Below are positions 1 through 40,195 of a DNA stretch of 40,195 nucleotides, in pieces. Position numbers and translations under genes: made by a program. How positions within the stretch are numbered: position 1 is the stretch's first letter; each line of letters starts with the position of its first letter. The stretch spans positions 1-40,195 of the IMG/VR virus record IMGVR_UViG_3300022752_000159; one strand, written 5' to 3'. Below the pieces are notes generated by a model, which was not told the origin of the DNA, did not search any database, and saw only the letters and a program-made list of their open reading frames with translations. Origin of the DNA: a virus.

Positions 1-276
1 ACAGGTAGATTCACATCTACAGGAATAGCAAATGTAACTAACACCACAGATGCAACCTCTACTTCATCAGGTGCATTAGTTATATCAGGTGGTGTTGGCA
101 TAGGTCAAAACCTATATGTTGGTGGTGGGCTTCAAGTAACAGGTAGATTCACATCTACAGGAATAGCAAATGTAACTAACACCACAGATGCAACCTCTAC
201 TTCATCAGGTGCATTAGTTATATCAGGTGGTGTTGGCATAGGTCAAAACTTATATGTTGGTGGAGGTGTTCAGGTT
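1..276 (+). repeat. Two near-identical tandem 138-bp coding repeats
   Basis: Bases 1-138 and 139-276 are almost base-for-base copies, differing at very few sites (for example cctata versus cttata, and the last codons). Each encodes one 46-residue fibre module from TGRFTSTG to the GGVQV/GGLQV end. Another copy begins at 397. The near identity at DNA level, not only at protein level, indicates recent duplication or gene conversion. Confidence 0.9.
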
Positions 277-3200
277 ACCGGATTAACCACAGTAACCAAC
301 ACCACCAATGCAACCTCTACTTCGTCAGGTGCATTATTTATAGCAGGTGGTGTAGGTATTGGTCAAAACCTATATGTTGGTGGTGGGCTTCAAGTAACAG
401 GTAGATTTACATCTACAGGTATAGCAAACGTAACTAACACCACAGATGCCACCTCTACTTCATCAGGTGCTTTGATTGTTGCTGGCGGTGCGGGAATTGG
501 TCAAAACCTATATGTTGGTGGAGGTGTTCAGGTTACCGGATTAACCACAGTAACCAACACCACCAATGCAACCTCTACTTCGTCAGGTGCATTATTTATA
601 GCAGGTGGTGTAGGTATTGGCCAAGACCTCTATGCTAGCCGTATTAGAACTGCATCTACCACTAACGCAACTTCTACACAAACAGGAGATATTGTAGTAC
701 CTGGTGGTATTGGTATAGGTCAAAACTTATACGTAGGTGGAGGTGTTCAGGCTACCGGATTAACCACAGTAACAAATACAACAAATGCAACAAATACCTC
801 AAGCGGATCACTTCAGACACGTGGTGGTCTAGGTGTAGGTGGAGATCTATACGCTAGCCGAATTAGAACTGTGTCAACTACAAATGCAACATCTACATCT
901 ACCGGTGAAATTATTGTAGGTGGTGGAGTAGGAATAGGACAAGATTTATGGGTTGGTGGAAATATCTACGGTTCACTTGCTGTCACAGTATCTACAGCAT
1001 CAAACTTAAACACAATTCAACGTGCTATCGGTGCAAATTATTTTCTAACCTTTGTTGACAGTAATAACGCAACCGCTACTGCTGAAGCATTTTATACTAG
1101 TTCAACAATTAAATTCGATCCTACTATAGGATTAGCTATAGGAGGTACAGGTGCTCCAACTGCTGCATTAGATGTAACAGGCAGTGTTAGAATAAGCGGC
1201 ATTTCAACTGTATCAAATAATACAAATGCAAGTTCAACTGTGTCAGGCGCACTACAGGTTATTGGAGGAGCAGGTATAGGTGGTGATCTATACGCAAGTC
1301 GTATAAGAACAGTGTCAACAACTAATGCAACAAGTACACAAACAGGCGAAATCATTGTTGCAGGTGGAGTAGGAATTGGGCAGGATATTTGGGTAGGTGG
1401 TGATCTCGTATTAAACGGTGGTGATATAAGCAGTGTTCAAAGTTCATTTAATCTACTTAACGCAACTGTCTCTACTCTAAATTTTGCTGGTGCTGGAACG
1501 AATATAACCATTGGCGCTGCAACAGGCGCAACCACGATTCGTAATGCAACAACAATTACTAACAGTACAAACGCCACTACTACACAGACCGGCGCCCTAC
1601 AGGTATTAGGAGGTGCTGGCATAGGTGGCGACTTGTTTGTAAGTCGTATTAGAACTGTCAGTACAACACAAAGTACAAATACAACCACTGGTGAAATCGT
1701 AGTTTGTGGTGGTGTTGGTATAGGCCAAGATCTATATGTCGGCGGGGTTATCTACGGACAAATTGCGGGAGCAAGTTCAACTGCTACAACCATTTATACT
1801 ACTCGTGCAAGTACTGCTAGCCAATATTACCTAACTTTTGTTGACAGTAATAATGCTGGTACAACCACACCGGAAGTTTTATATTCTAGTGCTACAATAT
1901 CATTCAATCCTGGTGTTGGCTTTGCCATAGGAGGCACAGCGTCAGCCACGGCCATGCTGGATGTAACTGGGTCTGCCAGAATAAGCGGTATAACAACTGT
2001 TTCAAATACAACTAATGCCAGTTCAACTATAACAGGTGCCTTACAAGTCCTAGGTGGAGCGGGAATTGGAGGAGATCTATACGCAAGTCGTATAAGAACT
2101 GTATCAACAACTAATGCTACCAGTACTCAAACCGGTGAGATCGTTGTAAGAGGGGGCGTTGGAATAGGGCAAGACCTGCATGTGGGCGGTAACATAATTG
2201 TAACAGGCACACTGTATGCTACGAACCTATCTTCAACCGGCACTATTGTAGGTACAATTAGCACGTCAACCAGTTCTAATAATTTAATAGGTGGTGGACC
2301 TTTACGTATTGTATATCAAAGTAATACGAATACCACAGCCTTTATTCAAAGTCCTACAGGTTCATTATCTACTGCCACAGCGACCGTAATTCTAAATTAC
2401 TCAACTGCTAGTGGTTTTACTTGGACAAGTGTCGATTCGCTGGTTTTAGGCCTAGGCCTAGATCCTATTATAGATACCTTTACCGGCGCAGGCACAACCA
2501 CAACATTTGCATTGTCAGTAGCACCTAGAAGTAAAAATCACGTAGATGTTAATATTGATGGTATTGATCAATTACACAATTCTTATAGTGTTACTGGTAC
2601 AAATCTTGTTCTATCAGAAATTCCTCCTGTAGGCAGTACAGTTGAAGTTACGATATTTGCAACAACAGGTACTAATTTTATTAATGGCCCTGCAGGTATC
2701 AATAACAGTATTCAATATAACCTAGCAGGTAATCTTGCAGGCGCAAATACTTTCCTTTATGCTACAACAGGTGTTAACCTATTAGTTACGACCAATGCGG
2801 TTAATACTCAAACAGGTGCTCTCCAAGTATCGGGCGGTGTTGGTATTGGACAGAACTTATACGTAGGCGGCGGCGTAGGCATAACAGGCATAACCACAAT
2901 CACAAATGCTACAAATGCCGTAAGTTCTACAACTGGCGCACTTCAGGTTGTAGGTGGTGTTGGTATTCAAGGTGATGTTTATGCTAGAAACATCTATAGC
3001 AATGGCGGACTAGTAGGCGGTGGAACGGTTGCTAATCCTTTCTCTGGCATCTTTACAATTACCAATACCACTCAGGCTACTAGTACTCAAACAGGAGCAC
3101 TACAGGTATATGGTGGCGTTGGCATTGGAGGCAATCTGCATGTAGGCGGTGATGTTGTTGCTAACAGATTAATCATTCAGTATACCACAGTCACTACAAC

Positions 3201-5046
3201 TGAAGTCACCACAGACGACGTTATTACAACCAATAATACTACAAATGCCACTAACACCAATACTGGTGCATTACGAATCAAGGGCGGTGTAGGTATTGGA
3301 CAGGATGTTTGGATTGGTGGTAATATCAATGTAACAGGCACAATTAATGGAAGTTTTGCGGGCACAGCTGATAATGTTAAAACAATTAGAACAGCCACAA
3401 ATGCAAGTTATTTCTTAACATTTGTTGACAGTAATAACGCTACAGCAACAGGCGAACCAATTTATACAACATCGTCAGTGTTTGTCAATCCAACCATAGG
3501 ACTGGCAGTTAGCAATAAAACCAATGCTACAACTACTCAAAGTGGCGCATTAATTGTAGACGGTGGTGTTGGTATTGGTCAAGATTTATATGTTGGTGGC
3601 AATCTAAATGTTGCGGGAACATTAGTAGGTACTGTTAGCGGCACCATTACTACTGCTACAAACATAGCAGGAGGTACAGCAGGACAGGTTCCATATCAAA
3701 CTGGACCTGGTGCAACAAGTTTCTTTGGTCCAGGCACCGCAGGTAATATCTTAGTAAGTAATGGCACTGGTGCTCCAAGTTACAATAACACTCTTACACT
3801 TACAGGACTGGTAAACGCAACATCTACATTAACTGGCGCACTACAGGTTAGAGCAGGTGTTGGTATTGGTCAAAATCTGCATGTAGGCGGTGGAACTCAA
3901 ATAGCCGGCCTAACCACAATTACTAATACTACAAATGCTACAAGTACTATAACTGGAGCACTACAGGTAACAGGTGGTATCGGAGTCGGCGGACAAGTTT
4001 ATGCCGGAGGCCTAACTGTACTGGCAGCAGGTGCGGTAGATGGTAGTATTACCGCACAGGCTACAATTATTTCTACAGGAACATTCAGTAACTTTCCTTC
4101 TGCTGGATTAGCATTTGGTGGATATTATACCGCTGCGGGAATAGCCGGTTTTGGCGGCATTTCTATGACCAAATTAAATGCTGTTAGCGGAGACTTTTCA
4201 AGTTACCTTTCACTGCACACTAGAAACGGCACAGTTACACAACCTCAAGAATGGCTACGACTTACAAATACAGGTACTGTATTGCTTTACGGTACCACAA
4301 ATGCAACATCTACACAGACAGGTGCCTTAATTGTAACAGGCGGAGTAGGCATTGGTCAAAATCTTGTAGTAGGTGGTTCCCTAACAGTTGCAGGTTCTAC
4401 AGTTATTACAACAGGCACAGGCGGTGTTACCAGTCCATTCGCAGGTATATTCACAGTTACAAATACTACTAATGCAGGTAATACTCAAAGTGGTGCTATT
4501 CAAGTTTATGGTGGTGTTGGTGTAGGCGGAAATCTAAACGTAGGTGGGGTAATTACTGCGACTAATCTGTTTGTCAACGGTTTTGCAGTTAGTACGGCTT
4601 CGGGTGGAGTAACCAGTCCATTCGCAGGCATATTCACAATTACCAATACTACTCAGTCATTTAGTACAAATACTGGCGCTTTGCAGGTCTACGGTGGTGT
4701 AGGTATTGGTGGTAATCTTTATGCTACCAGTAAATCATTCAGCATCGCCCATCCTACACAGCCAGGTAAGACTCTAAACTATGGAAGTTTAGAAGGTCCT
4801 GAGTTTGGTGTCTATGTTAGAGGCAGTTTACAGAATAAAAATGTTATTGAATTACCTGAATATTGGACTCATCTAGTAGACGAACAGACTATTTCAGTAT
4901 CAATAACACCTAGAGGACGTAGACAAGAAATTTATGTTGAATATATTGCAAATAATCGCATTTATCTACAAGGTGATGATATCGATTGTTATTACATAGT
5001 ATTTGCAGAGCGTAAGGATATCGATAAAATTGTTGTGGAAAGATAA
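1..5046 (+). CDS. Giant repetitive tail-fibre/virion surface protein, 5' end outside window
   Basis: The frame is open from base 1 to the TAA at 5044-5046, so the true start lies upstream and at least 1681 residues are visible. Most of the protein is built from modules of about 40-46 residues with the core pattern NTTNATST.TGAL.V.GG, then VGIGQ.LYVGG, typical of long beta-structured phage fibres. Interspersed are three copies of a block beginning YFLTFVDSNN (near 1038, 1827 and 3411). The last ~105 residues (from about 4729) start KSFSIAHP, continue with LEGPEFGVYVRG, and match a C-terminal domain common at the ends of bacterial and phage surface fibres. That domain probably caps or chaperones the trimer. 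Inference: a trimeric host-recognition fibre. An internal TTG at about 472 is not a credible start, because identical repeats continue upstream of it. Antisense open frames here are shadows of the repeats. Confidence 0.85.
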   Translation, partial: TGRFTSTGIANVTNTTDATSTSSGALVISGGVGIGQNLYVGGGLQVTGRFTSTGIANVTNTTDATSTSSGALVISGGVGIGQNLYVGGGVQVTGLTTVTNTTNATSTSSGALFIAGGVGIGQNLYVGGGLQVTGRFTSTGIANVTNTTDATSTSSGALIVAGGAGIGQNLYVGGGVQVTGLTTVTNTTNATSTSSGALFIAGGVGIGQDLYASRIRTASTTNATSTQTGDIVVPGGIGIGQNLYVGGGVQATGLTTVTNTTNATNTSSGSLQTRGGLGVGGDLYASRIRTVSTTNATSTSTGEIIVGGGVGIGQDLWVGGNIYGSLAVTVSTASNLNTIQRAIGANYFLTFVDSNNATATAEAFYTSSTIKFDPTIGLAIGGTGAPTAALDVTGSVRISGISTVSNNTNASSTVSGALQVIGGAGIGGDLYASRIRTVSTTNATSTQTGEIIVAGGVGIGQDIWVGGDLVLNGGDISSVQSSFNLLNATVSTLNFAGAGTNITIGAATGATTIRNATTITNSTNATTTQTGALQVLGGAGIGGDLFVSRIRTVSTTQSTNTTTGEIVVCGGVGIGQDLYVGGVIYGQIAGASSTATTIYTTRASTASQYYLTFVDSNNAGTTTPEVLYSSATISFNPGVGFAIGGTASATAMLDVTGSARISGITTVSNTTNASSTITGALQVLGGAGIGGDLYASRIRTVSTTNATSTQTGEIVVRGGVGIGQDLHVGGNIIVTGTLYATNLSSTGTIVGTISTSTSSNNLIGGGPLRIVYQSNTNTTAFIQSPTGSLSTATATVILNYSTASGFTWTSVDSLVLGLGLDPIIDTFTGAGTTTTFALSVAPRSKNHVDVNIDGIDQLHNSYSVTGTNLVLSEIPPVGSTVEVTIFATTGTNFINGPAGINNSIQYNLAGNLAGANTFLYATTGVNLLVTTNAVNTQTGALQVSGGVGIGQNLYVGGGVGITGITTITNATNAVSSTTGALQVVGGVGIQGDVYARNIYSNGGLVGGGTVANPFSGIFTITNTTQATSTQTGALQVYGGVGIGGNLHVGGDVVANRLIIQYTTVTTTEVTTDDVITTNNTTNATNTNTGALRIKGGVGIGQDVWIGGNINVTGTINGSFAGTADNVKTIRTATNASYFLTFVDSNNATATGEPIYTTSSVFVNPTIGLAVSNKTNATTTQSGALIVDGGVGIGQDLYVGGNLNVAGTLVGTVSGTITTATNIAGGTAGQVPYQTGPGATSFFGPGTAGNILVSNGTGAPSYNNTLTLTGLVNATSTLTGALQVRAGVGIGQNLHVGGGTQIAGLTTITNTTNATSTITGALQVTGGIGVGGQVYAGGLTVLAAGAVDGSITAQATIISTGTFSNFPSAGLAFGGYYTAAGIAGFGGISMTKLNAVSGDFSSYLSLHTRNGTVTQPQEWLRLTNTGTVLLYGTTNATSTQTGALIVTGGVGIGQNLVVGGSLTVAGSTVITTGTGGVTSPFAGIFTVTNTTNAGNTQSGAIQVYGGVGVGGNLNVGGVITATNLFVNGFAVSTASGGVTSPFAGIFTITNTTQSFSTNTGALQVYGGVGIGGNLYATSKSFSIAHPTQPGKTLNYGSLEGPEFGVYVRGSLQNKNVIELPEYWTHLVDEQTISVSITPRGRRQEIYVEYIANNRIYLQGDDIDCYYIVFAERKDIDKIVVER
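277..640 (+). repeat. 258-bp compound repeat (120 + 138 bp modules)
   Basis: The 40-residue module starting at 277 (TGLTTVTNTT) is followed by a 46-residue module at 397. The 277 module then recurs at 535 with almost the same DNA sequence for about 100 bases before diverging at VGIGQDLYASR. The period 277 to 535 is 258 bp, a higher-order repeat of the 120- and 138-bp units. All copies stay in frame. Confidence 0.85.
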
Positions 5047-5059
5047 ACATAGAAAATCC

Positions 5060-5067
5060 TATAAATA
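5060..5067 (+). promoter_or_regulatory. T4-type late promoter, perfect octamer
   Basis: The bases TATAAATA match the T4 late promoter -10 consensus exactly. With T4 spacing, transcription would start near 5073, leaving a 12-nt leader with an AGGA Shine-Dalgarno-like sequence before the ATG at 5085. Confidence 0.75.
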
Positions 5068-5084
5068 TAGAATAGGAAAACACG

Positions 5085-6674
5085 ATGGCATTATTTGACA
5101 AAAATATTTTAATTACGCCCAACAAATCTGCCTCAACTGGTACAGATCCTGTAATACAGTTTATTGGGGCAGATGCTGCCACGTCTAGTACAATCAGTCT
5201 ACGTGCCTATCCTACTAATAACGGAACACTAAGTTTTGAAGGGTATGCAGGTCAACTATTTTCTATTGTTAATACTTTCACTGGTGTTATATTTGCTGTA
5301 AATGATGTATCTGGTTTATCTAGTATCAGCGTTACAGACACTGGCACAGTAACCTTAGCAGGACCAGGTAATGGTTTTGTCAACATTGCGAGTACGGTTA
5401 GTAGCGTATCTAGTACTACAGGAGCATTGGTAGTTAATGGCGGAGTTGGTGTTAGAGGTGATATCTATGCACAGAATGTCTACAGTAATGGATCATTATT
5501 AACTGGCGGAGGAGGAGGTGGCGGATCAGGTAGTGCCATACAGGCAGTAACAAACACTAATTATTTTCTTACCTTTGTAGACAGCAACAATTCCACACTT
5601 CAGGCCGAAACGTTTTATACTACATCTAGTCTGCAAATTAATCCATTTACAAAATTTGTAGGTTTTAATACGGTTACAAATATTCTGGCAGGTAACAGAT
5701 ATAATTTCTACAGTGACGCTGGTGCGTCTGGAGTTGCATTCGGAACATCAAATGGTGTACAGACTGTTACACTATTAGACATGACAGGTATTACACCTGC
5801 CACGGATGTAAACGATCAAAGAATAGTGTTCCGTCATTTAGGAGGTTATTCTTCTGCGAGCGATGGTACTGTTTTATCTAGAATAAGCTATGTAGATAAT
5901 ACCAATACTCGCCGATTCAGCCAGAATATAATCAAAGGAACAGGCAATAATCCTAGATTAAATTTTGATTATAATGATGTTACAGTTTTTAGATTTAATC
6001 AAGATCAATTATTCATATTTTCAACTGCTACAAGTTATAGTACCGCGACTGGATCTTTAGTCACCACAGGAGGTATTGGTGTTGGACAAAATGCCAATAT
6101 TGGAGGCAACCTTAATGTGGATGGTAATGTTCAAATAGGCACCGCTACAAATGTTATTTTCAATGCTACTGGGGATTTATCATTTTATGCTGTAGGTTCG
6201 GTAGCAGTTCTTTCAACAGCATCTTCAGTAAGTACAAATTCTGGAGCATTTTATGTTCAAGGTGGTGCTGGTATCGGCGGAGATCTCTATGTAGGTGGTG
6301 CTATTTTAGGTGGTTATGAACCTATATTTTTAGATAGCATCAATAATCTTTTTGACAGTGATAGAGGTGTTTTTCCGTTACGACGAAATCAAGTTGAGTT
6401 AAATACATCAACAGTTTATGATGCTAGAGATTTTACAGTGATCATAAACGGAGAAAGGCTAGAACCTTATACAGATGCAATGGCATACGCATTTGGTGGC
6501 TTACCACAAAATTACGGAGCGTATAAGGGTTTTAGAGTGAGAGACAATAGGTTAATAATTTATACAATACCTGAGGCAGGAAGTCGGGCTAGCGTTATAT
6601 GGCAGAGACAGAGTACAGGTAAGCAAATTAGACGGTATCCTATACCGCCAGTACAAATAGGACTTGGAGATTAA
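5085..6674 (+). CDS. Repetitive virion structural/tail-fibre protein, second copy of the module family
   Basis: A 529-residue protein downstream of a perfect late promoter and an AGGAAAA ribosome-binding-like stretch, supporting the ATG at 5085. It shares modules with the giant upstream protein: SSTTGALVVNGGVGVRGD near residue 110, a YFLTFVDSNN block near residue 160 that follows a Gly-rich linker (GGGGGGGSGS), and TGSLVTTGGIGVGQN and GGAGIGGDLYVGG further on. The C-terminal ~110 residues are different and contain FTVIINGERLEP and SVIWQRQSTGKQ. This resembles the end domains of marine T4-like tail proteins, where a beta-rich domain follows the repeats. Likely a fibre or fibre-connecting protein; the exact position in the virion is not known from sequence. 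Confidence 0.75.
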   Translation: MALFDKNILITPNKSASTGTDPVIQFIGADAATSSTISLRAYPTNNGTLSFEGYAGQLFSIVNTFTGVIFAVNDVSGLSSISVTDTGTVTLAGPGNGFVNIASTVSSVSSTTGALVVNGGVGVRGDIYAQNVYSNGSLLTGGGGGGGSGSAIQAVTNTNYFLTFVDSNNSTLQAETFYTTSSLQINPFTKFVGFNTVTNILAGNRYNFYSDAGASGVAFGTSNGVQTVTLLDMTGITPATDVNDQRIVFRHLGGYSSASDGTVLSRISYVDNTNTRRFSQNIIKGTGNNPRLNFDYNDVTVFRFNQDQLFIFSTATSYSTATGSLVTTGGIGVGQNANIGGNLNVDGNVQIGTATNVIFNATGDLSFYAVGSVAVLSTASSVSTNSGAFYVQGGAGIGGDLYVGGAILGGYEPIFLDSINNLFDSDRGVFPLRRNQVELNTSTVYDARDFTVIINGERLEPYTDAMAYAFGGLPQNYGAYKGFRVRDNRLIIYTIPEAGSRASVIWQRQSTGKQIRRYPIPPVQIGLGD

Positions 6675-6679
6675 AAAAC

Positions 6680-9600
6680 ATGGCTAAGAAAGCAATAGAT
6701 TGTCAATATACATTTAATCCTGCTACCAGGACAGTGACAATTACCAGTAGATGGGTAAAACCAGAAAAGTTATTACTTATAACTAATGTAACTAGAGGTA
6801 TAGTTATCTATAACTTTAGTGATCCAGATCTAAGGGCAACAAGTTATACGGGTAATACTGCTAACAGTGCGACAAATATCTCAGGGGTATTAGGTTATCT
6901 AGTTTCTCAAGGTAGTCAGAACACTGTGATTGTACTTAATTATAATACAGCAGCCATGGCCAGTACTGATAAACTTATGATTATCATAGACGAACAAGAG
7001 GAATACATGGCTCCTGCAGATGCATACTGCGATCCTGTACAAAAGTTGCGTGTTTCAACTCCTCAGTCACTAATTGACACTGACTTTGAGTACAGTGTTC
7101 AGCCCAGTAAATGGGAATTTATGGTCTATAACAACAATTGGCCGTCATTTTTCAGCAAGGGTACAGGTGGTAATAGTTTCATTATTACAGCAATTAGCGG
7201 TAATAACTCTGCACCTAGATCGTCAATTACAGTAACAACTAGTGTGGCTCATGGTCTGTCCGTTGGTAACGTAGTCGCTGTGCAAGAAACCACTAACCAA
7301 TTAGCAGACGGTGTGTTTATTGTTACTAGCATCCCAGCAGGTACACAATTTACCTACTTGGCCAAAGGACAAATTAACGGCAGTATTTTAGATTCTGGAT
7401 ATACACTGGCCTATGGTGGAGATGTTTTTGAATATGCAGCAGTAGTTCCAACTGCCATAAGCGGCAACGGTGCTGCTCAAAGCGTTATGACCGTTACCTT
7501 AAGTCAGCCTACAGGTTGGCTACCAGGCACACCTATTATTCTAACACAGTTCACATCGAGCGCTCTTGACGGAACACACGTGGTTTCCTCGGTTACAAGC
7601 CCAACATCATTTACGTTTGTACTTCCCACTTCATTTAATGGAGCCGGCACAATTGGATCAGGTAAAATATACGTTGCGCCAGAAGGATACGTACAACATA
7701 GATCAACTGACGGTGGTGTGAGTATTACTCCAGGTGGATCGTATACAGGTGTACAGGCTATTAGGCAAACTCGAGTATACTTCCGTTACCAATCTGGTAA
7801 AGGTATTCAATTTAGTACAGGTTGGAAACCTACACCAAGTTATGACATTGATCAGGTAAGTGCGTCAGGTGTTACGGCTACAGTTACATGCCAGCAAGAT
7901 CATGGTTTACAACCAGGAACTGTGGTCTTTATTGAAGGCTTGACCGTAGTATCGGGCACTAACTTCTATAACGGATCGTTTACAGTGGCCAGCGTTACAG
8001 GAACTAAATCATTTACCTATACTATGGCAGGTACTCCTTTAGATACTGCACCTACGGGAGATAATGCTCAATTAGGTGCATGGGTTACTCCACAGAGATG
8101 GACAGGTGCAACCTGCAGATCGGGTCTATTTGACGATCAAAACGGATTCTTTTTTGAGTACGACGGAAACCAACTTTATGCTTGTCGTAGACAGAGCATT
8201 AAGGAAATGTTTGGTAAGGCCGTAGTAACCAATAACAGCCAGGTAGTAACACAGGCTTCTGGAACAACTACAAGATTTAGAAGTCAACTGGTAGTCGGTG
8301 ATAACGTTGTGATACGAGGTATGAATTATCGTGTGATTCAAATCGACAGCGATACTCAAATGCGAATTGCTCCTGCCTATAGAGGTCCTACAGTGGCCAG
8401 CGGTGTTCGTTATCTAAGAACTCAGACATTTAAAGTTCCACAGAGTCAATGGAATCAAGATAGATGCGATGGAACAGGTCCTAGCGGATATAATATAAAT
8501 CCAATTCGTATGCAGATGGTTTATATTGATTATACATGGTACGGTGCTGGTTACATACGTTTTGGTTTTCGTGGTGTTAATGGTGAAATTATATATTGCC
8601 ATAGAATGCCTAACAACAACGTTTATCTTAGTGCTTACCAACGTTCAGGAAATTTACCTGGTCGCTTCGAAGTTACAACAGACACTTATTTCAGTAAACT
8701 CAAATGCGGCGCAGGTGGCGTAAAAGGACAGAACTTCGGCGCAGCAGATACAATCATGTATGTAGATAATGCTCAGTTTTGGCCGTCAACAGGATTCGTT
8801 TTTGTAAATGACGGTACAAACTGTGAAATGATTCAATATAGTGCGATCGGCGCCTATAATGATATAGCAGCAGGATACCCACTTACTGGATTAACAAGGC
8901 GTACTTCATTTAGTATAGCAGGCATCGGACCAACAGGCACATTTAGTAACAGTGCATATACTCTAGGTGGAACATCTAGCAGTGTAACGTTTAGTCCAAG
9001 TGCTGCTGAAGGAGGATCAGGTACAAGCCAGGTAAGTGTGCGTTTAGCGCAGACAAATTGTGCAATTTTAAACAGTCACTGGGGTGTTAGTGTGATGATG
9101 GACGGTAGATATGACGAAGATACGCAGTATATTTTTACTGCTGGTATGAGACGTTATCTAACTGTTTCAGCAGGTGCAACAAGACCTATTCTTGCACTAA
9201 GATTAGCACCTAGTGTCGATTCTGGTAATGGTAGAAATTTTGGGACTAGAGAATTGATTAATCGCATGAGTCTTACACTTGAAGAAGTTACTGCGTTAAC
9301 AAACGGACAGTTTCTAATACAGGGTATTTTGAATCCTGCTTCATTGAGCGGTGGCGGATTGACCGTACCTACAAGTTGGGATCTTAACCCCAACGTTGTT
9401 GGTTCTGGATCGTTGTCTCAGGTCTTTTACTTTGATTCAGGTAATGTATATGCAGGTGCCACAAATGCTACTGGAAGTATAAGCGGTGGTGACCAAACAT
9501 TTGCGTTCTATACTGAAAACTCTGGTGGTGTTAACTATTCACGAACTGCATATAAAATTAGTAACATTAGAGAATTATCAAATAGTATTCAAAGTGGTAA

Positions 9601-9727
9601 CGGAACAAGTGTAACTGTGGGGTTCCCTGCAGGACCAGACGTATTGGTTATTACAGCCACAAACATTGGAACTTCAGGAACTGCAAATATACAGGTCCGT
9701 CTAGGTTGGACAGAAGCACAGGCTTAA
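6680..9727 (+). CDS. Large virion structural protein (tail/baseplate-associated), cyanophage-type
   Basis: A 1015-residue protein starting 5 nt after the previous stop, so probably co-transcribed. The N-terminal ~150 residues include LLLITNVTRGIVIYNFSDPDL and LRVSTPQSLIDTDFEYSVQ, a type of sequence I associate with structural proteins of marine T4-like phages. It is followed by three repeats of about 80 residues (from about residues 168, 257 and 390) with the pattern 'HGL..G..V.....T.....DG.F.VTS....T.FTY', probably beta domains. The middle part (about residues 590-680) has DRCDGTGPSGYN and YTWYGAGYIRFGFRG. It could be a gp10-like baseplate/tail-pin analogue, but I could not establish orthology. 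Function beyond virion structure is inference. Confidence 0.65.
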   Translation: MAKKAIDCQYTFNPATRTVTITSRWVKPEKLLLITNVTRGIVIYNFSDPDLRATSYTGNTANSATNISGVLGYLVSQGSQNTVIVLNYNTAAMASTDKLMIIIDEQEEYMAPADAYCDPVQKLRVSTPQSLIDTDFEYSVQPSKWEFMVYNNNWPSFFSKGTGGNSFIITAISGNNSAPRSSITVTTSVAHGLSVGNVVAVQETTNQLADGVFIVTSIPAGTQFTYLAKGQINGSILDSGYTLAYGGDVFEYAAVVPTAISGNGAAQSVMTVTLSQPTGWLPGTPIILTQFTSSALDGTHVVSSVTSPTSFTFVLPTSFNGAGTIGSGKIYVAPEGYVQHRSTDGGVSITPGGSYTGVQAIRQTRVYFRYQSGKGIQFSTGWKPTPSYDIDQVSASGVTATVTCQQDHGLQPGTVVFIEGLTVVSGTNFYNGSFTVASVTGTKSFTYTMAGTPLDTAPTGDNAQLGAWVTPQRWTGATCRSGLFDDQNGFFFEYDGNQLYACRRQSIKEMFGKAVVTNNSQVVTQASGTTTRFRSQLVVGDNVVIRGMNYRVIQIDSDTQMRIAPAYRGPTVASGVRYLRTQTFKVPQSQWNQDRCDGTGPSGYNINPIRMQMVYIDYTWYGAGYIRFGFRGVNGEIIYCHRMPNNNVYLSAYQRSGNLPGRFEVTTDTYFSKLKCGAGGVKGQNFGAADTIMYVDNAQFWPSTGFVFVNDGTNCEMIQYSAIGAYNDIAAGYPLTGLTRRTSFSIAGIGPTGTFSNSAYTLGGTSSSVTFSPSAAEGGSGTSQVSVRLAQTNCAILNSHWGVSVMMDGRYDEDTQYIFTAGMRRYLTVSAGATRPILALRLAPSVDSGNGRNFGTRELINRMSLTLEEVTALTNGQFLIQGILNPASLSGGGLTVPTSWDLNPNVVGSGSLSQVFYFDSGNVYAGATNATGSISGGDQTFAFYTENSGGVNYSRTAYKISNIRELSNSIQSGNGTSVTVGFPAGPDVLVITATNIGTSGTANIQVRLGWTEAQA

Positions 9728-9739
9728 CTGGATCATACT

Positions 9740-10270
9740 ATGGCATCAAGAGACTGGCTACGACATTGGAGTAATAATAGTGAACCGCCTAGTCCTACAC
9801 TGGGAGATGAATGGTTTGATATTTCAAGAAATAGATTATTCAAACGTGTAGCATTACAATCTGGATACAATGTGCAATGGGCACAACTAGTCTTAATAGA
9901 TCAAACTGGCGCTGCTCTTGTTACAGGTAACCTATATGTAACTGGGGATGTTGTTACAAATTATTCTGACTCAAGGTTAAAAACTGTAGTAGGGCCTATA
10001 GAAAATGCCGTTGAAAAATTAAAACTTATTGACACAATTTATTATAGGCCAAATGAACTAGCTATTTCTCTAGGACAAAATGATAGATTAATGGTTGGTG
10101 TTACTGCCCAAAGTGTAAAAAAGGTTATGCCAGAAGTTGTTAGGCCTGTGCCTAACAATGAAGAATACGATACTGTTCAATATGAAAGACTTGTGCCTCT
10201 GCTTATAGCGGCGATTAAAGAACAACAAGTACAGATAGACGAGTTAGAGAAAAAATTAGGGGTTAAGTAA
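9740..10270 (+). CDS. Short protein with C-terminal peptidase S74 (intramolecular chaperone) domain
   Basis: 176 residues. Residues 15-50 resemble the short docking module seen in neighbouring fibres (PSPTLGDEWFD...W). From residue 76 the S74 chaperone domain begins with SDSRLK, where Ser76 and Lys81 match the Ser/Lys dyad known from endosialidase and MyRF self-cleavage. It continues with VGVTAQSVKKVMPEVV, YERLVPLLIAAIKEQQ and a short coiled coil. Known family role: the domain drives trimerisation of a phage fibre and then cuts itself off. Here only about 75 residues precede the expected cut, unusually few for a fibre. It may act on a partner or form a small trimeric tip. Its stop overlaps the next gene's ATG (TAATG). 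Confidence 0.8.
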   Translation: MASRDWLRHWSNNSEPPSPTLGDEWFDISRNRLFKRVALQSGYNVQWAQLVLIDQTGAALVTGNLYVTGDVVTNYSDSRLKTVVGPIENAVEKLKLIDTIYYRPNELAISLGQNDRLMVGVTAQSVKKVMPEVVRPVPNNEEYDTVQYERLVPLLIAAIKEQQVQIDELEKKLGVK

Positions 10271-11373
10271 TGTCATTTATAGTGGCACAGGACCTTGCAG
10301 TTGTCAGTGCTCAAGGATTCCAAATTCCTAAATTTACAACAGCAACCAGACCTGCCAATCCGGAACAAGGGCAGGTAATCTATAATACAACCACACAATT
10401 ATTTGAAATTTTCCACGGTGGACAATGGAGAAGATCGGATCAATTTAGTAATACTACAGGTTTTTTATATAGACAAATAATTACAACAGGCTATGTTATG
10501 GGAGGTTATCGTTCAGCCCAACCTTGGCGTAATGTTAATAGAATGAACCATACTACTGATGTTATGACTAACCTTGGAGATTTACTCAGTGCGGCAGGAG
10601 CATATACAAGCGGAGCAAATAGTCTTACTAGAGGTTTTTTATGGTCAGCAGATAATAATTTTCCAGGCACCAGCGCACAAACAGTGGCATTTAATTTGGC
10701 AACAGAAACAGGTGCTGGGCTTAATAGTAGTTGGAATATGACAGTAGGTAGAGGGGACAACGGCACAGGGTTTAAGGAAAATTTATTTGCCTATATAACA
10801 GGTGGAAGTACAACCTCAATAGATCAATTTAACCTAACTACAGAAACTATGATATCATTAGGTTTAACTAGTTCTACTCCTGGATCTTCTGGCACAGATT
10901 ACGGAACAAGCGCCATAAGTGATGAATCTTTTTGTTTTTTTTGGGGTGGTGGAAACACCAGATTAACCTTTGCAACTAACACCTATCAAAATTTAGGAAC
11001 TCCCGATAGCACAAATATAACTGTAAGAGGTAGTAGTATAGCAGGTTCTGATGGACAACAGAAAGGAATTTGCAGTAAATTAGGTAGAGGATATATGGGA
11101 AATGAAGGTACATATAACGGTGGATATAATCTAAGACGATGGATATGTGCAACAGAAACCTATACTACTGTGGCTAAACCTATAGGAAATACTGGAGAAG
11201 AAAATTTTGATATGGGACAAGAAAAACAATACATGATGGGTTGCTACGACGGTGATCAAAATAATCGTGGATGGAAATTCACTTACGCTACAGACAGCGG
11301 ATTTGAACTTGGTGCAGGTAGTGTTAGGACAGGAGTACCCGGTGGTAGCTCTGGACATTGTGTTTGGAAATGA
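10270..11373 (+). CDS. Virion surface protein, six-repeat propeller-like family, copy 1
   Basis: 367 residues, first of three adjacent paralogues, with its start overlapping the previous stop. Residues ~20-55 form a docking module (RPANPEQGQVIYNTTT, then FEIFHGGQWR). The rest can be divided into six units of about 45 residues, each with a strand-rich start and an 'F(N/A)..TET' or similar core: VMGGYRSAQPWRNVNRM, GFLWSADN, YITGGSTTSIDQFNLTTET, FFWGGGNTRLTF, YNGGYNLRRWICATET and MGCYDGDQNNRGWKF. It ends in VPGGSSGHCVWK. The Gly-rich, kelch-like spacing suggests a six-bladed beta-propeller (inference). I recognise the family as structural in marine T4-like cyanophages; its exact role is unknown to me, and host-surface binding is plausible. 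Confidence 0.7.
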   Translation: MSFIVAQDLAVVSAQGFQIPKFTTATRPANPEQGQVIYNTTTQLFEIFHGGQWRRSDQFSNTTGFLYRQIITTGYVMGGYRSAQPWRNVNRMNHTTDVMTNLGDLLSAAGAYTSGANSLTRGFLWSADNNFPGTSAQTVAFNLATETGAGLNSSWNMTVGRGDNGTGFKENLFAYITGGSTTSIDQFNLTTETMISLGLTSSTPGSSGTDYGTSAISDESFCFFWGGGNTRLTFATNTYQNLGTPDSTNITVRGSSIAGSDGQQKGICSKLGRGYMGNEGTYNGGYNLRRWICATETYTTVAKPIGNTGEENFDMGQEKQYMMGCYDGDQNNRGWKFTYATDSGFELGAGSVRTGVPGGSSGHCVWK

Positions 11374-11391
11374 TTTACAGGAAAAAAGCAA

Positions 11392-12477
11392 ATGGTTTTT
11401 AAAATAGGTGATCTAAATGTTATGACAACAGCCAGCATTATAGTTCCACAATTTGGCTCTGGAAATAGACCTGTTGTGAACTCTAGCACTGTTGGATTGA
11501 TCATCTATAATACAACCACTGCCTTTTTAGAAATATTCGATCAAGGTATATGGAAAGATCTTAAATTAAACACAACTGGGGGTTCATTTCTTTACAGACA
11601 AATAATTACTACTGGATTCGTAGCTGGGGGATATCAAAATGCTTCTCCTTGGCGCAACGTAAACAAAATGATACATGCTACAGATGTTATGACAAATCTA
11701 GGAGATTTATTGACTTATTCGGGTGCCTACACATCGGGTGCCTGTGGTCTTGTTAAGGCATATCTTTGGTCGACTCCCAATGCATTTGATCCTGTAAGTG
11801 CTCAAACAAGTAGTTTTAATATGTTTACAGAAACCAATGCGGGTATAGATACTAGAAACAACATGTTTAACAATAGAAACGATAATGGAACTATACAAAA
11901 AGAAAGTCAATATGCATACATAACCGGCGGTGGCACAGCTAATGTGGACTTATATAATCTTACCACTGAAATAATGTCTACAGGTGCCGTTTCGGGACAA
12001 TCTGGCGGTCCAGATGCACAAGGTGGTACAAGCGCCATGAACGATGAAAGTGCAGGGTATTGGTACGGTAATACAGGGCAAAAATTAACATTTGGAACTG
12101 CTACAGCATACACAGTAGCAAGTGCTTCTAACCTTAATACTGGTTGTCAAGGTCAACAAAAAGGTATTAGTTCAAAATATGGAAAAGGATATCATGGTAA
12201 TGAAGGCAACTACAACGGTGGCTACAATCTACGTAGATATATTTTTGCAACAGAAACATTTACAACTGTCACAAAGCCAATAGGAAATACTGGAGAGGAA
12301 AATTTTGATCAAGGACAAAATTGGCAATACATGATGGGCTGTTATGACGGCGCTCAGAACAATAGAGGTTGGAAATTGACATATTCTACAGATACTGGTT
12401 TTGAACTAGGAGCAGGAAGTACAAGAACTGGTGTTGGCGGTGGAAGTTCCGGACACTGTTTCTGGAGGGGAAGCTAA
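11392..12477 (+). CDS. Virion surface protein, six-repeat propeller-like family, copy 2
   Basis: 361 residues, clearly paralogous along its whole length to the genes on either side. Shared landmarks are the FLYRQIITTG block near residue 65, the NVNKM..ATDVMTNLGDLL block, YAYITGGGTANVDLYNLTTE, QQKGISSKYGKGYHGNEG, GNTGEENFDQGQ and the terminal GGGSSGHCFWRGS. The N-terminal ~60 residues, which carry the docking motif (GLIIYNTTTAFLEIFDQGIW), differ more between copies than the body. An ACAGGAAAAAAG stretch lies before the ATG. The stop overlaps the next ATG as TAATG, so copies 2 and 3 are probably translationally coupled. Confidence 0.7.
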   Translation: MVFKIGDLNVMTTASIIVPQFGSGNRPVVNSSTVGLIIYNTTTAFLEIFDQGIWKDLKLNTTGGSFLYRQIITTGFVAGGYQNASPWRNVNKMIHATDVMTNLGDLLTYSGAYTSGACGLVKAYLWSTPNAFDPVSAQTSSFNMFTETNAGIDTRNNMFNNRNDNGTIQKESQYAYITGGGTANVDLYNLTTEIMSTGAVSGQSGGPDAQGGTSAMNDESAGYWYGNTGQKLTFGTATAYTVASASNLNTGCQGQQKGISSKYGKGYHGNEGNYNGGYNLRRYIFATETFTTVTKPIGNTGEENFDQGQNWQYMMGCYDGAQNNRGWKLTYSTDTGFELGAGSTRTGVGGGSSGHCFWRGS

Positions 12478-13550
12478 TGGCCTTTATTGTTAAAGAAAAG
12501 ATTCTACTAGATTCTAACGGACTAAGGATACCTGCATCATTGCCTACCGCACGTCCTAGCGATCCACAGACAGGTATGGTTATTTTTAATACACAGACTA
12601 ATATCATGGAAATTTATGATCAAGGTCTTTGGAAAGATGCCACTCAAGATGTAGGTGGAAGTAGATTTCTATATAGACAAATTATTACTACAGGATATGT
12701 TGCAGGTGGTTATAAAGATTCTGTGCCCTGGAGAAATGTGAACAGAATGAACCATATAACGGATGTTATGACTAATCTAGGAGATTTGTTAGATATTGCT
12801 GCCAATTATACCTCAGGAGGATGTAGCAGAACAAAAGCATTTATGTGGGCATCTAGTGCCGCAGCCTTTGGATCAGAAACTGCTGTTACTGTAGGATTTA
12901 ACATGATTACAGAAACAGGACTAGGTACAAATTCAGTGTGGAATTTACAAGTAGCTCGAAATGACTGTGGTACAATTTTCAAGGAACATGAATACTGCTT
13001 TGTCACAGGAGGAGGTAGTTCAACCGTAGACATTTTTAACTTTACTTTAGAAACTATGAGAAATGGTTTAACAGCAGGACAGACAGGTGATGTTTCGTAT
13101 CAATACGGTGTAACAGCTTTCAGCGACGAAACCGTAGGATATTGGTGGGGAAGTACGGGACAAAAATTAACATTTGCAACAGAAACTACCTATACTGTGG
13201 CAACCGCAGGTGGTGTTAATGTTAATGGACAGCAAAAGGGAATATCCAGCAAATATAATAGAGGTTACTTTGGCAACGAAGGTACTTACAATGCAGGCTA
13301 TAATTTAAGAAGGTATGAGACAGCCGTAGATAATTACTATACTGTGGCAAAACCTATAGGCAATTGTGGGGAAGAAAATTTTGACATGGGTCAAAACTAT
13401 CAGTATATGATGGGAATGTATGATGGTTTACAAAATAATAGAGGTTGGAAATTTAGATACACCACAGATAGCGGTTTCGAACTAGGATCAGGAAGTGTAA
13501 GAACAGGTGTGCCTGGAGGAAGTTCTGGACATTGTTTCTGGAGAGGATAA
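12477..13550 (+). CDS. Virion surface protein, six-repeat propeller-like family, copy 3
   Basis: 357 residues, third tandem paralogue. The N-terminal docking module reads RPSDPQTGMVIFNTQT, then MEIYDQGLWK. The body repeats the same six units (VAGGYKDSVPWRNVNRM, FMWASSAA, CFVTGGGSSTVDIFNFTLET, YWWGSTGQKLTF, YNAGYNLRRYETA, MGMYDGLQNNRGWKF) and ends in VPGGSSGHCFWRG. The most divergent parts between copies are the loops between units, as expected where a propeller's exposed loops bind variable targets (inference). The gene starts on the overlapping TAATG of copy 2. Confidence 0.7.
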   Translation: MAFIVKEKILLDSNGLRIPASLPTARPSDPQTGMVIFNTQTNIMEIYDQGLWKDATQDVGGSRFLYRQIITTGYVAGGYKDSVPWRNVNRMNHITDVMTNLGDLLDIAANYTSGGCSRTKAFMWASSAAAFGSETAVTVGFNMITETGLGTNSVWNLQVARNDCGTIFKEHEYCFVTGGGSSTVDIFNFTLETMRNGLTAGQTGDVSYQYGVTAFSDETVGYWWGSTGQKLTFATETTYTVATAGGVNVNGQQKGISSKYNRGYFGNEGTYNAGYNLRRYETAVDNYYTVAKPIGNCGEENFDMGQNYQYMMGMYDGLQNNRGWKFRYTTDSGFELGSGSVRTGVPGGSSGHCFWRG

Positions 13551-13568
13551 GTAAGTACAGGAGGTTTT

Positions 13569-14324
13569 ATGAATACAGATAATCTTACTCAAGAACACTT
13601 AAAATTAATCGAAATGGCAGAAGATAGAAGTCTTATTATGCCAGAATTTAAAATTACGCACTTTGTAGGTAATGCACAGATTACACCCTATGCAAAATTA
13701 AGACAGTATCTTATAGAATTAAACAGTAGACAAAGTTCTGTAGAGTCTATGGAATATGAAGTTAGTAAATTAAAAATACAAATTGAACTAGAAAAAGAAA
13801 AAGCAGAAGAAACAGAAAGTAAAGCACAGCGTAAATTACACGAATTAGAAACTATGAAATTAGAAGCCATGCTTAAAAAAAGCGAACTTAGGCTTAGAGA
13901 TGCTACCAAAGAAAGAAATTTGTTTTTAAAGGTAATTGATGATTTTAATAAAACTCCAGAAGCATTTTTACCTGATGGTAGGAAAATTATTGATATAATA
14001 GATGATCCGGACATGGCAAATCAATTTGAAAGAGAACATTGGACTCTTAGACTAGCCAAACAGACTGCAATGGATATGATAGCCTATGGTAGAGCAGGAG
14101 TTGGAAATATGGATGCAGTCACAATGTTAGATTCAACACAGCAATTAGAAGTTATGAAATTAGCAGTAGATTTCTTTGTAAGAAATGAAATCAGACAGAA
14201 CGCATTATTAGGTCAAGTTAATAAAAATGTCTCTCTAGGGAAACCTGAAGAATCTGAGTTAGTTAAACAATTAATGTTCAAACAGGTATCAAACGAAAAT
14301 GTATCTACTATTCAAAACAGTTAG
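13569..14324 (+). CDS. Coiled-coil phage protein of unknown function
   Basis: 251 residues with a strong Shine-Dalgarno AGGAGG at 13559-13564, five bases before the ATG. Residues ~50-120 are rich in Lys, Glu and Leu in heptad-like spacing, so a long coiled coil is likely. Residues ~165-215 (LAKQTAMDMIAYGRAGVGNMD and following) form a helical C-terminal domain that resembles part of the 156-residue protein at 23086. No catalytic motif is visible. The position after the propeller genes and before a DUF4376-like protein suggests a tail-associated or assembly role, but this is inference. Confidence 0.6.
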   Translation: MNTDNLTQEHLKLIEMAEDRSLIMPEFKITHFVGNAQITPYAKLRQYLIELNSRQSSVESMEYEVSKLKIQIELEKEKAEETESKAQRKLHELETMKLEAMLKKSELRLRDATKERNLFLKVIDDFNKTPEAFLPDGRKIIDIIDDPDMANQFEREHWTLRLAKQTAMDMIAYGRAGVGNMDAVTMLDSTQQLEVMKLAVDFFVRNEIRQNALLGQVNKNVSLGKPEESELVKQLMFKQVSNENVSTIQNS

Positions 14325-15027
14325 CGAACCCGAAATGGGCCTTGTTAGAAGAATAGGCTCTTGGTTAAATTATGTAGTGGGTTACTTAGATGACAGTGTT
14401 AAAGATATTGTTATTACAGAACATCTAAATGCCACTGTTATACCTTCTCAAGAAGTTGCATATGCATGGAAATTTGCAGGTAACCATACAGGGTATGTAA
14501 GTGTGAGAGCAGGTACACTTAGCAATGAACAATTAGATATCATAAGCAGCACTGAGCCCACGGGTGAAAAAGCAAGATATTATCTAACAGACGAAGATAA
14601 ATCTAATGCTATCACTTTTATGAAACTGGCTTTAAGAAAAATGTTAGACGATGTATATGATAAAAGAGTATTAGAAGTCAAATTAAATGTAAGCGATCTA
14701 GAATATAAAACTTGGCCAATACAACTATCAGAAGCGCAAAATTATAAAAAAGATACAAATTATTCAACTCCTATGTTATCTGCCTTGGCATCAGTGAGAA
14801 ATATTACATTGATAGAAATGGTAGATAAAGTTATTAGTGCAAATATTGATTACACAGGTAAAATTGCTCAATTACTTGCTGCAAAACAAATTATTGAAAT
14901 AGAAATTAAAGACTGCCAAACAATTAGAGACCTTAATGTAATTGTTCATTCACGTTACGGATATAATATGCCTCCTACTCAGGCAGAGGAATTAGGGATA
15001 ACCTCGAGCTCAGTTTATAACTTATAA
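14299..15027 (+). CDS. DUF4376-like protein, possible tail-fibre assembly factor
   Basis: 242 residues; the ATG at 14299 lies 26 nt inside the previous gene, and an ATG at 14335 (MGLVRRIG) is an alternative start. The C-terminal half (about residues 140-210) has the DUF4376 pattern: WPIQLSEAQNYKKD, TPMLSALASVRNIT, then a helix ending in AQLLAAKQ. DUF4376 domains are known from phage proteins next to tail fibres, often linked to fibre assembly. The N-terminal half is a separate mixed alpha/beta region I do not recognise. Assignment to the family is by motif only. Confidence 0.6.
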   Translation: MYLLFKTVSEPEMGLVRRIGSWLNYVVGYLDDSVKDIVITEHLNATVIPSQEVAYAWKFAGNHTGYVSVRAGTLSNEQLDIISSTEPTGEKARYYLTDEDKSNAITFMKLALRKMLDDVYDKRVLEVKLNVSDLEYKTWPIQLSEAQNYKKDTNYSTPMLSALASVRNITLIEMVDKVISANIDYTGKIAQLLAAKQIIEIEIKDCQTIRDLNVIVHSRYGYNMPPTQAEELGITSSSVYNL

Positions 15028-15030
15028 ATT
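15023..15030 (+). promoter_or_regulatory. Candidate late promoter TATAAATT
   Basis: Seven of eight bases match the T4 late octamer. It overlaps the end of the previous gene and lies 24 nt before the ATG at 15054. No clear Shine-Dalgarno follows. It would serve the accessory island. Confidence 0.4.
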
Positions 15031-15053
15031 TCAATATGTGCTAACTATAGTGT

Positions 15054-16667
15054 ATGTTCAGCATACCTATCAATCCTAAATTATCCCAAGAAGAATTTCA
15101 AAAATTCTACAAATTTGTAGCAGAAAATAAAGATGTAATTTATGATCTATATTTTACAAGCAGAATGCCCCCATTTATTCAAGACGCAATGGGAGATGTA
15201 TTTGACATTTCGAATACAGGACCAATCGAAACGGCGCTTTTTATACAAGAATCTTTGGGTGTAAAGGTTTCTGCTACATTTAACAATACGCTCGTTCGAC
15301 CTAATCAAGAAAATTTAGATTTATTCATTCATAATTTTAAACAATTATACAATGCAGGAATAAGAAGTGCTACTATTCCTCATACCCATTGGCTGATGAC
15401 AGGACAAATTCAAAAAGAATTTCCAGACCTTTTTATAAAAAATACAATTTTATGGGACGTGAACAGAGCTAATGATGTGGCTAAGTTGGCAGAAGCAGGA
15501 TTCCATTATGTAAATTTAGATAGAGATTTAATGAGAGATAGGGATGAACTGGCTAAGTGTAAAAAGGTAGCTAAAAAATATAATATAAAATTAAGTTTAC
15601 TAGCGAACGAAGGTTGCCTAGGTGGCTGCTCGGTCATGAAAGAACATTTTCAATTTAATAATACGAGAGGTCCTGACGGCGCACAATACTTTAATGATCT
15701 TATCAGTAGAGTAAGTTGCCCAAAATGGGAATATGAAGATCCTAGTACTATGTTAAAAACTGCCAATTTCCCCCCATGGAGAGAAGATTGGATAGAATTG
15801 CTAGATTATGTCGATGTTATTAAGATGCACGGAAGAGAAAGCATTTCTCGATTGTTTGAAACTATTGATATTGTTGAACGTTTTAGAAATAAAAAAGAAA
15901 TACTATTTGATTCTTTTAATGAATATTTAGAAGAAACAAACCTAGAAGGTAAGCCAATTACAGCTTGGCGAAATAAAATAAAAAACTGCAAATTTGACTG
16001 CTGGGATTGTGACTACTGCGATAAGGTCTATGCAGCCAAAAGTGATATCCAGGCCCACCCTAAAACATTACTAGTTACCAAAGAATTAGTAGATAGTGTA
16101 AACGAAGATGTTAACTTTAATATAGAAGGCTTAACCAGTAACAGGGTTCAAAAGTTTCTAAATAGACTTGCGAAAAATAGCAATGTTTATTTAGAAATTG
16201 GAAGTGCATTGGGTGCGACTGCCTTACCAGTAGCTCAAACTAACATAGAAGTTCACTGTGTAGATAACTGGTCTTCAAATGTTCAACCAATGAATGATGA
16301 ATTTGAATTACCAGACAATACAAAAAAGATTTTTTTAGATAATCTAAAAGGTTATCAGGTTAATGTGCATGATTCTGATTTATTTAATGTAGATCTTTCT
16401 AAAATTAATAACGTAGATTTATTCTTTTACGACGGACCACACGATGTACAAACCACTGCAAAAGCTGTAAAATATTATAAAGATTGTTTTGCTGACACAG
16501 TTATAATGATTTTTGACGATGCAAATTGGCAAGGAGTTGTGCAAGGTGCAGACTTAGGCATTAGTTTAGCAAAATTAAATGTTATATATAGTAAAAAAAT
16601 GTTGAATAGTCCTGAAAACAAAAACATGTGGTGGAACGGACTTTACATTGTTGTTGCTCAAAAATAA
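15054..16667 (+). CDS. Fusion: U32-type Fe-S/TIM-barrel domain plus class I SAM methyltransferase
   Basis: 537 residues in two parts. Residues ~1-330 resemble the peptidase-U32 superfamily (UbiU/UbiV, TrhP, RlhA), which are Fe-S proteins that hydroxylate RNA or quinone precursors, or collagenase-like proteins. The diagnostic pieces are NEGCLGGCSVMKEHFQF (Cys188, Cys192), SCPKW (Cys222) and DVIKMHGRES, corresponding to the family's K-x-x-GR motif. A second cysteine group, Cys312/316/319/322, follows. Residues ~355-537 form a Rossmann methyltransferase of the Methyltransf_24 type: YLEIGSALGATA (SAM-binding motif I), CVDNWS, FFYDGPHD and IMIFDDANW. The substrate is unknown. The fusion suggests two-step modification of one substrate (inference). 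The stop overlaps the next ATG. Confidence 0.75.
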   Translation: MFSIPINPKLSQEEFQKFYKFVAENKDVIYDLYFTSRMPPFIQDAMGDVFDISNTGPIETALFIQESLGVKVSATFNNTLVRPNQENLDLFIHNFKQLYNAGIRSATIPHTHWLMTGQIQKEFPDLFIKNTILWDVNRANDVAKLAEAGFHYVNLDRDLMRDRDELAKCKKVAKKYNIKLSLLANEGCLGGCSVMKEHFQFNNTRGPDGAQYFNDLISRVSCPKWEYEDPSTMLKTANFPPWREDWIELLDYVDVIKMHGRESISRLFETIDIVERFRNKKEILFDSFNEYLEETNLEGKPITAWRNKIKNCKFDCWDCDYCDKVYAAKSDIQAHPKTLLVTKELVDSVNEDVNFNIEGLTSNRVQKFLNRLAKNSNVYLEIGSALGATALPVAQTNIEVHCVDNWSSNVQPMNDEFELPDNTKKIFLDNLKGYQVNVHDSDLFNVDLSKINNVDLFFYDGPHDVQTTAKAVKYYKDCFADTVIMIFDDANWQGVVQGADLGISLAKLNVIYSKKMLNSPENKNMWWNGLYIVVAQK

Positions 16668-17278
16668 TGATAAAACGTTTTCCTATCATAAGTGCAGATA
16701 TTTTCTATAAAAATGTAGGTACTGAAGAAAAGAGAAAAGATTTAATCCAACAGGCCTGGGATGAATTTCATAAAAATGAAAAAACTATTGCTTGGACAAA
16801 CAAAGGTTGTTGGAGAAGTACATTTAAGTATAAAAGTTTAGATTGGTTAATGGAGGAAATACGAATTATAGTAAATGAAGCTGGCAAATATTATCAAGAA
16901 ACTGATCCTATCTATACCAAGAAGTCGGCAATGTTTACAGGAAGCGAAATCAAATATTGGACAAACATTAATAGACCTCTCAGTAAAAATGCCATTCATG
17001 AACATAAACTTTATCATTACGTTGCAGTTTATTATCTTCAAGCAGAAAATACAGGTGATCTAACTTTTTATAACCCAATAAATTTAACAGAAGCATGTAA
17101 TCCAACTGCTCCCTTTGTAAGCACTATTTCAATAAGCCCCAAAGACGGCGATTTATTGGTTTGGCCGGCCTGGGTCCCTCATGAAGTAGAAATGAATATG
17201 AGCGATAAACATAGAATTAACATTGCTATGAACATTAGGTTTAATTCACCCATGCCCTATGACGATGAAAACTATTGA
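16667..17278 (+). CDS. 2OG-Fe(II) oxygenase-like protein
   Basis: 203 residues when started at the ATG overlapping the previous stop (TAATG), which is preferred over an upstream in-frame ATG inside that gene. The C-terminal half has the double-stranded beta-helix pattern of phage 2OG-Fe(II) oxygenases: HEHKLYHYVAVYYLQA (His111 and His113), GDLTFYNP, GDLLVWPAWVPHEVEMN (His172) and HRINIAMNIRF (Arg183, likely 2-oxoglutarate binding). Such proteins are frequent in cyanophages; most substrates are unknown. The gene sits between the U32-methyltransferase fusion and an unknown phage family with overlapping ends, so the three are probably one translational unit. Confidence 0.75.
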   Translation: MIKRFPIISADIFYKNVGTEEKRKDLIQQAWDEFHKNEKTIAWTNKGCWRSTFKYKSLDWLMEEIRIIVNEAGKYYQETDPIYTKKSAMFTGSEIKYWTNINRPLSKNAIHEHKLYHYVAVYYLQAENTGDLTFYNPINLTEACNPTAPFVSTISISPKDGDLLVWPAWVPHEVEMNMSDKHRINIAMNIRFNSPMPYDDENY

Positions 17279-17987
17279 ATTTTTCAGCGATGTATACGGT
17301 TTAGCCGATACTGTTCCAATTATTAAAACAAGTGATGCTTTACCTCGATGGGTATCACTTGCTAGAAATGATTTTAAACAGGCATCTAAAGTAAAAACTC
17401 ATATCGCAAGATGTCCTGGAATATTTGACTTATTTAAACAGGGATATCTTATTCCGGCATGGCACGATATTACGATTAGAAGTGATGGAGAAAGATTTGG
17501 TTGGGAAATTCCATCAGAAAATCTAATGAACCTTAGAGGTACAAATAGTATTGCTCAAGCTCATGATAAGAACACTATAGGAAAACATTTGCCTAGACCA
17601 CCATGGGCTAATCCTAATGTTTTAAAGATAAACACACCATGGCATGTAATTGCTCCTAAAGGTGTTAAATTATTAATGACTTCGGTTCCATATCCAGACA
17701 CTTTTGAAATTGAAGCATTAAATGGTATACTAGATCCTGCTGTAAGCACTGAAATAAATTTACAGTTAAATTTCAATATTTTACGAGGAGAACATTTGAT
17801 AAAAGCAGGAACACCACTGGCTATGATTATTCCTTTATCTGAAAATGAATTTAAATTAGTTGTAAGAGATAAAAATTCATATGACGAAATGTGGAGTGTT
17901 AAGAGAAAATTTGTTAATTCTATGTCATATGTGTTAAATAGGCAACGAATTAAACAACTTTATGAAAAACATTGGAGAAATAAATGA
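17259..17987 (+). CDS. Conserved-looking phage protein of unknown function
   Basis: 242 residues. The ATG at 17259 overlaps the oxygenase gene by 20 nt; an in-frame ATG at 17265 (MKTIEFFS) is equally possible. Landmarks are ARCPGIFDLFKQGYLIPAWHDI near residue 50, a PRPPWANPNVLKINTPWHV stretch, and 'LRGEHLIKAGTPLAMIIPL' near residue 180, which reads like a beta-barrel. I associate this arrangement with a hypothetical family found beside oxygenase genes in marine phages but cannot name it safely. No catalytic residues are evident. The stop overlaps the next gene's start (ATGA). Confidence 0.6.
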   Translation: MTMKTIEFFSDVYGLADTVPIIKTSDALPRWVSLARNDFKQASKVKTHIARCPGIFDLFKQGYLIPAWHDITIRSDGERFGWEIPSENLMNLRGTNSIAQAHDKNTIGKHLPRPPWANPNVLKINTPWHVIAPKGVKLLMTSVPYPDTFEIEALNGILDPAVSTEINLQLNFNILRGEHLIKAGTPLAMIIPLSENEFKLVVRDKNSYDEMWSVKRKFVNSMSYVLNRQRIKQLYEKHWRNK

Positions 17988-19045
17988 TCGATACAGATTT
18001 TTTACTAAAACTAATAAACGGACTGCAATATCTTTGGTTAATATTTTTTATTATGATAGTAGCAGGGATAGCAAAAGAAAAAAACTTATTCATGCCCGTC
18101 TATTCCTATATAAAAAATAGCTTTCATAGTAATAGAGTTGTGTTATTTCTTATTAGCGCATTTAGTGGGGTATTACCTATTGAAGGTAGAGTAACTGTAA
18201 GTGCTGGTGTATTAGATACTATTACGCATAAAAACTGTGAACACAATCATGGGAGAGAAAAAATGGGCATAGTAGATTATCTATCTACTCATCATTATTA
18301 TCTTTGGAGCCCGTTAGAAAAAACCGTGATTATTCCTATGGCCACTTTTAGTTTAACCTATACAGCCTGGTTAGGACTGATATGGCCGCTGCTGTTTATT
18401 ACTGCTGCATTTATTTTTTATTATATTTTTTATAAAGTTAAAGAAGAAGATATTAATATAGAATATAGTGAGTTTAAAATTAGTAGTGTTATTAGAAACG
18501 TATTGCCATTCTTTTTGGCAATTACGGTATATATATACACGGGAGGTGACAAACATGTATTTGTCATCTTTGGAGGTCTTGCACTCTATTATGTATTCTT
18601 GACGCAGACATGGAATTATAAAAAACTATTAAGTTACATAAATTGGGAAGTGTTATTAACTGTAGCCGTAGTGATTATTTTAGGAAATTACTTTAAAAGT
18701 CAAGAAGCTTATATTAATTCATATATTAGAGAACTAGGTGTAGATATAACGACCTTGTTTGGTATATCTTTTATTTCTATTGTTGGCTTAATGGCAAGTT
18801 TTTTCATGGGGTCAAGCGGAAAATTCATTGCTCTCGCAGTTTTGATGTCAACTGTATTTGGCAAAGAGTATTTCCTATGGTTTTTTGTGGTGGATTATGT
18901 AGGATATCTTTTGAGTCCTACTCATAAATGTGTAATGGTAGGAAATAAATACTTTGGAACTCCTATGTCTACATACTACTCTGCTCTAGGAGTATGGAGT
19001 ATACTAATGCTTACTACAGCAGGATTAATTACTTTTTACAACTAA
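17984..19045 (+). CDS. DUF401-like polytopic membrane protein
   Basis: 353 residues with about ten hydrophobic segments, including residues ~15-33, 51-66, 115-150, 172-190, 192-207, 222-240, 255-275, 280-297, 299-316 and 333-351. FSGVLPIEGR near residue 60 and LLSPTHKCVMVGNKYF near residue 315 fit the two most conserved parts of DUF401, a family of integral membrane proteins related to ion/organic-anion transporters. A charged loop holds THKNCEHNHGREK. The protein would sit in the host inner membrane. Its start overlaps the upstream stop (ATGA), so it is probably co-expressed with the oxygenase cassette. Transport substrate is unknown. A membrane transporter-like gene between tail genes is atypical for a T4-like phage. 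Confidence 0.7.
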   Translation: MIDTDFLLKLINGLQYLWLIFFIMIVAGIAKEKNLFMPVYSYIKNSFHSNRVVLFLISAFSGVLPIEGRVTVSAGVLDTITHKNCEHNHGREKMGIVDYLSTHHYYLWSPLEKTVIIPMATFSLTYTAWLGLIWPLLFITAAFIFYYIFYKVKEEDINIEYSEFKISSVIRNVLPFFLAITVYIYTGGDKHVFVIFGGLALYYVFLTQTWNYKKLLSYINWEVLLTVAVVIILGNYFKSQEAYINSYIRELGVDITTLFGISFISIVGLMASFFMGSSGKFIALAVLMSTVFGKEYFLWFFVVDYVGYLLSPTHKCVMVGNKYFGTPMSTYYSALGVWSILMLTTAGLITFYN

Positions 19046-19061
19046 AAACAAATAAAAATCT

Positions 19062-19069
19062 AATAAATA
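19062..19069 (+). promoter_or_regulatory. Candidate late promoter AATAAATA
   Basis: Seven of eight bases match the T4 late octamer. The predicted start near 19075 leaves a 14-nt leader containing TTGGA before the ATG at 19089. Confidence 0.55.
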
Positions 19070-19088
19070 CCAATATTGGAATAAAAAT

Positions 19089-20147
19089 ATGGCATTTTTT
19101 ATTAGAGAAATAGAAAGTTTATCAACTTCAACTTTACAAGTTCCTGTAGGTGTGACCGCGAATAGATCACCTGTGGCTGCGATAGGTAATATGAGGTTCA
19201 ATACGACCACAAATTACCTTGAATTTTTCGCAGGTGGACAATGGAATAATATTTGGAGTCCTTTTAATCCTATTCAGGCTACAGGAGGAACACTTTCTGC
19301 CACTACTATAGGTTCTCGGCAGTATAATATTCATACATTTACATCAACAGCAGGCGCAAATTTTCAAGTGACAAATCTTGGAACAGGTGGACAAGAAATA
19401 GAAGTATATATGTGGGGGGGAGGCGGTTCAGGAGGAAGCCAGGGCGGCAGCGGCCAGCCTGGTGGTACAGGTGGTGGTGGTGGCTTTGCCTATGCTAAAT
19501 TCTCTCCAGCTGTTACCACCTATACTGTTTATGCAGGTGGAGGTGGACAGGTTGGAGTATTAGGTTGTAGTTGCGGTGGTGCTGGTGGTGCTGGTGGTGC
19601 CAGCGGCTATGCTGCAGGTGGACAAGGCAGTCCAGCAGGTAGTGCATGTTGTTCTGGATCAGGTGGTGGTGGTGGCGCAGGCAGTTTTCTTACAAATGGT
19701 GCAACTCTTATAATGGCCGCCGGAGGGGGTGGGGGTGGGGGCGGAACTGAAGCAGGTGGAAACGCAGGATTAGGTGGAGGTGGCGGTCAAGCCGGATCCA
19801 ACGGGATAGGTGGTGCATTTGGTGGGGCTGCAGGAAATCAAGCAACATCTGTAGGAGGTTCACAGGGATGTGGAGGTGATCAATCTTGTGGAGGTGGTGG
19901 TGGCAGCGGATTTAGAGGAGGTGGGCCAGGACAACCACCCGGACAGGACGCCTATGGTGCAGGCGGTGGGGGCGGTGGATCTCATACTATACCGGTAGGG
20001 GTATCAAATTATACTGTTAATGGTAATTATTCAACCCCAGGAAACTCGACAGAAACTTTACGAAGCACCTATGCAGGTGGAGGTGGGAGTCAGGGTGCAG
20101 GCACACAAGGTGTGGTAATTATAATATATCCAATTACAGCAGCATAA
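19089..20147 (+). CDS. Glycine-rich tail adhesin
   Basis: 352 residues. Residues ~20-60 carry the docking module (NRSPVAAIGNMRFNTTT, FFAGGQW). Residues ~80-115 form a beta domain (YNIHTFTSTAGANFQVTN, then VYMWGGGGSGG). Residues ~115-330 are dominated by glycine, with runs of up to 8 Gly and several Cys pairs (CSCGG, ACCSG, GCGGDQSCGGG). This composition matches glycine-rich phage/bacterial surface domains and the polyglycine-II helix bundles known in the gp38-type adhesins of T-even-like phages, where loops between helices bind the host receptor. The protein ends in VVIIIYPITAA. The role in receptor binding is inferred from composition and position. Confidence 0.7.
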   Translation: MAFFIREIESLSTSTLQVPVGVTANRSPVAAIGNMRFNTTTNYLEFFAGGQWNNIWSPFNPIQATGGTLSATTIGSRQYNIHTFTSTAGANFQVTNLGTGGQEIEVYMWGGGGSGGSQGGSGQPGGTGGGGGFAYAKFSPAVTTYTVYAGGGGQVGVLGCSCGGAGGAGGASGYAAGGQGSPAGSACCSGSGGGGGAGSFLTNGATLIMAAGGGGGGGGTEAGGNAGLGGGGGQAGSNGIGGAFGGAAGNQATSVGGSQGCGGDQSCGGGGGSGFRGGGPGQPPGQDAYGAGGGGGGSHTIPVGVSNYTVNGNYSTPGNSTETLRSTYAGGGGSQGAGTQGVVIIIYPITAA

Positions 20148-20156
20148 AGGTGAAAA

Positions 20157-20540
20157 ATGATAGAAAACTCTATTAAAATTACTTTTGATTTAGAACAAAG
20201 ACAATACGCTATTGAACAATCAGAAATCTTTGATAAAAAAATTACTCTAATGTTTAGTTTTAAATCTAGTGATGAAATTGTTAAATTTAACAATCTAAGT
20301 TTTGGAATTTTAGTACAAAACGAAAATAAAGATATAATCTTTATAAAGTCATGGCCTCTTCCTAATACCAAATATATATCCACTGATCAAGAATTTCTTG
20401 AAATATTTTCGTTAAATTTAGAAACAGGCAAAAGTTATAATTTACTGCTATGGAATGAAGAAACTAATATTAGAACAGATAAAAATATTTCTATCACTAT
20501 ACCAGAAATTGAAGAAATGCCAGACTACGAGGTAGAATAA
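20157..20540 (+). CDS. Small protein of unknown function after the adhesin
   Basis: 127 residues, preceded by AAAGGTG as a ribosome-binding site. It is acidic at the C-terminus (PEIEEMPDYEVE) and otherwise reads as alternating beta-strands (IKITFDLEQRQYAIEQ, KITLMFSFKSS), so an immunoglobulin-like fold is possible. No known motif was found. Immediately downstream of the adhesin, it could be a helper for adhesin assembly, but nothing in the sequence proves this. Its stop overlaps the next ATG (TAATG). Confidence 0.55.
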   Translation: MIENSIKITFDLEQRQYAIEQSEIFDKKITLMFSFKSSDEIVKFNNLSFGILVQNENKDIIFIKSWPLPNTKYISTDQEFLEIFSLNLETGKSYNLLLWNEETNIRTDKNISITIPEIEEMPDYEVE

Positions 20541-20716
20541 TGGAAAAGAAATGGGTCATATTAGAAGTAGCACAGGCACGATTTGATATTTGTAAGACCT
20601 GTGATAGGTTCCTTCAGGAAGATGCAAAATGCAGTGAAACAGGTAGTTTCCTGAAGGACAAAGTAAAATCAACAAATTCAGTGTGTCCTTTAGGAAAATG
20701 GGGTATTGCAAAATAG
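20540..20716 (+). CDS. Small four-cysteine (zinc-ribbon-like) protein, copy 1
   Basis: 58 residues, starting on the overlapping TAATG. Cysteines are arranged as CKTC near residue 18, then single Cys in KCSE and VCPLGKW, a pattern that could bind one zinc ion. It shares its start (WVILEVAQARFDICK) and end (CPLGKWG) with the following 57-residue protein, so the two are tandem paralogues. Small proteins of this type occur among tail genes of marine T4-like phages; their role is unknown. Confidence 0.65.
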   Translation: MEKKWVILEVAQARFDICKTCDRFLQEDAKCSETGSFLKDKVKSTNSVCPLGKWGIAK

Positions 20717-20723
20717 GTGTTTT

Positions 20724-20897
20724 ATGAAATTATGGGTCGTGAAAGAAGTAGCACAGAAAAGATATGATGAGTGTAAGAAATGTGATTTGTTTAATCACAC
20801 ATTGGGAACTTGCAAAGAATGTGGTTGTGTTATGAAATTGAAAGTAAAATTAGCAAATACATCATGTCCTTTATCTAAATGGGGACCTCATCAATAA
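20724..20897 (+). CDS. Small four-or-more-cysteine (zinc-ribbon-like) protein, copy 2
   Basis: 57 residues from the ATG at 20724. An in-frame upstream TTG at 20706 is rejected because it lies within copy 1 and lacks similarity to it. Cysteines occur as CKKC, CKECGC and SCPLSKWG. The third position is CxxCxC here but a single Cys in copy 1, so the metal site has diverged. The N-terminus (WVVKEVAQKRYDECKKC) closely matches copy 1. The stop codon lies inside a perfect inverted repeat preceding the bilin reductase. Confidence 0.7.
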   Translation: MKLWVVKEVAQKRYDECKKCDLFNHTLGTCKECGCVMKLKVKLANTSCPLSKWGPHQ

Positions 20898-20905
20898 TAT
20901 TGATG
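20889..20905 (+). promoter_or_regulatory. Perfect 8-bp inverted repeat upstream of the bilin reductase
   Basis: The 17 bases form CATCAATA, one central A, and TATTGATG, an exact dyad. It spans the stop of the preceding gene and ends 8 nt before the ATG at 20914, with no T-run. It could be a protein-binding operator or a small hairpin affecting translation. Confidence 0.4.
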
Positions 20906-20913
20906 CTTAGATT

Positions 20914-21600
20914 ATGAGCACAATATGGGACTGTCTAATTGAAATTGAACAATTTTTAGAACAAAAATTTAATACAACAGGTACAGAAATATTAGAACCT
21001 AGCATGGATAGGTTCAATAAACCTAATTGGGTTAACAAAGTTTGGACAAGTGAATCTTATCGTAGAGCACACATCGATGTGGTAGACGCAAGAACCACAA
21101 AAAATCTATGGATGATGCACTGCTGCATTTTCCCACATACACATAATAACGGACCTATCTTTGGGTTTGATGTCATTGCAGGAAAAAATAAAATAACAGG
21201 ATGCTTTCACGATTTTAGTCCAACTTTAGATGTCGATCATGATATGATAAAATGGTTTGAACAACTGGCAGTAGATTATAGTTGGAAAAAAACAAGACAA
21301 CTACCGCATTGGGCAAAGTCTATTTTTAGTCCTCACATGATAGCAGCAGGAAATGTTAATGAAGATATTGAATTAAACCAAATAATCCAGATTATTACAT
21401 CATCTACAGATTATTATTTAACTCACATAAAAGATTACAGTATGACTGACGCAAACGCCATAGTTAAACAAAATTTTTATTGCACTATGCAAAAGCAAAA
21501 TCCTCATACTCCTAAGGTCATGGCAAGTTTAGGATTAGATAAAGAAGACGTAGATGTGTTTATTCAACAATGCTTGTTCCCAGAAGTTCTTGAAAACTAA
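20914..21600 (+). CDS. pcyX: Ferredoxin-dependent bilin reductase, PcyA/PcyX type
   Basis: 228 residues, full length for the family. These enzymes reduce biliverdin IX-alpha to phycobilins using ferredoxin. Diagnostic parts are WMMHCCIFP (His69, aligning with catalytic His88 of Synechocystis PcyA), FGFDVIAGKNKITGCFHDFSP (Asp86, aligning with catalytic Asp105) and a PcyA-like C-terminal signature at residues ~186-200 (YC..Q..N..T). The His at position 69 argues against the PebS group of cyanophages, which I recall as having Asn there. PcyX, a phage enzyme related to PcyA that forms phycoerythrobilin, is my preferred reading; PcyA itself is the alternative. No heme oxygenase gene is present in this window. 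No good Shine-Dalgarno precedes the ATG. Confidence 0.8.
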   Translation: MSTIWDCLIEIEQFLEQKFNTTGTEILEPSMDRFNKPNWVNKVWTSESYRRAHIDVVDARTTKNLWMMHCCIFPHTHNNGPIFGFDVIAGKNKITGCFHDFSPTLDVDHDMIKWFEQLAVDYSWKKTRQLPHWAKSIFSPHMIAAGNVNEDIELNQIIQIITSSTDYYLTHIKDYSMTDANAIVKQNFYCTMQKQNPHTPKVMASLGLDKEDVDVFIQQCLFPEVLEN

Positions 21601-21614
21601 TCTAATTAGTATTA

Positions 21615-21622
21615 GATAAATA
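21615..21622 (+). promoter_or_regulatory. Candidate late promoter GATAAATA
   Basis: Seven of eight bases match the T4 late octamer. The predicted start near 21628 gives a 12-nt leader holding AGGAG before the TTG start at 21640. Confidence 0.6.
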
Positions 21623-21639
21623 TCTGAAGGAGAACTGAC

Positions 21640-22827
21640 TTGCCTTTAACGAGATTACGACCGACAGGTGTAGAAAATACCTCTACATTTACTCTTTTTT
21701 CTGCATTATTTACAGCCTCTATAAACGCGGTTAACACTGTAACAGGTGCTGTCTCTATTAAAGGTGGATTAGGAGTCGGGCAAGATATACATTTTGGGGG
21801 AAATTTATATCGAAACGGCGTATTATTCACGGGAGGCGGTGGATCTACTGCCAGTTTCGCCACCACCGCTAGTTATGCGATCACAGCCACAAATCTAGAA
21901 GGAGGTGATTACGGACAGATTCCTGTTCAATCTTCAACAAGTACTACAGTTTTTATATACACAGGATCACAAAATACGGTCCTTGTTTCAAACTGGCCTG
22001 CAGGTTTACCTAGTTGGTCTAACCAATTAATTTTAGAATCAGATAATACTAGTTTTAGCACTCAAACTGGTGCCTTGGTTGTTAATGGTGGTGTAGGTAT
22101 AGGACAAGATTTATATGTTGGCGGTATTATCTATGCTAAGCAATTGACCATTGATATAACAACAATTACTACTACCTTAATCCAAACCGACGATGTAATT
22201 AAAACTACAAATACTACCAATGCTACATCAACACAGACAGGTGCCCTACAGATATCAGGCGGCGCTGGTATTGGTCAGAATTTATACGTCGGTGGTGGCG
22301 TTAACATAACAGGCATAACCACAATTACAAATGCTACAGAAGCAACATCTACAACAACCGGTGCTCTAATTGTTACAGGCGGATTGGGCATAGGTAAAAA
22401 TATTGTATCTAGAGGATCACTTTGGGTAGGCGGTGGCACAATTGCTACAGGTGTAGCAGGAGAAATTCGTGCCAGTAATGAAATTACAGCCTATTATGGA
22501 TCAGATAAAAATCTCAAAGAAAATATTGTGCCCTTAAGCGATGCCATAGAAAAAATAAATTCAATAGGAGGCTACGAGTTTGATTGGAAACAATCTTATA
22601 TTGATGCACGTGGTGGTGAAGATGGTTATTATGTAAGAAAACACGATATAGGAGTTATAGCACAAGAAATAGAAAATGTTCTCCCAGAAATTGTAGGAAC
22701 TAGAGCAGATGGTTTTAAGGCAGTCAAGTATGAAAAAATAGTTCCTTTGCTTATTGAAGCAATCAAAGAACAACAAAAAATTATAAACCAGATTTTAGAT
22801 GTTCTGAGAAAAAACAACATTAAATAA
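21640..22827 (+). CDS. Tail fibre with repeat modules and C-terminal S74 chaperone domain
   Basis: 395 residues, using a TTG start supported by AGGAG six bases upstream and by a late promoter motif; no nearby in-frame ATG fits. The N-terminal 260 residues contain fibre modules related to the giant protein at the window start (VTGAVSIKGGLGVGQD, TNATSTQTGALQISGG, AGIGQNLYVGGGV). The S74 domain starts at SDKNLK (Ser288, Lys293), followed by IGVIAQEIENVLPEIV and YEKIVPLLIEAIKEQQ. As known for this family, the domain should assist trimer folding and then cleave itself just before Ser288, releasing about 108 residues. Likely a mature trimeric fibre involved in host attachment. Confidence 0.85.
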   Translation: MPLTRLRPTGVENTSTFTLFSALFTASINAVNTVTGAVSIKGGLGVGQDIHFGGNLYRNGVLFTGGGGSTASFATTASYAITATNLEGGDYGQIPVQSSTSTTVFIYTGSQNTVLVSNWPAGLPSWSNQLILESDNTSFSTQTGALVVNGGVGIGQDLYVGGIIYAKQLTIDITTITTTLIQTDDVIKTTNTTNATSTQTGALQISGGAGIGQNLYVGGGVNITGITTITNATEATSTTTGALIVTGGLGIGKNIVSRGSLWVGGGTIATGVAGEIRASNEITAYYGSDKNLKENIVPLSDAIEKINSIGGYEFDWKQSYIDARGGEDGYYVRKHDIGVIAQEIENVLPEIVGTRADGFKAVKYEKIVPLLIEAIKEQQKIINQILDVLRKNNIK

Positions 22828-22843
22828 AAGGCCTTAGAATTTT

Positions 22844-23083
22844 ATGCCAGCATTACCTGGAACAGGATCAGAACTAAGCTTTGGGAGAGTTTATAAAGCA
22901 TACACCAACGTAGCAGTTAATAGTGCAGGTGATGCTGACCCTTCGGGATCTGTAAATGGCGGGTCTCAAAATATTAAACTTTCTCAAATTTTAGGCACAT
23001 ATCCAACTCCACCTAAGTCGGCAGGCGCTCAGATTTCATTCTCAGCAACTTTCGGAGGGCAAAATGCACCTTATACCTATTAA
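22844..23083 (+). CDS. Small probable virion protein
   Basis: 79 residues rich in Gly, Ser and Ala, with FGRVYKAYTN, then NIKLSQILGTYPTPP and a terminal ISFSATFGGQNAPYTY. There are no Lys-rich or catalytic motifs. It lies 16 nt after the S74 fibre and 2 nt before the next gene. Similar short proteins occur beside fibre genes in marine T4-like phages; a role as a fibre accessory is inference. Confidence 0.5.
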   Translation: MPALPGTGSELSFGRVYKAYTNVAVNSAGDADPSGSVNGGSQNIKLSQILGTYPTPPKSAGAQISFSATFGGQNAPYTY

Positions 23084-23085
23084 AC

Positions 23086-23556
23086 ATGAAAGTTACCAGC
23101 ATAGACAAAGTTTTAAATCAAATTTATTCAGGTCCCAGTAAATGGGAATTAGACAATGTAATCTATCATGATAGACTGTCTGATATCAAAGGTTTACAAA
23201 ATTTCTTACTAAGAATTAAATTTTTAAAGGCAAACAAATCTGCAACACCCTCTGAAAAAATTGAATTAACATATCTTTTAGAATTGTTAGCAGATATTAG
23301 TGATGCAGATGTAGCAGAACTTCTTACAGTAAATGAAGAAGATGGTAAAGATAATTTTATTGAAGAACTGGCTAGAACAAGTGCTTTAGAAACATTAACA
23401 ATGGGCAGATTGAATTACGCAACCTTAGATACCGCTTGTAAATTAAACCCTAATGACTTCATACTAGTTGCTAAACGTACTCAAGACCTTATCAATCAGG
23501 TTCAAGGTCTTGCAGTTAAAGGTGAAAATTTAAGTTCAGATGTGGCAGGAGCATGA
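23086..23556 (+). CDS. Helical protein of unknown function
   Basis: 156 residues, mostly predicted helix from composition. Residues ~105-150 (LARTSALETLTMGRLNYATLD, then a helix) resemble the C-terminal domain of the coiled-coil protein at 13569 (LAKQTAMDMIAYGRAGVGNMD). No enzyme motif is seen. Its stop overlaps the glycosyltransferase start (ATGA), indicating coupled translation. Confidence 0.55.
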   Translation: MKVTSIDKVLNQIYSGPSKWELDNVIYHDRLSDIKGLQNFLLRIKFLKANKSATPSEKIELTYLLELLADISDADVAELLTVNEEDGKDNFIEELARTSALETLTMGRLNYATLDTACKLNPNDFILVAKRTQDLINQVQGLAVKGENLSSDVAGA

Positions 23557-24209
23557 AAAAGAAATCTGTATTTTCAGCAAGTAAATGGTCAAATAAAGCA
23601 ACTAAGTTAGCAGTTCTAATTCCATGTAGAGATCATATATTTTCTCATCATGCATTAAGTGTAATTGAACTTGTAAAATTCAACACACTCAATAACCTAG
23701 ATACTGAAGTTATCATGGATGCTAGTACAATCCTTTTAACTCAACGTCAAAATCTTGCTCAATCAGCATTGGATATTGGAGCAGATTATATGTTATGGTT
23801 AGATAGTGACATTGTTTGCCCGTCCTCAACTGCCATGCGATTATTGAATCATAATGAAGATATCGTATGTGGAAATTATGTAAGAAGGCAAGTTCCTCAT
23901 AAAGGTGTTGCCTATGAAACTATAGGTGATTGGCAAAATCCCTTACCCATGGATGTTTACAAAGACCTAGTTCCAGTAGAAGGAATTGGCATGGGCTGTA
24001 TGTTAATGAAAACTTCAATTTTAAGGAAGATTGAAAAACCCTGGTTTGAATTTCAGTGGTCTCCGGAGAGTAAAGACTTTCTTGGAGAAGATATGTATCT
24101 TTGCCAAAAAATGGCCGCAGCGGGATTCACCGTAAAAGTTGATACACTTTTAAGCCAAGAACTTTATCATATGGGAACCTACGGTTTCAGCCCTAAAGAT
24201 CTAAAGTAA
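23553..24209 (+). CDS. GT-A type glycosyltransferase-like protein
   Basis: 218 residues. LAVLIPCRDH near residue 20 is the first strand of a nucleotide-sugar-binding fold. MLWLDSDIVCP (residues 80-90) carries the DSD version of the DxD metal-binding motif. NEDIVCGNYVRRQ and IGMGCMLMKTS follow, and FLGEDMYLCQKMAAAGF supplies the acidic 'GED' pair typical of GT2-like enzymes. Such genes are frequent in cyanophages. The acceptor could be a virion protein or host surface glycan; neither is shown by sequence. The last 9 bases overlap the convergent Nudix gene on the opposite strand. Confidence 0.75.
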   Translation: MKKKSVFSASKWSNKATKLAVLIPCRDHIFSHHALSVIELVKFNTLNNLDTEVIMDASTILLTQRQNLAQSALDIGADYMLWLDSDIVCPSSTAMRLLNHNEDIVCGNYVRRQVPHKGVAYETIGDWQNPLPMDVYKDLVPVEGIGMGCMLMKTSILRKIEKPWFEFQWSPESKDFLGEDMYLCQKMAAAGFTVKVDTLLSQELYHMGTYGFSPKDLK

Positions 24210-24629
24210 ATCTAGAATCAATTTAAGTTTAATTTTATTAATTTTATTATTAAAACTATTTCTCACACCTCTGTGTAGAGGTTTTGGCCAATACTCATAA
24301 TTACACCAAGAATAACCTGAATGTTCTCCATTTAGTTTAGGTATGAATTCACTAGGTGTAATTAGCACGTAGGTATTGTACTGAAAACTCTGATCACTAT
24401 TCGTAAATAATTCTAATGGTACTATTTTATCTATTAGGGCAGTACCTAATTCCTCTTCAATTTCTCGTTTCAGTGTATCTACGAGGGTATGATCAATTGA
24501 TTCTTTTTTACCACCAACCAGTCCCCAAGTACCTGCGGTCTTTTTAGATGTTCTTTGTAAAAACAAAAATCGTTTTGTATCTCTAGATAAGAAAAGTCCA
24601 CCACTACAAATTAAAGTATCATGCGCCAT
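24201..24629 (-). CDS. Nudix hydrolase
   Basis: 142 residues. GTWGLVGGKKES, then REIEEELG, forms the Nudix box, with the catalytic REI.EE core intact. The spacing between the Gly and the REI core seems one residue different from the strict consensus, and Asp/His stand near the usual first Glu. Family members hydrolyse nucleoside diphosphates linked to another group. The fold supports GLFLSRDTKRFLFLQR as the opening strands. The 5' end overlaps the gp15 gene by 19 nt and the 3' end overlaps the glycosyltransferase tail-to-tail. Substrate unknown; nucleotide clean-up or NAD/ADP-ribose turnover are family possibilities. Confidence 0.8.
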   Translation of the reverse strand: MAHDTLICSGGLFLSRDTKRFLFLQRTSKKTAGTWGLVGGKKESIDHTLVDTLKREIEEELGTALIDKIVPLELFTNSDQSFQYNTYVLITPSEFIPKLNGEHSGYSWCNYEYWPKPLHRGVRNSFNNKINKIKLKLILDLL

Positions 24630-26011
24630 AACTGTTTATCATACACACCTTCATAGGTCTTGGTCCAACTATTATTGACCCATTTATATTGTGTTCCTGT
24701 ATATGAGTTAGTTATGTATACTACATCTGTTTCTGTTTGTGAATTGAAAATAGAGTACCAAAGTTGACCATTCCACTCTATAATATCATTAGCATGAGCT
24801 CGAAAATCACTACCGTCTAAATTCTTCCATGCAACTGGGCCGTCGTATCCAAATGTTCCGTATAATGGATTAACATTTATATCCTCTAATATTATATAAC
24901 GAGTTCCTACAGCAGGATGAGGAATAGGATTAAAAGTTTCTGGATTTATAACAGCATCTACAGTACCTCTTCCTTGTATAATAGTGTTATTTGGTATGGT
25001 ATCTGGATCAATATTGAGATTCATAATATTATCATCAACAGGATTAATTGAAATTGTGGCTACAACTTCATTACCGTCAGGTTGTGCAAATCTTAGTTGA
25101 CTTAGGCCTGCTCTAAACTTTCCCGGATATAAATCTAATAACCTGTACCAAGAGAAACTATTTCCAGGCTCAGTAACATTTATGTCGTCACCTTGACCAT
25201 TTGAATGTACTAGTCTTGCAGTATTATTTAGAACCAGTAAATCATAATTACCAGGTGTAACTGTTATTACAGTGTCTGGATTTATGTCTCCAAATATTTC
25301 AGCGGCAGTCTCTTTGTCGTAGGTAGAATTTATTAGGCCCTGGGTTACTGCATATGCATTGCTTATAATCTTTGTTACAATGCCTAATTTCTTTACCTTG
25401 GCAGGCGGAGTGATCCAAATAGGAGCAGTAAATTCCATCGTAAGAATATCAATATCTTCATTTAGACCCTGTGGGATCGTTCTAGAAGAATATGTTTGCC
25501 TTTCTAAGGTCACTGTAGACAAACTGGTCCAGTCAATATAGTTGTCTGTGGTCTGTATCTCAAAACTGGGATTGAAAAATACCACAATTTGTTCCCAAAT
25601 TTGCAATTTCATTTCAGTATTTGTTGACCAAATATCTGCAGAAAATGTAATAGTCCAAGGACTAGGCATAATTCGTTCTACAGTAAAATTACTACCTTGT
25701 ACATTTAAATACTCTTGATTATCCTCATCAAATGCACGCTCTCTTATGTGCACCTTACTGATAAAAGTTGGATCCTGTAATCTTGCTCTATCAAATTGTA
25801 GATCTTTAATGTAACAGGCTATAAAAGGAGCACTTGGAATAGTATTTTCAGAATTCTTTTTGATTATTTGAGCAACTTGTCTAGTCATATCACCGTAGCG
25901 CACTGGAACCTGCACGAGATTACCCTTGCCATCTTTATAGGCAAAGTTGCTCAAGATATTCATAAATTGTGTAAGGTAACGCCTTACCTGCCCGTCGTAA
26001 AAAAAATCCAT
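24611..26011 (-). CDS. 15: Tail sheath stabiliser/completion protein (gp15-like)
   Basis: 466 residues. The first ~210 residues follow T4 gp15: FFYDGQVRRYLTQFMNILSN at the start, VPVRYGDMTRQ, RIMPSPWTITFSADIW, EQIVVFFNPSF, and WITPPAK, where T4 has a comparable Tyr-Pro-Pro. T4 gp15 is 272 residues, so about 200 residues are extra at the C-terminus. These contain beta-rich sequence and short motifs such as IEWNGQLWYS and YKWVNNSWTKTYEG that resemble the docking modules of the fibres. gp15 forms the hexamer that ends the tail tube and sheath and joins the neck. Its start overlaps the gp14 stop by one base (TAATG). Confidence 0.85.
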   Translation of the reverse strand: MDFFYDGQVRRYLTQFMNILSNFAYKDGKGNLVQVPVRYGDMTRQVAQIIKKNSENTIPSAPFIACYIKDLQFDRARLQDPTFISKVHIRERAFDEDNQEYLNVQGSNFTVERIMPSPWTITFSADIWSTNTEMKLQIWEQIVVFFNPSFEIQTTDNYIDWTSLSTVTLERQTYSSRTIPQGLNEDIDILTMEFTAPIWITPPAKVKKLGIVTKIISNAYAVTQGLINSTYDKETAAEIFGDINPDTVITVTPGNYDLLVLNNTARLVHSNGQGDDINVTEPGNSFSWYRLLDLYPGKFRAGLSQLRFAQPDGNEVVATISINPVDDNIMNLNIDPDTIPNNTIIQGRGTVDAVINPETFNPIPHPAVGTRYIILEDINVNPLYGTFGYDGPVAWKNLDGSDFRAHANDIIEWNGQLWYSIFNSQTETDVVYITNSYTGTQYKWVNNSWTKTYEGVYDKQLWRMIL

Positions 26012-27204
26012 TAGATATCAGCCCTTGGTTTTAGTGCCTTGCTTAAGGCCTGTTTTTCTATAACAGTTTCACCTGCAATTACATTTGTAGAAGTATTATT
26101 AACAAAACTGGCCTTTAATTTTCTTCTAATTAAATCTGGATTATTTGTTTGTGTATCTCCCAATGTACTCTGTGTCATTCTAACATCATCCTCATATTTG
26201 ACCCAATGTCTACCATCATATCTAAATAGTCTATTAGGAAGATAATCTGTCCTAAGAAAAAATTGCCCATCTACTGGACCTGGCGGAAATGTTATTCCAA
26301 ATCCATAAGGAGAACCATTTGGTGGTACACCATCACCAGTTAGATATCCCACATAATAATTATTTTCGGGTGTTTCTAAAATATAACTTGCATCGGGCGG
26401 TAAACTATTATCACTAATATTTGTTTCAGTATCAGAAGCATCTGCTGTGTTGACTTTTTCTTCACTATCTAGAGGGATCACATAGAAATGATCTGTTTTG
26501 TACCCACTTTTATCTGCATCAATTTGAGCTTGTGCAATCAATTGTTGATTAATCTCAAGATTTTTCTGATAAGTTGATAAAAGATCTCTTAGGGAACTTC
26601 CATCTCCCGCACCACTATCACCGTCTAATATCTCCTTAAATTCTTGGGTATCTACTAACGGTTGACACTTTGCTCTAACTAAATGGGGATACCATGTTTG
26701 ACTGTAACCTGTTGCTGGCCTTGACACTTCACTAATCACATAGAATCGTTTAAGAGCCACAAGAGCATCATCTAGTGCATATTCATCTTTTTGATGCGGC
26801 AATTCAATAACATCTCCCGCCATAATTTTTCTTCCAATAGCATCAAAACTTGTACGCAAATGGAAAGTAATTATTATATTATCATTATTTAGGAAGAGAC
26901 CGAATTGACTCAGATTAAAATCAATATCTTGTAATGTATAAATTCCACGAATTATATAGATATCTGGATCATAATGCCTATCCCTATTTTCCATAAACAA
27001 CAGATCTTGAATACCAAGTTCAGGTATACCATTTGTTGTAATAGGTTGTGCAGGAGTAGCATCTTCCTCTGAAGGGCTAACAGGACCTAGATATTTGTGT
27101 AGATAAACATCAGTACCACCAACTTGGAACTGTTCATTTATAACACGATCTAAAAAACGAAAATCGTTGCCCTTTTCCGGACGATATAGTGATAAGCGTG
27201 GCAT
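26011..27204 (-). CDS. 14: Neck protein (gp14-like)
   Basis: 397 residues. The core matches T4 gp14: RFLDRVINEQFQVGGTDVYLHK, the FNLSQFGLFLNND region (T4 has SKFG at the equivalent place), FDAIGRKIMAGDVIELPHQ (T4 has EGDLIYFP) and RFYVISEVSRP. T4 gp14 is 256 residues. The extra C-terminal part includes DGQFFLRTDYLPNRLFRYDGRHWV, which resembles the fibre docking module. gp14 with gp13 forms the neck that joins head and tail. It is divergent from gp13, which is unusual because in T4 the genes run in the same direction. A minus-strand late octamer lies just upstream. Confidence 0.85.
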   Translation of the reverse strand: MPRLSLYRPEKGNDFRFLDRVINEQFQVGGTDVYLHKYLGPVSPSEEDATPAQPITTNGIPELGIQDLLFMENRDRHYDPDIYIIRGIYTLQDIDFNLSQFGLFLNNDNIIITFHLRTSFDAIGRKIMAGDVIELPHQKDEYALDDALVALKRFYVISEVSRPATGYSQTWYPHLVRAKCQPLVDTQEFKEILDGDSGAGDGSSLRDLLSTYQKNLEINQQLIAQAQIDADKSGYKTDHFYVIPLDSEEKVNTADASDTETNISDNSLPPDASYILETPENNYYVGYLTGDGVPPNGSPYGFGITFPPGPVDGQFFLRTDYLPNRLFRYDGRHWVKYEDDVRMTQSTLGDTQTNNPDLIRRKLKASFVNNTSTNVIAGETVIEKQALSKALKPRADI

Positions 27205-27211
27205 AGTCCTT

Positions 27212-27219
27212 TATTTATT
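27212..27219 (-). promoter_or_regulatory. Candidate late promoter on the minus strand (AATAAATA)
   Basis: Read on the - strand, 27219 to 27212 gives AATAAATA, 7 of 8 bases of the T4 late octamer. It is 7 bases upstream of the gp14 ATG. With T4 spacing the transcript would begin 2 nt before the ATG. Confidence 0.5.
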
Positions 27220-27227
27220 GCTAAATA
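27220..27227 (+). promoter_or_regulatory. Candidate late promoter for gp13 (GCTAAATA)
   Basis: Six of eight bases match the late octamer, directly abutting the minus-strand motif. With T4 spacing the +1 would be 27233, the A of an ATG that starts gp13. This supports 27233 over the in-frame ATG at 27227. Confidence 0.35.
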
Positions 27228-27232
27228 TGGTT

Positions 27233-27991
27233 ATGACTGAGAACGAAAACGAACGACAAAAGGTTATAGATTATTGTAAGCTAATGCTAGGTGATGGCAT
27301 GGTAGACGTTGAATTAGACCCAGCACATTATAATCTTGCCATTGATAGATCTCTTAATTATTTTAGAACTAGAAGTAGTAATGCAGTAGAAGAAAGTTAT
27401 GCCTTTTTAACCATAGAAGTTGATAGAAATGATCACATTCTGCCTCCGGAAGTCATGAACATAAGGCAAATCTTCCGTAGATCTATAGGTTCTAGGTCTG
27501 GAGGAGGTCAAGGGGGTACTTTATTTGAACCATTTAATCTTGCCTATTCTAATACCTATCTTCTTACAGCAACAAATATGGGTGGATTGGCTACCTATTA
27601 TGCGTTTGCAAGTTATCAAAAACAAGTAGGTAAAATGTTCGGTAGTGAAATTAACTTCACTTTTAACAAAACTACTAAAAAATTAACTTTAATGCAACGC
27701 CCAAGAAGTGAAGAGGAAGTCTTGTTATGGGTTTATAATTATAGACCAGATTTTAATCTACTTCAAGACCCTTATGCCAATCAATGGCTTAAAGATTATA
27801 GTCTAGCGGTGTGTAAAATTATGATAGGTGAAGCAAGAGAAAAATTTAATCAAATTGCCAGTCCACAAGGCGGTACATCTCTTAACGGCACAGCACTTAA
27901 AGGAGAAGGTAAAGCAGATCTAGAACGTCTAGAGAACGACCTTATAACATACAAAGACGGCGGCACCCCACTTACTTTTGTAATTGGCTAA
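27233..27991 (+). CDS. 13: Neck protein (gp13-like)
   Basis: 252 residues from the ATG at 27233; another in-frame ATG at 27227 adds two residues. An earlier open frame running back to 27167 lies in the divergent gp14 gene and is not used. gp13 signatures are CKLMLGDGMVDVELDPAHYNLAIDRSLNYFR, ILPPEVMNIRQIFRRS, WVYNYRP, WLKDYSLAVCKIMIGEAREKF and the GTSLNGTALKGEGKADLERLE end, corresponding to 'LNG..L...G' in T4 gp13. The protein forms a neck ring between portal and tail. It is separated from gp14 by strand but adjacent to it. Confidence 0.85.
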   Translation: MTENENERQKVIDYCKLMLGDGMVDVELDPAHYNLAIDRSLNYFRTRSSNAVEESYAFLTIEVDRNDHILPPEVMNIRQIFRRSIGSRSGGGQGGTLFEPFNLAYSNTYLLTATNMGGLATYYAFASYQKQVGKMFGSEINFTFNKTTKKLTLMQRPRSEEEVLLWVYNYRPDFNLLQDPYANQWLKDYSLAVCKIMIGEAREKFNQIASPQGGTSLNGTALKGEGKADLERLENDLITYKDGGTPLTFVIG

Positions 27992-28047
27992 TTAAAAATT
28001 GACAACGTAATACAAATGCAATAAATTATAGTATCGCGGAGAGTACT

Positions 28048-28713
28048 ATGATTATAGGATTTGTTGGCTTCATTGGTTGCGGTAAAGACACAGCCGCAGA
28101 CTATCTAGTAAACTATTACGGATTTAGGCGAGACAGTTTCGCTAATACACTCAAAGATGCAGTAGCCGCTGTATTTGGTTGGGATAGAACCTTGTTAGAA
28201 GGGCGTACTTCTGAAGCAAGAGAATGGCGAGAACAGATAGATCAATGGTGGGCCGATAGATTAGACATTCCTTATCTTACACCTCGCTGGGTTTTACAGT
28301 ATTGGGGTACTGAAGTTCTCAGAAACAACTTTCATGACGACATTTGGATTGCCAGTGTAGAAAATAAATTAATGAAAACCAAAGATAATGTGGTTATCAG
28401 TGACGTTAGATTTCCCAATGAAATTAAGGCCATACATGATTCAAACGGCCTTGTAATAAGAATCAAGCGCGGACCCGATCCTGAATGGTTTCAAGATGCA
28501 GTTAACATGAATGCAGGTCCTACAAACATGACCTGGGCGATTAGCAGGCAAAAAATGCAAGAATTAGAAATTCACTCTAGCGAAACAAGTTGGATTGGAT
28601 CGCCAACAGACTTTGAAGTTAACAATGACCAAAATTTAAATACTCTTTATTCACAACTTGATTTCATTGTTAAAAATCAGGGGTCAGATCACCTTGTCGC
28701 CAAGGTAGCCTAA
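28048..28713 (+). CDS. 1: Deoxynucleoside monophosphate kinase (gp1-like)
   Basis: 221 residues. GFVGFIGCGKDTAADYL at the N-terminus is a P-loop, matching T4 gene 1 dNMP kinase, which phosphorylates dGMP, dTMP and hydroxymethyl-dCMP for phage DNA synthesis. Further family parts are SFANTLKDAVAAVFGWDR, REWREQIDQWW, PRWVLQYWGTEVLRNN and VVISDVRFPNEIKAI. Start at 28048 is supported by GGAGAG six bases upstream. It lies alone in a tail/neck gene region, and its 3' end overlaps a convergent gene by 44 nt. Possible early expression; no convincing sigma-70-like promoter was found. Confidence 0.85.
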   Translation: MIIGFVGFIGCGKDTAADYLVNYYGFRRDSFANTLKDAVAAVFGWDRTLLEGRTSEAREWREQIDQWWADRLDIPYLTPRWVLQYWGTEVLRNNFHDDIWIASVENKLMKTKDNVVISDVRFPNEIKAIHDSNGLVIRIKRGPDPEWFQDAVNMNAGPTNMTWAISRQKMQELEIHSSETSWIGSPTDFEVNNDQNLNTLYSQLDFIVKNQGSDHLVAKVA

Positions 28714-29005
28714 GTTTATGTAAAATGCGTTGACAATTAGCACAAACCGTTTTTAGATTAGACCATTTGACATTAGTAGGTTGTCCATCAACATAGAAAA
28801 CATTAAATTGCTCTGTATACTTAGAATTAAATCCACATCTATCGCAAGATGTTTTCTTTTTATACCCAGCCTTAGCCCACTGAGGACTACCATCGGATCT
28901 TTTCTTACTGCAATGATCACATTTTGTCCTGTAAAATGTTTTGCCTTGTTTTATATAATTAATAGCCACCGGTCGTTGACTACAAACTCTACATAAGTCT
29001 CTCAT
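28670..29005 (-). CDS. HNH-type zinc-binding protein, probable endonuclease
   Basis: 111 residues from the ATG at 29005, preceded by AAAGGG; a GTG at 29044 would add 13 residues (MLNNGKREPKRAY) and is the alternative. Cysteine pairs occur as CRVC, CDHC, CDRC and CANC. Middle motifs are YKKKTSCDRCGFNSKY, FNVFYVDGQPTN and NLKTVCANCQRI, which match HNH-like proteins common in marine T4-like phages (the 'YHVDG..N....NLKTVC.NC' region). The classical catalytic His is replaced: the sequence reads FYVDG rather than YHVDG, so activity may be lost. Probable stand-alone HNH relative; mobility is not shown. Confidence 0.65.
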   Translation of the reverse strand: MRDLCRVCSQRPVAINYIKQGKTFYRTKCDHCSKKRSDGSPQWAKAGYKKKTSCDRCGFNSKYTEQFNVFYVDGQPTNVKWSNLKTVCANCQRILHKLRLPWRQGDLTPDF

Positions 29006-29064
29006 ATAAGCCCTTTTCGGTTCCCTTTTTCCATTATTTAACACCTGAATTTTTTGGAGTAAAA

Positions 29065-29072
29065 TATAAATA
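29065..29072 (+). promoter_or_regulatory. T4-type late promoter, perfect octamer (gp18)
   Basis: TATAAATA, exact match to the T4 late consensus. With T4 spacing the start is near 29078, giving a 25-nt leader with AAGGAG at 29089-29094 before the sheath ATG at 29103. Confidence 0.8.
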
Positions 29073-29102
29073 CTTCAAATAATCCATTAAGGAGATAGAA
29101 TA

Positions 29103-32066
29103 ATGGCGACATTAGAATCACCAGGCGTACAAGTAACAGTTATTGATGAGAGTTTTTATACTCCTGCAGCCCCAGGAACTGTTCCTATGCTATTCGTAGC
29201 CACAGAACAAGATAAAACTAACCCTAGTGGCAGCACTGCCCAGGGCACAATTGCTGCCAACGCTGGTAAAGTTTGGTTACTTACAAGTCAAAGAGATTTA
29301 ACAGATACATTTGGTACTCCGTTATTTTACACAGATGCCAGTGGCAATTCACTGCACGGCAATGAACTAAATGAATACGGGCTGCAAACTGCCTACAGTT
29401 TACTAGGAGTCAGTTCGAGAGCATATATTGTAAGATCAGATGTAGATCTAGCCAAACTTGCACCTCAAGGTAGTGCCCCTGAAGGAGATCCTATCGCAGG
29501 AACCTATTGGGTTGATACAGCGGCTTCCACATTTGGTGTCAAAACATGGAATACTACAACATCAAGATTTGTAAATCAAACTCCCATAGTTCTAGACGAC
29601 GCAAGTCCTAGCAATTATTGGAGTGGTAACCTTCCTAGCACATCAGTAGGTAGTATTGGTGATTTCGCATTAACGTTTCCTTCAGCATCTCCAATCTCAC
29701 TTTATTATAAAAATGCATCAAATAACTGGGTAGCAGTTAATCAAGGTTTTGATTCAGGAAAAGATTTAGAAATTTCTCCGCATTACACATATCCAACCTA
29801 TACTGTTTCAACAGTTAACAGAAGTGTGTGGGTCAATGCTACAACACCAAATAATGGTGCTAATTGGGTGTTTAAAAAATACGATGCTGCACAAGGCTGG
29901 GTATCAGTGGCAGCACCGCTATATGGCACACAAGTAGCAGCAACATATAATTTAGATAATGCAGGAGGAAAAAACATTCCTGCAGGAAATTTATATGTAG
30001 AATATAATTTTAATCATGATGTGGCAGAAGTAGCAAACTTTAAACCATGGAGACGAGTAGCAACTGGAGCAACAGTTGTTACTGGCCCTGTTTCACCTGT
30101 TGCAGGAGTTAATGCCACAACTTACAGTTTTAACATTAGAGAAAGCAGTACAAGTACATCATGGAGAAGTACTAGTTCAGTAGTTTTCACAGCAACAAAT
30201 AACGTAGCATACATCGGATCCTATATTCCTGCTGCTGTTAGTGCTGCTGGACTAAGCCATGTAACTGCTGCATGGGATGCTACGAATTACAAACTTTCTT
30301 TCACTCATGCACTTGGTGGGTTAATTCAAGTTGAAGATACTGCTAACAATCCTTTAACAGTAGGCTGCGGTTTCGCTACTACATCTACAACAAACTTATA
30401 TGATGCTCCCACAGGAGACGGGTTTGATTTTGTAGGAACAAACTGGAGACCTCTAAGTTTTGAAGCCAGGCCAGATGCTCCTGCAGAAACTCCTGCAGAT
30501 GGAACATTATGGTATAGCAGTGTAGTAGATGAAGTAGATCTATTAGTTCACAATGGCACAACATGGGTAGGTTGGAAACATTCAACAAGTCCATACTATG
30601 CTAATAACACAGACCCTGAAGGACCTATTGTGTCTGCCACTGAGCCAGTTGACGGTGACAGATCAGACGGCGGTAATTTAGTAACAGGGGATGTTTGGGT
30701 AAGTACAGCAGATCTAGAAAGATATGGTAGAGACATTTATATATACAATTCAACTATTTCTGTAGGTAGCAAATGGGTACTACAAGATACTACAGATCAA
30801 TCTTCACCAGAGGGATGGTTATTTGCTGATACACGTTGGGCAACAGCAGGTAACACTTTAATGCCAAGTACAATCAAGAATCTACTCAGCAGCAACTATA
30901 AAGATCCAGATGCACCAGATCCTGCACTTTATCCACGTGGTATGAAGTTATGGAATACTCGTCGTTCAGGATTCAATGTTAAAAAATATGTTGTGGGTCA
31001 TATTGACATCACTGCCAATAACGGACTAAACACAAGATTCGGTAACCAATCTATGAGTGCATACGAAGCAGATCGTTGGGTCGCACAAAATACGGTGAAC
31101 GAAGACGGATCGGGTATTTTCGGCAGACACTCTCAAAGAAAGTACATTGTAGAAAGTCTAAAGGCTCAGGTAGATACAAATACTTTAGTTAGAGATACCG
31201 ATACACTAAACTTCAACTTAATGGCTACACCTGGATACCCAGAACTTATAGCTAATATGGTAACACTTAACACAGATAGAGGTCTAACAGCGTTTGTTGT
31301 AGGTGATACACCATTTAGGTTACTGCCTACAGGTACAGAACTTAATGCCTATGGTTTAAATTCTGCAGGTGCCGTAGATAACAACGATGATGGATTAGTA
31401 ACCTTTGATGAATATCTAGGAGTTTACTATCCAAGCGGATTTACTAATGATAATTCCGGTAATAGTATTGTTGTACCTCCAAGTCATATGGCATTACGTA
31501 CAATTATCAAGAGTGATAACGTTAGTTTCCCATGGTTCGCTCCAGCAGGACTTCGTAGAGGTGGAGTAGATAATGCAACTTCTGTAGGTTATATCACAAG
31601 CGAAGGAGAATTTACTTCTGCGGTACTACATCAAGGTCTTCGTGATGTATTAGATGATGTTAAAATTAATCCTATCGCTACACTAACCGGAGTAGGACTT
31701 GTTGTTTATGGCCAGAGAACAAGAGCAAGAAACGCCAGTAGTTTAGATAGAATTAACGTTGCTAGATTGGTATGTTACCTACGTAGACAATTAGACGTGA
31801 TGGCTCGTCCTTTCTTGTTTGAACCAAACGATGCTCAGACACGTAGAGAGATCAAAGCCGCAGCAGAAAGCATTTTACTTGAATTAGTAGGCCAACGTGC
31901 TCTATATGACTTCATTGTAGTTTGCGATGAAACAAATAACACAGCGGCTAGAATAGATCGTAATGAACTATACGTGGATATTGCTATAGAACCTGTCAAA
32001 GCAGTTGAATATATCTATATTCCGCTAAGACTGAAAAACACTGGTGATATTCAAGCCGGACTATAA
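29103..32066 (+). CDS. 18: Tail sheath protein (gp18)
   Basis: 987 residues, well above the 659 of T4 gp18. The N-terminus (LESPGVQVTVIDESFY, PGTVPMLFVATEQDK) and the C-terminus (RTRARNASSLDRINVARLVCYLRRQLD, RPFLFEPNDAQTRREI, AVEYIYIPLRLK) are the conserved sheath cores, which form the contractile tube. The middle (about residues 120-560) is expanded and contains several copies of a short beta module with a '(A/D)G..W..' start and an N/G-x-x-W end (for example TPADGTLWYSS, HNGTTWVGW, TGDVWVSTADLE, GSKWVLQD). Such insertions would lie on the outer surface of the sheath. Late promoter and Shine-Dalgarno upstream are strong. Confidence 0.92.
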   Translation: MATLESPGVQVTVIDESFYTPAAPGTVPMLFVATEQDKTNPSGSTAQGTIAANAGKVWLLTSQRDLTDTFGTPLFYTDASGNSLHGNELNEYGLQTAYSLLGVSSRAYIVRSDVDLAKLAPQGSAPEGDPIAGTYWVDTAASTFGVKTWNTTTSRFVNQTPIVLDDASPSNYWSGNLPSTSVGSIGDFALTFPSASPISLYYKNASNNWVAVNQGFDSGKDLEISPHYTYPTYTVSTVNRSVWVNATTPNNGANWVFKKYDAAQGWVSVAAPLYGTQVAATYNLDNAGGKNIPAGNLYVEYNFNHDVAEVANFKPWRRVATGATVVTGPVSPVAGVNATTYSFNIRESSTSTSWRSTSSVVFTATNNVAYIGSYIPAAVSAAGLSHVTAAWDATNYKLSFTHALGGLIQVEDTANNPLTVGCGFATTSTTNLYDAPTGDGFDFVGTNWRPLSFEARPDAPAETPADGTLWYSSVVDEVDLLVHNGTTWVGWKHSTSPYYANNTDPEGPIVSATEPVDGDRSDGGNLVTGDVWVSTADLERYGRDIYIYNSTISVGSKWVLQDTTDQSSPEGWLFADTRWATAGNTLMPSTIKNLLSSNYKDPDAPDPALYPRGMKLWNTRRSGFNVKKYVVGHIDITANNGLNTRFGNQSMSAYEADRWVAQNTVNEDGSGIFGRHSQRKYIVESLKAQVDTNTLVRDTDTLNFNLMATPGYPELIANMVTLNTDRGLTAFVVGDTPFRLLPTGTELNAYGLNSAGAVDNNDDGLVTFDEYLGVYYPSGFTNDNSGNSIVVPPSHMALRTIIKSDNVSFPWFAPAGLRRGGVDNATSVGYITSEGEFTSAVLHQGLRDVLDDVKINPIATLTGVGLVVYGQRTRARNASSLDRINVARLVCYLRRQLDVMARPFLFEPNDAQTRREIKAAAESILLELVGQRALYDFIVVCDETNNTAARIDRNELYVDIAIEPVKAVEYIYIPLRLKNTGDIQAGL

Positions 32067-32097
32067 TGGTAAATATAAAGGTATGAGGAGCAATTAA

Positions 32098-32748
32098 ATG
32101 CCAATTGCAAGTTTAAATAGATTTACAGTTCCGTTGAGTGCTACGCAGGCAGCGACTACTCAAGGTTTATTAATGCCTAAACTAAAGTATAGGTTTAGGG
32201 TTACATTTGACAACTTTGGAGTCGCAGGCAACCCAAGCACAGAACTTACCAAGCAGATCGTAAGCGCAGCACGACCAGATATAACTTTTGAAGATATTAA
32301 TTTGCCTGTTTATAACAGTACAGTTAAACTTGCAGGGAAACACAGTTTCTCTGATACAAAAGTTGTGTTGCGAGATGATGCCAGCGGTGTTGTTACAAGA
32401 AAAGTTGGTGAACAACTACAGAAACAATTTGATTTCTTTGAACAATCTGCGGCTGCAAGCGGCATTGATTACAAATTTAGAATGAGGGTTGAGATTTTAG
32501 ACGGCGGTAATGGAGCGTTTGAACCAGTAACCTTAGAAAGTTTTGAATACCTAGGTTGCTATATCAAACAGGCTACCTATGCAGAAGGTAACTATGGAGA
32601 GAATGGCGCACTAGATATCAGTTTAACAATTCGTTATGATAATGCTATTCAATTACAAGAACCTGGTGGTACAGCAGTAGGTGTAGGACTACAAGTAGGT
32701 CGTGTTGTAAGACCACCTGGCGCACAAGGACTATCAACTGGAGGCTAA
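32098..32748 (+). CDS. 19: Tail tube protein (gp19)
   Basis: 216 residues. KYRFRVTFDNFG near residue 30, TKQIVSAARPDITFEDINLPVYNSTVKLAGKH and FEYLGCYIKQATYAEGNYGENGALDISLTIRYDNA near the C-terminus follow the gp19-type tube fold. The protein stacks as rings inside the sheath. TGAGGAG at 32084-32090 is a good ribosome-binding site, and a weak late motif (GGTAAATA, 32068-32075) lies upstream. A strong terminator follows at 32767. About 25 residues at the Gly/Pro-rich C-terminus are variable. Confidence 0.92.
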   Translation: MPIASLNRFTVPLSATQAATTQGLLMPKLKYRFRVTFDNFGVAGNPSTELTKQIVSAARPDITFEDINLPVYNSTVKLAGKHSFSDTKVVLRDDASGVVTRKVGEQLQKQFDFFEQSAAASGIDYKFRMRVEILDGGNGAFEPVTLESFEYLGCYIKQATYAEGNYGENGALDISLTIRYDNAIQLQEPGGTAVGVGLQVGRVVRPPGAQGLSTGG

Positions 32749-32766
32749 TTTACTTAGACTCTTTAC

Positions 32767-32791
32767 AGCCCGGAAACATCCGGGCTTTTTT
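32767..32791 (+). terminator. Rho-independent terminator after tail tube gene
   Basis: An 8-bp stem AGCCCGGA / TCCGGGCT (32767-32774 and 32779-32786) with AACA loop, followed by a run of T. It should end the sheath-tube transcript, and a new late promoter starts 5 nt further on. Confidence 0.9.
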
Positions 32792-32795
32792 ATTA

Positions 32796-32803
32796 TATAA
32801 ATA
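32796..32803 (+). promoter_or_regulatory. T4-type late promoter, perfect octamer, at the start codon
   Basis: TATAAATA, exact match, only 5 nt before the ATG at 32809. With T4 spacing (+1 six bases past the octamer) transcription would begin at the A of ATG, producing a leaderless mRNA. No Shine-Dalgarno exists. Confidence 0.7.
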
Positions 32804-32808
32804 TCTAT

Positions 32809-33993
32809 ATGAGTGACCCGTTTATAAATTACCTTAACAGCGGCAACATAGTCATGAAAGACTATGCTCATGCATCTAGACTCTATAGAGATAACCAATT
32901 TGCTCTTGCACCGAAATTAGGATTTATCTATTTTGTAGTATTCAATATTAATGAAGAAGCCATACTTGATAAAAAGTTTACGGAAGATAAAAGAAAAGTA
33001 GGATTGCTAGTTAAAAAAATTGATTTACCAAAATTCAGTATTAAGGTAGAAAAATTAAATCAGTACAACAGAAAAACAGTTGTACAAACTAAATTAGATT
33101 ATGGAAATGTTAATATTGAGTTTCATGACGATAATAGTGATGTAACAAATAGACTATGGATGAATTATTATAAGCATTATTATGCTGACAGTAACTACGG
33201 TGATATAAATGCAGGTGCCGCAGCAGGAGAGTTTATACCTGCGGCATTTCAAGACACGAAATATAACAACTCATTTAATACCTACGGTTTTTATAATAAC
33301 AATATACTAATACCCTTTTTTAATAATATTGAAATTTACTCTTTACATCAAGGAAATTTTACAAAATTTACCTTAGTAAATCCCCTTATTACAGAATGGC
33401 GACATGACAGCCTAAGTCAAACTGAATCAAATAAGATACTACAAAACTCAATGTCAGTCGATTACGAAAATGTTTTATATGAAATTGGTCAAGTGACAAA
33501 AGGATCTAAACCTGCTACCTTCGGTGTAGAATACTATGATCCAGTTGGAAGCCCATATAAATTTCAAGATTCTACAGGATCGGACTTTGATAATCAAAGT
33601 AAATCTAGAGTATTTGGGGTACCTAATAATAGAACCAATTATAATCCTTTATTCGATCAAAAGAGCAGGCAGCGTGTCTATGGCCTTGTAGGAGCACCAC
33701 AGCAGCAGAGTGCTCTAGGACAAATAGCCAATATTTTATTAAGAAATGTGGTTAATAAAAATGGACTAGGTAGACAAGGCCCGACAGGTTATAACATTTC
33801 TCAAGGAGTGTTAGGACAGGTGTTAGGCGGCGGTCCTGGCAAGTACACAGAACCTAGATCTACACAACAACAACCTGGGATTTTTAACTTACCTGGAGGT
33901 GCTGGTGTTAATATCTTTAAAGGTTTAAATACTTCAGTAGATGGAAAAATAAGAATAAATCCTGCCGCAGTAATTCTACCACCAAAAACTTAA
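32809..33993 (+). CDS. Tail-tube-like/baseplate tube structural protein
   Basis: 394 residues. The middle part is shared with a family common in marine T4-like phages: LLVKKIDLPKFSIKVEKLNQYNRK, TKLDYGNVNIEFHDD, LWMNYYKHYYAD and FTKFTLVNPLITEWRHDSL. This resembles the gp19/gp54 tube family, where a tube-like protein starts or caps the tail tube on the baseplate. I cannot decide gp54 orthology from sequence. The last ~120 residues are a low-complexity Gly/Gln-rich region (VLGQVLGGGPGKYTEP, FNLPGGAGVNIFKG). Located after a terminator and its own late promoter. Confidence 0.75.
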   Translation: MSDPFINYLNSGNIVMKDYAHASRLYRDNQFALAPKLGFIYFVVFNINEEAILDKKFTEDKRKVGLLVKKIDLPKFSIKVEKLNQYNRKTVVQTKLDYGNVNIEFHDDNSDVTNRLWMNYYKHYYADSNYGDINAGAAAGEFIPAAFQDTKYNNSFNTYGFYNNNILIPFFNNIEIYSLHQGNFTKFTLVNPLITEWRHDSLSQTESNKILQNSMSVDYENVLYEIGQVTKGSKPATFGVEYYDPVGSPYKFQDSTGSDFDNQSKSRVFGVPNNRTNYNPLFDQKSRQRVYGLVGAPQQQSALGQIANILLRNVVNKNGLGRQGPTGYNISQGVLGQVLGGGPGKYTEPRSTQQQPGIFNLPGGAGVNIFKGLNTSVDGKIRINPAAVILPPKT

Positions 33994-33994
33994 C

Positions 33995-34363
33995 ATGAAA
34001 AACCTAACAAATTTACCCCCTTCAATTAATCAATCAGATTTAACCCTAAAGGCATTTGATTCTTTTTATTCACCTCCTATTGAAATAGATTCTACGGTTT
34101 TAGCAGCAATGAAAGGTTTTTTTGTAAACAACGAATTTCAGGAAGTAGCAGCAGAGCAGATTGCGTCTACAATTATTCAACAGGCCAAAACCGACGGATA
34201 CAACCCTATGGAAATTCTTGATACTCTTAAAAAAATTGACAAAATAGAGTTATCGGGCCTAGTAGCGGAAATTCTTAATTACAATAGACTAAAAACAAGC
34301 AGTCTAGGGTACGCTCAACCCTTTACTACCAATCCGGAGGTAGCAAGAAACATACTGGCATGA
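33995..34363 (+). CDS. Small structural or assembly protein, unknown role
   Basis: 122 residues, starting two bases after the previous stop. FDSFYSPPIEIDSTVLAAMKGFF near residue 21, IASTIIQQAKTDGYNP and LVAEILNYNRLKTSSLGY form a helical protein of a kind seen in marine T4-like phages next to tube and head-completion genes. No enzyme motif. Its last bases overlap the start of gp4 (ATGA). I regard it as a virion or virion-assembly protein by position. Confidence 0.6.
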   Translation: MKNLTNLPPSINQSDLTLKAFDSFYSPPIEIDSTVLAAMKGFFVNNEFQEVAAEQIASTIIQQAKTDGYNPMEILDTLKKIDKIELSGLVAEILNYNRLKTSSLGYAQPFTTNPEVARNILA

Positions 34364-34806
34364 GTTTAAGATTCAGTAACGGAATTTACACGGTCAAAAA
34401 CCCAGAAAAGTATGTAGGAGGTAGGGCACCTACATATAGAAGTTCTTGGGAACATACATTTATGATGTTTTGTGATAATAATCCTGCTGTAGAGCAATGG
34501 AGCAGTGAGCCTGTTAAAATTCCCTACAGAGATCCGCTAACAGGTAAGCAGACTGTGTATGTGCCAGACTTTTTAATTGTTTACCTAGATCGTAATAATA
34601 AAAAACATGCCGAATTAGTTGAGATAAAACCTAGCAAACAAACCCTTAAAGAAAAAGTTGGTACTAATCCCTATAACCAAGCACAGTATGTAAAAAATAT
34701 GGCCAAGTGGGCGGCTGCAAATGATTGGTGCAAAGATAGAGGCATAAGGTTTAGGGTAATAAACGAAGGTGATATTTTCCATAATCTAAAAAAACGAAAT
34801 AAGTAA
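34360..34806 (+). CDS. 4: Head completion protein/nuclease (gp4-like)
   Basis: 148 residues. VKNPEKYVGGRAPTYRSSWEHTFM near residue 11, then VPDFLIVYL and ELVEIKPSKQT, match T4 gp4 (gene 50/65), in which the Asp of PDFL and the Glu-x-Lys of EIKP belong to a restriction-endonuclease-like fold. gp4 acts on the filled head so that the tail can be joined; it is thought to trim DNA at the head vertex. The gene is between a small helical protein and terminase small subunit. Length agrees with T4 (about 150 residues). Confidence 0.9.
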   Translation: MSLRFSNGIYTVKNPEKYVGGRAPTYRSSWEHTFMMFCDNNPAVEQWSSEPVKIPYRDPLTGKQTVYVPDFLIVYLDRNNKKHAELVEIKPSKQTLKEKVGTNPYNQAQYVKNMAKWAAANDWCKDRGIRFRVINEGDIFHNLKKRNK

Positions 34807-34810
34807 TGGT

Positions 34811-35284
34811 ATGACAAAAAGACTAGAAGAAATACTAAACATTGCCCCAGAACCGGTTGAAATACCTAAGAAAGAAGATAATGCGCCTATGCCTGTTATA
34901 AATCTTCAAGAAAAACTTGAAGAGTTTGACAAGATATCATCAGCACTTCCGAGGGTAGTAGGACTAGGAGACATGGCCGATTCAGAACTTGATGCTCTGG
35001 CATCAAAAGCAGAGCAGGCCTATGACGATCTTATGGATCTAGGTATGAACGTAGAGGCACGATATGGTGCTCGTATGTTTGAAGTTGCAGCACAGATGAT
35101 GAACGCCGCTATTACAGCCAAGTCGCACAAAATAGACAAAAAACTTAAAATGGTCGACCTCCAACTTAAAAAGTTAGCCATAGACAAAAAGTCTAATAAG
35201 GCAGAAGAGCCCATAGAAGGCGAGGGATATATCCTAACAGATCGCAATAGCATCTTAGAAAAACTTAAAAAGATGAATAAATAA
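34811..35284 (+). CDS. 16: Terminase small subunit (gp16-like)
   Basis: 157 residues; the ATG at 34806 is out of use because it meets a stop after two codons. The central part, DSELDALASKAEQAYDDLMDLGMNVEARYGARMFEVAAQMMNAAITAKSHKIDKKL, follows the gp16 pattern, with two antiparallel helices forming the oligomerisation coiled coil. The basic C-terminal tail ends in ILEKLKKMNK. gp16 rings recognise DNA and stimulate gp17 packaging activity. Position ahead of gp17, with two intervening genes, is unlike T4, where 16 and 17 are adjacent. Confidence 0.85.
   Translation: MTKRLEEILNIAPEPVEIPKKEDNAPMPVINLQEKLEEFDKISSALPRVVGLGDMADSELDALASKAEQAYDDLMDLGMNVEARYGARMFEVAAQMMNAAITAKSHKIDKKLKMVDLQLKKLAIDKKSNKAEEPIEGEGYILTDRNSILEKLKKMNK
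35276..35283 (+). promoter_or_regulatory. Candidate late promoter AATAAATA
   Basis: Seven of eight bases match; it overlaps the gp16 stop. With T4 spacing the +1 would be 35289, leaving a 2-nt leader before the ATG at 35291. No Shine-Dalgarno is seen. Confidence 0.45.
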
Positions 35285-35290
35285 GTTATT

Positions 35291-35887
35291 ATGAAATCCT
35301 TTAAAGAATATCTAACCGAATCTAAAAAGACCTACGATTTTAAAATTAAGATCGCCAAGGAAATGACCACTGACGAAGAATCCAATATGAAAAGGTTATT
35401 AGGACGTTTTACCAATGAAAACGAACTAAAGAGTTTTAAGAAATCTAAAACACCTATTCAAGCATTACCCTTGGATTTCCCTCAGGTTAAGAACTGTGAA
35501 GTTAATATCTACGAAATAAGTTTAGATTTTCCTACAACACAATTTGAACTCACTGAATATCTAAGTTCGGAACTTGGTGTTGGAAAACAAAGAATCGTTG
35601 TTCGTAGACCAGGTGAACCTTCGGAAGAATACCAACGTGAAGAACCGCAGCGTGAAGGCGCCCTACTATATGATCCCAATTATAAAGAGTCTGCTAATGC
35701 TAAATTTGAGGATTTTTATGGCGATAAGTATAACACTGGATTCGTTAAAGAGTTGAATGATATTCTAAAATTACAACGCAAAGAAAGAGGCGAACAAATT
35801 CCTACAGAAGGTGCAGCCAAATATAATACAGATAATCCCGCACATTCAGCAGGTGTTTTAAAACAGGCTCCAGATCCAAGGAAATAA
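35291..35887 (+). CDS. Possible head-core/internal protein with capsid-targeting-like N-terminus
   Basis: 198 residues. The N-terminus MKSFKEYLTES is very like the capsid-targeting sequence of T4 internal proteins (MKTYQEFIAE in IPIII), which gp21 protease removes after a (L/I)-x-E. The rest is charged, with an alpha/beta part (residues ~60-100, VNIYEISLDFPTTQFELTEYLSSELGVGKQRIVVRRP) followed by an extended acidic tail (EEYQREEPQREGALLYDPNYKESANAKFEDFYG). The role is not known. If the N-terminus works as in T4, the protein would be packed into the prohead core and shortened during maturation (inference). Located between gp16 and gp17. Confidence 0.55.
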   Translation: MKSFKEYLTESKKTYDFKIKIAKEMTTDEESNMKRLLGRFTNENELKSFKKSKTPIQALPLDFPQVKNCEVNIYEISLDFPTTQFELTEYLSSELGVGKQRIVVRRPGEPSEEYQREEPQREGALLYDPNYKESANAKFEDFYGDKYNTGFVKELNDILKLQRKERGEQIPTEGAAKYNTDNPAHSAGVLKQAPDPRK

Positions 35888-35889
35888 TT

Positions 35890-36480
35890 ATGCATATGAT
35901 AGACGTATTAAAAAGATTAGCAGAATTAGATGCTGCTAACCCTAATGTTGTTAAAGAAAATCAACAACCTATTGAAGAGTGCGGTGTTATGCCAGAAATG
36001 GGCATGATGGCTATGCCTCCAGAAAGACCAAGTCATCCTGCTAGCATCAATATGACAGCAGGCAGCGGCGAAGAACTAAGCGACATGCTAACAACTATAA
36101 TGACGTTGGCTGGACATAAGTCAGCAGAGCCAGTTATGCCAGAGCCCGCAGCAGGTATGCTAGAACCAATGGGCCCTCCTGCCAGTGCAACAGATACAAT
36201 GCGTAGCACGATTGATAAATTAAATCCAATGGATGCTGGTGATGATTCAGATGACAGCGACGATTCCGACGATGAACGTAAGCCTGTTGACGAATATGAT
36301 AATACACCAGAAGATCCCAACGACAAGAGCGAATTTGACCCAAACCAATTCGCACACAAAGAAAATCAGCCAGGGCAAGGCGATAGAATGGACGGAAACA
36401 TGCCCAAGGGCGTTCCGACCATGGAAGAAGTGAAAAAGCATCTTTTCGCAGAATATAAAAAATTCGTTAGTGAAAATTAG
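35890..36480 (+). CDS. Acidic, Met/Pro-rich protein, marine phage type
   Basis: 196 residues with AAGGA before the ATG. The first ~25 residues (MIDVLKRLAELDAANPNVVKEN) are a helical start that occurs in several marine T4-like proteins. The rest is low-complexity: PEMGMMAMPPERPS, an uninterrupted DDSDDSDDSDD stretch near residue 117, and a helical C-terminus (TMEEVKKHLFAEYKKFVSEN) that also looks like an assembly tag. Strongly acidic overall. No enzyme motif. A role in head-core or packaging is possible from position only. A terminator follows. Confidence 0.55.
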   Translation: MHMIDVLKRLAELDAANPNVVKENQQPIEECGVMPEMGMMAMPPERPSHPASINMTAGSGEELSDMLTTIMTLAGHKSAEPVMPEPAAGMLEPMGPPASATDTMRSTIDKLNPMDAGDDSDDSDDSDDERKPVDEYDNTPEDPNDKSEFDPNQFAHKENQPGQGDRMDGNMPKGVPTMEEVKKHLFAEYKKFVSEN

Positions 36481-36499
36481 TAAGACTTTTTCTTATCAG

Positions 36500-36525
36500 A
36501 TAGCCTCTTCGGAGGCTATTTTTTT
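36500..36525 (+). terminator. Rho-independent terminator before gp17
   Basis: A stem TAGCCTC/GAGGCTA (36501-36507 and 36512-36518) with a TTCG tetraloop in the classic stable C(UUCG)G form, followed by a T-run to 36525. It ends the upstream transcript 15 nt before the gp17 start. Confidence 0.9.
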
Positions 36526-36526
36526 C

Positions 36527-36534
36527 ATTAAATA
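36527..36534 (+). promoter_or_regulatory. Weak candidate late promoter ATTAAATA
   Basis: Six of eight bases match. It follows directly after the terminator and, with T4 spacing, its +1 is 36540, the A of the gp17 ATG. No Shine-Dalgarno is present. Confidence 0.4.
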
Positions 36535-36539
36535 CCCTT

Positions 36540-38120
36540 ATGCCTATAGTAGATACCAAATTAGTAAAAACTGCACACGTTGCCCAAAAATATACTGAAG
36601 ATCAGATCAATGATCTATTGCAGTGTGCAGATCAAAAGAATGGCCCACATTTTTTCCTTAATAACTTCTTTTATATTCAACATCCTGTAAAGGGTAGATT
36701 GTTATATCAGGCCTATGAATATCAAGTTAGACTTGTAGACAGTTATCATAATCATAGATTTAATATTAATCTGCTACCAAGACAGACAGGCAAAACTACA
36801 ACTGCCGCAGGTTATCTACTATGGTATGCTATGTTTAATCCAGATAGTACAATACTGGTAGCCGCGCACAAGTACACGGGTGCCCAAGAGATCATGCACA
36901 AAATTAGAACAGCCTATGAATTGTGTCCAGATCATATTAGAGGTGGTGTAGTAAGTTATAACAAGCAGAGTATAGAGTTTGATAACGGATCTCGTATCGT
37001 AGCACAAACTACAACAGAAACAACAGGTCGTGGTATGAGTATTTCATTGCTATATGCCGACGAGTTTGCGTTCGTTGAGCCTAATATTGCTACAGAGTTT
37101 TGGACATCAATTCGTCCTACACTGGCCACAGGTGGTAAGGCTATCTTAACGTCAACTCCAAATTCAGATGAAGATCAATTTGCTATGATTTGGAAGGAAG
37201 CCAACTTTAGGTTTGATGAATTCGGAAATAGCACAGAAGTAGGTCGTAATGAATTTTTCCCCTTTAAGGCACATTGGAGCGAGCATCCAGAACGTGATGA
37301 AAAGTGGGCTTCCGTAGAACGTGCCAGTATCGGTGAGGAACGCTTTCGTCGTGAGCACGAATGTGAATTTTTGGTATTTGATGAAACCTTGGTAAGCAGT
37401 ATTTGTCTAGCAGAGTTAGAAGGCATAGAGCCGTACATGCGTATGGGTCAGTGTCGTTGGTATAAAAAGGTCAATCCTAAAATGACCTACATTGTAGCCA
37501 TGGATCCTAGTTTAGGCACAGGGGGTGATCCTGCTGCTATACAGGTTTTAGAAATACCTACATTTAGGCAAGTAGCAGAATGGAGCCATAATCTTACCAC
37601 CATACAGGCACAGGTAAGGATTTTAAGAGATATCTGCAACTACATCAGCGAAAAGTTTACTGCAAAAGGAGTGACCCCTAGTCTATACTATAGTGTTGAA
37701 AATAATGCAGTAGGCGAAGCCGCTATAGTAGCAATAGATGAAATAGGTGAAGACAGTATTCCTGGACTATTTCTAAGTGAGCCGCTTAAAAAAGGTCATG
37801 TAAGACGATTTAGAAGAGGATTTAATACTACTCACAGCAGCAAGATAAGCACCTGCGCTAAATTAAAACATCTAATAGAAAGCAAGAGATTAGAACTTAA
37901 TTCTAAGCAATTAATTTCAGAATTAAAAACATTTGTAGCAAAGGGTATAAGTTTTGAAGGAAAACAAGGCAGCACAGATGACCTTGTAAGTAGTCTATTA
38001 TTGGCTGTAAGGATGACTGTTATGCTACAAGAATGGGATCCTGCAATCTATGACAAACTTCGTGAAGAAAGAGACGACGAATTTGTCATGCCCATGCCCA
38101 TCTACATTAGTAATTATTAA
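36540..38120 (+). CDS. 17: Terminase large subunit (gp17)
   Basis: 526 residues; T4 gp17 has 610. ATPase: LLPRQTGKTT (Walker A, Lys85), LLYADEFAF (Walker B, Asp174 with catalytic Glu175) and LTSTP (motif C, residues 203-207). Nuclease: AMDPSLGTGGD (Asp322, Asp330), VENN near residue 386 and STDDLV (residues 479-483) give the RNase H-fold acidic residues. gp17 drives DNA into the prohead through the portal and cuts concatemers by headful packaging. No intein or intron is visible. It follows a terminator and a weak late motif with no Shine-Dalgarno, so its expression signal is unusual. Confidence 0.95.
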   Translation: MPIVDTKLVKTAHVAQKYTEDQINDLLQCADQKNGPHFFLNNFFYIQHPVKGRLLYQAYEYQVRLVDSYHNHRFNINLLPRQTGKTTTAAGYLLWYAMFNPDSTILVAAHKYTGAQEIMHKIRTAYELCPDHIRGGVVSYNKQSIEFDNGSRIVAQTTTETTGRGMSISLLYADEFAFVEPNIATEFWTSIRPTLATGGKAILTSTPNSDEDQFAMIWKEANFRFDEFGNSTEVGRNEFFPFKAHWSEHPERDEKWASVERASIGEERFRREHECEFLVFDETLVSSICLAELEGIEPYMRMGQCRWYKKVNPKMTYIVAMDPSLGTGGDPAAIQVLEIPTFRQVAEWSHNLTTIQAQVRILRDICNYISEKFTAKGVTPSLYYSVENNAVGEAAIVAIDEIGEDSIPGLFLSEPLKKGHVRRFRRGFNTTHSSKISTCAKLKHLIESKRLELNSKQLISELKTFVAKGISFEGKQGSTDDLVSSLLLAVRMTVMLQEWDPAIYDKLREERDDEFVMPMPIYISNY

Positions 38121-38126
38121 TAAATA
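38119..38126 (+). promoter_or_regulatory. Candidate late promoter AATAAATA
   Basis: Seven of eight bases match, overlapping the gp17 stop. With T4 spacing +1 is 38132, exactly the A of the next ATG. No Shine-Dalgarno precedes that ATG. Confidence 0.5.
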
Positions 38127-38131
38127 ACGCT

Positions 38132-40195
38132 ATGAAAGCTATTCAAATAATCTCACAAGACCTCTTTGACAAGGTACGCAGTCGTTTTCAAAACCTAGAA
38201 ATGGGCGACGAAGCAGGTGCTATTACCATTGATCCTACAGAAGCACGTTTCTTTGACTTTGATTTTGTTAAAGAAGGTGTTAATTTAGGTAGAGTCAGTG
38301 TTAGTCTAGGCGACCTAGGTAGTCTTAAAATTTATTACAGCCAAGGCATCACAGAAGGACAAGACGATGCCGCCAAGCGACTATGGTATGATTTTCTAAA
38401 AGAGATGCGTCTATTCGCAATGAGAAGGCTGTTGAGATTCGATACGAGAGATATAGCAAAAACAAATTTAGATAAAAATGATTTTCAGCATCTTGCTGCA
38501 ACACAAGGTCCGAAGGAAGAACCTATGAACATGACAGAATCACGCTGGACTCACAAGAGTTCTAAAAAAACAAGCCGTGCCGTTAGGGGTGCTACTGAAG
38601 TTATTGTGAGACATCACAAGGCAGTAGATGAAGCCTATCCAGGTGCCCGTAGTCAACGTAAAAACATCAAGGCAATTTTTATTCAAAATAGAGATGGTGA
38701 AAGATTTAAGTATCCATTTATACATATCGCAGGTGCTATGGCCATGGGCCAGCATATTGATCACGGCGGAGTTCCACATGATCCTGCGGGCAAGGCAATT
38801 ATGAGAATGAGCGAACAGATCGCGCAACTACAGGAATTTCAAAAGCAGGTCCAACACAGTCAATTGCATGATGATGCTTTAGGAATCACAGAGAGGGCCG
38901 TAGGCCGTTTACATGAACTCAAGGCACAAATAGAAGCATTATCAAAGCGTCATCATTATGAATCATGGGTGGCAGAATTTAACGAACAAGAACAACCATT
39001 AATGGCAGATTTAGATCCTGTCACTATGGAAGAATATAAGGCAAAATTTACACAATCATCATTTAACGAACACTTGGCTAGCCTATTTCCATTGATCCAT
39101 AGTATCATGCAGGAAACCAATACGGTGGATCTAGAGCAATATGCTGCTGAAGAATTAAAAGGTAATCAAGACAAATTAGATGTAGACAAAGACGGTGATA
39201 TAGAAGGTGACGACCTCGCAGATCTCCGTGCAGGCAAACGAGAAGGCTTTGAAAAATTTGAATCATGGGCAGAAGCAGTAGCAGAAAATGACTTACCAGA
39301 TGATCAAAAAGAAAATCTCAAAACAGAATTAGACAACCTTAAGGCCACAGGACAAAAACTAGAATTAGGCAATGCTTATCAATTTTTTAGTGAATTTGGA
39401 TTAGAGAACGATGATCTAGAACAGAAGTTTGAGGCAGCGGCAAGAGAGTTTCCTGATATGGACGCTCTTGAAGTATTTCAGGCCTGGGCTATGGAAGAAG
39501 GAAAACAAGATCTATTAGACTATCTAGGTCTAGCACCACAACAGCCCGCACAAGAACCTGCCGCCGAACCTGCCGCAGCACCTCCTCCTGAACAACCTGT
39601 AGCAGAAGAAAAAGACAGCATGATACAAGAAATCGCAAAGATTGTTAATAGTTTTTACAATCGCTCAAATCCAAATGTAGGTCCATTTAGAGGACACGAA
39701 GGCATACTTATTGACGTAGAAAAAACAATTAGTGAAAAGTTTGGAGAAAAGGCAGGACATCAGGCTAGAATGATAGCAGAAAAATTTATTACAAAATTAA
39801 CTCAAGAGTGGTCACAGCGTCATCGTGGTGATCGTCTAATGGGTGAAAAAGACAACGAAGGAACACCCCACAGTCACCAGGCGCAGACAACATTGAAACA
39901 TTTGAAAAATAAGACCTACGGTGATCGTGCCGATGCTGCCAACATCAAACCTGGGGTTAAAGGTTTTAAAGATCGTTACGATATGTTACAAAGAGCCAAA
40001 GACACGGGTAACCTCAAAGGTGACGGAGACGTTGAAGAAGCCAAATATCAAAAATTAACACCACAACAAAAGTTTAAAAACTCTATGAAACGTGCCGGAT
40101 ATGATATGGATGCTGGTGCTAAAAGATTACAAGATTTACTAGACAAGCAGAAAAAAGAGCGTGAAGAAAAAGAAAAGAAAGATATGGCGGAAGGC
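38132..40195 (+). CDS. Large probable virion/internal protein with EF-hand loop, 3' end outside window
   Basis: At least 688 residues, open to the end of the window. The first ~110 residues (MKAIQIISQDLFDKV, ATE of RFFDFDFVKE, ISLGDLGSLKIYYSQG-like sequence) form an alpha/beta domain. The region from about residue 130 is charged and helical. At residues ~350-361 an EF-hand calcium loop occurs: DVDKDGDIEGDD, with Asp at positions 1, 3, 5 and 12 and Gly at 6. An Ala/Pro linker (QQPAQEPAAEPAAAPPPEQP) near residue 470 is followed by a helical domain (SMIQEIAKIVNSFYNRS) and a Lys/Glu-rich tail. Genes like this follow gp17 in some marine T4-like phages. A function is not known to me; a large head or internal virion protein is one option. 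Confidence 0.7.
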   Translation, partial: MKAIQIISQDLFDKVRSRFQNLEMGDEAGAITIDPTEARFFDFDFVKEGVNLGRVSVSLGDLGSLKIYYSQGITEGQDDAAKRLWYDFLKEMRLFAMRRLLRFDTRDIAKTNLDKNDFQHLAATQGPKEEPMNMTESRWTHKSSKKTSRAVRGATEVIVRHHKAVDEAYPGARSQRKNIKAIFIQNRDGERFKYPFIHIAGAMAMGQHIDHGGVPHDPAGKAIMRMSEQIAQLQEFQKQVQHSQLHDDALGITERAVGRLHELKAQIEALSKRHHYESWVAEFNEQEQPLMADLDPVTMEEYKAKFTQSSFNEHLASLFPLIHSIMQETNTVDLEQYAAEELKGNQDKLDVDKDGDIEGDDLADLRAGKREGFEKFESWAEAVAENDLPDDQKENLKTELDNLKATGQKLELGNAYQFFSEFGLENDDLEQKFEAAAREFPDMDALEVFQAWAMEEGKQDLLDYLGLAPQQPAQEPAAEPAAAPPPEQPVAEEKDSMIQEIAKIVNSFYNRSNPNVGPFRGHEGILIDVEKTISEKFGEKAGHQARMIAEKFITKLTQEWSQRHRGDRLMGEKDNEGTPHSHQAQTTLKHLKNKTYGDRADAANIKPGVKGFKDRYDMLQRAKDTGNLKGDGDVEEAKYQKLTPQQKFKNSMKRAGYDMDAGAKRLQDLLDKQKKEREEKEKKDMAEG

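Follow-up and report, generated by a model that had tools for sequence, protein, structure and literature searches.

The window, as we call the whole 40,195-nt stretch of viral DNA that was analysed, carries on its plus strand a gene for a bilin reductase whose unusual point is that it stands as a lone copy among tail genes. The gene and its surroundings comprise the following features (positions in the window).

5047-21639, plus strand: lineage-variable block including pcyX, with fibre-like repeats, delimited by comparison with contig G020
15054-16667: methyltransferase in the variable block
16628-17278: 2OG-Fe(II) oxygenase in the variable block
17984-19045: DUF401 membrane protein in the variable block
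20540-20716, plus strand: small Cys-rich protein of 58 aa upstream of pcyX, resembling the product of the next ORF
20724-20897, plus strand: small Cys-rich zinc-ribbon-like protein of 57 aa (DUF6171 just under the cut-off; PHROG 13558)
20914-21600, plus strand: pcyX, ferredoxin-dependent bilin reductase of 228 aa with an ATG start, assigned from Pfam, PHROG and PDB matches and from the tree
21076-21078, 21118-21120 and 21169-21171, plus strand: catalytic codons of pcyX for Asp55, His69 and Asp86, respectively
21640-22827, plus strand: tail fibre with an S74 chaperone domain (Pfam), from which the gene order onward is common with the pcyX-less G020
24201-40195: block of nudix, gp15-like, neck, sheath and terminase genes, in an order common to jumbo contigs of 191-400 kb

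The pcyX frame is uninterrupted (228 codons and a stop), and its product matches the Pfam family Fe_bilin_red (PF05996) at 7e-18, over the curated cut-off, and PHROG 7278 at 1e-25. The best match by sequence among solved structures is the metagenomic phage phycoerythrobilin (PEB) synthase PcyX_EBK42635 (PDB 5OWG; E 5e-67, residues 4-228, i.e., full-length homology), followed by PcyA at 4e-11, which bears out the bilin reductase proposed here in the preliminary description. The AlphaFold model (pLDDT 91) retrieved 5OWG first in a fold search of the PDB (E 2e-15, TM 0.93 by target length), and hence both the domain and the fold of ferredoxin-dependent bilin reductases are present. Compared with the relative L007, pcyX differs at 64, 47 and 121 sites in codon positions 1, 2 and 3; this pattern is as expected under purifying selection, and since third positions dominate, the open frame is not a chance one. 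Moreover, only three deviations were found in conserved columns. The gene is thus a real PcyX, an ordinary enzyme added to a known family.

Clade, catalytic residues and predicted product

To place the protein, a tree of 88 reductases was built, including cyanobacterial, cyanophage and alphaproteobacterial PcyA, PebA, PebB, and the PebS of P-SSM2 taken by accession (a PebA query found no PebS in the phage set); HY2 was left out. In this phylogeny, which covers the families proposed beforehand except HY2, the window protein falls inside the PcyX clade, with support of 95/98, 92/78 and 98/84 at the surrounding forks, next to 5OWG and to the PcyX of Pelagibacter phage Mosig EXVC030M, which is 48% identical to it. 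The tree, the fold and the sequence therefore agree with the earlier assignment to the PcyA/PcyX lineage rather than to PebS, and specify PcyX. An identity as PebS was rejected, as the protein lies outside the PebA/PebB/PebS branch, and so was an identity as PcyA, as Asp55 replaces Glu76 and the protein lies outside the three PcyA clades. The PebS of cyanophage P-SSM2 resembles PcyX by function, being a single-enzyme PEB synthase, but it belongs to a separate branch of bilin reductases and to a phage of a cyanobacterial host.

Within the clade, the nearest relatives in both trees are L007 and L072. In the PcyX-only tree, the clade of the window protein with these two had support of 54/98, and neither the grouping of the four lone copies as one clade nor a pairing of the window protein with L075 was rejected (AU 0.42 and 0.49), so that a sister relation to L007 and L072 is only weakly suggested.

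The residue numbering of Asp55, His69 and Asp86 is identical to that of PcyX_EBK42635. His69 and Asp86, named in the preliminary description as catalytic, do occupy those positions, and both are conserved in all 14 sequences of an alignment that takes in cyanophage PcyA. The PcyA-like C-terminal signature also invoked there proved not to be diagnostic: the position of PcyA Asp220 is Lys in cyanophage PcyA and Pro197 in the window protein, and does not separate the families. The informative residue is Asp55, which occupies the place of PcyA Glu76, was found in 103/103 distinct PcyX of our survey, and has been described as a catalytic residue specific to PcyX; a phage enzyme that lacks it is reported to make phycocyanobilin (PCB) (PMC11480375). 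That enzyme, vPcyA of the peat-bog phage CB_2 (Nat Commun 2024), comes from freshwater and shares the PcyA/PcyX lineage with the window protein, in which, by contrast, Asp55 is present. From biliverdin, a product of heme breakdown, the virus-specific PcyX forms the pink pigment PEB; it does so in a cyanobacterial expression host as well, where its activity was below that of PebS or PebA-PebB (PMC13197396). Because Asp55 is present and has been tied to PEB formation in the literature, PEB is the likely product of the window enzyme, as judged from this one residue and homology.

Phage lineage and the usual hemO-pcyX cassette

The terminase of the window has 54% identity to those of the Pseudomonas jumbo phages PA5oct and MIJ3, the next-nearest being those of Phosso, GAP32 and Atu_ph07, and the block between positions 24201 and 38132 is syntenic with five IMG/VR contigs of 191-400 kb. 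The window probably represents a small part of the genome of a jumbo phage from a PA5oct-like lineage within the T4 superfamily. The preliminary description of a T4-like phage tail region thus holds at the level of the superfamily, but not for a typical T4-like cyanophage, as the neck-sheath-terminase block matches jumbo phages. As the nearest cultured kin infect Pseudomonadota (Pseudomonas, rhizobia and enterobacteria, all without phycobilisomes), a host with phycobilisomes seems unlikely, and a proteobacterium is the probable host. No tRNA was found in the 40,195-nt window, and a promoter scan gave nothing above background level. A scan of genome contigs gave no host clue: it returned alphaproteobacterial PcyA, three PcyX in MAG contigs that are probably phage, and one match in a contig of Nonlabens xiamenensis (L256), whose reductase is nearly identical to the PcyA of cyanophage P-TIM40 and suggests phage DNA in that assembly.

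The immediate neighbourhood is as first described, with the gene between zinc-ribbon proteins and an S74 fibre. The ORF at 20724-20897 ends 16 bases before the ATG of pcyX, at the place where relatives have the heme oxygenase gene hemO. The close relative G020 (terminase 90%) matches the window gene for gene over the interval that begins with the S74 fibre and ends with the terminase, but it has no pcyX, and the block of about 5.05-21.64 kb is missing or replaced between its fibre and S74 genes; therefore, the pcyX of the window lies in a variable block by fibre genes. Three successive related ORFs of about 360 aa each at positions 10270-13550 are probably tandem-duplicated fibre or tail proteins.

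A search of the window for heme oxygenase (PF01126) gave no match, even with a threshold of E<=1, confirming what had been read from the sequence. We then scanned IMG/VR, where 501 stretches were confirmed as encoding relatives, the counts for pcyX being based on 103 distinct genes. The family proved to be common. In 98/103, hemO lies directly upstream of pcyX, and in 2/103 about 1.5 kb upstream with one or two genes between; the remaining 3/103 are lone copies, namely L007, L072 and L075. These stretches, together with a published freshwater phage with hemO and a bilin reductase (PMC11480375), render the view of PcyX as known mainly from marine viral metagenomes out of date. Characterised PcyX come from two-gene hemO cassettes of pelagiphage-like origin, whereas the window copy is lone, belongs to a jumbo phage and sits on a long branch. 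In Mosig, the hemO-pcyX pair adjoins the neck/gp15/terminase module, as pcyX does in the window and in contig G097; unlike in the window, its hemO overlaps pcyX, while its terminase is 32% identical to ours and its genome measures 141 kb.

The window is a 40-kb fragment in which pcyX is not adjacent to hemO. Distances of 88-270 kb separate pcyX, with hemO beside it, from the terminase in the five jumbo contigs; at such spacing, the cassette would fall outside a 40-kb fragment that surrounds the terminase. The missing hemO thus carries little weight as to its presence elsewhere in the genome. The 43 records closest by terminase, fragments of at most 112 kb each, contain neither a bilin reductase nor a heme oxygenase.

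Several other arrangements were seen in the survey. An alaS-like gene lies directly upstream of an Asp55 pcyX (motif RRAHIDSVD) on a short contig without heme oxygenase (L203:2594-4446), L204-L211 have a pcyX of the same type, and alaS is directly upstream of pcyX also in G097. By eye, two desaturase-like proteins (L274:4477-5999) and a flavin-dependent halogenase-like protein (L367:4503-6050) are encoded between hemO and pcyX. Pseudopilin-like and PEP-CTERM-like ORFs occur near the lone pcyX of L075 (6001-9429, in a 230-kb viral record), the former ORF having no Pfam match. In L432 (G134:22000-38000), a 3.8-kb stretch occurs in two inverted copies of 76% identity with pcyX in each, either a duplication or a chimera.

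Proposed function, rival readings and phages with two reductases

The reading we favour, and hold to be likely, is that of a functional PcyX of a jumbo phage that converts biliverdin to PEB, with hemO probably elsewhere in the genome and the lone position derived. The enzyme is predicted to reduce biliverdin IXalpha to 15,16-dihydrobiliverdin and then to PEB in two ferredoxin-driven two-electron steps, in which Asp55, His69 and Asp86 would be the residues used. A search of 15 records yielded no phage ferredoxin, so the electron donor is likely host ferredoxin. Nearly all relatives have a heme oxygenase of their own, and here too a phage-encoded one, located in another part of the genome, would be the most likely source of biliverdin; pcyX would have moved out of the customary hemO-pcyX cassette or arisen as a copy of the gene there.

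A refinement compatible with this explanation is that the window pcyX is a second reductase beside hemO and a Glu55-type enzyme, the two making different bilins (PEB and PCB) or acting sequentially; we regard this as a serious possibility, somewhat short of an even chance. The contigs of the two nearest relatives (L007 and L072), namely G001 and G002, each hold both types: about 25 kb from the lone tail-region pcyX lies a second cassette, in the order dnaK-hsp20-clpS-hemO-reductase, whose reductase has Glu at the position of Asp55 (L092:16634-17302 in G002). In addition, L192 (contig G088) has hemO, then a PcyX (58% to the window), then a Glu55-type reductase in tandem, and a fold search with the Glu55-type enzyme finds PcyA first. 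However, a second reductase would lie beyond the view of the window, the sister relation to L007 and L072 lacks firm support, and in most of the long jumbo contigs there is just one reductase. The Glu55 type also occurs in further contigs, where a lone pcyX does not usually accompany it in the record. Tentatively, and with less confidence, some jumbo phages may combine an Asp55 PcyX with a hemO-paired Glu55-type enzyme so as to make both PEB and PCB or to split the reduction, the window gene being one half of such a pair; this would place two-reductase phages in what may be non-cyanobacterial hosts.

A stand-alone PcyX, working on biliverdin from a host enzyme that serves, e.g., bacteriophytochrome or iron uptake, in a phage without heme oxygenase, appears unlikely to us. 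A hemO-free state is possible: PF01126 is absent from the window, from the record of one lone copy (G003, 230 kb, holding L075) and likewise G004 (71 kb), and from the alaS-pcyX contigs G097 and G098 (22-33 kb), in which pcyX is placed as in the window. Yet hemO stands directly or shortly upstream of nearly all distinct pcyX, the two nearest relatives carry it elsewhere, and the hemO-free records may be fragments. Less probable still, and in our judgement improbable, is that the tail-region copy is a relic of a duplication, decaying under relaxed constraint and with little activity. The lone and atypical copies do have long end branches (0.58 for the window, against about 0.1, 0.51 for L075 and 0.40 for the tandem copy of L192), but the frame is full-length, the catalytic residues are all kept, and both the few deviations in conserved columns and the third-position excess speak against decay.

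No paper joining "bilin reductase" and "jumbo phage" was found in the literature searched, relative to which two things are new: the presence of PcyX in jumbo phages, and the existence of phages with bilin reductases of two kinds. An enzyme of pigment synthesis, known chiefly from cassettes of pelagiphage-like type, is now tied to jumbo phages whose nearest cultured kin infect hosts without phycobilisomes. If two reductases do lead to different bilins, the pigment itself, and not just heme removal, was likely selected. The two-reductase phages, one of them with the tandem behind hemO, are the new and testable part.

The jumbo-like contigs also hold csgF and csgG beside the hemO-reductase cassette (L192:6793-9036 and L092:18885-19899, by Pfam CsgF and CsgG; L367:6767-8053, by sequence resemblance only). 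Curli genes have been published for pelagimyophages, in a paper in which bilin genes are unmentioned (PMC7029224). Finally, phage hemO is preceded, immediately or at a short distance, by a conserved (dnaK-)hsp20-clpS chaperone-protease order in L091 (11925-15410) and in L175-L195.
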